Positions 1-64,000 of a stretch of DNA of 64,000 nucleotides are shown here, piece by piece. The translations under genes and the position numbers were made by a program. Origin of the DNA: an uncultured Spirochaetales bacterium (GTDB lineage Bacteria > UBP6 > UBA1177); contig CACYHH010000001.1 of NCBI GenBank assembly GCA_902774115.1, forward strand, positions 248,001 to 312,000, in the 5' to 3' direction. The notes below the pieces were generated by a model that searched no databases, was not told the origin of the DNA, and worked only from the letters and a program-made list of their open reading frames with translations. Each line of letters begins with the position of its first letter. Within the stretch, counting starts at the first letter, position 1.

Positions 1-1005
1 CTCGAAGGCGCGGTCCACTTTTTCAAAACTTTCTTTCGAAGCAAGAGCCTGTTTTATCAAGGTTTCTTTCGCTTCGAAGCTCATATTCCGAGCGTGGGCA
101 AGGCAGCTTTCGAAATTTTTGTTTGAATATGCGTAAAGAAGCGCCGCTACAAGCTCTGTGTCTGCGTCTTTCGAATATGAAACCGGTGAAAAATCGCAAT
201 TATTTACGTTGGTTGAGCCTTTTACGGCAAGAGCTGCTTCCAGAAGAGCACTTTTTTTGGCTGCCTCGTGTTTTGTCGGCTCGACATATTTGATGAGCGA
301 AGGAGCGAGCGATTTCACTTTCTCAAAAAGTTTCGCAGAAAGTTCGCGAACTTCGGCAAGATCAGACGAATTGAACTGCCTCAGCATATTTTCAAGCGAA
401 CGTGCGTTGACGGTCATTCCGAACTGCGATTTCGTGGCGAGTGCGACTATGTATCTCGCGTCTTCTTTCGCCTTTGTCTCCAAATCAATAGCATCGCGTT
501 TTGTCTTTATTTTATCTGCGTTTTTCGCGAGAAGATCTTCTTTCAAAGCCTCAAAAAGGGTGAAATAGGCATCGTTCTGCATTTTTATAACTTGCGAAAA
601 TCTCTCGGCGAAAGGGGAGCAATTTATCTCTTCCGGCATTATGAAATCGCCGTCAAGAGTGATGTAACGCTGACTTTTTTCGGTGAAGGAGGCAAGCCTG
701 AACTTCTGAACTTCCTCAGTCGCGAGCCTTGAAATTCCGGTTATATCGAAGTTGAAAACGGCGTGTTCCGCAACGCTCGAATGACCGAGACCGAAAATTA
801 TCGTTTCGTTCGACTTCCTCGATTTCGCCACCTCGGTGCGCGAGATTTTTCTCAGTTCGCCGATATTCGCAGGATCGCGTGAGATCCTGGCGTAAGCCGC
901 GCTCAAAGTTTCCGGCGTGACATTGTCCTCGGTCCAGCCTGCGCGGTTTTTGAGTTCCTCGATTATCGAAGAATCGATGTTGTATCCGGATAAAGTTACG
1001 TTCAT
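1..1005 (-). CDS. ThyX-like flavin-dependent thymidylate synthase family protein (3' end off window)
   Basis: The reading frame is open from the ATG at 1005 down to the window edge, so at least 335 residues are present and the C-terminus is missing. Residues about 70-125 carry the ThyX-type core: GHSSVAEHAVFNFDI, then SRLATEEVQKFRLASFTEKS and QRYI. Canonical ThyX has the flavin/dUMP motif RHR-x7-S; here the aligned triplet is KFR, with the x7-S spacing kept. The following sequence is helical and does not end within the length of a single-domain ThyX (220-300 aa), which suggests the longer two-domain form in which the second half may carry the canonical motif. A start preceded by GGAGAG supports this N-terminus. 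The family makes dTMP from dUMP with methylenetetrahydrofolate and FAD; whether this protein is active is an inference. Confidence 0.72.
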   Translation of the reverse strand, partial: MNVTLSGYNIDSSIIEELKNRAGWTEDNVTPETLSAAYARISRDPANIGELRKISRTEVAKSRKSNETIIFGLGHSSVAEHAVFNFDITGISRLATEEVQKFRLASFTEKSQRYITLDGDFIMPEEINCSPFAERFSQVIKMQNDAYFTLFEALKEDLLAKNADKIKTKRDAIDLETKAKEDARYIVALATKSQFGMTVNARSLENMLRQFNSSDLAEVRELSAKLFEKVKSLAPSLIKYVEPTKHEAAKKSALLEAALAVKGSTNVNNCDFSPVSYSKDADTELVAALLYAYSNKNFESCLAHARNMSFEAKETLIKQALASKESFEKVDRAFE

Positions 1006-1046
1006 TTTTCTCTCCCCAAAAAAGCCGCTTGTCTTTACCATAATTT

Positions 1047-1074
1047 TTGAAGCAATAAAATTTTTTGTTATAAT
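1047..1074 (+). promoter_or_regulatory. Promoter of the ankyrin-repeat gene
   Basis: TTGAAG (1047-1052), a 16-bp spacer and TATAAT (1069-1074), followed by GCCGGCGG and a T-tract. It matches the promoter layout seen at many genes in this window. Confidence 0.65.
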
Positions 1075-1094
1075 GCCGGCGGTTTTTGATTCAC

Positions 1095-1162
1095 CCGCGC
1101 CGACACCGCGCCATCGGCGTCACGTTGTCACGTCGTTACGTCGTTACGACGACACGGCGCGG
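1095..1162 (+). repeat. GC-rich intergenic inverted-repeat element (copy A)
   Basis: This lies in the 5' leader of the ankyrin gene. CCGCGCC (1106-1112; also 1095-1101) pairs with GGCGCGG (1156-1162). The interior iterates GTCACG/GTCGTTACG and contains CGTCACGTTGT (1118-1128), an 11-mer also present at 54103-54113. It probably belongs with the elements at 4998, 52519 and 54095. Confidence 0.5.
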
Positions 1163-1181
1163 GAAAGAAAAAGGAGGTTTA

Positions 1182-2300
1182 ATGAAGAAATTTTCCCTTT
1201 TCTTAATATTTTTTTCATTTTTTCTTTCTGCCGATGAGCTGAACGAGTCTTTTGCGGCTGCGGTTCAGGCTGGAAATGTGAAAACAGCAACGGAAGTGTT
1301 CGCAAAAGGTGCCGACATCAATTTTGTGGACGAGGACTGGCCTCTTTTTGTGACCGCTGTCACTTCGGGCGATGTCGCGATGACCGAATTTTTCATCAAA
1401 AACGGTGTCAACCTTGAGCTCAAAGGGCCTGACGGAAAAACGGCTCTTCTTCACGCTATTTCGCTGAAAAACAAAAAGATTGTCGAAATGCTGCTTGCGG
1501 CCGGAGCCGAGATAAAAACAGAGGATGCAGCCGGAAAGGATACTTTGATGTATGCCGCGGAAGCCAATAACGCCGAACTGATGAACAAACTTCTCAGGCA
1601 GGGTTTTGACGAAAAGAAAAAATCGAAGGCCGGAAAGACTGCTCTCGACTACGCGATCGATGCAAGAGCGCAGGAAACATACAGGATCCTGAGCAAAAAG
1701 AACACGCTTCCGATGGATTTCATAAACGCGGTGGAGAAGGGCGACGCGAAAGCTGTCAAAGCCCTGATTTCGGAAGGCGCCGATGTCAAAACAAAAGATA
1801 AAAACGGAAAGGCGGCAATAGTCATAGCGACTGAAAAAGGGTATACCGAAGTTGTAAAACTTATTCTTGAAAACGGTGCCGACCCCAATGGAAAATATTT
1901 CAAAAATCCGAAAGCCAGCCTTTTTGTGATGGCTATGCACAACAATCATTTGGATGCCGCGCTTGTTCTTTTGAAATCAGGCGCAAACGCAGATTTTAAC
2001 CACAAATTCCAGGGCGGAAAAACGGCTCTTATGATTGCGATGGAGGCTAAAAAGCAGGATCTTGCGTCGTACCTTCTTGTTAAAAAGTTCAATGTCGATG
2101 CAACCGATGATTTCGGGAATACAGCTCTGATTTATGCTGTTAGAAACGATCTTTTTTCTGTTGCCAAAAAACTTCTCGAGCTCGGTGCTGATCCTACACT
2201 CAGACAGGTCGACGGAAAAACTGCGCTTGATATTGCAAAATCACAGAATAATCAGTCACTTATACGAATTCTTTCCGAAGCTGAAAAGAAGTGGCAGTAA
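1182..2300 (+). CDS. Exported ankyrin-repeat protein
   Basis: The product is 372 aa, started at the ATG directly after AAGGAGG rather than at an in-frame upstream ATG inside the repeat-rich leader. Residues 1-17 form a signal peptide (MKKFSLFLIFFSFFLSA), so the protein is probably periplasmic or surface exposed. The rest is about ten ankyrin repeats, recognisable by repeated GxTALxxAxxxxxxxxVxxLLxxGAD units (for example GKTALLHAI, NGADPN, GNTALIYAV, GKTALDIA). Ankyrin repeats are protein-binding scaffolds; no catalytic domain is visible and the partner is unknown. It has its own promoter with a repeat-bearing leader, and trkA starts 25 bp downstream, so the two may be co-transcribed. Confidence 0.85.
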   Translation: MKKFSLFLIFFSFFLSADELNESFAAAVQAGNVKTATEVFAKGADINFVDEDWPLFVTAVTSGDVAMTEFFIKNGVNLELKGPDGKTALLHAISLKNKKIVEMLLAAGAEIKTEDAAGKDTLMYAAEANNAELMNKLLRQGFDEKKKSKAGKTALDYAIDARAQETYRILSKKNTLPMDFINAVEKGDAKAVKALISEGADVKTKDKNGKAAIVIATEKGYTEVVKLILENGADPNGKYFKNPKASLFVMAMHNNHLDAALVLLKSGANADFNHKFQGGKTALMIAMEAKKQDLASYLLVKKFNVDATDDFGNTALIYAVRNDLFSVAKKLLELGADPTLRQVDGKTALDIAKSQNNQSLIRILSEAEKKWQ

Positions 2301-2325
2301 TTTTTGCAGGGTGTGAGAGGAAAGT

Positions 2326-3693
2326 ATGAGAGTAATAATTGTCGGAGCCAGCAAGGTCGGGTTCGCACTAGCCAGGCATATCACTGAAGAGGGTTACGAT
2401 CTTGTGGTTATTGACCGCTCTCCTGAGAAGATTGACGCCATTACCGATGCATTTGACTGCAACGGCTATGTCGGTAACGGGTGCTGTTCCGGGCTGCTCA
2501 GAAAATGCGGTATCGATTCGGCTTCAGTGTTTGTAGCGGTAACGAAAAACGACGAAACAAACATTCTGTGCTGCAGTGCAGCTAAAAAACTAGGTGTAAA
2601 GCGCACAATAGCGGCTGTCAGGAGTCCTGAATACGAAAAAGAGATAAACTTTATGACGAAAGAACTTGGTGTCGATCTACTCATAAATCCTGACAGAGCG
2701 GCAGCCGAGGTCGGAATCAAAATGCTGCGCTACGCCGAGACTGTCGAGCGTGAAATGTTCGGAAACGGAGCCGTTCATCTCTCTTCGGTCGAGATATGCG
2801 AAAACGGAGTTCTTGCCGGCGTGAAGCTTCCCGCAGTACAAAAGGTGCTTGATGCAAAGATACTGATATGCGCTATTGACCGCGGAGGCAGAGTGTTTAC
2901 CCCGTCAGGTAAGGATGAGATCAAAACAGGCGACAAGATCGTCTTTGTCGCGGCGGAAGCGGATATGGAAAAAACGCTGAACAAGCTGAGGATCACCGAG
3001 AGAAGGCTGAAAAAGGCCGTTATAGTCGGTGCGAGCAATGTCGGTTACTATATGACGGGGATACTGCTCAGGCGCGGAATCAAAGTTACGGTCATCGACA
3101 ATGACGAAGTGCGCTGCCGTCAGATGCTGAAAAGCTTTCCGAAGGCGGATATTGTCAACGGTGACGGAACGGATTCGGAGCTCATGGAAAAGGAGCTGAA
3201 AGGGGCTGACGCCTGCGTGGCTGCAACCAGCCGTGATGAGGAAAACCTTGTAATATCGATGTTTGCAAAGTCTTTCGGAACGGGCAGGATCGCTGCTGTA
3301 ATCAAAAATATCGATTATGAAACAATGCTTAAAAAAAGCGGTATCAACCATGTTTTTTCGACGCAGGATGTGGCTCTTATCGATATAATCAAGGATGTCC
3401 GCCTGATTGACAACGCAACTGACGCGACCTGCGGTTCGATGAAATGGCTCTATGCTCTTAACTCCGGATCGGTAGAGGCTGCGGAATTTGAGGTCGGAAC
3501 TGATTTCAAGCTGCAGGGGATACTCTTCAGGGACGAGGCTTTCAAACTGAAGCCGGGCATACTGATTGCGGTCATCATGCGCGGCGGCAGTGTCGAAATT
3601 GCCGGCGGAAACTCGAAAATTCTGCCCGGTGATCATGTGATAGTTGTTTCGGCGGAGCACAGGATTCTGAGCCTTGCCGATATTGTCGGATAA
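2326..3693 (+). CDS. trkA: TrkA-type cation-transport regulatory protein (tandem RCK)
   Basis: The product is 455 aa, the usual TrkA length, and is internally duplicated. Each half has an RCK/TrkA-N Rossmann domain (starts at VIIVGASKVGFALA and, near residue 230, AVIVGASNVGYYMT) followed by a TrkA-C domain. Each nucleotide-binding loop reads GASxVG where GxGxxG is usual. Acidic residues at the end of the second strand (VIDRSPEK, VIDNDEVR) fit NAD(H) binding. TrkA is the cytosolic gating subunit of TrkH/TrkG potassium channels, but no trkH lies in this window. The next gene is a CPA1-type antiporter 20 bp downstream, so the regulated transporter here may be the antiporter. GAGAGG precedes the ATG. 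Confidence 0.85.
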   Translation: MRVIIVGASKVGFALARHITEEGYDLVVIDRSPEKIDAITDAFDCNGYVGNGCCSGLLRKCGIDSASVFVAVTKNDETNILCCSAAKKLGVKRTIAAVRSPEYEKEINFMTKELGVDLLINPDRAAAEVGIKMLRYAETVEREMFGNGAVHLSSVEICENGVLAGVKLPAVQKVLDAKILICAIDRGGRVFTPSGKDEIKTGDKIVFVAAEADMEKTLNKLRITERRLKKAVIVGASNVGYYMTGILLRRGIKVTVIDNDEVRCRQMLKSFPKADIVNGDGTDSELMEKELKGADACVAATSRDEENLVISMFAKSFGTGRIAAVIKNIDYETMLKKSGINHVFSTQDVALIDIIKDVRLIDNATDATCGSMKWLYALNSGSVEAAEFEVGTDFKLQGILFRDEAFKLKPGILIAVIMRGGSVEIAGGNSKILPGDHVIVVSAEHRILSLADIVG

Positions 3694-3713
3694 AGATTTT
3701 CGGAAGTTGTAAT

Positions 3714-4997
3714 ATGGAACACTTGCTGCTGGGACTGCTTTTTATACTTTTCATGATTGTCGCAATCACTGTTTTCAATGAAAAAACCATTAAAATATCA
3801 AACGATATCGCCCTTGTGCTTTTTTCATTTTTGATTGCCGGTTTCGTAAAGATACTTGAAGCTTTCGGGGTCATTGATTTCGAGACGAGTATGGTAGGCA
3901 GAATAGCCGACTTCAATTTCCAGGAATTCCTGATGGACGGGATTCTGTGTTTCATGCTCTTTTCTGGCGCGAGCGGAGTCAATTTCAATCGCTTTGTGAA
4001 AAACATTAAACCGATAAGCCTGCTCGCACTGCTTTCAACTGTAATTTCGTCCTTTGTCTACGGAGGAATATTCTATCTTTTTTCTTATCTTGCCGGTCTC
4101 GATTTTTCAATATGGCTATGTATACTGCTCGGCTGCATAGTTTCGCCTACAGACCCGATTGCGGCGACGAGCATTCTCAAAAAGGCGGGACTTTCCAAAA
4201 ACGTATCGACCGTCATCGAGGGAGAGTCGCTTTTTAACGACGGAACCGGTGTCGCCGTCTTTGTTTGCGTCAAAAATATCGTCAACGATGTTTCGGACTT
4301 GAGCTTTCCGGTGCTTATGGCGAAGGAACTTCTGGGCGCGGTCGCGATAGGTTTTGCGGTTTCGTTCCTTATGTTCAGGCTTCTGCGTGCCAGCAACAAT
4401 CCGATGCTGCACATTCTGATAAGCCTTCTCGATGTCGTTGCGGCATATATAATCTGCGAGACTCTCGGCTGCTCCGGTGTTATCGCTTCCGTAGTATGCG
4501 GAATCTATTTTTCGAAAAACATGGCAAGGTACGAGGAATGGCGCAAGGTTGTCGATCCCAAGGACTGGTATGAGGATTTCTGGCATCTGACCGATACGCT
4601 GCTCAACAACATCCTCTTCATTCTGATAGGATGCGCAGTGCTGAATCTTCCGCACCATCCGCTGATCGCGGCACTTGTCTTCGGAGCGATCCTGATAAAC
4701 GTTGCGGCGCGTTTTGTCGGTGTCGGCACTTCGGCTCTTATCATCGGAAAACACAAAATTCCGAACCGTTACAACACCATGGAATTCACCTCGCTCATGA
4801 CCTGGAGTGCGCTCAAAGGGGGTCTTTCGCTGGCACTGGCACTCAGCACGGCAGAATTTCTTACACCCTCAAGTTACAATGTCGTGATCATAGTGACGAG
4901 CGTGACAATGTATTTTACGATCGTGGTTCAGGGACTTACCACGAAAAAGATTTTCGCTGTCATTGAGAAGCACAAGGCTGACCGCATAAGGCTGTGA
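3714..4997 (+). CDS. Monovalent cation/proton antiporter, CPA1 (NhaP-like) family
   Basis: This 427-aa polytopic inner-membrane protein has about 12 hydrophobic segments. The signature region near residues 135-180 contains SPTDPIAATSIL and then EGESLFNDGTGVAVF, which are the PTDP and GESLFNDG motifs of CPA1 exchangers; the conserved aspartates are the proposed ion-binding site. There is no long C-terminal cytoplasmic regulatory tail, so control by the adjacent RCK protein is attractive. It probably exchanges Na+ or K+ for H+ for pH and ion homeostasis. It ends in a GC-rich hairpin shared with the convergent ftsK operon. The exact cation cannot be read from the sequence. Confidence 0.88.
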   Translation: MEHLLLGLLFILFMIVAITVFNEKTIKISNDIALVLFSFLIAGFVKILEAFGVIDFETSMVGRIADFNFQEFLMDGILCFMLFSGASGVNFNRFVKNIKPISLLALLSTVISSFVYGGIFYLFSYLAGLDFSIWLCILLGCIVSPTDPIAATSILKKAGLSKNVSTVIEGESLFNDGTGVAVFVCVKNIVNDVSDLSFPVLMAKELLGAVAIGFAVSFLMFRLLRASNNPMLHILISLLDVVAAYIICETLGCSGVIASVVCGIYFSKNMARYEEWRKVVDPKDWYEDFWHLTDTLLNNILFILIGCAVLNLPHHPLIAALVFGAILINVAARFVGVGTSALIIGKHKIPNRYNTMEFTSLMTWSALKGGLSLALALSTAEFLTPSSYNVVIIVTSVTMYFTIVVQGLTTKKIFAVIEKHKADRIRL

Positions 4998-5026
4998 CGC
5001 GCCATGTTCGCGTACGATACGGCGCG
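4998..5026. repeat. GC-rich hairpin between convergent genes (copy B of the intergenic repeat)
   Basis: CGCGCC (4998-5003) pairs with GGCGCG (5021-5026) across a 17-nt loop. The ends CGCGCCAT and ACGGCGCG resemble copy A at 1109-1161. It abuts the antiporter stop codon and may act as a bidirectional 3' end, but no clear T-tract follows. Confidence 0.45.
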
Positions 5027-5050
5027 AATCGATAATAACGATAATCCCGG

Positions 5051-7522
5051 TTAATCTTTTTTAGGATAGATGACTTTTCTTGGTTTTGAGCCGTCCGCCG
5101 GAGTTACGATCCCTTCTTCTTCAAATCTGTCAACGATCCTTGCCGCGCGGTTGTAACCTAATTTGAATTTGCGCTGAAGCATACTTGCACTGCATTCGCC
5201 CGTATTCATGATGTAGGCGAGGATCTCGTCATAAAGCGGTTCGTCCTCATTCGAGCTTCCCGAAGAATCTCCGGAAGAGCCTCCGTTTTTGCCGCCGTCG
5301 CTCTGGAAACTTTCAAGAATGTCTTCGGGATGGTATTCGCCGCCCGCTTCCTGTTTGATGAAGTCGATGACTGCTTCCATTTCAGGAGTGCTGACAAAAG
5401 CTCCGTGGATTCGCATCGGGATTGATGTTCCGGGCGCTATGTAGAGCATATCTCCGTTTCCGAGCAGGGCGTCCGCGCCGTTTGTGTCGAGAATGACTCT
5501 CGAATCCATAGCTGAAGCGACTTTGAAGGCGATCCTGACCGGAAGGTTACTTTTGATAAGTCCTGTAACGACATCACGAGTCGGCTTTTGCGTCGCGATA
5601 ATCAAATGTATACCGACGGCTCTCGCTTTCTGTGCGATTCTTGCGACTGCGATTTCGACCTCTTTGCCTGCAACCATCATAAGGTCTGCAAACTCGTCAA
5701 TGACGACAACGATAAACGGCATTTTTTTGAGGTGGCTTTCTTCGGCAGCGAGGTTTTTATTGATTTCATTGATCTTCTGGTTGTATTCGCCGATATCTTT
5801 GACTTTGTTTTCAGCCAGAGTCCTGAAGCGGTTGTCCATTTCCATGACTGCCCACTGAAGTGCTTTTGCCGCTTTTTTGCTGTCTACTACGACCGGAAGG
5901 AGCATGTGCGGGATCCCTTCATACATGTTGAACTCGTTTCCTTTCGGGTCGATCATGATGAATTTGACTTCATCCGGCGTGAGAGTGTAGAGAAGGGAGA
6001 TAATGAAACTGTTTATACCGACCGATTTTCCGCTTCCCGTCGTTCCGGCGACGAGAACGTGCGGCATTTTGTTGAGGTTCGCGGCACACGGTTTTCCGGC
6101 GACATCAAGTCCCAGCGCTATCGGCAGACCTTTTGTCGAAGCGGTTTTGAAAACCGGGCTTTCAAGGATCGATTTGAGTCTGATCGTGAGCCTTTGTTCG
6201 TTGGGAATTTCGATTCCGATGTAAGGTTTGCCGGGGATAAAACCGACGACGCGCACTTCTTTTCCGCTGACTGCGACGGTGAGATCCTTCGCCATTCCCT
6301 CGACCTGGCTGACTTTTACCCCTTCGCCGAGCTCTATTTCGTACATCGTTACGACAGGACCTATTGTCGCGCCGTGGACTTTGACCTTTATTTTGTGCTC
6401 AAGGAGCTTTCTTTCGATGATAAGTCCGGTGTTGCTGACTTCCTGTTCCCTTTTTTCGGAAGTTTCAAGGTCTTCGCCGGGAACGAGAAGCGATACATCA
6501 GGCAGGTGGTAGTCTTTGAGTTTTCTCAGAACCGATGTCGTGGCGACCGTCTGGTTAAGTTCGCTCGTGACTACTTCTATCTGCTGGCGAGGTTCTTCAT
6601 GAACTTCTTCATTTTCAGGTGTTTTTTCAATATTTTCGGGTTCTTTTTCTTTCACCGCCTCTTCCGGAATTTCTTCAGGCACTTCTTCCGGTTCTTCTTC
6701 CGGAATGTCGTTGAAACTGTCCATGCCTTTGATTTCGATTCTCGGCGGTTCGGGTTCTTCATCGGCGAGAGAAACGACTGACGGACCGTAGTTGTCGCTG
6801 TCGATTTCGTCCTCGATCTCTTCCATTGATTTGCCGGAATTTATGCTGACATAGTTCTGATCATCGTTTTTTTCTTTCTTTTCTTCAGGCTGGTTCGAAT
6901 TGGCTTCCATAGTGTCATCCGGTCTGTTGTCGGTAAAAAACTCCTTTATAATCAAGCCTGCTTTTGTGCAGAGCTTGAAAAAACTTACGTGGAAGGTGAG
7001 AATCATGAAAAGTATAGCCCAACCGGCGAAAAGAAGGATGAATCCGGTTCTTCCGATATAGATTTCAAAAAATTTCTGATATAAAAAATGTCCTGCGTAA
7101 TTAGCCTTGTTTGAAGAAAAAGTGTCCGTTATCATTGACAAAAACGGAAGGAGTATTACGAAATTCACGATATTCAGCAGGAGATGCTTCCAAAGTTTCT
7201 TTTTGAGGAAAAAAATCGCGACGAAAGCTATGATCCCGAGCGGAATATAGAAAGAAACGATGCCGAAAAGGTTGTCGAGAACATGCGCGCAGTCGTAACC
7301 GAGCGAGCCTGTGAAAAAGTTCTCCTGAATGATTTTACGGCCTGAAGCCTTTGCGGAATAGTATGAAACGAGAGAAATCAGCGTGAAAATCGTAGGAACT
7401 GCCAGAATGCATGTAACGATTTCTCCGGTGTATGAGTTCTTTTCGACGGTTTTTGTTTCTTTTGTATCTTTGCTTTTTTTCGGTTTTTGCGTTTCTGTAT
7501 TCGGTTTATTTTTTTGAGACAC
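5051..7522 (-). CDS. ftsK: DNA translocase FtsK/SpoIIIE
   Basis: The product is 823 aa. The chosen start is GTG at 7522, because GGAG lies 6 nt upstream; an upstream TTG at 7552 has no ribosome site. Four hydrophobic segments occupy residues about 35-180 (septal membrane anchor), followed by a long Glu/Pro-rich linker. Then come the alpha/beta domains, with Walker A GTTGSGKS near residue 490 and Walker B VVVIDEFADL near 604. A C-terminal gamma winged helix (DEILAYIMNTGECSASML... to the end) reads KOPS-type DNA. FtsK pumps chromosome termini through the division septum and activates XerCD. It is the last gene of the pheS-to-ftsK run and overlaps the upstream lipoprotein gene by 17 bp. Confidence 0.95.
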   Translation of the reverse strand: MSQKNKPNTETQKPKKSKDTKETKTVEKNSYTGEIVTCILAVPTIFTLISLVSYYSAKASGRKIIQENFFTGSLGYDCAHVLDNLFGIVSFYIPLGIIAFVAIFFLKKKLWKHLLLNIVNFVILLPFLSMITDTFSSNKANYAGHFLYQKFFEIYIGRTGFILLFAGWAILFMILTFHVSFFKLCTKAGLIIKEFFTDNRPDDTMEANSNQPEEKKEKNDDQNYVSINSGKSMEEIEDEIDSDNYGPSVVSLADEEPEPPRIEIKGMDSFNDIPEEEPEEVPEEIPEEAVKEKEPENIEKTPENEEVHEEPRQQIEVVTSELNQTVATTSVLRKLKDYHLPDVSLLVPGEDLETSEKREQEVSNTGLIIERKLLEHKIKVKVHGATIGPVVTMYEIELGEGVKVSQVEGMAKDLTVAVSGKEVRVVGFIPGKPYIGIEIPNEQRLTIRLKSILESPVFKTASTKGLPIALGLDVAGKPCAANLNKMPHVLVAGTTGSGKSVGINSFIISLLYTLTPDEVKFIMIDPKGNEFNMYEGIPHMLLPVVVDSKKAAKALQWAVMEMDNRFRTLAENKVKDIGEYNQKINEINKNLAAEESHLKKMPFIVVVIDEFADLMMVAGKEVEIAVARIAQKARAVGIHLIIATQKPTRDVVTGLIKSNLPVRIAFKVASAMDSRVILDTNGADALLGNGDMLYIAPGTSIPMRIHGAFVSTPEMEAVIDFIKQEAGGEYHPEDILESFQSDGGKNGGSSGDSSGSSNEDEPLYDEILAYIMNTGECSASMLQRKFKLGYNRAARIVDRFEEEGIVTPADGSKPRKVIYPKKD

Positions 7523-9077
7523 GGTAAACTCCGATAGAAAGTGTTTTATCAAAATTTTTATATTCTTTGTCGTAAAGCGGCATCAGTCTGCCTTCATTGG
7601 AAATTTCGGTTTTTACAGAAATCGATCCCCAGCTGTCGCCGTCGCCGATTTTTTCGAAGATTTTGTGTATCGGTTCGAAACCTTTTGCTACAAGCGATTT
7701 TTCAATTTTTTCAAGCGTTTCTGCCGCATTGCCGCTGCGGATGACGAAAGAAACGATCGAGGTGTCGTTTATTTCGGGGTCGCCGAAAAGCGCCTTGAAA
7801 CCTGAGACTTCGGAAATGTTGGCAACAGGAGTCGACTCTTTTATCGTTCCTCCTGAAAAAAGATAGAGATTTTCAGTTGTTTCACCGGAAACAGAAACGT
7901 TTCCCGAACTGAAAAACGAGTTTCTGACCGCTTCGAAATCGACAAACTGCTTTTTATTTTCGAGGTCTTTGCCGCCTAAAAAAGTCTTGTCGGCAAACAC
8001 AAGTTTTTTCGCGATTTTGAGAGAAAGAAGGTTTGCGTAAAGGGTGTCAGGATATGTTTCAAGCTGCTTTTCCGAAGAGAGAACCCACAGAAAAAGTGAT
8101 TCCGGATCTGTCACCGGAACCGAAAACGAAAGTTCTCCAGAAAAAAGATAAAGCTCAGGAATTACTGAAGAAGATGCGAAATTAGGAGAGTAGAAAGAGC
8201 CGCTTTCAAAAGGGAGCTGATGGCTGAATGCAAGAGAATATAAGTATTTCAGCGCGACTTCTTCCGAAACGGGAATATTTGCCGCACCGGACTTGAAAAT
8301 TATTGTGTTTTTGCCGTTTTCAGAACTGTTTTTCGTGACGGAAGTTTTGTTCCAGCCTCTTTTTTTCATGCTGACTTCGGCTTTTTCATCTTTGCATAAA
8401 GCTAAAATTGCGAAATCTCCGGGAACAGGCTTGATAGTATTTTCAAAGTCGATTGACGAATAAAGAAAAAGGGCGATTTTCCATCTTCCCTGAGTGTCTG
8501 CCGGAACATTGAGTATGATTCCGTTTCCGCGATCTGTTCCGAAAGAGTACCGTACTCCGATATTGTCGAGATAGTGCGAAAGATAGAGCATTTTTGTATT
8601 CCAGCCTTTGAACGAAAGCCCTTCTTCAATGGTTTCTGCTGCCGGGAGTTTATCTGTAAAACGTGTTCCATCGTGGATCTTTTTTATTATTTTCCCTGAA
8701 TTTTTTATTCCGTAAAGCGAAGAACTCTCTTTGTTGAAATATGCTTTCAAAAGATAGTTCGCGACTTCGTTCTGCGTATTTTCGGCAGATTCGGTTGAAA
8801 AATCGGGTTCTTTGTCTAAAAACCAGCAGCTTTTAAGAAGCGTTGATTTTTTGCTTAAAACGTTGATCCCGCTTTTTGAAAGGGATTCGGAATAACTTTC
8901 AGCAGCCTTTTCAACATCGCTCAAAGCGGCATTTGAGGGCAGTTTTGAAAAGTGGAAGCAGAGTTCGTAAAAATCAGGCGAATCTTCTTTTTCCACCTTT
9001 TCATTTTTGTTGCAGCAGACGAAAAAAAGGGTCGTCAAACAGATGAAAAGCAAAATTCTTTTGATCAGTAGTTCCAT
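7506..9077 (-). CDS. Putative lipoprotein of unknown function
   Basis: The product is 523 aa with an N-terminal hydrophobic segment ending in FFVCCNKNE, which looks like a signal peptide with a poor lipobox; anchoring by one of the two cysteines is possible. I do not recognise the family. The body is mixed alpha/beta with repeated Ser/Gly/Asn-rich turns and a phrase (ENLYLFSGGT / PELYLFSGEL) that occurs twice, hinting at an internal duplication. It overlaps the ptsI 3' end by 13 bp and ftsK by 17 bp, so it is translationally coupled to both. The position invites a role at the cell envelope during division, but nothing in the sequence shows it. Confidence 0.7.
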   Translation of the reverse strand: MELLIKRILLFICLTTLFFVCCNKNEKVEKEDSPDFYELCFHFSKLPSNAALSDVEKAAESYSESLSKSGINVLSKKSTLLKSCWFLDKEPDFSTESAENTQNEVANYLLKAYFNKESSSLYGIKNSGKIIKKIHDGTRFTDKLPAAETIEEGLSFKGWNTKMLYLSHYLDNIGVRYSFGTDRGNGIILNVPADTQGRWKIALFLYSSIDFENTIKPVPGDFAILALCKDEKAEVSMKKRGWNKTSVTKNSSENGKNTIIFKSGAANIPVSEEVALKYLYSLAFSHQLPFESGSFYSPNFASSSVIPELYLFSGELSFSVPVTDPESLFLWVLSSEKQLETYPDTLYANLLSLKIAKKLVFADKTFLGGKDLENKKQFVDFEAVRNSFFSSGNVSVSGETTENLYLFSGGTIKESTPVANISEVSGFKALFGDPEINDTSIVSFVIRSGNAAETLEKIEKSLVAKGFEPIHKIFEKIGDGDSWGSISVKTEISNEGRLMPLYDKEYKNFDKTLSIGVYRVSKK

Positions 9078-10813
9078 TCTTTCTTGAATATATTCGGGTA
9101 TTTATCAACCATGCAGCGTTTGAGGAGTTCTATTACTTCCTCTCTGTCTTTCGCCGCCATCATGAGCGAAAGGATCTCTTCTCCTTCGTGCAGATAACCG
9201 CATTTTATTATCTTTTTTATAATCGGGATCGATGCCGGATTCATGCTGAGGGCGTCTATTCCCATCGCGAGGAAAAGAAGCGGCAGGTAGGGATCGCTCG
9301 CCATTTCTCCGCAGATGTTTACCGGTTTGTTTTTCGCTTTCGCGACAGTCACGATCTGGTTTATCACCCGGAGAACTGCCGGATGATAGTATGAAAAGTA
9401 GTCGGAAGAGAACTGATCCTTTCTTTCTACTGCCATCAGATACTGGATGAGGTCATTCGTTCCGATGCTGAAGAAATCGACTTCGTCCGCGATTTTTTCG
9501 ATTATGAAAACCGATGCCGGAACTTCTATCATAGCGCCGATCCTGATCCCATTGAGATTTTCCGAAAGCCCCATGTCTCGGGCAGTTTTGTAGAGAAGAT
9601 TCCTGAAGTCGTCGACTTCGTGGGTCGTGCTGACGAACGGGAGAAGAATGTCGAGGTTCCCGAGCTTTGCAGCTCTTACAAGCGCCCTTATCTGCGGAAG
9701 AAAAACGTCGGGCCGCCCTTTGCAGAGCCTGATTCCGCGCATTCCCATAAAGCCTTTCGTCACGATCGCCCCGCTTTTGTCTTCTCCGAAATCGAAAATC
9801 CTTATTGCGGCACGCAGCGGCAGAGCCTGATGAAGCACCTGATAGTAAACATCGAAGTGCGCGTCTTCGGAAGGGATTTCGCCGTCTTTCGAGAACATGA
9901 GCTCCGTTCTGAAAAGACCGATGAATTCTCCGCCGTACTTCCTGACGAAACCGACTTCTCCGGTCTGGTCGATGTTGCCGCCGACTCTCAGCCTGCGGTT
10001 GTCACGCGATACGGAAGGAGTCGAAATATCTTCAAGAAAGCGGGCAAAGTAGCTTTTGAACTCTTCGGCTTTTCTGAGCGCAGTGGAAATTTCTTCTTTT
10101 GTCGGGCGGAGAACAACTGTTCCCTTGAAGCCGTTTACGATGAGCATATCACCGTAGTCAAGCAGGTGGATGAGGTCAGGAACTCCCATGACAGCCGGAA
10201 TTTCAAGCGAACGCAGCACCATCGTGAGGTGGCTTACTCCGCCGGGGGATTCGAGGACTATTCCGCGGACATTAGGATTTTTCGAAAGGACATGAAGCTC
10301 GTCAACGGTGAGATTTTTAGCGCATACTATGAAATCTTCTTCGGGAAGCCTGTTCAGAACCGAGTGGGTGCCGCCGGTAAGTTCCGAAACAAGTTTGTCG
10401 CGGATGACTTCCCAGTCTGCGATTTTCGCCTTGACGTAGTAGTCCGTCGTGTTCTGGTCAAGGACCGAAATGAGCTTGTCGAAAACTCCGAGGACTGCCC
10501 ATTCAGCGTTGATCCTGCTCTCTTTGATCATGTTTCCGACCATGTCCGAAAGGGTAGGGTCGGTGAGCATCATTTTGTGAGCTTCAAGGATGGACGCGGT
10601 CTCCGAGCCGATATTCTTCTGCGATAAAATGTTCTCCAGTTCACGTTCCGAAGCAATTACGGCTGATTGAAAGCGGTCGATTTCATTGGAAATTTCTTCA
10701 GCTTTCAAGTCAATGTGCGGAATTTTGGAATATTTGCGGTCGATAAAGAAAAGTTTTCCGGCACCTATTCCGCTGCAGACCTTTTCGCCCTGAAGTTCAA
10801 GTCTTTCCCGCAA
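9065..10813 (-). CDS. ptsI: PTS enzyme I (PEP-protein phosphotransferase)
   Basis: The product is 582 aa, full length for enzyme I. It starts at a TTG immediately after the HPr stop, with GGGGA 7 nt upstream. The N-terminal part holds the HPr-binding helices and the swivelling His domain; the phospho-accepting histidine is His195 in PGGVSHLTMVLRSL, where GGRTSH is the usual motif. The C-terminal PEP-binding barrel ends with the NICGEMASDP active-cysteine segment. It moves phosphate from PEP to HPr. No sugar-specific EIIB/EIIC is nearby, so it probably feeds a regulatory phosphorelay with the adjacent HPr, EIIA and HPr kinase. Confidence 0.94.
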   Translation of the reverse strand: MRERLELQGEKVCSGIGAGKLFFIDRKYSKIPHIDLKAEEISNEIDRFQSAVIASERELENILSQKNIGSETASILEAHKMMLTDPTLSDMVGNMIKESRINAEWAVLGVFDKLISVLDQNTTDYYVKAKIADWEVIRDKLVSELTGGTHSVLNRLPEEDFIVCAKNLTVDELHVLSKNPNVRGIVLESPGGVSHLTMVLRSLEIPAVMGVPDLIHLLDYGDMLIVNGFKGTVVLRPTKEEISTALRKAEEFKSYFARFLEDISTPSVSRDNRRLRVGGNIDQTGEVGFVRKYGGEFIGLFRTELMFSKDGEIPSEDAHFDVYYQVLHQALPLRAAIRIFDFGEDKSGAIVTKGFMGMRGIRLCKGRPDVFLPQIRALVRAAKLGNLDILLPFVSTTHEVDDFRNLLYKTARDMGLSENLNGIRIGAMIEVPASVFIIEKIADEVDFFSIGTNDLIQYLMAVERKDQFSSDYFSYYHPAVLRVINQIVTVAKAKNKPVNICGEMASDPYLPLLFLAMGIDALSMNPASIPIIKKIIKCGYLHEGEEILSLMMAAKDREEVIELLKRCMVDKYPNIFKKEWNY

Positions 10814-11080
10814 TTATTCTTCCCCGAATTTTGTTTCGACAAGTTGTGTAAGAGCCGAAAGGCATTCTTCTTCCGATTCTCCGTTAGTGCTGATTTTCAC
10901 AGTCGAGCCGAGCGGAGCCGCAAGCATGAGGATTCCCATGATGCTTTTTGCATTCACGCGGACACCGTTTTTTTCCATCTCTACGCCGCATTTGAATTTT
11001 TCAGCCGTCTTGACGAAAAGGCTTGCTGCGCGGGCGTGAAGACCGAGTTTGTTTTTTATCGTAAGTTCAGCTTCTTTCAT
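10814..11080 (-). CDS. ptsH: Phosphocarrier protein HPr
   Basis: The product is 88 aa with both phosphorylation sites: His15 in GLHARAA (phosphate from enzyme I) and Ser46 in NAKSIMGIL (target of HPr kinase/phosphorylase). Length and fold pattern are canonical. Keeping Ser46 alongside a linked hprK implies that the regulatory serine switch is functional. The gene overlaps the EIIA gene by 4 bp and abuts ptsI, so the three proteins are made together. Confidence 0.95.
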   Translation of the reverse strand: MKEAELTIKNKLGLHARAASLFVKTAEKFKCGVEMEKNGVRVNAKSIMGILMLAAPLGSTVKISTNGESEEECLSALTQLVETKFGEE

Positions 11081-11505
11081 TTTGAATCTCTTTTTTCCAG
11101 AAGTTGTTTCGCGCCGGTGATATTCTGTCTTGCGCTGCGGATTATGCTGTCGACCATCGTTCTGATGCCGGTTTCGTCGTCGCGGTGTTCAATACTGTAC
11201 ATCACCATTGAAAGGTTTACGCCGGAAATAACATCGACGTCCTCTTTTTTAGCGAGAGAAAGCGCGATATTCGAAGGGCTTCCGCCGAAAAGATCGACAA
11301 GAATGATGACTTTGTGTCCTTTCGCGAGAAAAGAATCGATCGTTTTTTCAAGGTTGGCTTTCATTCCGTCAAGTTCGGTGACCATCGAAAACTCGATAGA
11401 AAAGAAAGCGGTCCTGTCAGCGACATCGACATCCATTATGCGGGAAGCGATATCGAGGAGAGTGCTTCCGAGCTCTCCGTGAGTGATAAAAACAAAAGAG
11501 TACAT
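11077..11505 (-). CDS. PTS EIIA component, mannose/fructose (EIIA-Man) type
   Basis: The product is 142 aa. It has the EIIA-Man fold signature: phospho-accepting His9 in FVFITHGELG and the VDLFGGSPSN strand-loop near residue 75. No EIIB, EIIC or EIID partners are seen, which is typical of regulatory PTS modules in which this EIIA is an output sensor rather than a sugar carrier. It sits one base after hprK and overlaps HPr. Confidence 0.9.
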   Translation of the reverse strand: MYSFVFITHGELGSTLLDIASRIMDVDVADRTAFFSIEFSMVTELDGMKANLEKTIDSFLAKGHKVIILVDLFGGSPSNIALSLAKKEDVDVISGVNLSMVMYSIEHRDDETGIRTMVDSIIRSARQNITGAKQLLEKRDSK

Positions 11506-11506
11506 T

Positions 11507-12463
11507 TTAATTTTCCTTCAGTCCTTTAAGTTTGTTGTCAAGTCTTTTTTCCATTTCCTGAGCGGCGAAAAATCCCATTTTTTTGAGGAGATAGTCTCTG
11601 GCTATTGCCTCCATGAGCGAGCTCAGGTTGGAACCGTTACGCACAGGAATTATGTAGTATGCCTTTTTTACTCCGAGAATCTCGTAGTAGTTTATTTTGT
11701 CACCGACCCGCTCATAGTCGAAATTGTGGATGTTCTCCCACGAGACAAGGCGGACAACGCAGTCGATCTCCTTTTCCGATGCGACCGAGGTTATTCCGAA
11801 CATCTGCTGCAGATCAACAAGACCGATGCCTCTGATTTCGATAAAGTTGCGTCCGATTTCGTTGCAGCTTCCTACAAGGCGGCTTGTCGAGAGGCGTTTG
11901 ATTTCGACAAAGTCGTCGGCGATAAGTTTGTGACCGCGCATTACAAGGTCTAAACTCGTCTCGCTTTTTCCGACTCCGCTTTCACCCATAATCAGCATTC
12001 CGACGCTGAGAACGTCGATAAGCTGGGCGTGCAGCGAAACTGTCGGGGCGAGAGCGGTATTCAGAATATCCCTGATATAGTCGGTGAAAACACTCGAAAT
12101 CATCGTGGTCGACATCAGCGGAACATTGTATTTAAGAGCGGTTTCCTTGAAATTGTCTGTCGGCTTTTCCGGGTAGGTAAAAACTACAACTATCGGTTTT
12201 TCCTTAAGAAAAGTCTCTGACATACGGAGCTGTTCGTCCATCGGCAGAGTGCGGAGATAATCCATTTCGCTCTTTCCGAAAAGCTGGATCCTGTTTTTGT
12301 AGAGATGCGCCACAAAGCCTGCTATCGAAAGCCCCACAACCTGAACTTTGCTTTCGGTAAGCTCGATTTTTTTCATCTCGTCTTCGCTCATGTTTTCGAG
12401 CGAAAGTTCAAGCTGAGTATTTTTCAGCAGGTCGTAAAGAGTGTAAAAAGCTAGTCCCGGCAT
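11507..12463 (-). CDS. hprK: HPr kinase/phosphorylase
   Basis: The product is 318 aa. The catalytic region contains His145 (LHAQLIDVLSVG), the P-loop GESGVGKS at 160-167, LIADDFVEI and the HprK signature EIRGIGLVDLQQMFG. The N-terminal 130 residues form the usual regulatory domain. HprK phosphorylates HPr on Ser46 using ATP or pyrophosphate and can reverse it. The gene lies between pheS and the EIIA/HPr/EI genes, so sensor and substrate are co-expressed. Confidence 0.94.
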   Translation of the reverse strand: MPGLAFYTLYDLLKNTQLELSLENMSEDEMKKIELTESKVQVVGLSIAGFVAHLYKNRIQLFGKSEMDYLRTLPMDEQLRMSETFLKEKPIVVVFTYPEKPTDNFKETALKYNVPLMSTTMISSVFTDYIRDILNTALAPTVSLHAQLIDVLSVGMLIMGESGVGKSETSLDLVMRGHKLIADDFVEIKRLSTSRLVGSCNEIGRNFIEIRGIGLVDLQQMFGITSVASEKEIDCVVRLVSWENIHNFDYERVGDKINYYEILGVKKAYYIIPVRNGSNLSSLMEAIARDYLLKKMGFFAAQEMEKRLDNKLKGLKEN

Positions 12464-12478
12464 GGCTTAAATTTTAAG

Positions 12479-13498
12479 TTAGAATTGTTTGAGGAAACGC
12501 AAATCTCCTGCATGGAAATGGCGGATATCGTCGATGCCGTATTTCATCATCGTGAGTCTTTCGATGCCGCCTCCGAACGCGAAGCCTGAATAAATTTCGG
12601 GGTCGATTCCGCAGTTTCTTAGAACCTGCGGGTGGATCATTCCGCAGCCAAGATATTCGATCCAGCCGGTCTGTTTGCATACGCTGCATCCTTTGCCTTT
12701 GCAGATCCTGCATTTGAAATCAAGCTCGAAACCGGGCTCGACAAACGGGAAAAAGGAAGGTCTGAGCCTTATTTCGACATCTTCGCCGAAAATGCTTGAA
12801 ACGATCTGCTTCAGCGTGAAGATAAGGTGCGAAACATTGATTCCCTTGTCAACTACAAGACCTTCGCACTGATGGAAAGAGTGTTCGTGGCTTGCATCAA
12901 CAGCTTCGTTTCTGTATGTTTTGCCTGGGCATACGAATTTGATAGGAGGTTTTTTCGCAAGCATTCCGCGGATCTGGACAGGCGAAGTCTGGCTGCGGAG
13001 AAGTTTTCCGTTCTTGAGCCAGAAAGTGTCCTGGGAATCTCTTGCGGGATGGTCTTCCGGAATGTTGAGCGCATTGAAGTTGTAGTATTCATCTTCCATC
13101 TCAGGACCGTCAAGAATGTCGAATCCCATCGAAATGAAAAGGTCTTCAAGCTCTTTTCTGACAATCGAAAGCGGGTGGATCGAACCTTGAACCGGCTCCT
13201 GCGGCCATGAAATGTCGCTCCATTCGTTTTCGACTTTCGCCGCGATTTCTGCTTCTTCTATTTCTTTCGCCTTTTTTGCTATTGCGTTTTCAAGATCGCT
13301 TTTGACATTGTTGATAAGCTGTCCGATCTCCTTTCTCGCATCGGCCTGAAGGTCTTTCATGTCCTTCATCAGAGCGGTGAATTCGCCTTTTTTGCCGAGA
13401 ACGGCGACTCTGAGCTGTTCCAGAGCGTCCTTCTGCCTGATTTCGCCTATTTTCGCGTTGAAACTCTCCTTCAGAGCCTCTATCTTTTCTTTCATCAT
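12479..13498 (-). CDS. pheS: Phenylalanyl-tRNA synthetase alpha subunit
   Basis: The product is 339 aa, the normal PheS length. An N-terminal coiled coil (residues 1-90) is followed by the class II catalytic core: motif 2 around TYRNEAVDASHEHSFHQCEG, and motif 3 FAFGGGIERLTMMKYG near the end. A Cys-rich insert (CRICKGKGCSVC then GWIEYLGCG) is shared with several other PheS proteins. It charges tRNA-Phe together with the beta subunit. pheT, usually the next gene, is absent; hprK follows instead. Tandem ATGs at 13498 and 13495 follow AGGTGG. Confidence 0.95.
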   Translation of the reverse strand: MMKEKIEALKESFNAKIGEIRQKDALEQLRVAVLGKKGEFTALMKDMKDLQADARKEIGQLINNVKSDLENAIAKKAKEIEEAEIAAKVENEWSDISWPQEPVQGSIHPLSIVRKELEDLFISMGFDILDGPEMEDEYYNFNALNIPEDHPARDSQDTFWLKNGKLLRSQTSPVQIRGMLAKKPPIKFVCPGKTYRNEAVDASHEHSFHQCEGLVVDKGINVSHLIFTLKQIVSSIFGEDVEIRLRPSFFPFVEPGFELDFKCRICKGKGCSVCKQTGWIEYLGCGMIHPQVLRNCGIDPEIYSGFAFGGGIERLTMMKYGIDDIRHFHAGDLRFLKQF

Positions 13499-13550
13499 GA
13501 TGCCACCTATAAAAAATTAAAAAAAACAATTGTGCCGCGCACGGGCGGAA

Positions 13551-13578
13551 ATATTACTGATAAATATCTATTTTTCAA
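13551..13578 (-). promoter_or_regulatory. Promoter of the pheS-hprK-PTS-ftsK operon
   Basis: On the minus strand: TTGAAA (13578-13573), a 16-bp spacer, TAATAT (13556-13551), then TTCCGCCCG and GC-rich sequence. A T-tract and AGGTGG lead into pheS. Confidence 0.65.
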
Positions 13579-13594
13579 TAAATTTAGGAAAAAA

Positions 13595-15100
13595 CTATTC
13601 TTTAAACGGGCAGATGCCTGTTTCTTCGCAGTAACATTCCCAATCGCGGATAATTGCGGCAGATCTGACCTGGTAGCTTTTTATTGTTTTCCAGAGATGC
13701 CACTTTTTCCAAAAGACATTGTATCCCATGGCATCATCAGCTCCCACAGAAAATACCCTCTCTTCAGGGCAGTATTTTTCCCCGGTGTCAAAACGGTAGA
13801 AACAGCCTTTGTAATTCTTGAAATACAAGAGTTCGTTTCCCCGCAGCATTTGAATGTTTTCCGGTCCGATGGAGGCGGATTTCGGCGAAAATTCATATTC
13901 TTTGTATTCCGGATTGTCCGGATCGCTCAGGTCGACTTCAACAAAAAACGACTGCACCTCACGCTCACTGTACGGTAGCCACCATGGGGAAGAGTTATCC
14001 GAGATTTTTTGCATGATATAAACAATACGGTGCTCGTTTTCAGCGTCTATACGGACAGAATAGGCTTTTTCATCAGAGCCGTATTCGGTTTTTCTGTTGA
14101 TTTTCAGGCAGTCGTCAGGAGTTGACGGATAGTTTTTAAGATCGCAGTAGTAAACTTTTCCGTTTTCTAAAACTGCAAGATGATCTCCGACAATATTTCC
14201 TTCCCCCTTATAATTGATGAATCCGAGACTGTGCCACTTCCAGTCTGCGGTCGAAGCGTATCGCAGATCAGTGTTCGTGTAGGGGAGAAGAGCCCAGTTT
14301 TTGCCTGACAGGGGCGGATATTCGAGCTTTCTGCCGCGGCGGGTTATCAATTCATAGAAATATCCTTTGTCTGTTTTGAGAATAGAGATGATGAAAGTGT
14401 TTTTGTCTGCCGGTGAAACATCGTAAATTTCGACTATGTATCTGTTTTCATTGAATGCCAGATGGATCGGATTGCCGCCTAAAACCGTAAACCTGTCTTT
14501 TTCTATGTCGTATTCTACGATGTAATAATCAAACATCAGCATTCCGGCAGTTCCGTCATAAATCCCGTGTGACCATACCTCTTCCGGAACTGCAGAATAA
14601 TCGCCGATACTCACTATTCTGTCGCAACTGCTGACAAGAGTATCAAGGGTTTCTTTTGTTTTTGCTCCGGCATCGGTCAGTTCGCACGGCCACGGATAGC
14701 ATTCGTATTTGTATTCGGGATGTGATAAATACTTGTTGTACCGCTCCCAGTTTCTCCATTCCCAGATGTTACGGACACACTGGGGGTCGTTTTCTGTCGG
14801 AGTGTCGCAGCCTGGGCGGCAGAAAGTGATTCTCCCTTCGGAATAAAAAGGAAAAGGTGTTTTTGCCACATTTTTTTCGTCGCGGAGATTGAGACACTCG
14901 GCTTTTTCAGAAGTATCCTCTTCTGTCATTTCATCGGAATCTTCTTCATAATCGTCATCATAATCGTCATCGGGTTCCGTGTCGTAAAAACCGGCATCCT
15001 CATCGGCAGGCGTGTCAGAATCATCGGAAGTATTGGAGGATGAGCAGGAAATTAATACTGAAAATAATGAAATGAATAATAAAATCAGTAGCTTTTTCAT
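13595..15100 (-). CDS. Cell-surface lipoprotein with acidic linker, function unknown
   Basis: The product is 501 aa. The signal peptide ends in a lipobox (SVLISC, Cys19), followed by a Ser/Asp/Glu linker up to residue about 65 that resembles the linkers of the neighbouring EGF/DUF1566 lipoproteins. The remainder is a globular, Trp/Tyr-rich domain with scattered cysteines (CRPGCD, CYPWPC, CYCEETGIC) and repeated short beta-strand phrases such as VLENGKVYYCDL, loosely like a beta-propeller. I do not recognise a named family. It is transcribed away from the three large lipoprotein genes. Confidence 0.75.
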   Translation of the reverse strand: MKKLLILLFISLFSVLISCSSSNTSDDSDTPADEDAGFYDTEPDDDYDDDYEEDSDEMTEEDTSEKAECLNLRDEKNVAKTPFPFYSEGRITFCRPGCDTPTENDPQCVRNIWEWRNWERYNKYLSHPEYKYECYPWPCELTDAGAKTKETLDTLVSSCDRIVSIGDYSAVPEEVWSHGIYDGTAGMLMFDYYIVEYDIEKDRFTVLGGNPIHLAFNENRYIVEIYDVSPADKNTFIISILKTDKGYFYELITRRGRKLEYPPLSGKNWALLPYTNTDLRYASTADWKWHSLGFINYKGEGNIVGDHLAVLENGKVYYCDLKNYPSTPDDCLKINRKTEYGSDEKAYSVRIDAENEHRIVYIMQKISDNSSPWWLPYSEREVQSFFVEVDLSDPDNPEYKEYEFSPKSASIGPENIQMLRGNELLYFKNYKGCFYRFDTGEKYCPEERVFSVGADDAMGYNVFWKKWHLWKTIKSYQVRSAAIIRDWECYCEETGICPFKE

Positions 15101-15128
15101 TTTGCCTCAAAAAACGGTCTGACTCGGA

Positions 15129-15156
15129 ATTCTAAAGAAAAGCTCTGAAAAGACAA
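15129..15156 (-). promoter_or_regulatory. Promoter of the minus-strand lipoprotein gene
   Basis: TTGTCT (15156-15151), a 16-bp spacer and TAGAAT (15134-15129) on the minus strand, followed by TCCGAGTC and later a CCG-T-tract. Confidence 0.5.
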
Positions 15157-15201
15157 GATTTTTTAAATTCCTTTCATCACCGCCGATCATGACGTTTTTT
15201 A

Positions 15202-15229
15202 TTGAATTTATTTTCAAAATTCCTAAAAT
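15202..15229 (+). promoter_or_regulatory. Promoter of the first DUF1566 lipoprotein gene (duplicated block)
   Basis: TTGAAT, a 16-bp spacer, TAAAAT, then ATAACG and a T-tract. The 46-bp block 15202-15247 is identical to 20552-20597 ahead of the third paralogue, so the promoter itself has been duplicated or homogenised. Confidence 0.65.
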
Positions 15230-15264
15230 ATAACGTTTTTTATTTGTCGTCTCAGGAGGAACTC

Positions 15265-18200
15265 ATGAAAAAACTCCTTCTTTTACTTATCGCGCTGATA
15301 TTTTTAACCGTTTCATGCAGCAGTTCGAAAAAAGCGGAGAACGATGTTGATATTCTGCCGGATGAGGATGCGGTGGATGAAGATACCAATATTATGCCGG
15401 ATGAAGACTCGGCTGATGAAGATATTGAATTCGTTGTGTTTGGTTCCTGCGAACCGAATCCTTGTGAAAACCTTGCGAACAGTGACGGAACATGCAGCGG
15501 AAAAAAGAACGGCGGCTTTGAGTGCGGCTGTATTGAGAGCTACTTCTGGAACGGCAAAGAATGCGTGAATCCTTGTGAAAATGTTTCCTGCAGTCAGTTA
15601 AATCATGCTTCGGGAACCTGCAACCCGAAAAACGCTCTCGCATTTTCATGCGATTGTGATGAAGGCTATTTCTGGGGTTATCTGGGGTGCAAAAGAATAG
15701 CTTTTCCCAATTTCTGCACGGAATCCAATGTCTGCTACAGCGACAGCTATACTGACTGTCCTGATCTACACTATGCAAAACTCGGATACTGCATAAAACA
15801 CAGCCTTTCAACAGACGAATCTGTCGCTGATGAGCCTGTCGTTGTGGACGATTACCTGAAAATCGAGTGGATGCCCGACTTTTCAGACAGTGCTTACACT
15901 TGGTATGAGGCTGCCGAATACTGCGAAAAACTTGAGTATGCGGGACATGACGACTGGCGACTTCCAACGACTCAGGAACTGATGTTTATAGACAATGTAT
16001 CTTCCGAAAACAAAGTACTCGATTTGTGGTCTTCAACAGAAGATGTCAAAAACGAATCTTCGGCGTGGATTTTAGACTTCAATAGAAACTGGCACATTCG
16101 GAATAAAGAGAATTTCAGATCAGCTTATTTCCGATGCGTCCGAGGCGAGCCTGTAAATGAAACAGTTTCCTTCAACACGCTTGGAAAAGTCAAAGAAGAA
16201 GTTGCTTTCGACTATAAAAACGGACTTGCATGGCAACTGAGCGGCAGCGTAGCGGACTCATGGGAGAAAGCTCTGGCATATTGCGAAAATTCTTCTTACA
16301 GCGGATTTTCGGACTGGAGACTGCCGAACATTAACGAACTGGCGTCGCTTGTAAACCATGCCAAAATCAACCCAGCGACAGATTTGCCTCTGAATTTGAC
16401 CAAAAACTTTTCATGGACATCGACGACAAGATTCGTTAACGAAGTCAATGTTGTAAATTTCAGGAACGGGGAACTCAACATTTTTTATAAAGATGAATAC
16501 TTGTCTGTTTACCCGACAGACAACTGGGCGAATATTCTATGCGTCAGAAACGAACCATGCAAAAAAGGCTGGTTCTGGGACGGTAAAAAGTGTGTCATTT
16601 CGCCATGCATTGACAACCCGTGCAAAAACAAAGAACATTCCGACGGTGTCTGCTACCTGAACGACTTTGAAAGCCATTCGTGTGGCTGTATTGAGAGCTA
16701 CTTCTGGAACGGCGAGAAATGTGTTTCTCCGTGTGATCCTAACAGTTGCGAAAACGATAAAAATTCAACAGGCGAATGCGCTGCTTTAAGCGTTGATTCC
16801 CATAAATGCGGCTGCAACGACGGTTACTTCTGGAACGGAGAAAAGTGTGTAGATCCTTGTGCCGGAATCTCTTGCAATCAGTTTGAGCACGGTACCGGAA
16901 AATGCAGAACATACAACGCCTTCACGTTCAGATGTGATTGTGATGAAGGTTACTGGTGGTGGGGAAAAGAAAAAGGCTGCACTGCTCAAAAACCCGCGGC
17001 AATGAATATCTGCACGGGTCAGAACAGATGCTTTGACAACGGAAAAGAGATTGCATGTCCGGCAGAAGGCGAGGAGTTTTTCGGTCAGGATGCACAGTAT
17101 GCAAGGCTGGGCTACTGTGTTCCGCAGAGTTTTTCGATTGACGAAACCGTCCCTGACGAACCGGTTGTAGTAGATAACAATACCGGTAATATATGGCAAA
17201 GAAAAATTCCTCCGGTAGAAGAACTTTACATTGAAGATGTCAAAGCATACTGTCAGGATCTTGTTTACGGAGGTTATGACGACTGGAGACTTCCGTCAAT
17301 GGAAGACTTCATGACTATCGCCGATTATGGGAAATACAATCCTGCGCTTGATACTGAATATTTCCCGGACTCCGGATCATTCTGGACGTCGACATTGACA
17401 ACGGAAACAGATTATAATGTCGCCATCTATGGTCTTACTCAAAATTATTACACCATATTTGATTTCGATGGAGCCTCGACACATTATGCTGTTACGCGCG
17501 AATTCGACTACTTAACAGGAGATAGAAGTTATCCCCATTCCTTCAACATCCGCTGCATCAGAGTAGGGAACTTTCCGGCTTCCAAATATCACTTCATCTC
17601 AGAGAGTTTCGGAGAAAAGGTCATATGGAACAACCACAACAATCTGATTTTTGCGAAAACCGATGAAAAATATACATGGAAAGAAGCTCTGAAATACTGC
17701 TCCGAGCTTGATTACGCCGGAATTTCCAACTGGAGACTTCCCAACATCAAAGAACTGACTTTGAATTCGTTCGGCGGAGCACGAACTTCTACAACAAATC
17801 CGGCGGATCAGACTTCAGACTACTCAGACCTGCCTTACAATCTGTCTGCAAAAAATGAAAAATTCGCCGACACTTTATGTGTGACAGACGATCAGTGCAA
17901 AGACGGAAAATTCTGGAACGGAACAAAATGCGCGAAAAACCCGTGTGCAGACGATCCGTGCCTCTCAATCTCTTATTCTGACGGATTGTGCATAGTTGTG
18001 GACGAAGAAAATTTCGCCTGCGGCTGTGTTGATAACTACTATTTCTGGAATTATGACAAAAAGGAATGTCTCAGATCTTGTTATAACAATCCGTGCTATT
18101 ATGATGAAAATTCTGATTACGAGTGCTACGACGATAAAGATGTGGGTTATTACTGCGGTTGCAAGGAAAATTTTTCATGGGATCCTGAAAGCCGCAAATG

Positions 18201-18498
18201 CATCTTTGACTGCAATACGAATCCGTGCCAGAACATGGAACACAGTGACGGAAAATGCCATGAAAACGGAAACGAAGGATCCTATTGCGGCTGTGTTGAA
18301 GGATATGCATGGTTTCCGCATGCCTGTCTCGAAGACCTCTGCAACCCGAACCCATGCGAAAATATGGCCAATTCATACGGAACATGCGAGCAGAAATACT
18401 ACCAAACCAACCTTGGCTACGATATTTATTACCGCTGCAGCTGCATAGAAGGTTATTCGTGGAACACAAAGTATGAAGAATGCAGAAAAACGAAATAA
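15265..18498 (+). CDS. Large modular lipoprotein with EGF-like and DUF1566 (Lcl C-terminal) domains
   Basis: The product is 1077 aa, starting at the ATG after CAGGAGG. A lipobox (TVSC) is followed by SSSKKAENDVDILPDEDA, a mature N-terminus shared with the next two genes, and an acidic Asp/Glu linker. Modules in order: EGF-like pairs (pattern NPCxNxxxSxGxC...CxCxxGYFWNGxxC); two DUF1566 units with the hallmarks YCExLxYAGxxDWRLPxxxEL, WSST and RCVR; more EGF units; the cassette NICTGQNRCFDNG...FFGQDAQYARLGYC; two further DUF1566 units; and five C-terminal EGF-like units. DUF1566 folds are related to lectin-like/formylglycine-enzyme-like domains and occur in surface proteins. A role in adhesion or polymer binding is inference. 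Confidence 0.85.
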   Translation: MKKLLLLLIALIFLTVSCSSSKKAENDVDILPDEDAVDEDTNIMPDEDSADEDIEFVVFGSCEPNPCENLANSDGTCSGKKNGGFECGCIESYFWNGKECVNPCENVSCSQLNHASGTCNPKNALAFSCDCDEGYFWGYLGCKRIAFPNFCTESNVCYSDSYTDCPDLHYAKLGYCIKHSLSTDESVADEPVVVDDYLKIEWMPDFSDSAYTWYEAAEYCEKLEYAGHDDWRLPTTQELMFIDNVSSENKVLDLWSSTEDVKNESSAWILDFNRNWHIRNKENFRSAYFRCVRGEPVNETVSFNTLGKVKEEVAFDYKNGLAWQLSGSVADSWEKALAYCENSSYSGFSDWRLPNINELASLVNHAKINPATDLPLNLTKNFSWTSTTRFVNEVNVVNFRNGELNIFYKDEYLSVYPTDNWANILCVRNEPCKKGWFWDGKKCVISPCIDNPCKNKEHSDGVCYLNDFESHSCGCIESYFWNGEKCVSPCDPNSCENDKNSTGECAALSVDSHKCGCNDGYFWNGEKCVDPCAGISCNQFEHGTGKCRTYNAFTFRCDCDEGYWWWGKEKGCTAQKPAAMNICTGQNRCFDNGKEIACPAEGEEFFGQDAQYARLGYCVPQSFSIDETVPDEPVVVDNNTGNIWQRKIPPVEELYIEDVKAYCQDLVYGGYDDWRLPSMEDFMTIADYGKYNPALDTEYFPDSGSFWTSTLTTETDYNVAIYGLTQNYYTIFDFDGASTHYAVTREFDYLTGDRSYPHSFNIRCIRVGNFPASKYHFISESFGEKVIWNNHNNLIFAKTDEKYTWKEALKYCSELDYAGISNWRLPNIKELTLNSFGGARTSTTNPADQTSDYSDLPYNLSAKNEKFADTLCVTDDQCKDGKFWNGTKCAKNPCADDPCLSISYSDGLCIVVDEENFACGCVDNYYFWNYDKKECLRSCYNNPCYYDENSDYECYDDKDVGYYCGCKENFSWDPESRKCIFDCNTNPCQNMEHSDGKCHENGNEGSYCGCVEGYAWFPHACLEDLCNPNPCENMANSYGTCEQKYYQTNLGYDIYYRCSCIEGYSWNTKYEECRKTK

Positions 18499-18510
18499 TT
18501 GGAGAATAGC

Positions 18511-20316
18511 ATGAAAAAACTCATCATTCTTCTGATTTTATCAGCATTTTTCACCGTTTCGTGCAGCAGCTCGAAAAAAGCTGAGAACGATGTCGATATT
18601 CTGCCGGATGAAGATGCAGTTAATGAAGACGCTGAAGATGAAGAAGCGGCGAAACCCGATAAAGAACAGAATGATGAGGAAGAACTTGAAGATGATGCGG
18701 AATCATCGGTCCCCGACAACGGTTCAGATGAAGATATATGCGCTCGATGCAAAGATTTGCCTCATTCAACTGGAGCATGCGTATTTGATGGAATTGCGCT
18801 TTTTTGTGTTTGCGAAGAAAACTACTATTGGAGTGATTCCGCATGTATTACTCCTTGTGATCCGAATCCTTGCGGAAACGACAAAAATTCAACCGGAGAA
18901 TGCAAGGCTCCTGATATCGACACGCATGAATGCGTCTGCATTGACGGTTATTTCTGGGATGGTGAAAAATGCCTTAATCCGTGTGACGGAGTTTCCTGCA
19001 GTCAGTTTGAGCACGGTGCAGGAAAATGCAGAACAGATAACGCTTTCACGTTCAGATGCGACTGCGTTGAAGGCTACTGGTGGTGGGGAAAAGATAAAGG
19101 CTGTCTCAACAAAAAACCTGCGGCGGTGAATATCTGCACAGGTCAGAACAGATGCTTTGACAACGGAAAAGAGATTGCATGTCCCGCTGAGGGAAAAGAT
19201 TTTTTCGGTCAGGATGCACAGTTCGCAAGACTTGGTATTTGCAAGCCTCAGAGTTATTCAATTGACTATTCAGTAGAAAACGAACCTATCGTCGTTGACA
19301 ACAATACAGGCATGATGTGGCAGCAGAAAATTCCGCCGTTAGAAGAACTTTATATTGAAGAAGTTAATGGATACTGCAACAATCTGGTCTACGGCGGCTA
19401 CGATGACTGGCGGCTCCCGTCAGTTACCGATTTTGTAACCATCACCGATTTCGGCAGATACGATCCGGCGATCAAAACCGAATACTTCCCTGACTACGGA
19501 TCATTCTGGACAAGCAACAAGAGAGTGAACCGCTGGACTGGCGGCGATCTCCCGCACATTTATTATTATACTTATTATTACAGTTCGATATTTGATTTCA
19601 AGGAACCTCTAACATTTCAGACAACAACATTATCATACTATGAGGAGAACACTCTATTATATCAAGATTACCATAATTATCCTCACTCTTATAATATCCG
19701 CTGTGTCAGGGGGCAAGGCACAGGAAACAGTACTTTTACATCCAAAACTTTCGGAAAAAATCTGATGTGGAATTATAATAATGACACTATTCTTGTGAAA
19801 AAAACAGGAGCAAAGCATACATGGCAGGAAGCTCTGAAATACTGCGCGGAACTTGATTATGCCGGAATTTCAGACTGGAGACTGCCAAATGTCAGAGAAC
19901 TTTACCTGACTGGTAATACAGGAGTCCATTCATCAACAACAAAAATGGCTTCGCTTGATTCCGACTATTCCGAAATATCAAAAGAAACAACTTTAAAAGA
20001 AACAAGAAGGAATAATACCTTATGCATTGCCAATGACTCATGCGAAGACGGCAAATTCTGGAATGGTGAAAAGTGCGCGAAAAATCCGTGTGCAGGAAAT
20101 CCCTGCAAATCCGACAGCAATTCCAACGGAACATGCACAGTTCTGGACGAAGAAAACCATTTATGCGGCTGCAAAAAGGGTAGTTGGGACAGTGAATTAA
20201 AAGAGTGCATCGTGGACGAAACACCAGACGCTGACACCGTCGAAACACCGGATGAAACTCCGGATGAAACTCCGGACACAGACACAGATGAAACCCCCGA
20301 TTCCGACGAAATTTAA
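18511..20316 (+). CDS. Modular EGF/DUF1566 lipoprotein, second paralogue
   Basis: The product is 601 aa; the ATG at 18511 lies 12 bp after the previous stop and follows GGAG, so it is co-transcribed with the first paralogue. It has the lipobox TVSC and the shared SSSKKAENDVDILPDEDA start. Modules: acidic linker, three EGF-like units, the NICTGQNRCFDNG/FFGQDAQFARLGIC cassette, two DUF1566 units (DDWRLPSVTDF, SDWRLPNVREL), one EGF-like unit, and an acidic C-terminal tail of repeated ETPD units, which is unusual because the acidic repeats are otherwise N-terminal. The block 18860-19058 differs from 20831-21029 of the third paralogue at only two positions that I count. Confidence 0.85.
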   Translation: MKKLIILLILSAFFTVSCSSSKKAENDVDILPDEDAVNEDAEDEEAAKPDKEQNDEEELEDDAESSVPDNGSDEDICARCKDLPHSTGACVFDGIALFCVCEENYYWSDSACITPCDPNPCGNDKNSTGECKAPDIDTHECVCIDGYFWDGEKCLNPCDGVSCSQFEHGAGKCRTDNAFTFRCDCVEGYWWWGKDKGCLNKKPAAVNICTGQNRCFDNGKEIACPAEGKDFFGQDAQFARLGICKPQSYSIDYSVENEPIVVDNNTGMMWQQKIPPLEELYIEEVNGYCNNLVYGGYDDWRLPSVTDFVTITDFGRYDPAIKTEYFPDYGSFWTSNKRVNRWTGGDLPHIYYYTYYYSSIFDFKEPLTFQTTTLSYYEENTLLYQDYHNYPHSYNIRCVRGQGTGNSTFTSKTFGKNLMWNYNNDTILVKKTGAKHTWQEALKYCAELDYAGISDWRLPNVRELYLTGNTGVHSSTTKMASLDSDYSEISKETTLKETRRNNTLCIANDSCEDGKFWNGEKCAKNPCAGNPCKSDSNSNGTCTVLDEENHLCGCKKGSWDSELKECIVDETPDADTVETPDETPDETPDTDTDETPDSDEI

Positions 20317-20551
20317 ACTACAAGTTTTTTATCACCGCAGATATTCCGTAAAGTGGAACATTTATGAGCAGTCTTTCTTTCTGGTTTTTTTGTCATCAGA
20401 AAAAACTGAATTTAGATAAAAAACAACAGATTGATTTTACGAGATTTTTTCGCTTAAACCAGCAATTTCAATGACCATCTTTCGATAGTATGCTACATTT
20501 TTAATGACCATTTTCAGTCAATATGCAACATTTTTAAGGAGCATTTTTGAG
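20317..20551. other. Intergenic region between paralogues 2 and 3
   Basis: This is AT-rich, with no convincing gene. It contains two adjacent imperfect 33-bp repeats (20470-20535) just upstream of the duplicated promoter block. Confidence 0.5.
20470..20535 (+). repeat. Two adjacent imperfect 33-bp repeats
   Basis: Copies 20470-20502 and 20503-20535 both begin AATGACCAT and end CAACATTTTT or CTACATTTTT. They sit 16 bp upstream of the -35 box of the third paralogue, so they could be operator-like or remnants of duplication. Confidence 0.55.
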
Positions 20552-20579
20552 TTGAATTTATTTTCAAAATTCCTAAAAT
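20552..20579 (+). promoter_or_regulatory. Promoter of the third DUF1566 lipoprotein gene
   Basis: TTGAAT, a 16-bp spacer and TAAAAT. It lies in the 46-bp block identical to that at 15202-15247. Confidence 0.65.
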
Positions 20580-20613
20580 ATAACGTTTTTTATTTGTGTC
20601 GCAGGAGATCCTC

Positions 20614-22632
20614 ATGAAAAAACTCCTTCTTTTACTTATTGCTCTGATATTTTTAGTTGTTTCGTGCAGCAGCTCGAAAAAAGCTGAAAATGATGCCGAT
20701 ATTCTGCCGGATGAAGACGGAATCAATGATGAAGATGCTGATTTGGACGACGAAGTAAATGTTGATGAGGATAAAACCGATGATGAGGAGCCGGACGAAG
20801 ATGCAGATTACGATGAAGACAATCCCTGCAATCCGAATCCTTGCGGAAACGATAAAAATTCAACCGGAGAATGCAAGGCTCCTGATATCGACACGCATGA
20901 ATGCGTCTGCATTGACGGTTATTTCTGGGATGGTGAAAAATGCGTTAATCCGTGTGACGGAGTTTCCTGCAGTCAGTTTGAGCACGGTGCAGGAAAATGC
21001 AGAACAGATAACGCTTTCACGTTCAGATGTGATTGTGATGAAGGTTACTGGTGGTGGGGACAGAACAAAGGCTGCATTGAAAGAAAGCCGGATACCGCAA
21101 ACATCTGCACCGGCCAGACAAAATGTTATAACACGGAAGAGGAGATCGACTTCCCTGCACAAGGAGAAGACTTCTTCGGGCAGGATGCATACTATGCCGA
21201 TCTCGGATACTGCGCACCGCATAATTTCTCGATAGATGATTCGGTTGAAAACGAAAAAACAGTCATTGACAACAATACAGGTCTTGAATGGCAGCAGACA
21301 TTTTTCTCATACTCGGAAAATTACTGCGAAGATCTCATTTACGGCAGTCACAACGACTGGCGGCTTCCCACAATACTGGAACTTCAGACGATCGTTGACA
21401 ACGGAAAAGCCACTCCTGCGATAGATACCGCATATTTCCCGAATACACCATCTGCAAATTTCTGGACTTCGTCATGGAGCTATTCTGTATCAACTTCAGG
21501 AGGACCGCACGATCCCTGGCAGATGGATTATACAGCAATGTATTGGAGAGTTGATTTTTCTATCGGTATGTCGTGGTATTCATCTTCGCCCATGAATGCT
21601 TATGTCCGCTGCGTCAGAGGGGAAAGAACAGCCGACGTTACATTTGATATCTTTGTAGGCAGTAACGGGAAAAATGCCGACATAACTTTCGATTCACAAG
21701 GAACTTTGATCTGGCAGGCAGGAACAAAATCCTACGGATGGCAGAATGCACTTAAATACTGCAAGAATCTGAAACTTGGAGGACTTTCCAACTGGAGACT
21801 TCCGAACAAAAATGAGCTGATCAAGTATTTTTCTCCATGCGGCTCATATAAGGTCGATTATTGGACGGGTTATGATCACTCCTACTATCCGGCAAAATAT
21901 CAATGGTCATCCACATCATTGCACAACAATCCGAAAGAAGCATGGGTAGTCCAGTACAAAGACTGTCTGGGAGGTCTTCATCTTGACGTCCACAAAGACA
22001 AAACAGATGCCTTCCATACGCGCTGTGTCACCGACAATCCCTGTCCCAAAGGCGAAATATGGAACGGTGAAACCTGCGTGAAAGAAAACCCGTGCGAACC
22101 GAACCCATGCAAAGAGATGTATTACATAACCGGAAACTGCATTATAAGCTCAAAAGAAACTAACGGCTATTTCTGCGAATGTTCGGAAAATTCGTTCTGG
22201 AGTTCCGATGAAAAGAGATGCATCCGAACCTGCGAAGGAAGAAACCCGTGCATATACGATGCATCACATACCGACCAACAATGCTACGAAGACGAAAAAG
22301 GGGAATTCTACTGCGGCTGCGTTGAGCTTTACTACTGGAACTCAGAAAAGCACACTTGCTCTAAAAAATGTGACTCCGATCCGTGTGCCGACAAAGAAAA
22401 CAGCGACGGACACTGTTCCGATGACACAGAACACGGTTATGTGTGCGGCTGTATCGACGGATATGTGTGGTTGCCGTTTTATGATATGTGCTACGAAAAT
22501 TTGTGTATTTCTGATCCATGCGAAAATATCGAAAATTCCGACGGAACATGCGAAATAAACGAATATCTCGGTCGAAAATGCGGATGTATCGAAGGTTATA
22601 CCTGGAATTTCTCGGATGGAGAATGCCGATGA
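20614..22632 (+). CDS. Modular EGF/DUF1566 lipoprotein, third paralogue
   Basis: The product is 672 aa from the ATG after CAGGAG. The signal peptide with lipobox VVSC and the first codons nearly match the first paralogue. Modules: acidic linker (to residue about 70), two EGF-like units, the NICTGQTKCYNTEEEIDFP/FFGQDAYYADLGYC cassette, two DUF1566 units (NDWRLPTILEL...FWTSSW, SNWRLPNKNEL...WSSTS...RCV), then four or five EGF-like units with spacing CxxNPC and CGCxxxYxW. Its stop codon overlaps an ATG (ATGA) that begins a degraded fourth copy. It shares a nearly identical 199-bp block with the second paralogue. Confidence 0.85.
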   Translation: MKKLLLLLIALIFLVVSCSSSKKAENDADILPDEDGINDEDADLDDEVNVDEDKTDDEEPDEDADYDEDNPCNPNPCGNDKNSTGECKAPDIDTHECVCIDGYFWDGEKCVNPCDGVSCSQFEHGAGKCRTDNAFTFRCDCDEGYWWWGQNKGCIERKPDTANICTGQTKCYNTEEEIDFPAQGEDFFGQDAYYADLGYCAPHNFSIDDSVENEKTVIDNNTGLEWQQTFFSYSENYCEDLIYGSHNDWRLPTILELQTIVDNGKATPAIDTAYFPNTPSANFWTSSWSYSVSTSGGPHDPWQMDYTAMYWRVDFSIGMSWYSSSPMNAYVRCVRGERTADVTFDIFVGSNGKNADITFDSQGTLIWQAGTKSYGWQNALKYCKNLKLGGLSNWRLPNKNELIKYFSPCGSYKVDYWTGYDHSYYPAKYQWSSTSLHNNPKEAWVVQYKDCLGGLHLDVHKDKTDAFHTRCVTDNPCPKGEIWNGETCVKENPCEPNPCKEMYYITGNCIISSKETNGYFCECSENSFWSSDEKRCIRTCEGRNPCIYDASHTDQQCYEDEKGEFYCGCVELYYWNSEKHTCSKKCDSDPCADKENSDGHCSDDTEHGYVCGCIDGYVWLPFYDMCYENLCISDPCENIENSDGTCEINEYLGRKCGCIEGYTWNFSDGECR

Positions 22633-22679
22633 AAAAACTCCTTCTTTTACTTATCACTCATTTATTGGAAAACCGTTAA
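22629..22679 (+). pseudogene. Truncated start of a fourth DUF1566 lipoprotein gene
   Basis: The first 27 bp from ATG (codons MKKLLLLLI) are identical to the start of the first paralogue. Homology then ends abruptly and the frame closes after 16 codons. It overlaps the upstream stop as ATGA. This looks like a recombination or deletion breakpoint within the signal peptide. Confidence 0.6.
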
Positions 22680-22715
22680 ATTTTTCAAAAATTTTCTTGG
22701 AAAACCGTTAAATTT
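22665..22715 (+). repeat. 19-bp direct repeat at the breakpoint
   Basis: TTGGAAAACCGTTAAATTT occurs at 22665-22683 and again at 22697-22715, 32 bp apart, exactly where homology to the DUF1566 genes is lost. Confidence 0.6.
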
Positions 22716-22818
22716 GTGCTATTTCAGCTGTGATTTCAGGTGTTTTTACTTTTTGAGCAAAAATGCAGAAGTTGATGAAAATTTCATTTATAAAATAGAT
22801 TCGGATATTTTGAAGTAA

Positions 22819-23004
22819 AAATTCGAAGACGGAAGATACAGCGAATTAGGCGATGCCGGCTGGTTATGGTCTTCCTCTGTTGTGTCCGGTTATTCCCATC
22901 TGGCATGGGGTGTCAATTTCAATTACGCTGAGTTGTATTACGAAAGTAAGTCGAACAGTAGTAACGTCTATGTCCGTTGTGTAAGACAGGACGCAGTTTT
23001 CTAA
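22819..23004 (+). pseudogene. 3' remnant of a DUF1566 lipoprotein gene
   Basis: An open frame of about 61 codons ends at TAA 23002-23004 and has an in-frame stop just upstream (22816-22818). It encodes GWLWSSSVVSGYSHLAWGVN and then NVYVRCVRQDAVF, the typical C-terminal half of a DUF1566 unit (WSS...HAWxVxF...YVRCVR). No start codon or ribosome site precedes it. With the truncated start at 22629 it is the debris of a fourth paralogue. Confidence 0.65.
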
Positions 23005-23035
23005 AGTAAAAATATAACTTTTTATAAATTCGTGC

Positions 23036-23041
23036 TATAAA
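23036..23041 (+). promoter_or_regulatory. -10 element of the PEP-synthase-like gene
   Basis: TATAAA is followed by GGCGCGCTTT, the same GC-block-then-T layout as other promoters here. No clear -35 box is seen. GGAGG precedes the ATG at 23099. Confidence 0.45.
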
Positions 23042-23098
23042 GGCGCGCTTTATGTTGTTTTTAAACTTTTAAGAAATTTTTATATTCTGGAGGTTCCA

Positions 23099-26000
23099 AT
23101 GTCAGGCGTGATCAAGACTTCTGAGGCTTTGAAAGTCAATCTGGCCGAAACTTTTGTCGCTGGTTACGAATTTTCCGAGCAGGAAAAGTTTATTCTGAGT
23201 GCAGTCGAAAAACATCCGTTACTTGAAAAGAGGATGAGGACTTTCTTTCTCGAACTCAACCATCCGTTTCCCAATTTTACCGAGGTTATTGAGGCTTACC
23301 GCTGGATAACACTTGAAAACATGTGGGTTTTTGCCGATCTTGAAGAGAGTGACAAACTGCTGAAACTTCTCGGCGATTATTTTATGCAGATTTTTTCGCA
23401 GAAGCTCGACATTCCGCAGAGAAACAGGCTCCGTCAGACGATTTTCAACGTTCTCGAACTGCTTTACAAAATCATGCAGAGCAGCAAAATTTCCGATGAT
23501 GTTTTCAATTCTTACCTTGATATAACTGAAACGGTTCTTGCTGACGGCAATCCCGGACTTATGGAAGCATCGAGTTCACTCAAAAAATATGTCGCCGAAA
23601 TCTGCAAGGACGAGCGTTTCAGCGGAAGAATCTTCAAAATGCTCAAGCGGGTCATGACGATAAATCTCAACTACTGGAAAAACATCCAGTCGTTCTCGGA
23701 CTGGCTTGAAAACAGGAAGATCGAGCACGGCGACGAGGCTCTGGAGATCGAAAACGCCATCCTTTCACAGTTTCCGCCGGAGCTTTTCACCGAGTGTGAA
23801 GAGGGGATAGAGAAGGCCGAAAAGTGCGAAGACTTTTTCAAACTGCCCGATTACACTTTCTTTACTGACAGATTCCGCAACACTATCGACTTCATTCCAA
23901 CGCCGATATGCAAAATCTACTACATTTTCTACCTTCTCGACTTCTCTTCGATGGAAAGTCTGCGCGAATACCTTCTTTTCGACCTCAACAGGACTTTGAA
24001 AATCGTTTCTATCGACGATGCGGGCGAGGCGAAACGCTTCATTTCGCGTATGTTCGACTTCTTCAAGCCGGTCCGCGAGCTTTTCCAGAGCGCGATCCTT
24101 GACTGTGTGAAAACGCTCGGCAAAGAGATTGTAAAACGCGGCAGTGCGGCGATATGTGACCACTTTTTCGATGCCGTCATCCGTTTCGGGTTTGTCTATC
24201 CCGAACTTAAGGGTGTTAATTCCGACTGGCAGATGATTGTCGACAAAAACCACGTCAAAAACATCAGGACATGGCTTGAAATAATCGAAGTGAACCCGTC
24301 GAAAAGCACTAAACTTCTCTCGGCTCTCCTTGTAAACCTCAGGATCGGCGGCGTTTTCATTTCCGATACCGACCTTTTCCAGAGCGATGTCACGAAGTTC
24401 CTCAACAGCCAGATCGCGCCTGCTTACCACATAGCACGTCAGATCGCCGTTCTGTTTCCGGTTTACTTCAACGAGATCGGTGCCGAGGGTGAACTCAGAA
24501 AGATTTCGACCGCGATTGACGAAATCTGCCACAGAAAGGATCTTCTGACACACTTTTTGAGAAAGCAGATCCACGCAGAGAGCAACAATACCCACATCCA
24601 GCTTGCAAAAGACGTTTTCATTTTCTGGCTCACCGGCAAAAAGGAACATCTTCAGAACAAGATCCCGAACGAGATTTATGAAACTCTCGAACCGGCAGGC
24701 GAGATGTATGAAGGCTTGCACGAAGTCGCGCGCTTCGTCACGAGTAGGGCGGGGGGTGACTACGAAACGCTTTTCACGATGAAACCTGCGGAAGTCGAGA
24801 AAATAATCGCCGATTTCGGAGCTGGACACGAAGTTGAGCAGAAGAAGGTCGGATATCTTTTCAACATCTATCTGCTTCTCAAGGAAAAATATTATCTCAA
24901 TCCGGGTGATATTGCTAAAAAACTTAAGAAAATCACATATATACATCAGGCTACGATTGACGAGTTCGAAGCTGCAATGACTGCCGAGGACTGGAAAAGC
25001 GCAGTCCGGATCGCGTTCAAAATCATGTCGGCGCTCAAAAAGACGGTCCTTTCGGAAGAGCAGACTGAAGGCGTTGAAAACATCTACTACAAACGCCATA
25101 TCGCGATAGGAATTCCTTCGATGTACGGCGAATACCGCGAGCCGAAATTCGAGGCTTTAGGTATGATCTACAGGATGGAGCAGCTTGTTTCTACGATGGT
25201 AGAAAAGCTGGTTTCGACTACGAAACTTCCCTATGTCTCAGCCGATAATCTCAGGGAAACCTGCGAAATTCTCGAGCTTTTCAGGGAAGGCCTGGAGCTC
25301 GGCGGCATAACGAGCGAAAGTTTCAATTCCGATCTCAAAATGCTTGAATACAGCCTTGTTTCGTCAAGTTTCTCACTACACCAGTACACCAACATTTTCG
25401 AGTTCTTTGCCGAGGATCTGAGCAAAATCGTTTACGACTATTTCCTCGGAATCCACGATTCGAACCTCAAAATTGTTCTCGAGCAGTATATCGAAAAGCA
25501 CAATCTCACCGTTTCGTCGGAAAAGGACAGGGAGAAAATCATCCACAAAAAGAGCGAGGAATTCTACCGCGACATCATTTCGTCTTCTTTCCTCATGCAG
25601 CAGATCGACAGCCTCATAAACTATCTTCTTTCGATCCTGCACGGCATTCCGAAGAGTCTGACGCAGGAAGACATCCACATGATCATGACATATAAGCGCA
25701 AATCGATAATTTCCGAAATCGACAAGAAGGATGACGAGCTCGACAATCAGGTCTTCTTCGGTGCGAAAGGCTATTTCCTCAAGAAAATCAAGTCTTACGG
25801 AATGCCGGTTCCTCACGGTTTCATCCTCACTACTGAGCTTTTCAGGCGGCGCGAGGCTTTGATGAAGCACCCCGAAATCGAGAAGGAAATCTACACCACG
25901 ATTTCTGACGCTCTTGGCGAGCTCGAAGAAAAAACAGGGCTTCAGTACGGCAATCCGAACAACCCGCTCATGCTTTCGGTCAGAAGCGGTTCGGCAATGT

Positions 26001-27181
26001 CGATGCCCGGCGCGATGAACACTTTCCTCAATGTCGGAATGAACGACGAATTTGTAGAACAGCTCGCCAAAAAGGAGAATTACGGCTGGACTTCGTGGGA
26101 CTGTTACCGCCGTCTGATCCAGACCTGGGGCATGAATTTCGGCATCGACCGTGACCTTTTCGACGCTGTCATCGCCGATTTCAAAAAGGTTTACAAAGTC
26201 GAGAAAAAGATCGGTTTCAAGCCTGAAGTCATGAAACTGGTTGCCAAGGAATACATGAAGATCCTCGACAGTCAGAAAGTCAGATTCGAGCAGAATCTCC
26301 ATAAGCAGCTTTTCACTTCGATCCACGCGGTCTTCGATTCGTGGAATTCGCGCCGCGCTTTGGTTTACCGCGACAAACTGCACATCGCAAGCGAGTGGGG
26401 AACGGCTGTCATCGTTCAGAAAATGGTGCTCGGAAACATCAACTACGACTCCGGAACAGGCGTCGTTTTCACGCGGGAACCAAACGGCAGGGGTCGGAAA
26501 GTCTGCCTTTACGGTGATTTCGTAATGTGTTCTCAGGGCGAGGACATCGTCGGCGGACTTGTTCACCCGTATCCTGTTTCAGAAAAACAGAGACTTGAGA
26601 TGAAAAACGCTCCCGATATCAGTATGGAAAAAGATTTTCCTGAGATATATTCGGCACTTAATGATATTTCAGTCGAACTTATCAACAAGCGCGGCTTCGG
26701 TCATCAGGAGATTGAATTCACTTTTGAAACTTCAAAAAGACAGGATCTGCACATTCTCCAGATACGTTCGTACCACCAGAACGACCTGATGCAGGAAGAG
26801 CTTGTTCCCGACAATCTGACGATGATAGGCGAGGGAACGGGCATCGGCAACAATGTCCTTACCGGAAGAGTCGTCTTCTCGATGGAAGACATTGAAAAGT
26901 GCAAGAAACTCTATCCCGGCGAAAAGATCATCGTTATGCGTCCCGACACAGTCAGTGACGATATCGACATGATTTTTGAAGCGGACGGACTTCTCACTTC
27001 CCGCGGCGGAGCTACGTCTCACGCGGCTGTCACGGCAGTCAGACTCGGCAAGATCGGAGTCGTAAACTGCAAGTCACTTGTCCTTGACGAAATCAACAAA
27101 ACCTTCACCTTCGGCGGCGATACAAGAAAAGTTCTCAGCACACTCACGATCGACGGCAGAAGAGGATTCATTTACGGATAA
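23099..27181 (+). CDS. Giant PEP/pyruvate-binding (PPDK/PEP-synthase-like) protein lacking the PEP barrel
   Basis: The product is 1360 aa. Residues 1 to about 870 are a long helical, Leu/Glu-rich region that I cannot assign. From about 880 comes the PPDK N-terminal nucleotide-binding domain: GAKGYFLKKIKSYGMPVPHG, SVRSGSAMSMPGAMNT (residues about 960-975), GTGVVFTREP and EIEFTFE. Near the end is the swivelling phosphohistidine domain, SRGGATSHAAVTAVRLG, with His1308 as the likely phospho-acceptor. The protein stops about 50 residues later, so the C-terminal PEP/pyruvate barrel of PPDK and PEP synthase is missing. The layout resembles rifampin phosphotransferase in reverse order of its acceptor domain. 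The unknown N-terminal domain may bind the acceptor or a partner; the reaction is unknown. Confidence 0.82.
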   Translation: MSGVIKTSEALKVNLAETFVAGYEFSEQEKFILSAVEKHPLLEKRMRTFFLELNHPFPNFTEVIEAYRWITLENMWVFADLEESDKLLKLLGDYFMQIFSQKLDIPQRNRLRQTIFNVLELLYKIMQSSKISDDVFNSYLDITETVLADGNPGLMEASSSLKKYVAEICKDERFSGRIFKMLKRVMTINLNYWKNIQSFSDWLENRKIEHGDEALEIENAILSQFPPELFTECEEGIEKAEKCEDFFKLPDYTFFTDRFRNTIDFIPTPICKIYYIFYLLDFSSMESLREYLLFDLNRTLKIVSIDDAGEAKRFISRMFDFFKPVRELFQSAILDCVKTLGKEIVKRGSAAICDHFFDAVIRFGFVYPELKGVNSDWQMIVDKNHVKNIRTWLEIIEVNPSKSTKLLSALLVNLRIGGVFISDTDLFQSDVTKFLNSQIAPAYHIARQIAVLFPVYFNEIGAEGELRKISTAIDEICHRKDLLTHFLRKQIHAESNNTHIQLAKDVFIFWLTGKKEHLQNKIPNEIYETLEPAGEMYEGLHEVARFVTSRAGGDYETLFTMKPAEVEKIIADFGAGHEVEQKKVGYLFNIYLLLKEKYYLNPGDIAKKLKKITYIHQATIDEFEAAMTAEDWKSAVRIAFKIMSALKKTVLSEEQTEGVENIYYKRHIAIGIPSMYGEYREPKFEALGMIYRMEQLVSTMVEKLVSTTKLPYVSADNLRETCEILELFREGLELGGITSESFNSDLKMLEYSLVSSSFSLHQYTNIFEFFAEDLSKIVYDYFLGIHDSNLKIVLEQYIEKHNLTVSSEKDREKIIHKKSEEFYRDIISSSFLMQQIDSLINYLLSILHGIPKSLTQEDIHMIMTYKRKSIISEIDKKDDELDNQVFFGAKGYFLKKIKSYGMPVPHGFILTTELFRRREALMKHPEIEKEIYTTISDALGELEEKTGLQYGNPNNPLMLSVRSGSAMSMPGAMNTFLNVGMNDEFVEQLAKKENYGWTSWDCYRRLIQTWGMNFGIDRDLFDAVIADFKKVYKVEKKIGFKPEVMKLVAKEYMKILDSQKVRFEQNLHKQLFTSIHAVFDSWNSRRALVYRDKLHIASEWGTAVIVQKMVLGNINYDSGTGVVFTREPNGRGRKVCLYGDFVMCSQGEDIVGGLVHPYPVSEKQRLEMKNAPDISMEKDFPEIYSALNDISVELINKRGFGHQEIEFTFETSKRQDLHILQIRSYHQNDLMQEELVPDNLTMIGEGTGIGNNVLTGRVVFSMEDIEKCKKLYPGEKIIVMRPDTVSDDIDMIFEADGLLTSRGGATSHAAVTAVRLGKIGVVNCKSLVLDEINKTFTFGGDTRKVLSTLTIDGRRGFIYG

Positions 27182-27183
27182 TC

Positions 27184-27223
27184 AAAAAATAAAATTCAAG
27201 CCTTAACTTAAAACTTGAATTTG
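27184..27223 (-). terminator. Rho-independent terminator after the tRNA genes
   Basis: Perfect 9-bp arms AAATTCAAG (27192-27200) and CTTGAATTT (27214-27222) enclose a 13-nt loop. Read on the minus strand, the hairpin is followed by TATTTTTTG, so it terminates the transcript carrying both tRNAs. On the plus strand it also follows the PEP-synthase-like gene but lacks a T-tract. Confidence 0.7.
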
Positions 27224-27265
27224 AAAAAATGCGGGGAAATAAAAAAGGAAGCCTCTCGAAATCTC

Positions 27266-27340
27266 TGGCGACCCCTAGCGGATTCGAACCGCTGTTAGCG
27301 GCGTGAGAGGCCGCCGTCCTAACCGCTAGACGAAGGGGTC
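27266..27340 (-). tRNA. tRNA-Glu (anticodon CTC), CCA encoded
   Basis: The acceptor arms GACCCCT and AGGGGTC pair perfectly. The anticodon stem is GCGGC/GCCGC with loop CTCTCAC, giving anticodon CTC. The T loop TTCGAAT is canonical, and the discriminator G is followed by an encoded CCA. It sits 16 bp after tRNA-Gln. Confidence 0.95.
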
Positions 27341-27355
27341 ATTGCATGAATAAAA

Positions 27356-27429
27356 TGGATCCCGAACAAGGATTCGAACCTTGATTGACGGAGCCAGAAT
27401 CCGTAGTCCTGCCATTGGACGATCCGGGA
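27356..27429 (-). tRNA. tRNA-Gln (anticodon CTG), CCA encoded
   Basis: The acceptor TCCCGGA pairs with TTCGGGA (one G-U pair). The anticodon stem is ACGGA/TCCGT with loop TTCTGGC, giving anticodon CTG. T arm is CAAGG-TTCGAAT-CCTTG, with an encoded CCA. It begins 10 bp after the stop of the small exported protein gene, so it is probably processed from that transcript. Confidence 0.95.
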
Positions 27430-27439
27430 ACCTCATGCT

Positions 27440-27796
27440 TTATTTGAAGATTCTTGCAAAGACCTTGTCATCCCAACCGATGACATAGATTTTGTGCCAC
27501 GGTGCAGACTGCTTCAGGTTGTAGAAAACATGAACCCGATAATTCTCTTCGTTGGTGAGCAGTTCGTCTTTAACCGAACTGTCTCCCACGAAAAGCGCCT
27601 GAACCTGTTTTACCGAAGTATCGAAGTCTTTCATGAGCTGATACTTGTTGTCTCCGGTCTTAGTTGCCTGAGCCGGAAGGTAGGCCAAATTCAGATCTTT
27701 TGCAAAAATTCCAAAACTCAAAAGTGAAAGGACGATCAAAACGGCGGCTTTATAGCCAAAAAATTTTTTAAAGTCAAGAAAAAAATTCATTTTCAC
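27440..27796 (-). CDS. Small exported protein, function unknown
   Basis: The product is 118 aa. Residues 1-32 form a signal peptide or membrane anchor (FFGYKAAVLIVLSLLSFGIF, then AKDLN). The mature part is about 85 aa and contains FVGDSSVKDELL and a C-terminal YVIGWDDKVFARIFK. No family is recognised. It is the third gene of a minus-strand run with two lipoproteins and lies directly upstream of the two tRNAs. Confidence 0.65.
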   Translation of the reverse strand: MKMNFFLDFKKFFGYKAAVLIVLSLLSFGIFAKDLNLAYLPAQATKTGDNKYQLMKDFDTSVKQVQALFVGDSSVKDELLTNEENYRVHVFYNLKQSAPWHKIYVIGWDDKVFARIFK

Positions 27797-27819
27797 GAAA
27801 AAATCTCCGTTTTCTTTAA

Positions 27820-28818
27820 CTATTCGCCCTGATTCTGGAGTTCTTTGATTTTGTCTTTGAGAGCTTTTTCTCTTTCCCAGATCTCTTTGAGCTGTTTTCT
27901 TGCCTCTTCGTCAGCCTTTTTGGTGTCTTCGATGAGCTTTTTAAGTCTGTCTCTCTCTTTGTTTTCTGCAACGAGTTCCTGCGGAGTGATGTGAACGCCG
28001 TCGATAAGGTAGAAGTTGAAGGAAAGCGGCTGATCGGGATCCCACTCTTCGGGAATGTCCTTTACGACAGTTTTGAAAACTTTTACCGAGTTGGGAAGAA
28101 GCGAAGTCCTGAGACCTTCATATCTCATATCGGTTACGGGAAGGAAGTTTTCAGCATATATTACGTCGCCGTTTTTGTCTTTGAAGCGGACTCTGATGCC
28201 GACTCTGATCATGTCAAGGTCGCTGCTGCCGTTGAGGATCGTTCCGGTAAGTTCTGCAAGTCCGGGGCGTCCGGGAACCTTTTTGCCGGTGATGTCGTCG
28301 ATTTTGATGAGTCCTTTGTAGTTTTTAAGAAGGTTTGCAAGTCTTGCCTGCTCGGCGTTGCGATCTGAGATTTCAGCCATAAGCGTCTGAAGTTCGACTT
28401 TGAAAGCCTCGCCTTCCTTGACAATTCTGACGGTGAATATAAGTGACGCGTCAGCGTTCATGACACCAGCCATACGACCCATGTTAGCCGTCTGACCTGT
28501 AGCTTCGATGAAAGCCTTGGTTTCTGCATCGATGACGATATTTGCACGCGAAGTTCTGATTTCGGCACCGATTTTTCCTTTATATGTCGTTGTCGCAAAA
28601 TCTTTGAAATCATCGAATGTTACGACTTTTTTCATTTCGGTTGAAAGCCAGTTGTCGTAAATGTCCTGCAAAGTTCCCTGTTTGCCGTCTGAAGCATCGC
28701 GGACAGCATAAAGATAGCTCTGGATGAAAGCATCGACCTGATCCTGAAGAGATTTCGATTTTTCGCCGCAGCTGACGAACATCAGTGCTGCAAGCAAGCA
28801 AAGCATCAATTTTTTCAT
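27820..28818 (-). CDS. Lipoprotein with FxLYD-like domain and C-terminal coiled coil
   Basis: The product is 332 aa from the ATG at 28818, which follows CAGGAGG. The lipobox is MFVSC (Cys18). Residues about 20-170 are a helical/mixed domain. Residues about 185-290 contain a beta-sandwich-like stretch (GLAELTGTILNGSSDLDMIR...VRFKDKNGDVIYAENF) reminiscent of FxLYD domains. The last 50 residues are a Lys/Glu-rich coiled coil. Such proteins usually sit in the periplasm; the function is unknown. A TAATAT with a downstream GTTCGCGC at 28851-28864 may be its own promoter. Confidence 0.72.
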   Translation of the reverse strand: MKKLMLCLLAALMFVSCGEKSKSLQDQVDAFIQSYLYAVRDASDGKQGTLQDIYDNWLSTEMKKVVTFDDFKDFATTTYKGKIGAEIRTSRANIVIDAETKAFIEATGQTANMGRMAGVMNADASLIFTVRIVKEGEAFKVELQTLMAEISDRNAEQARLANLLKNYKGLIKIDDITGKKVPGRPGLAELTGTILNGSSDLDMIRVGIRVRFKDKNGDVIYAENFLPVTDMRYEGLRTSLLPNSVKVFKTVVKDIPEEWDPDQPLSFNFYLIDGVHITPQELVAENKERDRLKKLIEDTKKADEEARKQLKEIWEREKALKDKIKELQNQGE

Positions 28819-28864
28819 AATTCCTCCTGAAAAAGTAAAAAAACAATGTTGCGCGAACATATTA

Positions 28865-30796
28865 TCACTTTAAATATAAGTCAAGAATATAATAACCTTT
28901 GAGATTCATTGCCGAAATATTGGAGCTTTCGCTCATGAACGGCGTGATTTTTACGGTGTAAGTCTCTCCCGCCTTCACTTTGTGTGCGATGAAGCTGTAT
29001 TTGTTGAAGTGGATAGATTCCATCATGTCGTCTGAAGCAGCGGTTTCAACGCCTTTATGCAGCAAGGTCATCACCGTATCTATGTCGAAAGAGGTCGATT
29101 CCCGGTCGGGACTTGTATAAATATAGACTGTTCCGTCCCGTTCCGCCGTAAATTCAAAGGTGTTCTCGTAAAAATCGCTGTCGGTGTCGAAATATCCGAA
29201 GTAAGCTGCACCGGTCTTGATTTTGACCGGATTTTTGTCTGTTCCGTGACTCCATTTTTCGGGTTCGGAAACGCTTTCCTCGATCGAAAGTGTCAGTTTT
29301 TCTCCTGAATTCTGTTCGCATTCATTGATGTAAAGTCCGAAAATCAGATCTTCGGTTTTTTCATATTTTCTTGAGAAAAATCGGAGTGTTTCAGCCGGAT
29401 CGGGCATTGCAAACGGCATGAGGTCGCGGTCGAAAATGTAAAGACCGGCGAGATTTCCCGGCACGGAAAGGGTGATTTCGGCGAGATTTTTTTCTTTGTC
29501 TGCGTGCCAGCGGAAAAATTTCCAGCCGCAGTCCGGAAGTTCCGTCTCAAGAACGCCTTCCGATGAGTCGAAAGTTTCCATTGTGTTGTCTTTTGTTATT
29601 TCAAGAGTATACGGAACGCCGCTTCCCAAAAGGTCAAGGTAAATTTCGCCGTTGAAAGGGGAAAGCATATTGATGTTGTGCGTTTCGGTGCCGCTTAGCA
29701 TACTTGCCCGCAGCGCGATAAGACCGCTTCCTGTGATGTTGTATGAAGAACCCCATATTTCGGCAATGAAAGGATTCGGATTTTCCGGCGTGATTTTTAC
29801 GGAAAGAATGTCGCCTTTTTCGACCTTGAATCTGAACCAGTCTTCATCGTCGCTTTCTTCGCCTAAAATATTTTTCTTTTCAGTGTCCAGGTTGCCTGAA
29901 ATATCGGCAGAATCAGTAATGTTGGCGTAGTTGAATGTGTCGTTGGGTTCAAGTTCCGCAGATTCGGGCTGCTGCGTGAAGGAAATGTCGAAAGCCTCGT
30001 CCTCCGTTTCGTCGAGATCAAGGAGCATTCTTCCGGTTACAAGAAGGTGACGCAGATTTCCTTCGAGCCGTGAGTAGATGAGAGGGTCGATTTTATTGCT
30101 GTAGTAGTCTTCGTCGTCGTTTCCGGCAACGATTTCACGGCTTCCGCAGTTCATGACGAAAGAAAATTTGTCGCTCAGCATATTTTTTGTGCTGACGTTT
30201 ATCTGGTAAAGCGCACTTTTTTCAAAAACCGGTTCAAGAATGTCGATATGCCTGCCTGATTTTGAAAATATTCTTTTAACTGTTGAATTTGATTCGATTT
30301 TTTCGTATGTATCCGTGTCGCAGATATGACTTGAAACGACCCTGAACCAGTATTTGAAGCCGCCGGTTTTTTTTCCATCGCCTGTGTTTCTTTTGTCGCC
30401 GATCTCAAAATACTGCCAGCCGTCGGCAGTTGTTATGAAAGTTGCCTGACGTTTTCCGGGAACTTTGAAAATTGCGAATGAGTAGTTTCCCAGATTGTCG
30501 GTGTGACCTATGTACGGCTCGAAATTTTTTTCTCTGCTTTCAAATTCGAAAGTTATGAGCGTTCCCGACGGCAGCCAAATCTTGAAAAGATCGGTATCCG
30601 CCGAATTTCTTTTGGGTTTTGCAATTTCTGCTGCGTAGATGTTTCCTTCCGAAATTTCCAAAGCCTGATAAGTCGCCTCGTTCGGTTCGGCTTCGTATAT
30701 ATATTCGGCTGAATCAATGTATTTCGTGTGTTCGCAGCCGAGAACAAACGGCAGAAACAGCAAAAACCGGAAATATTTCGGAAATTTTAACGTCAA
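28865..30796 (-). CDS. Large lipoprotein with pre-peptidase C-terminal-like (PPC) domains
   Basis: The product is 643 aa, starting at TTG 30796 since no ATG lies ahead of the signal peptide; the lipobox is FVLGC. At least two units open with the PPC hallmark EAEPNEATYQALEI and ELEPNDTFNYANIT and continue with DxDLFKIWLPSG or DEDWFRFKVEKGD. PPC domains are beta-sandwich accessory modules of secreted proteins. No catalytic domain is visible. A 10-bp inverted repeat lies 14 bp upstream of the start and could control it together with the divergent gene. Confidence 0.75.
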   Translation of the reverse strand: MTLKFPKYFRFLLFLPFVLGCEHTKYIDSAEYIYEAEPNEATYQALEISEGNIYAAEIAKPKRNSADTDLFKIWLPSGTLITFEFESREKNFEPYIGHTDNLGNYSFAIFKVPGKRQATFITTADGWQYFEIGDKRNTGDGKKTGGFKYWFRVVSSHICDTDTYEKIESNSTVKRIFSKSGRHIDILEPVFEKSALYQINVSTKNMLSDKFSFVMNCGSREIVAGNDDEDYYSNKIDPLIYSRLEGNLRHLLVTGRMLLDLDETEDEAFDISFTQQPESAELEPNDTFNYANITDSADISGNLDTEKKNILGEESDDEDWFRFKVEKGDILSVKITPENPNPFIAEIWGSSYNITGSGLIALRASMLSGTETHNINMLSPFNGEIYLDLLGSGVPYTLEITKDNTMETFDSSEGVLETELPDCGWKFFRWHADKEKNLAEITLSVPGNLAGLYIFDRDLMPFAMPDPAETLRFFSRKYEKTEDLIFGLYINECEQNSGEKLTLSIEESVSEPEKWSHGTDKNPVKIKTGAAYFGYFDTDSDFYENTFEFTAERDGTVYIYTSPDRESTSFDIDTVMTLLHKGVETAASDDMMESIHFNKYSFIAHKVKAGETYTVKITPFMSESSNISAMNLKGYYILDLYLK

Positions 30797-30809
30797 GGCA
30801 GCAAACTCC

Positions 30810-30843
30810 GCAACAAATCGGGATGATTATTCAGATTTGTTGC
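30810..30843. promoter_or_regulatory. 10-bp inverted repeat between divergent lipoprotein genes
   Basis: GCAACAAATC (30810-30819) and GATTTGTTGC (30834-30843) are perfect inverted arms with 14 nt between. The element lies just upstream of the TTG start of the minus-strand PPC lipoprotein, so it may be a protein-binding operator or a leader hairpin. Confidence 0.5.
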
Positions 30844-30913
30844 CGAAAGTAAATATAAACGGCGGATTTAGAGGATCAAAAAACGCTCTCGCAATTTTTG
30901 CTTATCTTTTATG

Positions 30914-30941
30914 TTTACAAATAATATAAATTTGTTAAAAT
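30914..30941 (+). promoter_or_regulatory. Promoter of the Cys-rich lipoprotein gene
   Basis: TTTACA (30914-30919), a 16-bp spacer and TAAAAT (30936-30941), followed by AGTGCGG and a seven-T tract. Confidence 0.65.
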
Positions 30942-30969
30942 AGTGCGGTTTTTTTATAGGGAGAGAAAG

Positions 30970-32316
30970 ATGAAGTTTTCAGCTTTGATTTCAGTTTTGT
31001 TCCTTTGCTTTGTTTTTGCAGCATGCGCTTCGGAAGATGATGAGTCATGCGTCACTGTTTTGGACTGCCCTGACGGTTATTCCTGTGTAAATTCGGTCTG
31101 CCAGCCTCCGGTTGCGGTAAACGATGCAGATTCTCCGGATGGTGTTGAAAATCAGGATTCTTCGGAAACTTCTGATTCAGGTGATCCCGAAGATGTGGAA
31201 CTCGATGAATACGAAACACCGATAATAGGCGACGATGATGATGTAACAGCTTCATCCGGTTGTCCGAATGACTGCAGCAATTTCGGTGAATGTAATATCG
31301 AAACAGGAAAATGCACATGCGATGAAACTCATGCCGGCGAAGACTGCTCGGAATGTGCCGAAGGTTATCATTTGGAAGCGGAAGGTGACGATGAAGACGG
31401 AAATCCAGATGTCCGCTCATGCGTAGTCAATCTGACATGCGATCCGAATCCGTGCAACAACAACGGATGCAAAGAAGTAGGAGATACAGTCAAATGCACA
31501 TGCACGGCTTCTTCACACCTCGGCGGAAGATGGTGTGAGAAATGCGCTGACGGTTATATGCTGAATAATGCCGGAGTTTGCAAGGAAGATTGTTCTCTTA
31601 AAACCTGCACTCCTCCGCAGAAATGCGGAATCGACTATGCAACCAACGAAGCCAGCTGCAATGAGTGCGAAAACGAATATTATACCGGAACGGACTGCAA
31701 AAGCTGTGATCCGGTTCATTTCTGCAACGGTCACGCAACGGCGTGTGTTGTTGAAGGAGGCACGGAAAAATGTACATGTGAAGCCGCTTATCAAGGAGAA
31801 AAATGCAATACCTGCGCTTCGGGATATTTCCAAAGCAACGGCAGCTGCATAAAAAATTGCGATGCGAACAAGTGCTTTAAAACATATCAATGTACGGGAA
31901 CTTCCATGTTCGGGTTCGAGACAACGGCTACAGTCAGCGGACACGGCACATGCAGCAATACAACAGGCGAATGTATGTGCGATGCAGGATGGTTGACGGC
32001 AGGTTCAGGTTCCGGAGAAACTGTTGAGTGCGGTATCCTTACTGTTTTGGAAACGCTTAACAATGTCGAATGTACGATCTGCGATAAAAACAATCCGCCG
32101 TCGCAGTATGCCTCAACTGGTTGTCCGCAGAGCTTGACTGGAGATACTTCACTCTGCAACTCGATATATTCATTTACTTTCTGCGGTATGAGCGGAACAT
32201 GCTACTACGAGCCGACAGGAGCACATCAGCTTTACTGCGTATGCAACGACGGTTATCATCTTGACAACGGTGACAAATACAGCGGTTACTGCGAAGCTGA
32301 TTCAACAGGCGAATAA
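30970..32316 (+). CDS. Cys-rich EGF/laminin-like lipoprotein
   Basis: The product is 448 aa with lipobox FAAC (Cys19), then an acidic Ser/Asp/Glu linker (residues about 40-95). The rest is a string of EGF/laminin-EGF-like units such as CSNFGECNIETGKCTCDETH with GEDCSECAEGYH, and KCTCEAAYQGEKCNTCASGY. The spacing CxC...GxxCxxCxxGY is close to laminin-type EGF repeats. It is predicted to be a disulfide-rich surface protein; the ligand is unknown. lexA follows with its own promoter. Confidence 0.8.
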   Translation: MKFSALISVLFLCFVFAACASEDDESCVTVLDCPDGYSCVNSVCQPPVAVNDADSPDGVENQDSSETSDSGDPEDVELDEYETPIIGDDDDVTASSGCPNDCSNFGECNIETGKCTCDETHAGEDCSECAEGYHLEAEGDDEDGNPDVRSCVVNLTCDPNPCNNNGCKEVGDTVKCTCTASSHLGGRWCEKCADGYMLNNAGVCKEDCSLKTCTPPQKCGIDYATNEASCNECENEYYTGTDCKSCDPVHFCNGHATACVVEGGTEKCTCEAAYQGEKCNTCASGYFQSNGSCIKNCDANKCFKTYQCTGTSMFGFETTATVSGHGTCSNTTGECMCDAGWLTAGSGSGETVECGILTVLETLNNVECTICDKNNPPSQYASTGCPQSLTGDTSLCNSIYSFTFCGMSGTCYYEPTGAHQLYCVCNDGYHLDNGDKYSGYCEADSTGE

Positions 32317-32328
32317 ATCACTTTTTTC

Positions 32329-32356
32329 TTGACCTTATAAATTTCAGGTATATAAT
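32329..32356 (+). promoter_or_regulatory. lexA promoter
   Basis: TTGACC (32329-32334), a 16-bp spacer and TATAAT (32351-32356), then CCGGCG and T-rich sequence. ACCT and AGGT arms flank 10 nt inside the spacer (32332-32349), a possible autoregulatory operator; this is not certain. Confidence 0.65.
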
Positions 32357-32388
32357 CCGGCGTTTATGTTTTTTTATGAGGTGAAAAA

Positions 32389-33033
32389 ATGAAAACGTCG
32401 AATCGTAACGGACTTACGGAATCTCAGGCAAAAGTTTTGAAGATTATCAATGATTTTATTGCTGAAAACGGCTATTCTCCGACTGCAAAAGAGATCGCCG
32501 AAATTCTGCACATTACGCAGACTTCGGTTTTTGAGCAGCTTGAAAGGCTTGAGAAAAAAAGGTATATAACCCGCCAGAAAGGTGCTGCAAGAACTATCGG
32601 TATTCTTAATTCTGTCGTAGAGGAGAAGCCTGTAAAAAGCGAATCTGTCAAACTTGTAAAGGTTCCTGTTATCGGAACTATTGCAGCCGGTGTTCCGATT
32701 TTTGCCGACGAAAATATGGAAGGTGAGATTCTTGTCGACGAAAGCAACATCGGAAAGGGGAGGTTCTTTGCTCTCAGAGTCCGCGGCGACAGTATGATCA
32801 ATGCCGGAATAAACAACGGAGATCTCGTCATAATAAAGCGCCAGCCTCTTGCCGAAAACGGTGATATAATTGCAGCTCTTATTGACAGCGAGGCTACTTT
32901 GAAACGCCTTTCGATGACGAATGATGAAGTTTTTCTCCTTCCTGAAAACGAAAAATACTCTCCAATAAACGTTACCTGTCGTGAGGATTTCAGGATTTTG
33001 GGAAAAATGGTCACGACTGTCACTGTCATGTAA
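32389..33033 (+). CDS. lexA: LexA repressor, SOS regulator
   Basis: The product is 214 aa. The N-terminal winged helix (ESQAKVLKIINDFIAENGYSP...TSVFEQLERLEKK) matches LexA DNA-binding domains. The autocleavage site is Ala100-Gly101 in TIAAGVPI. The serine-lysine dyad is Ser135 in RGDSMINAGI and Lys172 in SEATLKRL. On DNA damage, RecA filaments trigger self-cleavage and de-repress SOS genes. GAGGTG precedes the ATG. The downstream gene has a separate promoter. Confidence 0.95.
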   Translation: MKTSNRNGLTESQAKVLKIINDFIAENGYSPTAKEIAEILHITQTSVFEQLERLEKKRYITRQKGAARTIGILNSVVEEKPVKSESVKLVKVPVIGTIAAGVPIFADENMEGEILVDESNIGKGRFFALRVRGDSMINAGINNGDLVIIKRQPLAENGDIIAALIDSEATLKRLSMTNDEVFLLPENEKYSPINVTCREDFRILGKMVTTVTVM

Positions 33034-33069
33034 GGAAGGAACCTGAAACGTCCCGGCTTCTCAATTGTT

Positions 33070-33097
33070 TTGACAACCTTATAAATACTGCTAATAT
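33070..33097 (+). promoter_or_regulatory. Promoter of the porin gene
   Basis: TTGACA (33070-33075), a 16-bp spacer, TAATAT (33092-33097), then TAACGGC and a T-tract. ACCTTATAAAT occurs at the same relative place as in the lexA promoter. Confidence 0.7.
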
Positions 33098-33127
33098 TAA
33101 CGGCTTTTTTTGTGAGGTGTGAAAATT

Positions 33128-34618
33128 ATGAACAGTTTTGTCAAGAGTTTATTCGTTTTTATGTTGTTTTTTGTTCCTTTCTGTCTTGCTGCAGATGAAG
33201 CGGAATCTCCTGTTTCGGAAGATAAAAAGCCCGAAACAAGTGATGCGGCTGCGGCGACTGCTGAAAACCAGCCTGCGGAAGAGAAGGCAGAAACTCAGGA
33301 AAAGAAAAAAGATGACGGCAGAGGTTTTGTTTTCGGTTCTTACGGCAGAGTTCAGCCTGCGACCGATCTTCGCGGCGGCTCTCCGAAGTGGGTGAATATA
33401 GTCGGTCACGGCAGCAGGCTCGAACAGTCGAGTTACGTCGAGCTTGATTTCGCATATCTTTTGCCGAAGCTGGGTGACAACGGTCCTTTGTTTGACTTTG
33501 TTTCGACTCTCGCTTTTTCCGAATCGCTTTTTCATGACAACGGCAAATGGATTGCGCTGAATACGGTCAGAAATCTCTTTGTAAGGGCTGAAAATGTTTT
33601 CTGGAAGCCGCTCGGTTTCTGGGTAGGAAGCAGGATGTACCGCGGCGATGATATCTATCTTCTGGATTTCTGGCCGCTTGACGATGACAATATCTACGGC
33701 GGCGGCGTAACGCTTCATTTTGATACATGGGCTCTTGAATATTATTTCGGTTTCAACCGTCTCGAAGTCGACTGGCAGTATCAGGAGCAGGAAGTCGTTT
33801 CGGATACTTTCGGTTCCGAAAGCATAACATGGATGGACAGGCAGCGTATCGTTACAGGTCTTAAGTATATGCAGAGATACAATATTTCTGAAAAACTCGG
33901 CTTGAAATGGAAGCTGATCGGTGAATTTCAGCGGATAAGTGCCGGCGAAAAAAGCAACGATCCGCTGGATGATGACAATTCGATAGTTTATCCGGAAGAT
34001 TTCGGCTGGTCTCTCGGCGCTCAGCTTGGTCTTTTCGGTTATGCAAAGAACAGTTTTACAGATATTTTCTTCAAATATTCCGGCGGGCTTGCTGCCTACG
34101 GTCTTATGAGTGTTCCGTGGGGATTCGATTCCGATTACAAAACGAAGGATGCGCGCGAAATCCTTTTTGCGGTCACATCCAATCTTGAAATCGGCTGGTT
34201 CGGAGCGATTTTCGGCGGTTATGTCCGTTCTTTCAGGGATTCCGACGGCAACAAATACGACAACGATGATTTTGTCGAATATACTTTTTCGCTTCGTCCG
34301 CACTTCTTTATTCACGAGAACTTCTATTTAGCTTTCGAAGTTTCGCATCAGCTCAAGGATATGAACGGTCTGACAACTCTTAATAACGGCGAAACCAAAA
34401 GCATTCTGCCTCAGGTTACGAAATTTTCGCTTATTCCGATAGTCACTTACGGCGGCGGAAATTACGGCAGACCTCAGCTTCGTTTAGTTTACACGCTTGC
34501 AGTACAGAACGACGATGCCCGCTACTCCTACAACAAAGAGGATTTCCGCGCGAAACATTCCATACTTCACTATTTCGGTTTAAGCGCAGAGTGGTGGTTC
34601 AATGTCGATCACAGATAA
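33128..34618 (+). CDS. LamB-like carbohydrate porin (outer membrane)
   Basis: The product is 496 aa. ATG 33128 is preferred to GTG 33119 because GAGGTG lies 9 nt upstream of the former and touches the latter. Signal peptide to CLAADEA, then a Glu/Ala-rich, coiled-coil-like stretch (residues about 25-60). The barrel follows with alternating aromatic strands: GFVFGSYGRVQPATDL, then VFWKPLGFWVGSRMYRGDD and IYLLDFWPLDDDN, which parallel the maltoporin segment FWxGKRYYRRxDVHxxDFxYW. The C-terminus HYFGLSAEWWFNVDHR is not a classical Phe end. Substrate is unknown, perhaps maltodextrin-like sugars. Confidence 0.75.
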   Translation: MNSFVKSLFVFMLFFVPFCLAADEAESPVSEDKKPETSDAAAATAENQPAEEKAETQEKKKDDGRGFVFGSYGRVQPATDLRGGSPKWVNIVGHGSRLEQSSYVELDFAYLLPKLGDNGPLFDFVSTLAFSESLFHDNGKWIALNTVRNLFVRAENVFWKPLGFWVGSRMYRGDDIYLLDFWPLDDDNIYGGGVTLHFDTWALEYYFGFNRLEVDWQYQEQEVVSDTFGSESITWMDRQRIVTGLKYMQRYNISEKLGLKWKLIGEFQRISAGEKSNDPLDDDNSIVYPEDFGWSLGAQLGLFGYAKNSFTDIFFKYSGGLAAYGLMSVPWGFDSDYKTKDAREILFAVTSNLEIGWFGAIFGGYVRSFRDSDGNKYDNDDFVEYTFSLRPHFFIHENFYLAFEVSHQLKDMNGLTTLNNGETKSILPQVTKFSLIPIVTYGGGNYGRPQLRLVYTLAVQNDDARYSYNKEDFRAKHSILHYFGLSAEWWFNVDHR

Positions 34619-34644
34619 TTTTCACTCTTCGTTTGAAAAAAATT

Positions 34645-34672
34645 CAGAATATTTGGTTTCTGCGTATAATAA
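34645..34672 (+). promoter_or_regulatory. Promoter of lapA-lapB
   Basis: TTCAGA (34645-34650), a 16-bp spacer and TATAAT (34667-34672), then AAGGCG and a T-tract. Confidence 0.55.
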
Positions 34673-34705
34673 GGCGTTTTTTGTTTGTTAAATCGAGGGT
34701 GAATC

Positions 34706-35083
34706 ATGAAACTGGTTAAAAAACTGCTTTTTATTTTAGTGATAGCGCTGATTGCGGTTTTGATCTCATATTTTGCAAGAGTGAACGATACAAATGTAAC
34801 TCTCAATCTGATTTTCGTTTCCGTAAAGGATATTCAGCTCTGGCTGCTTTCTCTGTTCTGCTTTCTTGCAGGTGTTATTTTTTCTGTTATGGCTGTCTTT
34901 ATTGACATTGTGTTTATGTCCGGCAACGAAAGAAAGTTACGCAAAGAGCTGAAAAAGCTGAAATCCGAGCTTATTGCTGTCCGCAATGAAAAGTTGGCCG
35001 ATATTGACGATTCGACATTTACCGAAAACGGCGAGAATCTTCCTTCAACTGAGGTCGAAAAAGAAAATCAGGAACAAAATTAG
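34706..35083 (+). CDS. lapA: LapA-domain (DUF1049) membrane protein
   Basis: The product is 125 aa with two transmembrane segments (residues about 5-25 and 45-70) separated by NDTNVTLNLIFVSVKDIQ, followed by a cytoplasmic coiled coil (ERKLRKELKKLKSELI) and an acidic tail. This is the layout of LapA/YciS. Its pairing with a LapB-type TPR gene directly downstream strengthens the call. The LapA/LapB pair tunes LpxC turnover and lipopolysaccharide synthesis in Gram-negative bacteria. Confidence 0.85.
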   Translation: MKLVKKLLFILVIALIAVLISYFARVNDTNVTLNLIFVSVKDIQLWLLSLFCFLAGVIFSVMAVFIDIVFMSGNERKLRKELKKLKSELIAVRNEKLADIDDSTFTENGENLPSTEVEKENQEQN

Positions 35084-35092
35084 GAGTTTGCT

Positions 35093-36136
35093 TTGTGGTT
35101 CTTTGATGGTTTCAGGAAAAAAAGCAAAAAATATACTTCAACTTATAAATTTCCGGCTGATATTCAGGATTTTTTCGATGCTCTGCGGGACTGCCATCTG
35201 AACCACCGTCCTGAATACTTCACCAAACTTAAAAAACTTGCCGGCGTCTATCCAGAAGAACCTGTGTTCTGGCTTTTTGCCGGAGATGTTCTGCGCGACA
35301 AAAATCCGGAAAAGGCTCTTGAACTTCACCGTGACGTGCTTTTCAGACCTGTTACGGCGGGTGTTTTCCGGGCGATGGTTCTGGAGCATATCGCTCGGGA
35401 TTATATGGTTCTTAAGCAGAACAAAAAGGCGGTTTCAGTGCTGAAAGACGCTGTCAAGTGTGCCGACTATGCTCCGGCCGCGCTTCTGCTTTCCGAGGTT
35501 TACGAAGCTGAAGGCGACTATGACGCCGGGCTTGAAGAAATCAAGAGATACCTTTCCCTTACAGATCCTAAAAATGAAGCGGTTATGGCACGTTACTGCG
35601 CCAGAGCGGCAAATCATTTTTTCAGGCTGCGTGAAAATGACAAAAACGGAGCTTTGAAATGGCTTTCGGTTTTTTCAAAAAAGTGCGGGGACGAACAGCA
35701 GACGCTTTTTGCCGATTATATCTCGGTTCTTATAAACTCAAATAATAAGAAAAGCTCGGAATATCTTAGAAAAATCATTGACTTAGGTGAAAATCACGAG
35801 ATTTTTGCCCGTTCGCTTCTTCTTTATTTTGAGAACGGAAGCGAGATAAATTACGGTGTCGAAGGTGCTTACAAAGAGTTGTTCCAGCTGCTTTTCAACA
35901 AAAATCTCAAATATGAAGGGAAAAGTTCGAATATCGGCCAGGAAACGCTCGCAGCTCAGAAATTAACAGTCAGAAATTCACTTTCATCGGATTTTGATAT
36001 TCTTGACACGGCGATTCCCGATCGTTCCTTGTTCGTGTGCAGCGAATGCGGCAGGCATTTGACCGAAATTTTACCGGCATGTCCTCATTGTCAGAAAATA
36101 ACAGGCAGAAAATTCAAAATAAATCAGGAGGTTTAG
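35093..36136 (+). CDS. lapB: LapB-like TPR protein with C-terminal rubredoxin-like metal site
   Basis: The product is 347 aa and starts at TTG 35093, supported by TAGGAG six bases upstream that overlaps the lapA stop. The body consists of TPR helices (for example AGDVLRDKNPEKALELHRDVL, SEVYEAEGDYDAGLEEIKRYL in segments). The C-terminus has Cys316, Cys319, Cys330 and Cys333 (CSECGRH...ACPHC), the rubredoxin-type knuckles of LapB/YciM. E. coli LapB has an N-terminal membrane helix; here none is visible, so membrane recruitment may rely on LapA. It is predicted to regulate LpxC degradation. Confidence 0.85.
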   Translation: MWFFDGFRKKSKKYTSTYKFPADIQDFFDALRDCHLNHRPEYFTKLKKLAGVYPEEPVFWLFAGDVLRDKNPEKALELHRDVLFRPVTAGVFRAMVLEHIARDYMVLKQNKKAVSVLKDAVKCADYAPAALLLSEVYEAEGDYDAGLEEIKRYLSLTDPKNEAVMARYCARAANHFFRLRENDKNGALKWLSVFSKKCGDEQQTLFADYISVLINSNNKKSSEYLRKIIDLGENHEIFARSLLLYFENGSEINYGVEGAYKELFQLLFNKNLKYEGKSSNIGQETLAAQKLTVRNSLSSDFDILDTAIPDRSLFVCSECGRHLTEILPACPHCQKITGRKFKINQEV

Positions 36137-37273
36137 ATGAAAAAACTGCTTTTTGTCCTTACTATTGCACTGGTTTTTTCTTCATGCGGCGGAGATTCGA
36201 AGTCGGGTGAAGACAATATGAATACCGTCGGCTTTTTTGAGAAGTATCTCGAAACGCTCTGCAACGCTTCCTCCAAATGTGCATCTGGTTTCGTAAATGC
36301 GGACAACCTCTCTTTCTGTCCTAAAACGATACTTAATTCCCCAATGCCTTTCGAAGGTTTTCACAAAGGCGAATCGGTTATTTTCAAGCACAAATACAAT
36401 ATGTTAAAGAATGCCGAAGAAATCGGCCGCATTTCACTCGATATGCAGCAGGCGGAAAGCTGTTTCGCAGTTATTTCACAGATGGAACCGTGCAACCCGC
36501 TTGATGTCCAGCTTCTTGATATTCCGGAATGTGCCACAGTTTTCAAAGGAACGAATATGCTGAGGGATGCGTGTTATCAGGATGAAGAGTGCAGAAACGG
36601 CTGGTGCAATATGCGCGGAGGTATCTGTCCGGGATCATGCGTTGATTACAAACAGCCGGATCAAAGCTGCAATTCATCGCTTGACAGGTGTGTTATCGGA
36701 TATGAATGCCGTTCTTCGGGCTGCTCCAAATCGAGTACGGGAGTTGTCAATGATCCTTGTGTAAGCAACAGCGACTGCACGACTTTTCTTTTCTGCTATG
36801 TCAAAGAAGGCGATTCTTTCGGAGTATGTCTCAAAAGAAAAGGTGAAGGTCTGGCATGTACCACTGCAAATGAGTGCGTAGTAGGTTTGAGCTGCGTTGA
36901 CAATCTCTGCACCCGTTCCAGAATAAGCGATACGATCGGTGCTCCCTGCGGTATCCAGCCGGAAAAGGATGAAGACGGCAACGATATAGTTCTTGAATGC
37001 AACAGGTTTTCCAAACTTGAATGCGGTCCGTCGAATGTCTGCCAGAAAATGCCTACTTCCACGAACCTGCAGTGTTCCGAATTCTGTGACAGCGATCTCG
37101 GGCTTTACTGCGATTCGTCATCTCATACATGCCAGTGGCCGAAAAGTGCCGTTACACAGTGCACGAGTCACGAACAGTGTGCGTCGCTTTACTGCGCGGC
37201 GGTTCCCGGAACAGAGGATCAGGGAGTTATGATTTGTCAGGAGCCGCAGTGTCTGCTGATAAATGAAAAGTAA
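36137..37273 (+). CDS. Cys-rich lipoprotein, function unknown
   Basis: The product is 378 aa and begins on the base after the lapB stop, with AGGAGG in the lapB end, so the two are coupled. The lipobox is VFSSC (Cys17). A helical region (residues 25-145) with few cysteines is followed by about 25 cysteines in spaced pairs, such as CYQDEECRNGWCN, CVSNSDCTTFLFC and CTSHEQCASLYC. These short disulfide units resemble those of secreted proteins in deltaproteobacterial genomes. No catalytic motif is seen. Confidence 0.78.
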   Translation: MKKLLFVLTIALVFSSCGGDSKSGEDNMNTVGFFEKYLETLCNASSKCASGFVNADNLSFCPKTILNSPMPFEGFHKGESVIFKHKYNMLKNAEEIGRISLDMQQAESCFAVISQMEPCNPLDVQLLDIPECATVFKGTNMLRDACYQDEECRNGWCNMRGGICPGSCVDYKQPDQSCNSSLDRCVIGYECRSSGCSKSSTGVVNDPCVSNSDCTTFLFCYVKEGDSFGVCLKRKGEGLACTTANECVVGLSCVDNLCTRSRISDTIGAPCGIQPEKDEDGNDIVLECNRFSKLECGPSNVCQKMPTSTNLQCSEFCDSDLGLYCDSSSHTCQWPKSAVTQCTSHEQCASLYCAAVPGTEDQGVMICQEPQCLLINEK

Positions 37274-37811
37274 CCTTTTTCCCGTTTTTTTATTCGTTGT
37301 TTTCTTAGCGGTTTCATGTGCAGTAACCGGCAGAGTTCAGGATCAAAATCAGGAACAGCCGGAAGTGCAGGCTGAATCAGAGCCTCAGCCTGTTGAACTT
37401 AAAAAGAAAAAATCGCTTGCTGATGATATAATCGTTCGCGACATCTATACGAAAGAAGAGTATCCGTTAAGTAGAATTGCTCAAAAAAATGTTGTTTTTA
37501 TTGAACTTTCTGCCTCATGGTGTAAAGCGTGCCCTGAAATGAAGGAGACAACGGCCAAACTTGTTTCCTATTTTGAAAACCGCGTGTTTTTTATCCGTCT
37601 TTACCTTGAAAACGATATTCAGGAAGATAAGGAATACGGCGGTATTATTCCTGAAATGGCAATTGTTTCATCACCTGCAGAACTGTCGCTCGAAAAAACG
37701 GATGTTATGCCGCGAGTCGTTGTTTTGAGCAATTCGGCAAGTGAAGTTGCCGCTGATATTATCGGTGCTTACCCCGGGCTTTATTATTACGGACTGCTTT
37801 CGGAACTCTGA
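37263..37811 (+). CDS. Thioredoxin-like lipoprotein
   Basis: The product is 182 aa and overlaps the upstream gene by 11 bp. The lipobox is LAVSC (Cys19), followed by a Gln/Glu/Pro linker. A thioredoxin fold starts near residue 75 with VVFIELSASWCKACPEM, the active-site pair being Cys87 and Cys90 (CKAC). The cis-proline is probably in DVMPRVVVL. A periplasmic oxidoreductase would suit the disulfide-rich lipoprotein encoded just upstream. Its stop abuts the convergent era gene with no spacer. Confidence 0.8.
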   Translation: MKSNLFPVFLFVVFLAVSCAVTGRVQDQNQEQPEVQAESEPQPVELKKKKSLADDIIVRDIYTKEEYPLSRIAQKNVVFIELSASWCKACPEMKETTAKLVSYFENRVFFIRLYLENDIQEDKEYGGIIPEMAIVSSPAELSLEKTDVMPRVVVLSNSASEVAADIIGAYPGLYYYGLLSEL

Positions 37812-38744
37812 TTATCTGTCGAAATCCTTTTCGAAACCAACTTTCTGAAGAAGTCTTTCTTTGTCAAACCATTTTTCTTCGACTCTGACAAAAAGTTTCA
37901 GACCGACCTGACAGCCGTAAAGCTCTTCGATATCGCGTCTTGCGGCAGAACCGATTTTCGCCAGAGTTGCCCCTTTTCTGCCGAGAACTATCCCTTTCTG
38001 GCTGTCTCTTGCAACATGGATCGTTGCGTCAACAAGCAGGATATCCTTTGTTCTGTGATCGCGCATCCTTTCGACCGTAACGACGACGGAGTAGGGAAGC
38101 TCCTGCGAAAGTTCGAGAAAAAGTTTTTCGCGTATGATTTCGGAAACGAGAAAGTTGTCTTCCTGATCGGTGTACATGTCTTCAGGAAAAAGCCGGGGAC
38201 CGGGCTTGCAGAACTGTTTCAGCGTGTTTATGAGCTCTTCCGTTCCGGTTCCGTCCTTCGCGGAGATTGCACACGAAGCGGCGAAGCTGAAGTGTTTTTT
38301 ATAGACCGCGATCGTGTCGTCAACGCGCATCGGTTTGACGGCATCGATTTTGTTTGCAACAAGGATCACAGGAGTTTTCGGCGGAAGATTTTTGAGGATA
38401 TGAGCCTCTTCTTCGCCGATTCCCTTTTCCGGATGCTGAGTCGAAACATCGACGAAAAATATAGTGAAATCAGCATCCTGGGCAGCTGAAAAACTGTATT
38501 TGTTCATCCAGTTGTTGAGAAGTTTTCCGAAGTCGGTAGAGGTTATTCCCGGAGTGTCTGTAAAAACTATCTGAGTATCTTCGCCGTTGTAAATCCCGCG
38601 GATTTTGTTTCTCGTCGTCTGCGCCTTCGGAGTGACGATCGATATTTTTGACTGAACTATCGTGTTGAGAAAAGTCGATTTTCCTGAGTTCGGAACACCT
38701 ATGATTGCCGCAAATCCCGAATATTTCAGCTCGTTACCCAACAT
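37812..38744 (-). CDS. era: GTPase Era
   Basis: The product is 310 aa from ATG 38744, which overlaps the ansA 3' end by 11 bp; an upstream GTG at 38768 has no ribosome site. The N-terminal GTPase domain has G1 GVPNSGKS (16-23), G2 around PKAQTTRNKI, G3 DTPG and G4 NKID. The C-terminal KH domain contains ILGRKGATLAKIG-like residues (VLGRKGATLAKIGSAARRDI). Era binds the 3' end of 16S rRNA and acts in small-subunit assembly. Confidence 0.95.
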   Translation of the reverse strand: MLGNELKYSGFAAIIGVPNSGKSTFLNTIVQSKISIVTPKAQTTRNKIRGIYNGEDTQIVFTDTPGITSTDFGKLLNNWMNKYSFSAAQDADFTIFFVDVSTQHPEKGIGEEEAHILKNLPPKTPVILVANKIDAVKPMRVDDTIAVYKKHFSFAASCAISAKDGTGTEELINTLKQFCKPGPRLFPEDMYTDQEDNFLVSEIIREKLFLELSQELPYSVVVTVERMRDHRTKDILLVDATIHVARDSQKGIVLGRKGATLAKIGSAARRDIEELYGCQVGLKLFVRVEEKWFDKERLLQKVGFEKDFDR

Positions 38745-39753
38745 TTTCGTTTTCCTTTTCGCCTGCACAGTTTTTCATCATGAACTTTTTGATTTCGTTT
38801 ATGTCGGAGTATCTGCCCAAAGCTACCATCATTTTTACCAGAGTTGCCTCTCTCGTCATGTCGACTGCGCTGATAAGACCGTAGAATTCAGCTTTTGAAG
38901 CTACATCGTAAAGGCGGAGATTGACTTTTCCGATCGGAGACTGGCTGCAGACCGCAATAGGAACGCAGTTTTCCGCGGCGTCTTTGAAAAGTTCCTCAAG
39001 ACCGGGGTTGTCGCTCGGGATGTTGCCGCTTCCGTAAGCCTCGATGACGATTCCTTTGACTTTTTTGTTTTTCACCATGACCGAAAATGAGGAGAAGTCG
39101 ATCCCGGGGAAAAACGGGATGATTACGACCTGTTCCATGAGCCGCGTATCTATTTTGAATTTTTCAGTCGGTTTCGGCAGAAAACGGTGTTTTTTGCTTT
39201 CCATACCGATTCCCAGCTTTATCAGAGCGTTGTAGTTCGGGCTGTAGAATGCGTCGAAATCCCACGCGTCTTTCTTTTTTGCCCTGTTTCCTCTGAAAAC
39301 TGTGTGGTTGAAAAGAAGAACGACTTCATTGAGATCGCTGTTTATAGCGACTTCCATCGCGTCAACCAGATTCATGAAGGCATCGCTGCGTCTGTCGATG
39401 AGCGGAAGCTGCGCACCTGTCATAACGACCGGTTTACCGAGATTTTTCAGCATGAAAGAGAGTGCCGACGCGGTATAAGCCATCGTGTCGGTGCCGTGAA
39501 TTACCACAAAACCGTCGTAAAGATTATAGTTTTCCGCGATATGCTGCGCTATTTTTGCCCAGTGCATCGGTCTGAAAAGCGAAGAATCGAGATTAAAGAG
39601 CTGATGCTGGACGATTTCAGCATCAAAAAGCGGTTTTATCCTCTCGGAAATGTAGTCTAAAGCGTAATTCCCGGGTGTAAGAAGTCCTTTTTCGTTTGAT
39701 TCCATAACGAACGTGCCGCCCGTGTGGATTATGAGTATTTTTTTCTGTGCCAT
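38734..39753 (-). CDS. ansA: L-asparaginase, type I (cytoplasmic)
   Basis: The product is 339 aa without a signal peptide. The first catalytic threonine is in IIHTGGTFVM (residues 7-16) and the second in VVIHGTDTMAYTASALSFML; MTGAQLPL and the later SPIGKVNLRLYD also fit. It hydrolyses asparagine to aspartate and ammonia. GGAGGGG lies 6 bases upstream of the ATG. It is coupled to era by overlap. Confidence 0.92.
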   Translation of the reverse strand: MAQKKILIIHTGGTFVMESNEKGLLTPGNYALDYISERIKPLFDAEIVQHQLFNLDSSLFRPMHWAKIAQHIAENYNLYDGFVVIHGTDTMAYTASALSFMLKNLGKPVVMTGAQLPLIDRRSDAFMNLVDAMEVAINSDLNEVVLLFNHTVFRGNRAKKKDAWDFDAFYSPNYNALIKLGIGMESKKHRFLPKPTEKFKIDTRLMEQVVIIPFFPGIDFSSFSVMVKNKKVKGIVIEAYGSGNIPSDNPGLEELFKDAAENCVPIAVCSQSPIGKVNLRLYDVASKAEFYGLISAVDMTREATLVKMMVALGRYSDINEIKKFMMKNCAGEKENENVG

Positions 39754-39845
39754 AGCCCCTCCTTTGCTGGAAGCTGAATTTATATAATATTTTTTTTATT
39801 GCAACATCTTTGTACAAAAATCCTTTTTTTAAAGAAATTTTTTAA

Positions 39846-39851
39846 TATAAT
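39846..39851 (+). promoter_or_regulatory. -10 element of the HAD phosphatase gene
   Basis: TATAAT followed by CCCGCGTTGTTTTG. The expected -35 position is a T-run, so only the -10 is convincing. Confidence 0.45.
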
Positions 39852-39879
39852 CCCGCGTTGTTTTGTTTTAGAGGTTTTC

Positions 39880-40479
39880 ATGGAACAAAAAAAGACTTTG
39901 GCGCTTTTCGATTTCGACAAAACTGTTACCGACAGGGATTCATTTCTGCCGTTCATGTTTTTTTCCTTCGGTTACTTCAGGATAATATGCCTTATCATTC
40001 TGTTTCTTCCGCATGCGCTTCTTTGTTTCGCCGGTTTTATGTCCCGGAAGAAGTTTAAGGAAAACTTTTTAAAGCTGACGATAAAAGGGTGGACAAAAGA
40101 GAAATTTCATGCAACGGCGCAGGATTTTTATAGGCAGAAGTTGAAAAATTACCTCAGACAAACGGCTCTCGACGAGATAAAAAAGCATCTTGAAAACGGT
40201 GCCGATGTTTCTCTTGTTTCGGCTTCTCCTGAAGACTGGCTCTGGCCGTTTACGGAAGAAGTCGGCATCAATCTTATCGGGACACGGCTCGAAATAAAAA
40301 ACGACCGCTATACAGGAAACATTGTCGGCGGGAACTGCCGCAGAGAGGAGAAGGTTAACAGGGTCAAAGAAGTTTACGATCTTGAAAAATATTCCGACAT
40401 CTATGCCTACGGTGATTCAAAAGGCGATAAAGAGATGCTGGAGATGTCAAATCATCCCAATTTCAGAACTTTCGATTAG
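39880..40479 (+). CDS. HAD-IB family phosphatase (SerB/PGP-like)
   Basis: The product is 199 aa. HAD motif I is FDFDKTVTDRDSF (nucleophile Asp near residue 12), motif II is SLVSASPEDW, and motif IV is YAYGDSKGDKEML. A hydrophobic segment at residues 25-55 sits in the cap position, as in HAD-IB hydrolases that act on lipid phosphates such as phosphatidylglycerophosphate. Substrate cannot be decided. GAGG is upstream of the ATG. It overlaps the convergent gene by 4 bp. Confidence 0.82.
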   Translation: MEQKKTLALFDFDKTVTDRDSFLPFMFFSFGYFRIICLIILFLPHALLCFAGFMSRKKFKENFLKLTIKGWTKEKFHATAQDFYRQKLKNYLRQTALDEIKKHLENGADVSLVSASPEDWLWPFTEEVGINLIGTRLEIKNDRYTGNIVGGNCRREEKVNRVKEVYDLEKYSDIYAYGDSKGDKEMLEMSNHPNFRTFD

Positions 40480-42137
40480 ATTTTTTTCCTGATTTCGTCC
40501 GCGATCTTTCTTGTCATTTCAACAGGATGGTAGTTCGCGAAAATGCCGGAAACTTTGAGCGCGTTTGCAGCGATAGTCGTGTTTTTGTCGACCGAATACT
40601 GTGAAAAGAAGTAGAAAGGAATCTCCGAAATCTCTTTTTTGTGCTTGATTGCTGCAAGGAGACGGAGCGGAGTGATCGCGGTGTCGGTCATGTCGATATC
40701 GCAGAGGATGAAACCGAGATGATCCTTTTCGTCTTTTATTATCTGAGCGGCTTTTTCTATGGTTTTCGCTTTTATAGCTTCAATGTTTACGCGGCTGAAT
40801 TTGTCGGCAATGTCGTCAAGATCAAATTTTTTCTGCGAAATAACGATCGCAGAGATCTTTTTCAGCGAAGAATTTGCTTCGGATATCTGCTGCGTCTGTT
40901 CAAGGGCGTTTAAGATCCTGTCGCTGAAGAACATCGTATCTTTTAGCTGTTTGAATGCGTCTTGCGGTGAAATTCCCGAAATTCTCGTCATAAAATCATA
41001 TGTGTTTGCAAGAAGGAGAATGAGCGAACCTACCGGAATTTCGTTCAGTTTGAGACCACGCGGAAGACCCTTCCCGTTGTATGTTTCATACATGTTTTCA
41101 AGGCAGTTGAGGGCAAGTTTTGAAAGCTGGACATCAGCGAATAGTTTTGTCACTATCTGCGGATAAGTTTTCATTTTTTCGGTATTTGTCTGATTCTTGA
41201 TGTCAAGAGCGGTGAGGTGAATTTTTTTGCCGACATCGTGAAGGTATGCTGCGATCGTGAGGTCGTATATTTCGACTTCGGAAAGGTGTATCGCTTCACC
41301 GATCTCTTTGCAGAGGATTGCGACTCTCTGCGAGTGGGCGAAGTAGGTGTCTCCGTGTGCGGCGACATCAAGAAGATTGGAGAATATGCGGAGCAGTTCG
41401 ATGAGCTGGTTTCCCTGTTCGCGTACCCAGCTCGGCATATTGCTCATCATCGAAGTCGTTACCGAAGTAACATCGACTTTCTTGTCGGAAAGTTCCGCCT
41501 GATTTACGATCATCGAGAATGTCTCGCGCTTTTCCTGGCGCAGCTTGTCCTCGTCCATCGTAGAGATATCCTGAATCCTGTTCGCCATTTCGATATCGTT
41601 CGGATTTTCGAGGGAAATAATGTTTTCGTTGGTAAACATATTCTGGTTTACCGAAACGGAGTTCCTTACAAGCCTGTCGAACGCTGTAATATCGTTGTTG
41701 TACTGCTTCATAATCAAAGCTTTGATTACATTTGAAGTTGCAACGACAGGAACGACCGACTGAACGCCGTTGAGCAGAATCTTCAGCTCGTCAAAAAGGA
41801 CGATGTTCTGCGGTTCGTAGGTGAGGAGAGTGAGGCGGTAGTTGTTTATGCTGTACTTCAACGGAAAAATGGTTTTGTCCATCGCCATTTTCAGCGGAAT
41901 AATATCGGCAGGGTTCATAACCGCCATTTTTTCAAGCTTTTCGCTCGTTATATACTGAACATTGAACTGTTTTGAAAGATATTGCAAAAGCTCTGTTTCA
42001 GGTATCTTGCCGAGTTTGAGAAGGATCTCGCCGAGATATGTAGGGTGATTTTTCTGAAAAGAGAGGGCTAAAGCAATATCCGCTTCAGAAACAAGCCCTT
42101 TATCTAAAAAGTATTCTCCGACTTTCATTCCAGTCAT
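40476..42137 (-). CDS. MshEN domain protein with degenerate HD-GYP domain and receiver-like C-terminus
   Basis: The product is 553 aa. Residues 1-150 are an MshEN/GspE-N domain (VGEYFLDKGLVSEADIALAL...LGEILLKLGKI), a fold that binds c-di-GMP in several secretion ATPases. Residues about 255-400 are HD-GYP-like: HSQRVAILCKEIG, AAYLHDVGKK (HD near 299), then ETYNGKGLPRGLKLNEIP in place of HHExxDGxGYP, and LANTYDFMT. The loss of the HH pair and GYP suggests it is catalytically impaired. The last 130 residues resemble a receiver domain (ILCDIDMTDT...PFYFFS) without an obvious phospho-site triad. It is a likely c-di-GMP-responsive regulator. Confidence 0.8.
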   Translation of the reverse strand: MTGMKVGEYFLDKGLVSEADIALALSFQKNHPTYLGEILLKLGKIPETELLQYLSKQFNVQYITSEKLEKMAVMNPADIIPLKMAMDKTIFPLKYSINNYRLTLLTYEPQNIVLFDELKILLNGVQSVVPVVATSNVIKALIMKQYNNDITAFDRLVRNSVSVNQNMFTNENIISLENPNDIEMANRIQDISTMDEDKLRQEKRETFSMIVNQAELSDKKVDVTSVTTSMMSNMPSWVREQGNQLIELLRIFSNLLDVAAHGDTYFAHSQRVAILCKEIGEAIHLSEVEIYDLTIAAYLHDVGKKIHLTALDIKNQTNTEKMKTYPQIVTKLFADVQLSKLALNCLENMYETYNGKGLPRGLKLNEIPVGSLILLLANTYDFMTRISGISPQDAFKQLKDTMFFSDRILNALEQTQQISEANSSLKKISAIVISQKKFDLDDIADKFSRVNIEAIKAKTIEKAAQIIKDEKDHLGFILCDIDMTDTAITPLRLLAAIKHKKEISEIPFYFFSQYSVDKNTTIAANALKVSGIFANYHPVEMTRKIADEIRKKI

Positions 42138-42183
42138 CGCAAAACTCCTTGAATCAAAAAAACTACTTCAAAAAAAACGCAGA

Positions 42184-42211
42184 ATTATACTTAATAAAAA
42201 AATAAAAGCAA
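42184..42211 (-). promoter_or_regulatory. Promoter of the MshEN/HD-GYP-like gene
   Basis: TTGCTT (42211-42206), a 16-bp spacer and TATAAT (42189-42184) on the minus strand, then TCTGCG and an eight-T tract. Confidence 0.65.
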
Positions 42212-42222
42212 GTTAGTTCGTT

Positions 42223-43140
42223 TTATTTAGTTTCAAGGAATTTTACAGCCGCTTCATGCATTTCGAGAATAGCCTCTTCTTTGCCGGAGCAGATGAGCAG
42301 CTTGTCTGTGCCGCTTTTGAAAAAAAGTTCCGTTTTCTCTTTTGCCGAGAATCTGTCGAGAGCATGCATTTCGATATCGTCGGTCATTGAAATTCCCATA
42401 AAATTCAAATCCTTACGCAGAATTTTGTCCCATTCGGGCGAAAGCGAAGCCGGAAGTTCGCTGATTTCAGGCAGAAGAAGGTGTGCTTTCATAACGAAAC
42501 CGGCAGTGTTTGCAAGTCTGCGGTACGGAACGAGATCTTCTCTTAAAAGGTCATCGAACGGCTTGTTTATGAGCGGGAGTTCGGAATGAGAATCAATAAC
42601 GGTCGTTCCGTGTCCCGGAAAGTGCTTTATCACCGGAAAAACGCCGTGTTCCTGCATTTTTTTGATGTAGATTCCGGCAAAATCAACGACTGTTTCGGGA
42701 TTTTCCCCGAAAGAGCGGTCTCCGACGATCGAATTGTCTTCGCCGCTTCTCAGGTCCACGTTCGGCGCCATGTTCATATTTATCCCGGTTTCGTTCAGTT
42801 TTTGAGCAAGAATCCCGATTTTTTCAGCGGCAGTTTCTTTGCCGTAAGTTACCAGTTCTTTCATCGAAGGAAGAGAATAGTTGTCTTTCGGCAGCCTGCG
42901 GACTCTTCCTCCTTCCTCGTCTATCGAGTGAAATTCAATCGACTCGAAGCATTTTGTTGATTTTATTAAACTTTCCAGCGATTCGCAGCTTTCGACATTC
43001 CTTTTGAAATAGATGATTCCGCACGGCGAAACTTCGCGCAGCATTGATATCTCGCTTTTTGTGAGCGAACTTCCGGAAAGCGATACGAACAAACGGTTTC
43101 CTGCTTCTTTTTTCAGTCTTTCAAGTTTTGGTGATATCAT
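42223..43140 (-). CDS. nagZ: Beta-N-acetylhexosaminidase NagZ (GH3)
   Basis: The product is 305 aa with no signal peptide, as expected for cytoplasmic NagZ. The diagnostic KHFPGHGTTVIDSH carries the His-Asp acid/base pair of the NagZ clade. The nucleophile aspartate is in GISMTDDIEM. IDEEGGRVRRL and GDRSFGENPE also match. NagZ removes GlcNAc from anhydro-muropeptides in cell-wall recycling. GGGAGGG precedes the ATG. Confidence 0.92.
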   Translation of the reverse strand: MISPKLERLKKEAGNRLFVSLSGSSLTKSEISMLREVSPCGIIYFKRNVESCESLESLIKSTKCFESIEFHSIDEEGGRVRRLPKDNYSLPSMKELVTYGKETAAEKIGILAQKLNETGINMNMAPNVDLRSGEDNSIVGDRSFGENPETVVDFAGIYIKKMQEHGVFPVIKHFPGHGTTVIDSHSELPLINKPFDDLLREDLVPYRRLANTAGFVMKAHLLLPEISELPASLSPEWDKILRKDLNFMGISMTDDIEMHALDRFSAKEKTELFFKSGTDKLLICSGKEEAILEMHEAAVKFLETK

Positions 43141-43165
43141 TTTACCCTCCCAAAAAATCGCGGAA

Positions 43166-43193
43166 AATATAGCCGAAAGGATTTTCTCTGCAA
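43166..43193 (-). promoter_or_regulatory. nagZ promoter
   Basis: TTGCAG (43193-43188), a 16-bp spacer and TATATT (43171-43166) on the minus strand, then TTCCGCGA and a T-tract. Confidence 0.6.
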
Positions 43194-43209
43194 ATTTTGC
43201 CTGCTATTT

Positions 43210-43237
43210 TTGACAATATTTCTTTATTTTCTAAAGT
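43210..43237 (+). promoter_or_regulatory. coaX promoter
   Basis: TTGACA (43210-43215), a 16-bp spacer and TAAAGT (43232-43237), then TTCCCG and a T-tract. Confidence 0.65.
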
Positions 43238-43270
43238 TTCCCGTTTTTTGCTCAAGTTAAAGGAGGAAAG

Positions 43271-44035
43271 ATGATTTTTATAGTCGATATCGGCAACAGC
43301 AACACGGTCGTGGGAATTTACAAAGGCGAAAATCTTATAAGAAGGTGGAGAATTTCGACAGACAGAACTCTCACAGTGGATGACATCGCGGCGAAACTTT
43401 CGGCGCTTATGATGTTTGACAGGATCGAGACAAAAGATATCGCGCAGTGCATAATCAGCTCGGTCGTTCCGACGTGGAACCACGCATGGGAGCGTTTTTC
43501 AATCGAGTTTCTGAATATGAAACCTCTCTTTTTGAGATACAACACCAAGTGCGGAATTTCACTGGATATTTTGAATCCGTCTGAAATCGGAGCTGACAGG
43601 ATCGCAAACTCGGTCGCGGCTTCCGCCATCTATCCGCAGGGATCGTTCATAATTGATTCGGGCACCGCGATAACGCTTGATATTGTCACGCCGGAAAAGA
43701 AGTATATCGGCGGCGCGATCATGCCCGGTATCATGATCTCGATGGAGGCGATGTCGCTCAGAACAGCAAAACTTCCCCGATTCGAGCTCGACAGACCGCT
43801 TCATGCAATCGGAAAATCAACTCTTGAAGGACTTACGAGCGGTGTTTTCTACGGTTTTGTCGGAATGGTCGACCGCGTCATCGAAGAATCGCTGAAAGAA
43901 ATCGATTTCAAACCCAAAATCATCGCAACCGGCGGACTTGCAGGCGCGATCGCCTCTGCATCAAACTACATCAGCGAATTTGACAGGGATCTCACCCTGA
44001 AAGGTCTCAGAATCATCGCGGAACTCAACAGATAA
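43271..44035 (+). CDS. coaX: Type III pantothenate kinase
   Basis: The product is 254 aa. The ASKHA-fold phosphate loop is VDIGNSNTVVG (residues 5-15), with later motifs GADRIANSVAA, IDSGTAITLDIV and GGAIMPGI, all typical of CoaX. It phosphorylates pantothenate in the first step of coenzyme A synthesis, is feedback-insensitive and needs a monovalent cation. AGGAGG lies just ahead of the ATG. No biotin ligase (birA) neighbour is present. Confidence 0.95.
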   Translation: MIFIVDIGNSNTVVGIYKGENLIRRWRISTDRTLTVDDIAAKLSALMMFDRIETKDIAQCIISSVVPTWNHAWERFSIEFLNMKPLFLRYNTKCGISLDILNPSEIGADRIANSVAASAIYPQGSFIIDSGTAITLDIVTPEKKYIGGAIMPGIMISMEAMSLRTAKLPRFELDRPLHAIGKSTLEGLTSGVFYGFVGMVDRVIEESLKEIDFKPKIIATGGLAGAIASASNYISEFDRDLTLKGLRIIAELNR

Positions 44036-44070
44036 TCGTTGTCGGGAGATATTTCCTCGGGTCGAAAGGT

Positions 44071-44976
44071 TTATTCTTTTATTGATCCTATGAGCTGGTC
44101 GATTGTTTCCTTTCTTGTTTCGAGATACTCTTCAAGTTTTTCGGCGCATTCGCCCGCAATTGCCGGATTTACAAAGTTGTATGCGCCGATTTGCACTGCT
44201 TTTGCTCCGACGATGAGGAAGTCGAGAATGTCTTCGAACGATGAAATTCCGCCGATTCCGATGACGGGGATTCTGACGGTTTTGGCTGTCTGCCAGACCA
44301 TTCTGAGCGCGACGGGTTTTATTGCCGGTCCGCTCAGACCGCCTATTTTGTTGCCGAGTATGAAAGTTCTTTTCTCACGGTTTACAGCGGTTCCGATCAG
44401 AGTGTTTATGAGCGAAACGGCGTCAGCTCCGCCTGCTTCGGCAGCGAGTGCGGTCTGCGTTATGTCTGTTACGTTTGGTGAAAGTTTGACAATTACAGGT
44501 TTATCGGTCGCAGCTTTTACAGCTTTTGTAAGTCTCTGAATTATTTCAGGATTCGCGCCGAAAGCCGAACCGCCCGACTTTACGTTGGGGCAGGAGAGGT
44601 TCATCTCGAAAGCGTCGATCCTTTCATTTTTGGAAAGTATTTCTGTTAGGTGCACGAAATCCTCTTCCGAAGAAGCGTAGAGGTTTACGATTATGGCGCA
44701 TTTGAGAGCGCTTATTTTCGGCATGATCTCGTCGAGAAAATACTTCGAACCGCAGTTTTCAAGTCCTATCGAATTGAGCATTCCCGAAGCGGTTTCAACC
44801 ACTCTTGGCGAAGGATTCCCGGCTCTCGGCTCAATTGAAATTCCTTTTGTGCAGAATCCGCCGATTTTGTTGAGATCGAAAAAGTCTTTAAATTCGATTC
44901 CGTAGCCGAAAGTTCCCGAAGCGGTGAGGATAGGGTTTCTCAGCCTGAGTTTTCCGATATTTACAGAAAGATCCAT
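44071..44976 (-). CDS. pyrD: Dihydroorotate dehydrogenase, class 1B catalytic subunit
   Basis: The product is 301 aa. The catalytic cysteine is in FEMNLSCPNVK, as in class 1 enzymes; class 2 would have serine and an N-terminal membrane helix. FMN-binding segments ASGTFGYG, VKLSPNVTD and GIGGISSFEDILDFL match. Class 1B enzymes pass electrons to NAD+ through PyrK, but pyrK is not in this window. It catalyses the fourth step of pyrimidine synthesis. It follows a glycosyltransferase gene by 19 bp. Confidence 0.93.
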   Translation of the reverse strand: MDLSVNIGKLRLRNPILTASGTFGYGIEFKDFFDLNKIGGFCTKGISIEPRAGNPSPRVVETASGMLNSIGLENCGSKYFLDEIMPKISALKCAIIVNLYASSEEDFVHLTEILSKNERIDAFEMNLSCPNVKSGGSAFGANPEIIQRLTKAVKAATDKPVIVKLSPNVTDITQTALAAEAGGADAVSLINTLIGTAVNREKRTFILGNKIGGLSGPAIKPVALRMVWQTAKTVRIPVIGIGGISSFEDILDFLIVGAKAVQIGAYNFVNPAIAGECAEKLEEYLETRKETIDQLIGSIKE

Positions 44977-44995
44977 GATGTATAACTCCTTGTTT

Positions 44996-46207
44996 TTACT
45001 TTAGAATTTCCAGATATTTTTTTGCAAGTTCCGAATAAGAGTGGTTTGCTATGACATACTCATGTCCGCGTTTTCCCATTTCGGCAAGTTCTTCCGGAGT
45101 TTTTTTGTAAAGTGTCATGACGGCATCTACTATTTCATCTGCGTTTTCAGATTTTATCGATATTCCGCATTTTGCATCGGCAACGATGTCGTTCGCTGCT
45201 TCAATAGCCGATATTATCGGTTTGCCTGAGTATAAGTAATCAAACATTTTGTTCGGGGATACGCCGAATCTATAAAGAGGTGATTTTTTTATTCCGATGT
45301 AGCAGACATCGCATTTCTGCAGAACAGTCTGAACTGCCGATTTCGGAACTGAATCAAGAAGAATTACGTTCTTCAGCCCGTTTTCCGAGATGAATTTCTG
45401 GTAGTTTTCTTTTTCCGGACCGTTTCCGAAAAGGAGAAAAACTATTTTGCCGTTGGATTTCAATTTGTTTGCAGCTTCTAAAAACATCTCGATATTATTG
45501 GAGATTCCGAATTTTCCGGCATGAACTGCGATGAATTTGTCTTTTGGGATCGCATCTTCAAATTCTTGCGGAAGAGGAGTCGCATTCCTTACTTCTTCCA
45601 AGTCGATTCCGTTCGGAATAGAAACGAATTTTTCTTTTGTAAGACCGTGTTCTTTCATGTGTTCGAACGCGTTGGGAAGCACGGAAACGACCATATCCGA
45701 ATTCTTGTACGCAAAATTTTCGAAAAACTGCGTGAATCTTATGAACGGATGGCTGTCGGTGAGTCTTCCGATTTCGGTTAATGTCAAAGGCCAGATGTCA
45801 CGTACCTCAAAAATCAGTTTTGCACCGGTTCTTTTTTTAAGCCGGTATCCGTTCAGGATCGAAAACGGAGTGGGGGAAGTGACGATTATCGCATCGGGTT
45901 TGCCGAATCTTTTTTTTCTGAGAAGAAACATTTTAGCGACGAATGTGAACGCGTTGATTATGCGCCCTAAACTCTGCGATTTTCCGTATTTAGGGGTTTT
46001 TATCCAGCAGTATTCGATCCCGTCTATATTTTCGGTTGTACTGAAACCGTGAACTTCCGGCAGCTTTGAAAAAATATGAGTGTAAGAGCCTGAAAATATT
46101 GTGACTTTGTGTCCGAGCTTTACAAATTCCTTCGCAAAGTAGTACGGGCGGAAAACCATTCCGTGGATTCGTGAGCCGATTGTTTCATTTATAATCCAGA
46201 TATTCAT
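44996..46207 (-). CDS. Glycosyltransferase family 4 protein (WbuB-like)
   Basis: The product is 403 aa, GT-B fold. The N-terminal acceptor domain has the Gly-rich/His stretch IHGMVFRPYYFAKEFVKLGHKV and then FEVRDIWPLT, characteristic of WbuB/WcaI-like sugar transferases of cell-surface polysaccharide synthesis. The C-terminal donor domain contains AVHAGKFGISNNIEMFLEA, FGNGPEKE and YSGKPIISAIEAAND. Sugar donor and acceptor cannot be assigned. It is a lone surface-glycan gene coupled to pyrD rather than part of a polysaccharide cluster. Confidence 0.87.
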   Translation of the reverse strand: MNIWIINETIGSRIHGMVFRPYYFAKEFVKLGHKVTIFSGSYTHIFSKLPEVHGFSTTENIDGIEYCWIKTPKYGKSQSLGRIINAFTFVAKMFLLRKKRFGKPDAIIVTSPTPFSILNGYRLKKRTGAKLIFEVRDIWPLTLTEIGRLTDSHPFIRFTQFFENFAYKNSDMVVSVLPNAFEHMKEHGLTKEKFVSIPNGIDLEEVRNATPLPQEFEDAIPKDKFIAVHAGKFGISNNIEMFLEAANKLKSNGKIVFLLFGNGPEKENYQKFISENGLKNVILLDSVPKSAVQTVLQKCDVCYIGIKKSPLYRFGVSPNKMFDYLYSGKPIISAIEAANDIVADAKCGISIKSENADEIVDAVMTLYKKTPEELAEMGKRGHEYVIANHSYSELAKKYLEILK

Positions 46208-46295
46208 TTCTACCTCAAATCAAACAAAAACCATAAAGAGTAGTCTAAAAGATTTTTTTATCAAATTTCCTGTTTCGTCCGGAAGAATGAAAAAA

Positions 46296-46323
46296 TTCAG
46301 CTTTTTGGAAAAAATGGTATATT
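46296..46323 (+). promoter_or_regulatory. Promoter of the HAD-hydF-aroQ operon
   Basis: TTCAGC (46296-46301), a 16-bp spacer and TATATT (46318-46323), then GCCGCGC and TTT. The -35 match is weak. Confidence 0.5.
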
Positions 46324-46345
46324 GCCGCGCTTTGCTGGAGGAAAA

Positions 46346-46975
46346 ATGAACGGAAGAAAATGTTACATTCTTGATTTTGACGGCACGGTGACGGCGCTTG
46401 ACACTCTTGTCGTCGCTTTTGACAAATACTGCATCGTCGACTGGCGTGAGCTTGAAAACGAAATGAGGGCAGGCAGAAAGGAGCGCCATCAGACTTTAGT
46501 CGATGAAGTCGAATCAATGAAGGCAGAAAAAGATGAACTTTTCGATTTCATCAGAAAAAATGTCCCGGTACGTGAAGGTTTTTTTGATTTCGTGAAAAAA
46601 GTCCGCGAAAACGGGGATGAAATCGTGATTTTAAGCGGCGGTTTCAGGAGTTTTGCAGAACTTTTCATGGGAAATACTGATGTCGAGGCTTATATCAATG
46701 ATATCAAATACTTAGGTGATAAAAACTGGGAACTGGTTCCGTGCAGGAACGCCCTGCCTCCGCTTTGCGACAGAAACTGTTCCAACTGCAAGCGGGCGGT
46801 TGTCGAAAAATACAAAAACGAGGGTTTCGAGACGATTTATTTCGGTGACGGAGAGACCGATTTCTGCGGTTCGAGATACGCCGATAAAATCTATGCGACA
46901 GACGAACTTGCCGAGAAACTGGCGTCTGAAAACGTTAAATTCACTTATTTTAAGGATTACAAAGATATTTTGTGA
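46346..46975 (+). CDS. HAD-superfamily phosphatase, MtnX-like
   Basis: The product is 209 aa from the ATG after TGGAGG. HAD motif I is ILDFDGTVTALDTL, motif II VILSGGFRSFAE and motif IV IYFGDGETDFCGSRYAD. A Cys cluster (PLCDRNCSNCKRAVVEKYK) matches the CxxC..CK segment of MtnX-type 2-hydroxy-3-keto-5-methylthiopentenyl-1-phosphate phosphatases of methionine salvage, but no other salvage genes are nearby. It leads an operon with hydF, a small ORF and aroQ; hydF starts 7 bp after its stop. Confidence 0.82.
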   Translation: MNGRKCYILDFDGTVTALDTLVVAFDKYCIVDWRELENEMRAGRKERHQTLVDEVESMKAEKDELFDFIRKNVPVREGFFDFVKKVRENGDEIVILSGGFRSFAELFMGNTDVEAYINDIKYLGDKNWELVPCRNALPPLCDRNCSNCKRAVVEKYKNEGFETIYFGDGETDFCGSRYADKIYATDELAEKLASENVKFTYFKDYKDIL

Positions 46976-46982
46976 GGTGATT

Positions 46983-48176
46983 ATGGGCAGAGTTATGGTT
47001 GGAGACAGACTCCACATTTCAATTTTCGGCAGACGTAATGCCGGTAAATCATCGCTGATAAATGCTTTTACGGGGCAGAAAGTCGCTATCGTTTCCGATG
47101 TTCCTGGAACTACGACCGATCCTGTCATGAAGGCGATCGAACTTTTTCCGGTAGGTCCGGCAGTGCTTATAGATACAGCCGGAATTGACGACACTAACGA
47201 TGCTCTCGGTCTTGAAAGAGTAAAGAAATCAAGAAGTTATCTTGATAAATCCGACATGGTGCTTCTCGTTGTGGACGCTTCAGGCGAAGCGGGATATTTC
47301 GAGAATGAAATAATTTCAAAATGCGAAGAAAAGCAGGTTCCGTTCATCATTGTCCTCAACAAATCAGACCTCGAAATGTCTGAAAGCGTTAGAAAATGGC
47401 TCGAAGGGAAGGAATTTGTCGCGATAAGCGCCGCAAACAACTCGGGAATTAGTGATCTGACCAAAAAAATCACCGAAAAATCACCGAATGAGTGGGAACC
47501 GCCGTTTCTGCGCGATCTGATAAAGCCGGGCGACATTGTTCTGATGATAACCCCGATCGATTCAAGCGCGCCGAAAGGAAGAATGATCATGCCGCAGGTC
47601 AGAGCATGGAGAGATATTCTTGACGGCAGCGGGATCGCCCTTTCCTGCGAGCCTCAGAATTTGCAGAAAACCCTTGATTCATTAAGTGTGAAACCTGCTC
47701 TTGCAGTCACCGATTCGCAGGTTTTTTCAAAGGTCGCTCCGATAATTCCGGAAGATGTTCCTTTCACCTCGTTTTCGATCCTTTCGATCAGACAGAAAGG
47801 AAATCTTGCCGAAATGGTGAAAGCTGTAAAAACGGTCGAATCTTTGAAAGCTGGCGACAAAGTTCTTATCGCAGAAAGCTGCTCGCATCACTCGCAGGAT
47901 GACGACATAGCGAGAGTCAAAATCCCGAAATGGCTCAACGAAAAAGTGGGCGGCGGGCTCATAATCGAAACTTCGGCTGGCCGCGACTATCCGGAAAACC
48001 TCAGTGATTACAAACTGATAGTCCACTGTGGCGCGTGCACTTTGAACAGGCGCGAAATGCTTCTTCGTCAGGCAATTCCTGCTGAAAAAGGGATACCGAT
48101 GACCAATTTCGGAGTTCTCATCAGCTATCTGCACGGTGTTTTCCCGCGTGCTCTCAAACCTTTCGGAATCGAGTGA
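46983..48176 (+). CDS. hydF: [FeFe]-hydrogenase maturation GTPase HydF
   Basis: The product is 397 aa, the usual HydF size; ATG 46983 follows GAGGTG overlapping the previous stop. The GTPase domain has the P-loop GRRNAGKS (16-23), DTAGI and NKSD. The C-terminal cluster-binding domain carries AESCSHHSQDDD and, about 50 residues later, VHCGACTLNRRE, i.e. CxH...HCxxC, the ligands of the scaffold iron-sulfur cluster. HydF assembles the 2Fe subcluster with HydE and HydG and inserts it into the hydrogenase. Neither HydE, HydG nor a hydrogenase is in this window. Its presence argues for anaerobic hydrogen metabolism. Confidence 0.95.
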   Translation: MGRVMVGDRLHISIFGRRNAGKSSLINAFTGQKVAIVSDVPGTTTDPVMKAIELFPVGPAVLIDTAGIDDTNDALGLERVKKSRSYLDKSDMVLLVVDASGEAGYFENEIISKCEEKQVPFIIVLNKSDLEMSESVRKWLEGKEFVAISAANNSGISDLTKKITEKSPNEWEPPFLRDLIKPGDIVLMITPIDSSAPKGRMIMPQVRAWRDILDGSGIALSCEPQNLQKTLDSLSVKPALAVTDSQVFSKVAPIIPEDVPFTSFSILSIRQKGNLAEMVKAVKTVESLKAGDKVLIAESCSHHSQDDDIARVKIPKWLNEKVGGGLIIETSAGRDYPENLSDYKLIVHCGACTLNRREMLLRQAIPAEKGIPMTNFGVLISYLHGVFPRALKPFGIE

Positions 48177-48188
48177 TCGAGGTGAAAG

Positions 48189-48404
48189 ATGGTTACTGAA
48201 ACGATGATTATAATTGCTATCAGGCAGAAAAACTGGGAAGCTGCGGCTGAAATGGCGCGTGAATATGCCGAAAAAAAGCCTGAAAGCGAGATTGCAAAAA
48301 TTGTTCCGGCGGTTGAAACGGCTGAAAAATCGGTCGAAGCGGCGTGGCTGCTTTCAATTCTTTCCGAAATAAAATGGCGTGAAATGAACGAGGTCGATAT
48401 ATGA
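48189..48404 (+). CDS. Small hypothetical protein
   Basis: The product is 71 aa, predicted mostly helical (AIRQKNWEAAAEMAREYAEK, then two more helices), resembling a lone TPR-like hairpin. It is likely real: CGAGGTG precedes the ATG, it lies 12 bp after hydF and overlaps aroQ as ATGA. No family is recognised. Confidence 0.6.
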   Translation: MVTETMIIIAIRQKNWEAAAEMAREYAEKKPESEIAKIVPAVETAEKSVEAAWLLSILSEIKWREMNEVDI

Positions 48405-48835
48405 AGATACTGCTTATTGAAGGGCCTCTGCTTGACAAAATCGGCGAAAGGGAACCTGAGATTTACGGCGGAAAGGGAACGCGCGAAAAACTGATTTCTG
48501 CTTTTAACGAAAAAGCAGCCTTGCTCGGAGTTGAGACTGAATCGGTTTCAGAATACTGCGAAGGAGCTCTAGCAAAAATCATCGTAAATGCAAAATGTGA
48601 CGGGATCGTGATAAATCCCGGAGCTTACACTCATACAAGCGTTCTATTGCGCGATGCTTTGCTCTGCTCTAAGATCCCGTTTATCGAAGCGCACATCTCA
48701 AATGTTTTCGAAAGAGAAGAATTCCGCCGTAAATCGTATTTAAGCGATGTCGCGGTCAAAGTTGTTTACGGTCTCGGAACTGCGACTTATTCAACTGCTC
48801 TTGAAAGTTTAGTTACTTTTCTTAAAGCAAACTAA
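48401..48835 (+). CDS. aroQ: 3-dehydroquinate dehydratase, type II
   Basis: The product is 144 aa. The catalytic tyrosine is Tyr22 in REPEIYGG; NPGAYTHTSVLLRDAL and EAHISNVFEREEFRRKS are the type II signatures, with the catalytic His in the latter. The usual GPNLN at the N-terminus reads GPLLD. It removes water from 3-dehydroquinate in the shikimate pathway. It is the last gene of the operon and overlaps the convergent rimM by 4 bp. Confidence 0.94.
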   Translation: MKILLIEGPLLDKIGEREPEIYGGKGTREKLISAFNEKAALLGVETESVSEYCEGALAKIIVNAKCDGIVINPGAYTHTSVLLRDALLCSKIPFIEAHISNVFEREEFRRKSYLSDVAVKVVYGLGTATYSTALESLVTFLKAN

Positions 48836-49308
48836 GGTCTGGCAATCAGCACAATCTTTCCTTTTTCAAGTTTGAAAAATTTTTCGGTAAAAGGGATAAA
48901 TTCGGAAGATCCGTCCTCTTTTTCGATTTCTGCGAGAGAGTAGGTCGGAGTAGGGGTGAAAGCTGCGATTCTGCCGAATGTCTTGGCTGACTTGTCGAGA
49001 ACATTTTCTCCGATCAGAAGATCCTGCGATTTCCCGAAAATTTCTTCTTCGGGAAGGGCGAATTTTTCACCAAGCAGAAACTCGGCTTCCTTGAAAGTTT
49101 TAACTTCGGCTAATCTGATCATAAAACCTTTGCCGACCTTTGTTATCGAGGCTATATGCCACTTTGTCTTGAACTCAGAATGATAAAGAAAGCCGAAATC
49201 CAGTAAAAAGTCAGTATCTTTGAATTCCGGCTTAAAAAGAAGAGAACCGTCTTTTTTGAGAACTTTGGAAAAAGTTCCGACGACTTTTAAAGAGGAAACG
49301 CCGTTCAA
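48832..49308 (-). CDS. rimM: 16S rRNA processing protein RimM
   Basis: The product is 158 aa, starting at a TTG that overlaps the khpA stop. The N-terminal beta-barrel (VVGTFSKVLKKDGSLLFKPEF) and C-terminal PRC-barrel (SKDLLIGENVLDKSAKTFGRI-like region, then FIPFTEKFFKLEKGKIVLI) match RimM. It binds ribosomal protein S19 and helps 30S maturation. The call relies mainly on gene order ffh-rpsP-khpA-rimM. trmD and rplS, which usually follow, are absent. Confidence 0.88.
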   Translation of the reverse strand: MNGVSSLKVVGTFSKVLKKDGSLLFKPEFKDTDFLLDFGFLYHSEFKTKWHIASITKVGKGFMIRLAEVKTFKEAEFLLGEKFALPEEEIFGKSQDLLIGENVLDKSAKTFGRIAAFTPTPTYSLAEIEKEDGSSEFIPFTEKFFKLEKGKIVLIARP

Positions 49309-49538
49309 TCTTCGACTATTTCAAGAGTATACTTTTTCTGCTCGTGTGAAGTTGCCGCACCGAGAAGAACTCTCATTGCCTTCGCAATCCTGCCTTCTTT
49401 GCCGATAACTTTACCAAGGTCTGATTTTGCTACTCTGAGTTCGAGAACTGTGGAATTTTCACCTTCAACTTCTGTTACTGAAACCTGATCCGGATTATCA
49501 ACCAATCGTTTAGCGATCTGTTCAATGAGTTCTTTCAT
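49305..49538 (-). CDS. khpA: KH-domain RNA-binding protein KhpA
   Basis: The product is 77 aa, with the KH core VAKSDLGKVIGKEGRIAKAM (GxxG loop GKEG). It contains the usual start ELIEQIAKRLVDNPDQV and end KYTLEIVED. KhpA binds RNA, often with KhpB/Jag, and sits in this ribosomal operon in many bacteria. Confidence 0.93.
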   Translation of the reverse strand: MKELIEQIAKRLVDNPDQVSVTEVEGENSTVLELRVAKSDLGKVIGKEGRIAKAMRVLLGAATSHEQKKYTLEIVED

Positions 49539-49571
49539 AAAATCCTCCGAAAATAGAAAAAGTTATTTTTC

Positions 49572-49811
49572 TTACTTTCTTACTTTTTTTACGAGAGAAG
49601 CGACGGTATCGGAGCTCTGTGCACCTTTTTTGATCCATTCGTCATACTTTTCAACATCGATAACGATTTCAGCAGGATCAACACACGGATTGTAGTGTCC
49701 GAGTCTTTCAAGATAATCGCTGTCTCTTTTCTTTCTGCTGTCAAGAACAACAACTCTGTAAGAAGGTTTCTTCTTGGAACCGCCTCTGGTCAGTCTGATA
49801 CTAACGCTCAT
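49572..49811 (-). CDS. rpsP: 30S ribosomal protein S16
   Basis: The product is 79 aa from ATG 49811 after GGAGG; an upstream in-frame TTG is not needed. SIRLTRGGSKKKPSYRVVV, then RDSDYLERLGHYNP and the C-terminal KYDEWIKKGAQSSDTV, are canonical S16. It lies between ffh and khpA. Confidence 0.96.
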   Translation of the reverse strand: MSVSIRLTRGGSKKKPSYRVVVLDSRKKRDSDYLERLGHYNPCVDPAEIVIDVEKYDEWIKKGAQSSDTVASLVKKVRK

Positions 49812-49826
49812 TAAATCCTCCAAAAA

Positions 49827-51179
49827 TTATTTGACTAAGTTGCCTAAACCCTTGAATTTCTTCATAAGCCCGCCCAATCCGAGCTTATTTATGCTTTTCA
49901 TCATTTTTTTCATTTCAAGGTATTGTTTCATAAACTGGTTTATATCCTGAACCTTTGTTCCGCTGCCGTTCGCGATCCTTCTGCGGCGCGATGCATTGAG
50001 AATTTCAGGTTTTTTACGTTCTTCTTTCGTCATCGAGAAGATGATCGCTTCTATTTTGGAAAGCTCTTTCTCAAAGTTGACCCTGCCTTCCATCTGCTTC
50101 ATCGCTTTGCCCATTCCGGGAATCATTTCAAGCATGTTTTCCATCGGTCCCATGTTTCTTATCATCTTCATCTGGGCAAGGAAATCTTCGAGGTCGAACT
50201 CGTTTTTCCCCATTTTTTTCTGAAGACGTATAGCTTCTTCCGCATTGATTTTTTCAGTCGCCTTTTCGACAAGCGAAAGAACATCGCCGAGCCCGACGAT
50301 ACGGCCTGCGATCCTTTCGGGATGGAACACTTCGAACTGCTCGATTTTTTCGCCCATACCGACGAATTTGAGCGGAGCGCCTGTTGCAGCGTTGATTGAA
50401 AGCGCTGCACCGCCTCTTGCATCACCGTCCATTTTAGTGAGGACGACACCTGTAATCGAAAGTCTTTTGTGGAACTCGGCCGCGACGTTTACCGCTTCCT
50501 GACCTGTCATCGCATCAGCTACGAAAAGGATCTCCGACGGCTCGACCGCGTTTTTGATGTTCGTGATCTCGTCCATCATATCTTCATCAACCTGAAGACG
50601 GCCCGCGGTATCGATTATGATGACGTCTGCGACGTTGTTTTTGCCGTATTCGACCGATTTTTTAGCGATATCGACAGGATCCATGCCGACTTCCGACGGG
50701 TAGACGTCAACATCGATTCGGGCAGCTAAAGTTTTGAGCTGATCGATTGCGGCAGGTCTGTAAACATCGGCCGGAACGAGAAGAACCCTCTTTTTCATCT
50801 TGTTTTTGAGAAGGTAGGCGAGCTTTCCGGCAGTTGTCGTTTTACCGCTTCCCTGAAGACCGGCCATGAGGATTATTGCCGGCGGTCTTACGTTCAGATT
50901 GAGCGAATGGTCGCCCTCTCCGAGCATCGTGACAAGCTCTTCGTGGAAGATTTTAATGAACATCTGACCCGGATTTATGCTTTTTGCAACTTCCGTTCCA
51001 AGTGCTCTTTCCTTAACCTTTTCAACGAGTTCTTTGACGACTTTGAAGTTTACGTCGGCTTCTAAAAGAGAAAGTTTGAGCTCTCTTATTCCGTCTTTGA
51101 TATTGTCTTCAGTAAGTTTGCCGACACCGCGCAACTTTTTAAAGGTTGCCTCAAGCTTGTCGGTGAGTTGATCGAACAT
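49827..51179 (-). CDS. ffh: Signal recognition particle protein Ffh
   Basis: The product is 450 aa. The NG GTPase domain has GLQGSGKTTTAGKLA, DTAGR and TKMDGDARGGAALS, the last a hallmark of SRP GTPases. The C-terminal M domain is methionine-rich (QMKMIRNMGPMENMLEMIPGM) and contains the RRRRIANGSGT RNA-binding helix. Ffh with 4.5S RNA targets nascent membrane proteins to FtsY. It is the first gene of the operon ending in rimM. Confidence 0.97.
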   Translation of the reverse strand: MFDQLTDKLEATFKKLRGVGKLTEDNIKDGIRELKLSLLEADVNFKVVKELVEKVKERALGTEVAKSINPGQMFIKIFHEELVTMLGEGDHSLNLNVRPPAIILMAGLQGSGKTTTAGKLAYLLKNKMKKRVLLVPADVYRPAAIDQLKTLAARIDVDVYPSEVGMDPVDIAKKSVEYGKNNVADVIIIDTAGRLQVDEDMMDEITNIKNAVEPSEILFVADAMTGQEAVNVAAEFHKRLSITGVVLTKMDGDARGGAALSINAATGAPLKFVGMGEKIEQFEVFHPERIAGRIVGLGDVLSLVEKATEKINAEEAIRLQKKMGKNEFDLEDFLAQMKMIRNMGPMENMLEMIPGMGKAMKQMEGRVNFEKELSKIEAIIFSMTKEERKKPEILNASRRRRIANGSGTKVQDINQFMKQYLEMKKMMKSINKLGLGGLMKKFKGLGNLVK

Positions 51180-51205
51180 TTCACCCTCTCCAAAAAAGCC
51201 GTAAG

Positions 51206-51233
51206 ATTATAGAGATATTCTTTTTATAGTCAA
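51206..51233 (-). promoter_or_regulatory. ffh operon promoter
   Basis: TTGACT (51233-51228), a 16-bp spacer and TATAAT (51211-51206) on the minus strand, then CTTACGGC and a T-tract. Confidence 0.7.
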
Positions 51234-51263
51234 GATTTTAGTTTATTTTCACTAATAAAAGTG

Positions 51264-51269
51264 TATAAT
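51264..51269 (+). promoter_or_regulatory. -10 element of mlaE
   Basis: TATAAT followed by CGCGCGTTG and T-tract. The -35 position (51242-51247, TTTATT) is a weak match. Confidence 0.5.
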
Positions 51270-51294
51270 CGCGCGTTGTTTTTCGGGGGATTCC

Positions 51295-52092
51295 GTGCGC
51301 GACTTCATTGAACAGTTAGGTTCCAAGGCTGTAAGCACTTTCAAAAATATATCCGGATTCTGGGCTTTCTGCCTGAAATGTCTGCGTGAATTTTTGATGG
51401 GATCGTTTTTCAACCGTGCCGCGTTCGATATTCTCGTCATGCAGATATTTTTCACGGCGTATCAGCTTCTTAATTTTTTCGTTGTTCTGAGTGCGGTTTT
51501 CGGCAGTATTTTCATCGGGATCGTTTTCCAGACTGTAAAAAGCATCGGTCTTGTCCAGTATCTTGGAAACATCATCATGGGTGTTGTCGTTCTGGAGTTT
51601 TCGCCGCTCATCACTGTCGTCCTGCTGGCTTTGCGCAGTTCTTCCGCCGTCAATTCGGAAATCGCCGTCATGAAGGTCAACCGCGAAATCGACGCGCTTG
51701 AATCGTTCGGGATAGATCCGGTCATTTACCTTTTCCTGCCGAGAATCATCAGTTTCATTATCAGTGTCACGATCCTTTCGTCGCTTTTTGCGATAATCGT
51801 CCTTTTCAGCGGATTTATTTTCAGCAGCATAATTTTCGAAATGAGCGCCGGAATATTTTCAGAAATGATTACAAAATCGATATCTGTTTTTGATATAATT
51901 ATTTTCTATATGAAAACGATAGTCTTCGGCTTCTTTATATCGGTTATACCGCTTTACAACGGCTGGAAGACCCAGTACCGTTCGACCGACATTCCGGTTT
52001 CGGTTCTGCGTGGGATGATGGGCGTTTTCATGTCGATAGTTTTGGTGGAGGTTGTGTCATTAGTAGCAAGATTCTTCCTGAATTCTTTGTGA
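51295..52092 (+). CDS. mlaE: MlaE-family ABC transporter permease
   Basis: The product is 265 aa, starting at GTG 51295 after CGGGGGA. It has an N-terminal amphipathic helix and about five transmembrane segments. Signature stretches include FTAYQLLNFFVVLSAVFGSI, GNIIMGVVVLEFSPLITVVL and SEIAVMKVNREIDALESFGI, the last being the coupling helix that docks on the MlaF ATPase. MlaE permeases move phospholipids between inner and outer membranes with MlaF and MlaD. Here the next gene is only a fragmentary ATPase-like protein, and no mlaD follows. Confidence 0.9.
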   Translation: MRDFIEQLGSKAVSTFKNISGFWAFCLKCLREFLMGSFFNRAAFDILVMQIFFTAYQLLNFFVVLSAVFGSIFIGIVFQTVKSIGLVQYLGNIIMGVVVLEFSPLITVVLLALRSSSAVNSEIAVMKVNREIDALESFGIDPVIYLFLPRIISFIISVTILSSLFAIIVLFSGFIFSSIIFEMSAGIFSEMITKSISVFDIIIFYMKTIVFGFFISVIPLYNGWKTQYRSTDIPVSVLRGMMGVFMSIVLVEVVSLVARFFLNSL

Positions 52093-52517
52093 GCGAGGCT
52101 GAGCTCAAAGCGCGCGCCGCAGCAATCCGCGCTGAACAGCGTGCCGGTTTTGTGTCACCCGATATTCCGCTTCTTTCGAACCTGAGTGTTTACGACAACA
52201 TTTCGCTTGTTCCGCGTTATCTGACGACTGAAAAAGACAGTGAGATACACGCCGAAATCGTGAAATTCCTTGATCTTCTTGAGATTTCGGATTCGATAAA
52301 CAAAAAAACTTTTCAGATTGATTCGGAGACACTTTTCAAAGTGAAGCTTTTGCGTGCCCTCATGCTGAAGGATTCTGTCACCGTCATTGACCGGCCGTTC
52401 GTCATGCTGAACACCGCAGCCGATATAAAACCTGTTGAGGCGATGCTCCAAACGCTTGCGATCGGCGATAAAAATGTGATCTTTCTCGATTTCGAGTGGA
52501 ATAAGTCAAAATACTGA
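52089..52517 (+). CDS. Degenerate ABC-ATPase (MlaF)-like protein without Walker A
   Basis: The product is 142 aa from GTG 52089, overlapping the mlaE stop by 4 bp. It aligns by pattern with the second half of an ABC ATPase: a Q-loop-like start (GFVSPDIPLLSNLSVYDNIS), helical domain, then DSETLFKVKLLRALMLKD where LSGGQxQRVALARAL is expected, and VTVIDRPFVML where LLLDEPxxGLD is expected. Walker A (about 40 residues upstream) is absent, the signature serine-glycine pair is lost, and the catalytic Glu is replaced by Arg. It could be a structural or regulatory subunit docking on MlaE, or a decaying gene; the clean frame and coupling favour the former. Confidence 0.6.
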   Translation: MSEAELKARAAAIRAEQRAGFVSPDIPLLSNLSVYDNISLVPRYLTTEKDSEIHAEIVKFLDLLEISDSINKKTFQIDSETLFKVKLLRALMLKDSVTVIDRPFVMLNTAADIKPVEAMLQTLAIGDKNVIFLDFEWNKSKY

Positions 52518-52518
52518 T

Positions 52519-52623
52519 CGTCACGTCGTACCGTCGTCACGTCAATTCGATGTTTCGTTTTGCGCCGCCGTCGATATTTCGAAAATTCGAGATGTCGATA
52601 TTTCGACAAAGAATTGCGGCGCC
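52519..52623. repeat. Intergenic inverted repeat element (copy C), 3' of lpdA
   Basis: GCGCCGC (52562-52568) pairs with GCGGCGC (52616-52622). Inside, GTCGATATTTCGA occurs as direct copies at 52570-52582 and 52594-52606. The left flank has CGTCGTCACG (52532-52541), also at 54116-54125. It lies between convergent genes, adjoining the lpdA stop. Confidence 0.65.
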
Positions 52624-52627
52624 AAAA

Positions 52628-53998
52628 TTAAATGTGGATTGCTCTTCCGAGCGCGCCGAGCAGAGCTTCGAGCGATGCTTCCGAAAGGGTGGGGTGCGGA
52701 TGGATCGATTCGATGATTTCTTCGGCTGTGAGACCTGCGTTCATTGCCGGAATGAATTCAGAGATAAGGTCTGTCGCGCCGTTTCCGATGATATGGACAC
52801 CAAGGATTTTATGGGTTTCCTCGTCGATTATGACTTTCACGAAACCGGTCGTGTGATTCGAAGCGACAGCTTTTCCGTTTGCGCTGAAGGGGAATTTGCC
52901 GACTTTGAATTTAAGTCCTTTCTCGACCGCCTGAGCCTCTTTGAGGCCCATCGAAGCGATCGACGGAGTGCAGTAGATGCATGCCGGATTGTAAAGGTAA
53001 TTTATCGGTTTGAGGTCTTTCATTCCGGCAATCTGCTCGACTGCGAGGATGCCTTCGTGTTCAGCCGTGTGGGCAAGCATCGGGGTGAAGATGACGTCGC
53101 CGACCGCATAGATTCCCGGAACATTCGTGCGGCAGAATTCGTCAACCGGGATGAATCCGCGTCTGTCTGGAGTGATTCCGGCAGCTTCGAGGTTGAGTTT
53201 TGCCGTATTCGGAGAACGTCCGACGCATGAAAGGACCTGCTCCGCCTGAACGACGTTTCCGTTTGCGAGGGTGAGGGTCACACCGACATCGGTTTTTTCC
53301 GCTTTTTCAACTGAAGTGCCTGTAATTATTTTGATTTTTTTCTTCTTAAACTCTTTTGTGAGCTCTTTGGAAACATCTGCGTCTTCCATCGGGATGATCG
53401 TGTTCATCGCTTCGATTATCGTTACTTCGACTCCGAAAGTGCGGTAAACGAATCCGAGCTCGACTCCGATTACGCCGCCGCCGATTATAGCGAGGCTTTT
53501 CGGCAGCTTGGCCTGGAAAAGGGCCTGGTCTGAGCTGATTATTTTTCTGTTGTCGATCGAGAAATTGGGGAAATCGCGGACGATTGAGCCGGTCGCAATG
53601 ATGATGTTTTCCGCCTCAAACTCATTTTCTCCGGCTTTTACGGTGTGCGGGGAAGTGAATTTTGCTTCGCCCTGGACGTGGCGGACGTTGTTTTTCTTGA
53701 AGAGATATGCGATTCCCATTCTGTTTTTTGCTGCCGAATTTTTAGCGTGCTCGTTTACTTTTGTCCAGTCAAATTCAGCATTTGCAGTGATTCCAAACGC
53801 TTCTGCGCTCAGAATCGAGTTGAAAGTTTCAGCCGCCGAAATGAGCGCTTTTGTCGGGATGCAGCCGCGGTTAAGGCATGTTCCGCCGAGAAATCCGCGT
53901 TCGATAACGACAGGTTCAAGACCGAGCTGAGCTGCTCTGATTGCAGCGACATATCCGCCGGGACCTGCGCCGATGATGAGAAGTTTAACTTTTTCCAT
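52628..53998 (-). CDS. lpdA: Dihydrolipoyl dehydrogenase
   Basis: The product is 456 aa. FAD-binding GAGPGGYVAA (10-19), redox-active disulfide Cys41-Cys46 in GGTCLNRGCIPTKAL, the NAD-binding GGGVIGVELG, the second FAD segment YAVGDV, and the C-terminal catalytic His-Glu in HPHPTLSEA are all present. It reoxidises dihydrolipoamide for 2-oxoacid dehydrogenase or glycine cleavage complexes, none of which is encoded here. It is a lone gene flanked at both ends by related intergenic repeats. Confidence 0.95.
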   Translation of the reverse strand: MEKVKLLIIGAGPGGYVAAIRAAQLGLEPVVIERGFLGGTCLNRGCIPTKALISAAETFNSILSAEAFGITANAEFDWTKVNEHAKNSAAKNRMGIAYLFKKNNVRHVQGEAKFTSPHTVKAGENEFEAENIIIATGSIVRDFPNFSIDNRKIISSDQALFQAKLPKSLAIIGGGVIGVELGFVYRTFGVEVTIIEAMNTIIPMEDADVSKELTKEFKKKKIKIITGTSVEKAEKTDVGVTLTLANGNVVQAEQVLSCVGRSPNTAKLNLEAAGITPDRRGFIPVDEFCRTNVPGIYAVGDVIFTPMLAHTAEHEGILAVEQIAGMKDLKPINYLYNPACIYCTPSIASMGLKEAQAVEKGLKFKVGKFPFSANGKAVASNHTTGFVKVIIDEETHKILGVHIIGNGATDLISEFIPAMNAGLTAEEIIESIHPHPTLSEASLEALLGALGRAIHI

Positions 53999-54042
53999 AT
54001 TTTCCTCCTAAAAAATAAAAAAGAATCAGCAAATTGCGCGCA

Positions 54043-54070
54043 ATGTTAGGAAAAAGCGGGGAAAAGGCAA
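54043..54070 (-). promoter_or_regulatory. lpdA promoter
   Basis: TTGCCT (54070-54065), a 16-bp spacer and TAACAT (54048-54043) on the minus strand, followed by TGCGCGC. AGGAGG is upstream of the ATG. Confidence 0.55.
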
Positions 54071-54094
54071 TTTTTATCGCTGCCAGTTTTTTGT

Positions 54095-54184
54095 CGCCGT
54101 GTCGTCACGTTGTTTCGTCGTCACGATGCCGCCGTCGAAATTTCGAATATCGAAATCTCGAAATATCGACACAATATTCGGCGG
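54095..54184. repeat. Intergenic inverted repeat element (copy D), 5' of lpdA
   Basis: CCGCCG (54129-54134) pairs with CGGCGG (54179-54184). Inside, GTCGAAATTTCGA (54134-54146) and the exact reverse complement of the copy C 13-mer (54158-54170) face each other. CGTCACGTTGT (54103-54113) is shared with copy A, and CGTCGTCACG (54116-54125) with copy C. Confidence 0.65.
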
Positions 54185-54194
54185 TTAAAAAATA

Positions 54195-54222
54195 TTGCCT
54201 TTTTTATTTCAGGTATTATAAA
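54195..54222 (+). promoter_or_regulatory. Promoter of the radical SAM gene
   Basis: TTGCCT (54195-54200), a 16-bp spacer and TATAAA (54217-54222), immediately 3' of repeat copy D. Confidence 0.6.
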
Positions 54223-54259
54223 GGTTATGCTTTGGTTTTTTAAGGTTGTCAGGTGCTTT

Positions 54260-55507
54260 ATGGAACTTATTGAAAAACTTGAGATTTTGGGTGCTGCGGC
54301 AAAGTTCGACGCAAGCTGCTCCTCAAGCGGAAGCGACCGCAAGGGAACCTTCGGCGGTATAGGCAGCGGTCATAAATCGGGGATTTGTCACAGCTGGTCG
54401 GCTGACGGAAGGTGCATAAGCCTGCTCAAAGTTTTGTTCACGAACTACTGCATAAACGACTGCGCATACTGCATCAACAGGCGCAGCAACGACGTGAAGC
54501 GGGCTGCTTTCACGGTTGACGAACTTGTTTCGCTCACGATGAATTTCTACAAACGAAACTATATCGAAGGGCTTTTTCTGAGTTCAGGCATTGTCAAAAA
54601 CGCCGATTACACGATGGAAAAGCTGATTGCGGTGGCGAAAAAACTGCGGACAGAAGAAAATTTCAACGGCTATATTCATTTGAAAGTGATTCCGGGAGCG
54701 AGCGACATTCTGATAAAAGAGGCTGGGCTTTATGCCGACAGAGTTTCTGTAAATATTGAACTTCCTTCCGAAAAAAGCCTGAAACTGCTTACAGAAAAAA
54801 GCAGGGATTCGATCATAAAACCTATGGGGGAAATTTGCGGAGACATTGTCGAAAACCGTGAAGAAAGGAAAAAAACGAAAAAACTTCCGGTTTTTGCGCC
54901 TGCCGGGCAGACAACTCAGCTTATTGTCGGTGCGACGCCTGAAAGCGACTTCAAAATAGTTAAACTGACTGAGGCTTTCTACAAAAAATTCAGCATGAAA
55001 AGGGTTTATTATTCCGCTTTCGTGCCGGTGAACAGCGACAACCGTCTTCCTGTTGTATCGACTCCGCCGCTTGACCGCGAGCACAGATTGTATCAGGCTG
55101 ACTGGCTCATGCGTTTTTACGGTTTTCAGGCTGACGAAATTGTTTCGGAAGACAATCCTTTCCTTTCGAATGAAGTTGATCCGAAGGCTGTCTGGGCGAT
55201 GCGGAACATGCACCTTTTTCCGCTGGAAGTGAATACCGCCGCGTTTGAAATGATTCTCCGCGTTCCGGGAATAGGGCGGCAGTCGGCAGTCAGAATAGTT
55301 TCGGCAAGAAGGAACGGCTCTCTTGATTTCGATGACCTCAAGCGGATAGGGGTGGTTCTGAAAAGAGCGCGCTATTTTATCACCTGCAAAGGAAAAATGA
55401 TGCCGGAAACACTGCTTTCCGAGAAGACTGTTTTCGAGGCGATGAAGACGACAAGCACGAGGGCAGGGGCGCCTGACCACACAATCGAGCAGCTTTCGCT
55501 GTTTTGA
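54260..55507 (+). CDS. Putative DNA modification/repair radical SAM protein (COG4277 type)
   Basis: The product is 415 aa from ATG 54260 (AGGTG four bases upstream); ATG 54227 lies too close to the -10 box. The radical SAM cluster is Cys64, Cys68 and Cys71 (NYCINDCAYC), preceded by the family phrase GSGHKSGICHSWSADGRC. The C-terminus has a helix-hairpin-helix, ILRVPGIGRQSAVRIVSARR, for DNA binding. In other genomes this protein often neighbours a uracil-DNA-glycosylase-like gene; none is here. The substrate is unknown; a DNA-linked reaction is inferred from the domain pairing. Confidence 0.88.
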   Translation: MELIEKLEILGAAAKFDASCSSSGSDRKGTFGGIGSGHKSGICHSWSADGRCISLLKVLFTNYCINDCAYCINRRSNDVKRAAFTVDELVSLTMNFYKRNYIEGLFLSSGIVKNADYTMEKLIAVAKKLRTEENFNGYIHLKVIPGASDILIKEAGLYADRVSVNIELPSEKSLKLLTEKSRDSIIKPMGEICGDIVENREERKKTKKLPVFAPAGQTTQLIVGATPESDFKIVKLTEAFYKKFSMKRVYYSAFVPVNSDNRLPVVSTPPLDREHRLYQADWLMRFYGFQADEIVSEDNPFLSNEVDPKAVWAMRNMHLFPLEVNTAAFEMILRVPGIGRQSAVRIVSARRNGSLDFDDLKRIGVVLKRARYFITCKGKMMPETLLSEKTVFEAMKTTSTRAGAPDHTIEQLSLF

Positions 55508-55562
55508 AAAGCTTTTGGGGAGTAGGGAGTTTAGGGAGTTTAGAGAATCAGATTCCTTAGAT

Positions 55563-58500
55563 TTACTCCGATCTTACGCACATAACAGGAAGGTCGTAGC
55601 TTCCGCCGTATATATTCCTGTAGTCTTTATAGAACTGAGCAAGTCCACCGTTTGCAGTCATGAAAAGCCATGTATATTGGGGATCATTTGCAATAATCGT
55701 ATCTGCAGACCAGAAAGTTGTCTCCATTTCCATATCCGGGAATGCTGAAGCCGGGTGGTATCTGTCGTAATCAGCAAGCGAAGCAAATTCATTATTGTTT
55801 GGCAGTCTCCAGTCAGAGTACCCGGCATAAGTCAGGTTTTCACAGTAATAAAGAGCGTCCTGCCATATAACAGCTGTACCGTATGTCTTCTGCCAGATGA
55901 GTCCTGTTGTGGAATCTGTTACAATCTGGTTGCCGTTTCTTTCCGAAACGCTGAGTTTAGCCCCTTTCATTTTGTTGCCTCTGACGCACAAAACTCTATT
56001 GTACATTGTTTCGGATACGCCCATCTGGCTCGGGAATCCCATCTGATAGTTGTCGTACAGTCTCCATCTTTCGTCTTTTTCCGGTTCTGCATAATATTTT
56101 GAAGTCAGCAGTTTTATGTTGGGATTATTTTTCAGGTCGGGGAAATAAACCGTATTTACTGCCGTTTCATTGTAATTTACAATCGAAAGAAGCTCATTCG
56201 GTTCGGGCAGTCTCCAGTCGTCATGTCCGCCGTAAACAAGATCCTCACAGTATGCGTCTGCTTCAGTCTCTTCAACCTGTGTATCAGAAGAAATTTTTCT
56301 CTGCCATTCCAGACCGGTGTTGTTGTCGATAACAGTCTCCTCGTCCGGAACTGAACTGTCTATCGAGAAGTCCTGAGGTGTGCATTTTCCGAGTGCCGCG
56401 TACTGGGTGGGCTGTCCGTAGAAGTCATTATTTTCCGACGGGCAGGATATTATCGCCGCATCGTTAAAGCACATTTCCGTCCTTGTGCAGATGTTGCCGA
56501 TTGTAAGCTGTTTTCTGCCGGTGCAGCCGATACCGTCCCACCAGTAGAAACCTTCATTGCATTCACATTTGTATTGCATTGCACTTTCAGGAATGCAGTT
56601 TCCGTTTGAATTCGGTTCGCTTGCACATGAACTGCTGTCGCACGGATTGACACATTCGTTTCCGTTCCAGAAATAGTTCTCTTTGCATCCGCAGGAATAG
56701 TCAGTTATGCCAGAAGCTGTGCAGACACCGTTTGAGTTCGGGTCGCTTCCGCAAGGAGTTGCACTGCACGGTGTCACACATTCGTTTCCGTTCCAGAAGT
56801 ATCCTTCATCACATTCACAGGAGTGTATTGTCAAACTTTCCGCAATACATTTTTCTGTGGAATTAGCGACACCGTTACAGATTCCGGCGCTGCACGGAGT
56901 TGCACATTCTGTTCCGTTCCAGAAGTATCCTGCGCCGCACAATCCTGCTCTGACACAGCGGACACCGGCTTTTACATTTTTTTCTGTATCACCTGGTATT
57001 CCGGTGCCGAATTCAAGATAGTACGCATCACTGCCACCCTGATATGATGTTGAAGACCAGAATGCGCCGGAGGAGGGCATAGCAGGAAAATCTGAAGCCG
57101 GATATCTTTTGTCATGGTTTATCAGCGATTCAAGTTCGTTTTTGTTGGGGAGTCTCCAGTCAGTATGACCTGCAAGTTCAAGGCCTTCGCAGTAAGAAAG
57201 AGCGTTTTCCCATGTTTTGTTTACATAAGATTTCTGCCATACAAGTCCTGTTGTAGAATCTGTCACAGTTTCATCTCCGTTGTCCGTGAAACTGCCTTTC
57301 TGCAATTCGTTTCCGCGGACACAGATTATATTATAATCGCTGTAGTCCGAATCTTTGCTGTAATCGAAAAAGTATCCGTCCCACATGTTTACAATAAACG
57401 CTTTGTCTTCGTCGTATTCTTCAGAGGTCCACAATCTTTCATTTTTCAGGTTATATATATCCGGGAAATAATTTATATTTACCCCTTTCATATTCATGTA
57501 AGCTAAATCGAGAATTGTCCAAAGTTCATATCTTGTAGGAAGTCGCCAGTCGGTTTTGTTTCCGTAATTGAGATCGTCGCAGTAGTTGAGAGCGTCTTCC
57601 CACAAATATTTGGTCTCAGGCATTCTGTACTGCCATTCGAGTCCCAAATTATTGTCAATGACAATTTCCTGATTTTCTATAGAAGCATCAATCGAGAAGC
57701 TTTGGTGTGTACAAGTGCCTTTTGCTGCATAGTTGGCATCCTGACCGAAGAAATTCATCCCTTCTTTCGGGCAAGTGATTTTGTATCCGTCTTTGTTATA
57801 ACATGTTCTCTGACCTGTGCAGATGTTGCCGAAAGCAGGTTTTCTGTTTATACAGCCGATTTCTCTGCCCCACCAGTAGTAGCCTTCATTGCAGCCGCAG
57901 ACATAGTCATCCCATGCAACAGCATTGCAGGTTCCTGATTTTGCATTTGCAAATCCGCCGCACGGATCGTCTTCGCACGGTGTCATACACTCTCTGCCGT
58001 GGCGGAAGTGGTCGTTGTCGCATCTGAACTCGCATGAGTTTGAGGCATAAGCGGAAGTGTAGTCCGCATCATCATAATAATTGTTGAAATAATTAGGTGT
58101 TGTTCCCGGTGCCCAGTTGTAGCCGTTCCAAGTCTGCTCGACAGTTGAGCCTGCAATCCAGACAGCATTTGCCGGAAGATCGTCACAGTCAACTGTTTGA
58201 GTGTCAGGAGTACATTGTGCACTCTTCCATGAGTAATGTTCTTTGCAGTTGTGGCGGCATTCAGTCGGTGAAAATACAGTTCCGTGCGTCGAAGTTGTCT
58301 CCGGAAGCCACTGCCACTCGGATGCTGTTTCATTCCACTGCCACTGCTGGACTATCTGACCGTTCGGATTAAGCCATTCCGCGTTCGCAGGAAGATATCC
58401 GGAGCAGCTTGCAAGCCTTGTAGCTCCGACGCATTGGTTCGTATCTCTCTCGTAAACAAAGTTTGTGTCACATTTGAAATGGCATTCCTTGTTAGTCGGA

Positions 58501-61500
58501 ATTTCATTGTATTCCGGAACTGTCGTCGGATACCAGTTGCCGTGACCGTCATGGTACTGGCTGATTCCCTGAGCAGTGTTCCAAACCGCATTTGCAGGCA
58601 GCAGGTTAAGGTCGCACGCCTGATATCTAGCAGTCGTAAGAACGCATTTGGAAAGTGACGCATCCCATTCAAATCCTGAATAGCACAGGCACGAATAGCT
58701 GTCGCTGCCTTCCGACGGTTTGCAGACGCCTGTCGAGTTGACGGTGTTCCTGCACGGGTCGAAGCTGCACGGATTTACGCAGTCGGTGCCGAGGCACTCG
58801 CCGTCGTTCCTTACGCAGATGAGATATTTTGCGTCGTCTTTGCTGCCGGCCGCGATCGTTCCGCTTTCAAAATCGACTGTCCATGCCTTTGCAGGCTCGC
58901 TGACTGAACTTGTCGAAGTCCAGAACTCTTTAGCCGCAATGCCGGGGAAAGCGCTCATCGTGCCCTCTGCCTTGGTGTAATCGACTAATGATGCAAGTTC
59001 GTTTCTGTTCGGAAGTCTCCAGTCGTATTTTTCGCCTGCACTGCTGTTTTCGCAGTAGGAAAGAGCTTCTGCCCAAGTTTTTGCTGAAGTGTAGTATCTC
59101 TGCCACATAAGTCCGCTTTCTGCGTCTTTGACTGTTTCGGTATCAGTTGTGAAGCGGTCCTGAAGCGGGTCGTAATCGTTTACATGAACGCAGATTACAT
59201 GATTCAAAGCCGATTTTTCAACACTTTCAAGTCCGCCGTTTTCGCCGAGCATCCATGCATTTCCTGCGGTTTTTTCGTCTTCGCCCGCCCAGAAACTGTA
59301 TCCGTAAACTGTGAAAATATCGGAAAGGGCAGGGCTCGTTGTGTCTGAGTCAACGATCGTGAGAAGTTCTGCCGGGCTTGGCAGCCTCCAGTAAAGCTGT
59401 TTTCCGCCGTAATTTGAAGTGCGGCAGTATTCTTCGGCTGCATCCCAGGTCATCGCGCTGTTTGACGCAACTTTGTGCCACTCGTAGTGAGTGAAGCCGT
59501 CAAGTACGATCTGCTGGCTGCCGTTTCCAGTCGTGCTGAAGCTGTGCTGCGTGCAGTAGGAAGCTTCGGCATACTGAGCGTCCTGACCGAAGAGAGTTGA
59601 ACCGTAAACCGGACACTCCGTAGTTTCGGCAGCGTTGTCGAAGCAGCTTGTTTCGCCTGTGCAGATATTTCCGAGTGAAAGAGGATCATCTATGCATGCG
59701 CCGTTATACCATTTATAGCCTTTTGTGCAGGAGAAGATGCATTCTTCTCTCCCGACGCCGTAAACAGCATCTTTTTCTGCCGGAAGCCACTGTGAACCGT
59801 TGTAAACCTGCTCGAATTTGCCTGTTCCGTCGTTCCACTGCGTGTTTGCAGGCTTTGTGCCGCAATCTGCCGCAACTTTCGAGCAGTTACCGGCTGTAAT
59901 CCAGTCTGAGCAGTTTGAAGCGCACGGTGCAGAGCCTTTAGAGCCTTCGAAACCCATGATTTCGGAGCACTCTTTCGCGCCGCCGTCGCAGCCTTCGCCC
60001 GGATCGATTATTCCGTCACCGCAGACAGCGAGTGTAATGCCGCATTCCGATTTGTCGTAAACGCATGTCGCGGGGTTGCAGACAACCTGATTTCCGGGGT
60101 TCGGAGCCGCAGGATAGATGTCGCTGCAAGTGAGATTTCCCGAAACGGAAGGTTCGCAGTCTTCGGCCGAATCGACGATTCCGTTTCCGCATGCGTTCTT
60201 TGCAACGACCGTGATTTCCTTAGAATTGTTTCCTTCGTAAATAGTGATCGATTCAAGATAGTTGTACATCTCTTCGCCGACTGCAAGAAGAGTGTATCTT
60301 CCTGAATTTATTCCAATATTTATCGGTTCATAAGCGTTTGTGCCGTTATCGAATCTTGTCGATTCATTTGCGACAAGTTCCATATTTTCATCATAAATCT
60401 GAACATATACTTTTGCCGGATGTTTGGCTGTCGCGATATTGACACTCAGCTCAAGATCAGCGTCAGCAGAACTCGTTGTAACGGTATCAAGCCTGATTTC
60501 AACGCCGAATGTCGCACCGGCCGTGACGTTTACGCCGACATTCTTCGTGTAGTAACCGTCTGCAAAAGCGTCAATCGTATATGATGCCGGAGCAAGCTCG
60601 GTGATGTTGATAAGTCCGGTACTGTCGGGATAAAGAGTTCTGTTGCCCGGATTCAGGATTATGCCCGGATTTGCCTCCTGCGGGATAGCATGACCCTCTG
60701 AATCCTTAAGCATGACCTGAAGATTTGCGGGAACCGGCTTCGACGAGACGCCTTCGCTCTCATCGTTCGAGAGGAACTCGTAAGTTTTCTGCGTCGTGTA
60801 GGTCTTTCCTGAAATCTTCGATGTCGCTACAACCGTCACTTTGCCTGTGATATTGCCGAGCGAGTCAACATCGTTCGTTCCGAGAAGCTCTTTGAGCGGT
60901 TTCAGTCCGCTACCCAAGGTTCCGGGAGTCAGAATTATCGATTTTTCCCTGAGTTCTTCTTTCGGCTTGTAGTAAGTGCGCGTATTGTCCGTGATCTTGT
61001 CAAATTCGTAGCCTTCGATCCTGACAAGGACTTTTTCGACATCCGCGCCTGCAGCCGCGACGTTGAGCGAAATTTTGTCGGTGAGGGCACTGACTTTCGT
61101 GATGTAGGGCTTTGTCTCCATGACGTTTTCTTTGAGGACCTGAACCGTGTGGGCAGATGCGTCGAAAGTGTCTTCAATGCTGACTGTGTTCACGTTGCCG
61201 TCGATTCCGTCAAAAACAAGGTAAGCCGCTTTAAGAAGTTTTGCGTTGAGCGCCTCAAGTGCGGTTCCGCCTTCAAAAACTGTTCCTGCGTATTTCAGAG
61301 TAAGGAAGAATGTTCTGAAGAGACTGAACTTTTCTTCATCGCTGATTCTGCTGTTGAACGGCATGAAGAAGTGAGCAAATATTGCGTCAGCCTCTTCGAG
61401 AGAAACCTCGGTACCGTCAGCGGTGACGTGACCTGCATCATTGAGTGTATAGACTTTGCTGCAGTTCTGTGCCGGAATTTCCAGATTGAACCACGCGCAT

Positions 61501-64000
61501 ATAAGCTTGTCAGCAGTCATGGGTGATGAAACGCCGCTGAAATCAGGACCTTTCGCGGAAGTCGTGACGTAGTTTGCAAAAATCATCATATCGTTTTTGC
61601 CTGCCGCAAATTTACTGCCGCTTTCCGTGCTTCCGGTGATTGCACCCTTTGCTTCAGCTGAATAGTCTTCGATTTCAATTCCTCTGTAAGCCAAAGGAAT
61701 CATTGACGAATCAAACATGTCGGCAAGAGTTGCGCTTCTATTGTACGAAGTCGTTGAAGTGTAAAGTGCAGCAATCGCGCTTCTGAGCTCGATGCCGTTG
61801 GTAACAGCCGCTACTTCTCCGCTTTCACGTCTTGCCTTCATGCGGTTGTAGAATGCCGAAACATAGAAAATATTCTCAAAAAGGTTGAGGTTGCGCTGGA
61901 ATCCGACCGGTTTGTTCATAAGTTCGTAAAGGTCGCTTCCGAGTTCTCCGAATCTTTCACAGGTGAGATAGGGGAGAAGCGTGCTTTCCGGCTTGTTGTC
62001 GGTTACACCTTTCTTTATGAACTCAACCGGCGAGTAACCGCGGTAGAATGAGCCGTCGCACCATCTGCTGACTATAGCTTCGACCGGCACAGGGAGCGAA
62101 TTCGAATTGATCAGGAATTCCGAGAAGTGTCCTGTTTTTGCAATCATTACGCTGGAACTTGTTCCCATCATAATCGGGTCGCCCGCTGCAATTCTGCTGG
62201 TCTCGCTATTTACAGGAATCATAATCGGATCGCCGCCTGCCGCCGCACCTGCAGGATTTTCTCCTGAGGAAATCATGATCGGATCGCCGCCCGCGGAGTA
62301 CATGATCGGATCTCCCGCCATGATCGGATCGCCGCCCGATGAACGGAGAACGTGCATGATAGGATCGCCGCCCGCCGTGAACATAATCGGATCGCCGCCG
62401 TCTTCCATCATGATGGGATCACCGCCCGATGACTGGAGAACATCGCTTGTGCCGTCGGCATTGTTTCTTCTCGCCGAAAGCATGATGGGATCACCGCCGA
62501 AAACTGTGCCGAGCTCATAGACGAAATAGAGTGAATCGCCGGTGAAAGTCGTTCCCGCCGGTTCAAAAGTTATCTTTGAAACCTGAGAGCCACCGTTTGA
62601 TTTTGCGAGCCTGTAAGTCAGGTAATTTACAGGTGAATTTCCTCTTTTTATTGTCGTATTCTTAGGAATGACGGCATAAATTCCGTTATCGATATAGTGC
62701 ACGATATCCTTAGACATGTCGCGGACATCAATTACGTCGGTCGCTTTCTCAAGCAGGAAAAGAATTGTTGCGGAATCTTCCGTTATCATGATGGGATCTC
62801 CGCCGTCGTCACCGTTTCCGCCCATGATCGGATCTCCGCCTTCATCCTCCATGATCGGGTCGCCTCCGAGCCTTGCACGGACAAGATATTCGCCGGGTTC
62901 GACACTTTTGAACTTGTGTGACGCCGCTTCGGCAGTGTTGTTCATGACAGTCCATGTAATTTTGAAACCTTCCGCAACCACACTGCTGCCGCCTTCGATA
63001 TTGAGCGTTACTTCGTTACTGTCAGGATTTGCGACATTTATAAGAACTTCATTTCTATTTGCCGAAATTTTGAAACCGTTGAAAAATTTCCGGAACTTAC
63101 GGTCTGTCCTCAGAATATCATCCGCAATCTCTTCGGAAAGAGTTTTTGAATCGGTCGTGTCGAGATAACTTGAAAGAAGTCTGAGTCCTTCTTTGATGCC
63201 CGAAAGCTTCGTGTAATCGAGCTCTCCCAGCCATTCGCCAGTTCCAAGTTTTACATATTTTCTGACTTTCGTCTCGTTTTTTCTAAAATCGGGACATGTT
63301 GAAATGAGAGCAACAACATGAGTGATTTCGGAAATGTTGGCTGTATGATCGCTCATCCCTGCAAAGCAGCTGTAAAAGCTGTTTGCATTCACGCAGTAAA
63401 CCTTATCAGCCGAAATATCGGCGTTGAAAGAATATTTTCCGTCCGCGTCAGTATTTGCGTAAGCTATTTTTTCGGTTTTGCCGCACTCATGAAGAAACAC
63501 TTCTATTCCCGAAACATCGCTGCCGATCTGGTATGAACCTGAAATATTGTGATTTTCGGTTACTTCGGGAATTTCAGGAGTATCGGTGTCCTCATCCGGA
63601 GTCGGTTCGGTCGGATCTGTGTCAGTGTCTTCATCCGGAGTCTGGTCGGTCGGCTCAGTATCTGTGTCTTCATCCGGAGTCTGGTCAGTCGGATCGGTAT
63701 CGGCATCGTTATCCGTTATTCCGGAATCCGAAGTGTCAGTATCTTGATCAGGTTCAGGTTCTTCCGTGTCGGTATCATCGGCAGGTTCTTCAATGTTTCC
63801 CGGATCTTTGATGCAGATGTTGTTATCTTTATCGCAGACAAGACCTTCGTTGCAGGTTTTGTTCGGATAACACTCGCCGTAAAGCTCGCCCGGCTTTCTG
63901 TCTGAATCGTCATCGGCCGAATCTTCGTCAGGGTAGTCATAAACATTGTCTTTCTTGCTTTCACCGCAGCCAAGCACAAAAACAAGTGCCGAAAGAATTA
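55563..64000 (-). CDS. Giant modular lipoprotein with (G)GDPIM motifs, Cys-rich repeats and EGF/DUF1566 units (start off window)
   Basis: More than 2800 aa. The frame runs off the right edge with ILSALVFVLGCGE, a signal peptide with lipobox VLGC, so only about 10-15 N-terminal residues are missing. Order: acidic linker of 13-residue PDEDTDT units; a carboxypeptidase-regulatory-like beta domain; twelve (G)GDPIM motifs spread over about 235 residues; a helical domain; another beta domain (SYTIDAFADGYYTKN); two Myxococcus-type units (CGNGIVDSAEDC, CGDGIIDPGEGCD); four PANAxW modules; and three EGF/DUF1566 units of the kind found at 15-22.6 kb, ending DWRLPNNNEF...MCVRSE. It is predicted to be a very large outer-surface protein. 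Its operon context to the right is unseen. Confidence 0.85.
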   Translation of the reverse strand, partial: ILSALVFVLGCGESKKDNVYDYPDEDSADDDSDRKPGELYGECYPNKTCNEGLVCDKDNNICIKDPGNIEEPADDTDTEEPEPDQDTDTSDSGITDNDADTDPTDQTPDEDTDTEPTDQTPDEDTDTDPTEPTPDEDTDTPEIPEVTENHNISGSYQIGSDVSGIEVFLHECGKTEKIAYANTDADGKYSFNADISADKVYCVNANSFYSCFAGMSDHTANISEITHVVALISTCPDFRKNETKVRKYVKLGTGEWLGELDYTKLSGIKEGLRLLSSYLDTTDSKTLSEEIADDILRTDRKFRKFFNGFKISANRNEVLINVANPDSNEVTLNIEGGSSVVAEGFKITWTVMNNTAEAASHKFKSVEPGEYLVRARLGGDPIMEDEGGDPIMGGNGDDGGDPIMITEDSATILFLLEKATDVIDVRDMSKDIVHYIDNGIYAVIPKNTTIKRGNSPVNYLTYRLAKSNGGSQVSKITFEPAGTTFTGDSLYFVYELGTVFGGDPIMLSARRNNADGTSDVLQSSGGDPIMMEDGGDPIMFTAGGDPIMHVLRSSGGDPIMAGDPIMYSAGGDPIMISSGENPAGAAAGGDPIMIPVNSETSRIAAGDPIMMGTSSSVMIAKTGHFSEFLINSNSLPVPVEAIVSRWCDGSFYRGYSPVEFIKKGVTDNKPESTLLPYLTCERFGELGSDLYELMNKPVGFQRNLNLFENIFYVSAFYNRMKARRESGEVAAVTNGIELRSAIAALYTSTTSYNRSATLADMFDSSMIPLAYRGIEIEDYSAEAKGAITGSTESGSKFAAGKNDMMIFANYVTTSAKGPDFSGVSSPMTADKLICAWFNLEIPAQNCSKVYTLNDAGHVTADGTEVSLEEADAIFAHFFMPFNSRISDEEKFSLFRTFFLTLKYAGTVFEGGTALEALNAKLLKAAYLVFDGIDGNVNTVSIEDTFDASAHTVQVLKENVMETKPYITKVSALTDKISLNVAAAGADVEKVLVRIEGYEFDKITDNTRTYYKPKEELREKSIILTPGTLGSGLKPLKELLGTNDVDSLGNITGKVTVVATSKISGKTYTTQKTYEFLSNDESEGVSSKPVPANLQVMLKDSEGHAIPQEANPGIILNPGNRTLYPDSTGLINITELAPASYTIDAFADGYYTKNVGVNVTAGATFGVEIRLDTVTTSSADADLELSVNIATAKHPAKVYVQIYDENMELVANESTRFDNGTNAYEPINIGINSGRYTLLAVGEEMYNYLESITIYEGNNSKEITVVAKNACGNGIVDSAEDCEPSVSGNLTCSDIYPAAPNPGNQVVCNPATCVYDKSECGITLAVCGDGIIDPGEGCDGGAKECSEIMGFEGSKGSAPCASNCSDWITAGNCSKVAADCGTKPANTQWNDGTGKFEQVYNGSQWLPAEKDAVYGVGREECIFSCTKGYKWYNGACIDDPLSLGNICTGETSCFDNAAETTECPVYGSTLFGQDAQYAEASYCTQHSFSTTGNGSQQIVLDGFTHYEWHKVASNSAMTWDAAEEYCRTSNYGGKQLYWRLPSPAELLTIVDSDTTSPALSDIFTVYGYSFWAGEDEKTAGNAWMLGENGGLESVEKSALNHVICVHVNDYDPLQDRFTTDTETVKDAESGLMWQRYYTSAKTWAEALSYCENSSAGEKYDWRLPNRNELASLVDYTKAEGTMSAFPGIAAKEFWTSTSSVSEPAKAWTVDFESGTIAAGSKDDAKYLICVRNDGECLGTDCVNPCSFDPCRNTVNSTGVCKPSEGSDSYSCLCYSGFEWDASLSKCVLTTARYQACDLNLLPANAVWNTAQGISQYHDGHGNWYPTTVPEYNEIPTNKECHFKCDTNFVYERDTNQCVGATRLASCSGYLPANAEWLNPNGQIVQQWQWNETASEWQWLPETTSTHGTVFSPTECRHNCKEHYSWKSAQCTPDTQTVDCDDLPANAVWIAGSTVEQTWNGYNWAPGTTPNYFNNYYDDADYTSAYASNSCEFRCDNDHFRHGRECMTPCEDDPCGGFANAKSGTCNAVAWDDYVCGCNEGYYWWGREIGCINRKPAFGNICTGQRTCYNKDGYKITCPKEGMNFFGQDANYAAKGTCTHQSFSIDASIENQEIVIDNNLGLEWQYRMPETKYLWEDALNYCDDLNYGNKTDWRLPTRYELWTILDLAYMNMKGVNINYFPDIYNLKNERLWTSEEYDEDKAFIVNMWDGYFFDYSKDSDYSDYNIICVRGNELQKGSFTDNGDETVTDSTTGLVWQKSYVNKTWENALSYCEGLELAGHTDWRLPNKNELESLINHDKRYPASDFPAMPSSGAFWSSTSYQGGSDAYYLEFGTGIPGDTEKNVKAGVRCVRAGLCGAGYFWNGTECATPCSAGICNGVANSTEKCIAESLTIHSCECDEGYFWNGNECVTPCSATPCGSDPNSNGVCTASGITDYSCGCKENYFWNGNECVNPCDSSSCASEPNSNGNCIPESAMQYKCECNEGFYWWDGIGCTGRKQLTIGNICTRTEMCFNDAAIISCPSENNDFYGQPTQYAALGKCTPQDFSIDSSVPDEETVIDNNTGLEWQRKISSDTQVEETEADAYCEDLVYGGHDDWRLPEPNELLSIVNYNETAVNTVYFPDLKNNPNIKLLTSKYYAEPEKDERWRLYDNYQMGFPSQMGVSETMYNRVLCVRGNKMKGAKLSVSERNGNQIVTDSTTGLIWQKTYGTAVIWQDALYYCENLTYAGYSDWRLPNNNEFASLADYDRYHPASAFPDMEMETTFWSADTIIANDPQYTWLFMTANGGLAQFYKDYRNIYGGSYDLPVMCVRSE
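57985..59862 (-). repeat. Four copies of an unnamed PANAxW Cys module
   Basis: Within the giant gene, units of about 60 residues start PANTQWN, PANAVWN, PANAEWL and PANAVWI, continue with an NGxxWxP-like turn and end ECxFxCxxxYxW...C. One copy lies at about 59862-59696, and three are in tandem at about 58608-57985. Not a family I can name. Confidence 0.65.
62169..62867 (-). repeat. Array of twelve (G)GDPIM-coding motifs
   Basis: Ten GGDPIM and two AGDPIM hexapeptides occur in two clusters (three at 62867-62775, nine at 62500-62169), with irregular spacers of 1 to 20 residues within a cluster. Codons vary synonymously (Gly GGC/GGA/GGT, Asp GAT/GAC, Pro CCG/CCC/CCT, Ile ATC/ATT), so conservation is at protein level. 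Confidence 0.85.
63586..63704 (-). repeat. Three 39-bp coding repeats (acidic linker)
   Basis: Units with the common start TCATCCGGAGTC on the plus strand (63592, 63631, 63670) are exactly 39 bp apart and encode PDEDTDTxPTxxT. They form a flexible Asp/Thr/Pro linker after the lipobox and are prone to slippage. Confidence 0.75.

Follow-up and report, generated by a model that had tools for sequence, protein, structure and literature searches.

Recombining lipoprotein arrays have been described before, mainly in pathogens, and the locus reported here is a variant of them in an uncultured rumen bacterium. The PFam54 (CspA) array of Borrelia (PMC11389397) comes closest in arrangement, as it too consists of surface lipoprotein paralogues lying head-to-tail at one site, in variable number, with pseudogenes and exchange between lineages. 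PFam54 belongs to another protein family, is plasmid-borne and is found in tick-borne pathogens, whereas the array here is chromosomal; cross-species exchange, of which PFam54 offers few unambiguous cases (PMC11389397), is apparently more frequent here. The vls locus of Borrelia (PMC11499132) shares conserved ends and a variable middle with our genes, yet our search of the genome found no silent copies and the donors here are apparently other species. By domain, the nearest relative is Legionella Lcl (PMC11162425), whose Lcl_C domain is C-type-lectin-like, binds glycosaminoglycans and carries the same Pfam assignment; Lcl acts in adhesion, as the array proteins may do, but it forms a trimer on a collagen stalk and has a single domain, whereas the proteins here have tandem pairs, EGF-like stalks and predicted lipid anchors. 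The same family, DUF1566, was the commonest annotated target domain of diversity-generating retroelements (DGRs) in a human metagenome survey (PMC4159848). These targets resemble the array in family and in their variable lectin-like fold, and DGRs occur in congeners of our bacterium; the array differs in varying by segment exchange, in a genome that has no reverse transcriptase match.

The window, i.e., the whole stretch of 64,000 nucleotides that was analysed, spans positions 248001-312000 of contig C1 of genome G000 (2.51 Mb, 99% complete), which most probably belongs to a bacterium of the rumen in candidate phylum UBP6. Within a 670-kb contig, the array occupies a chromosomal site between pheS and a PpdK-like gene. 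It was compared with 14 congeners, each species represented by one fragmented genome, which is a metagenome assembly wherever a name could be assigned; the named relatives of the array proteins include the rumen assemblies UBP6_UBA1209, UBP6_UBA1177 and RUG12558. Matches to Lcl_C (PF07603, DUF1566) number 150 in G000 and at least dozens in each of the congeners (14 of 14). The features of the locus, in window coordinates, are as follows.

13595-15100, minus strand: lipoprotein of an unfamiliar family, unlike the array, with no Pfam match; inside the stretch missing from congeners G014, G006 and G009
15202-15247, plus strand: 46-bp promoter-like block ahead of gene A (TTGAAT-16-TAAAAT), exactly copied at 20552
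15265-18498, plus strand: gene A, a 1077-aa lipoprotein (anchor, two EGF-like modules, two Lcl_C, three EGF-like, two Lcl_C, EGF-like stalk)
15838-16509, plus strand: Lcl_C domains 1-2 of A, profile match at C1:263838-264509
17164-17790, plus strand: Lcl_C domains 3-4 of A, profile match
18001-18498, plus strand: C-terminal EGF-like stalk of A, about 88-94% identical to species G011
18511-20316, plus strand: gene B, a 601-aa lipoprotein, intact ORF with Lcl_C
18860-19058, plus strand: two EGF-like modules of B, forming a 199-bp converted block that differs from 20831-21029 at 2 positions
19057-20301, plus strand: body of B, 88% identical to G001:C60:1995-3242, the match beginning at the end of the converted block
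20552-20597, plus strand: promoter block repeated exactly, upstream of C
20614-22632, plus strand: gene C, a 672-aa lipoprotein (anchor, two EGF-like modules, two Lcl_C, four EGF-like)
20737-20843, plus strand: linker of C, 99-100% identical to G011:C66 (core identity 86.8%)
20831-21029, plus strand: 199-bp EGF-like block of C common to B, within which the G001-like stretch has its 5' breakpoint
20851-22683, plus strand: body of C common to G001, 5 differences in 1779 coding nt
21256-22029, plus strand: two Lcl_C domains of C
22629-22666, plus strand: what is left of a fourth array gene (start codon and signal sequence), present in G001 and G004 as well
22667-22715, plus strand: 17-bp direct repeat GGAAAACCGTTAAATTT (x2), close to the 3' breakpoint
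22828-22986 (about), plus strand: remnant 3' end of an Lcl_C gene, with an intact relative at G000:C3:121115

Genes A, B and C are three intact tandem ORFs on the plus strand, and the anchor and linker that the preliminary description held to be shared are indeed common to them, all three beginning MKKL...SCSSSKKAEND. Each has a predicted signal peptide ending in a lipobox cysteine (MKKL...VSC followed by SSSKKAEND), and the products are presumably exposed at the surface. Their Lcl_C scores (A 217, B 101 and C 134) exceed the gathering cut-off of 34.9 bits. The spacers had been called EGF modules; the cysteine spacing fits EGF, but Pfam EGF-family scores remain under the cut-offs, and we therefore name them EGF-like only. 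A structure model of the Lcl_C pair of C with its flank (21094-22029) reached pLDDT 87 and pTM 0.86, and the top Foldseek matches in the PDB were C-type-lectin receptors, weak, with none at E≤0.001 (best 0.09). The array Lcl_C profile matched PDB chain 8q4e (E 1.2e-5), which we take to be the C-terminal domain of Legionella Lcl; compared with the PDB by itself, the sequence of gene C gave no direct sequence match. Judging from what this domain does in Legionella (PMC11162425), diversification of adhesins or of ligand binding is the likely role of the array. The exchanged genes show dN/dS of 0.13-0.35, several times the value of PpdK and with no sign of positive selection; as these values denote purifying selection overall, immune-driven antigenic change is not indicated.

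PpdK was found in all congeners and the DNA upstream of it was compared. In G014, G006 and G009 homology to the window ends at 13578 beside pheS and restarts at 22997 just before PpdK, i.e., the site is empty. In G004, the nearest relative of G000 by PpdK (94.1% identity), it holds an AAA_14/DUF4143 ATPase gene and two different Lcl_C array lipoproteins, and in G001 it is probably split, with its pheS side on contig C183 and its PpdK side on C17. When core and array were compared piece by piece, 40 of 74 core pieces had G004 as their closest genome, versus 2 of 73 array pieces. Variable paralogues at a syntenic site, together with incongruence between gene and species, amount to PFam54-like behaviour, a likeness of behaviour and not of descent. 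Uniform divergence along the paralogues and strict conservation of the locus would have spoken against the module exchange or gene conversion proposed in the preliminary description; we found the opposite, gene content at the site varying by species and exchanged blocks having near-zero dS, which gives that proposal strong support.

The exchange is clearest in gene C. Positions 20851-22791 of the window are 99.0% identical to positions 1554-3494 of contig C17 of G001, and the coding part of the body differs by dN 0.002 and dS 0.006, whereas PpdK, a few hundred bases on, has dS 0.69. The left edge of this block falls in the EGF-like sequence that B and C have in common and the right one around the fourth-gene remnant and the 17-bp repeat; on the 14.3-kb G001 contig the block is flanked on both sides by ordinary interspecies divergence. 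Since its body resembles G001 and positions 20737-20843 resemble G011, gene C is mosaic, and close counterparts of its parts occur in two other species at least. Compared with G004, its Lcl_C part is about 57-83% identical and its C-terminal EGF-like stalk 95-97%, that is, different heads on a common stalk, and most of A, outside its stalk, is about 65-81% identical to any relative. Similar contrasts with the core were detected between other species: G011 and G014 (dS per segment mostly 0-0.06 versus 1.11 in the core), G011 and G013 (0.02-0.11 versus 1.31), G008 and G004 (0.03-0.07 in parts versus 0.95), and G013 and G008 (1.5 kb at 96.7% versus 85.4%). Several large blocks begin 60-260 nt past the lipobox cysteine and end between the stop codon and 153 nt beyond it, at the stop or the 5' cassette of the next gene; elsewhere the edges are internal to the bodies, and not every block ends at a cassette.

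Across the loci compared, an identity excess of at least 8 points over PpdK was seen in 7 of 88 array pairs and 3 of 424 pairs of other ORFs from these loci (Fisher P 2.8e-4), and a deficit of 12 points or more in 40 of 88 versus 12 of 424 (P 1.8e-24), P values that are indicative only, as the pairs are non-independent and PpdK, mainly the one gene used to gauge divergence, is a single yardstick. Array genes and ORFs were classed here by sequence patterns rather than by a curated model, and AAA_14 genes were left out of the control ORFs once their array-like behaviour had been noticed. For 44 of 46 array genes the closest body lies in another species.

Within the locus, the 199-bp block shared by B and C has exactly the 2 mismatches estimated earlier and is not a product of chance (permutation P<0.0005): in 2000 codon shuffles the shared block averaged 27 bp and never exceeded 51 bp. 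Third-position identity is 100% in its core, whereas beyond the block B and C are 75% identical over the next 100 bases and then 33-67%, so that the juxtaposition of near-identical and divergent modules noted at the outset is evident in this pair. The 46-bp block identical ahead of A and C is another matter. Besides its two exact copies, one with 3 mismatches precedes another array (G000:C4:139082), its 34-base core is expected by chance 0 times, and it is kept ahead of array genes in at least 7 species. The identity itself stands, but it is no evidence of conversion; as the block is also conserved ahead of array genes of other species, a functional promoter is the better reading of it. Homogenisation of the 5' cassettes within genomes was considered and rejected, identity within genomes (0.716) equalling that between them (0.719; permutation P 0.61).

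The debris downstream of C comprises the start of a fourth gene and, from another Lcl_C gene, the 3' end. G000, G001 and G004 have the start remnant in common, G000 and G004 the 3' remnant, indicating old decay; a broken fourth gene is thus present, as described, but it is not fresh. The giant gene of the window, suggested earlier as donor or recipient, was rejected as an exchange partner: at the DNA level it is mostly 65-86% identical to the array (best 90% over 50 bp), a distant relative rather than a recent partner.

Taken together, the locus has a mosaic structure, with conversion at the scale of modules, near-zero dS with other species and turnover of gene content at the site. We consider it probable that this is a tandem modular lipoprotein array at a variable pheS-PpdK site, which recombines at its cassettes and modules and receives its bodies mainly from congeneric species. 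An assembly or binning artefact, in which conserved EGF and cassette repeats led to the fusion of reads or contigs from species living side by side, appears quite improbable. The arrays are repetitive, contigs of relatives end inside them (G001:C183, G011:C66 and G013:C8), and any single exchange case could reflect a chimeric contig, fragmented assemblies with one genome per species being the main weakness of the comparison; against this, the G001 block is bracketed on one contig, the G000 locus lies inside a long one, and separate low-dS blocks recur in several further species pairs. It is unlikely, too, that a mobile element, perhaps tied to the AAA_14/DUF4143 ATPase genes, moved whole islands in place of cassette recombination, even though such genes accompany arrays, within them or next to them, both at the pheS site (G004) and on further contigs, are unusually alike between species (8 of 16 pairs with an excess of at least 8 points), and the site is empty in three species. 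The exchanged segments cover portions of genes and are sharply bounded within them, and the ATPase is missing among the ORFs of the window locus.

Programmed antigenic variation as in Borrelia vls, in which silent cassettes lacking promoters serve a single expression site, would account for a conserved 5' end, a variable body and debris; we give it very little credence, as A, B and C are all intact, the promoter block precedes both A and C, and a search of the G000 genome with the locus found no silent near-identical copies (best non-self match 87% in the cassette and 67-78% elsewhere). Since this search turned up no such copies, the reservoir appears to be other species. Mutation of the array genes by a DGR is still harder to credit, despite the record of DUF1566 as a DGR target (PMC4159848) and the reverse transcriptases of 8 congeners, 7 of which have template and variable repeats (TR/VR) that differ almost only at template adenines and lie mostly at Lcl_C genes. 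An RVT_1 profile search of G000 returned zero matches and its array genes do not class as DGR targets, the DGR locus of G004 corresponds to an empty site in G000, and the differences among A, B and C are segmental. Equally hard to credit is unequal purifying selection on modules with no recombination at all: the signal sequence and promoter are conserved genus-wide, but synonymous sites of the C body are near-identical to those of G001, whereas PpdK, a far more conserved protein, shows the dS given above.

Based on our data we propose that an array gene is built from a 5' cassette (signal peptide, CSSSKKAEND anchor and acidic linker) and a body composed of EGF-like spacers and Lcl_C pairs, the leading genes having in addition the conserved promoter. 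With cassettes and EGF-like modules repeated head-to-tail, homologous recombination could replace an entire body or just one module, and the same process may add or remove members of the array and leave truncated remnants. New bodies would come mainly from congeneric species, probably by DNA uptake and recombination, with conversion between neighbours, as in B and C, adding to this; as a result, the binding proteins at the surface would probably change over time. Surface exposure, the transfer route, the recombination enzymes, the binding of ligands and the selective reason are the parts of this scheme that we infer. G000 encodes ComEC, as do 13 of the 14 congeners, which permits natural transformation and does not show it.

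A broader view, which we hold tentatively and at somewhat less than even chances, is that a pool of lectin-like modules is shared between the species of the genus, with cassettes and EGF-like spacers as handles, and moves across species and chromosomal sites, while sister species also hypermutate the same domain family by retroelements. If true, one domain family would be diversified by two routes. The exchange described here operates at the scale of modules between species about 11-15% apart in a core gene, and its setting is a genome that holds 150 copies of Lcl_C, the domain diversified by retroelements in related species. The array offers a concrete system in which two questions can be put to the test: do different species of rumen bacteria draw on common adhesin or receptor modules, and can recombination and targeted mutation stand in for each other?

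Diversity-generating retroelements (DGRs), comprising a reverse transcriptase together with template (TR) and variable (VR) repeats, are present in seven congeners. Their reverse transcriptases carry a YVDD motif, almost all mismatches between TR and VR fall at template adenines, and wherever the gene carrying the VR is complete it is an Lcl_C gene, with the VR as its 3' end. The observation covers these loci:

L115: VR at 7166-7305 and TR at 8046-8185
L113, L114, L116, L117, L118, L119, L120 and L121: further loci

In an eighth congener, G003 (locus L112), a reverse transcriptase is present and a clear TR/VR pair is absent. The DGR of G004 spans ~5 kb, and the corresponding site of the source genome (G000:C3:120695-121541, loci L132 and L133) is empty. 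No reverse transcriptase was found in G000, and Lcl_C genes located elsewhere in this genome (C3:27401 and C6:34425) are weakly similar to the TR/VR region.

Within the window, a 17-bp direct repeat, GGAAAACCGTTAAATTT, occurs at 22667-22715 in two exact copies versus 0.03 expected by chance, and is kept in part by G001 and G004. A further lipoprotein-like protein is encoded at 30943-32316, and its EGF-family Pfam matches are true ones. The giant protein carries the hexapeptide [GA]GDPIM 12 times in its N-terminal part:

55563-63998, minus strand: giant protein

Array lipoproteins recur at a second site in nine species, following FHA, AroE-like and RsmB-like genes, and their number differs among these species:

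L073, L054, L056, L062, L064, L065, L068, L071 and L090: loci of the second array site

The arrays of several species hold or adjoin AAA_14/DUF4143 ATPase genes (loci L058, L062, L059, L057, L001 and L065), whose between-species similarity is itself unusually high.
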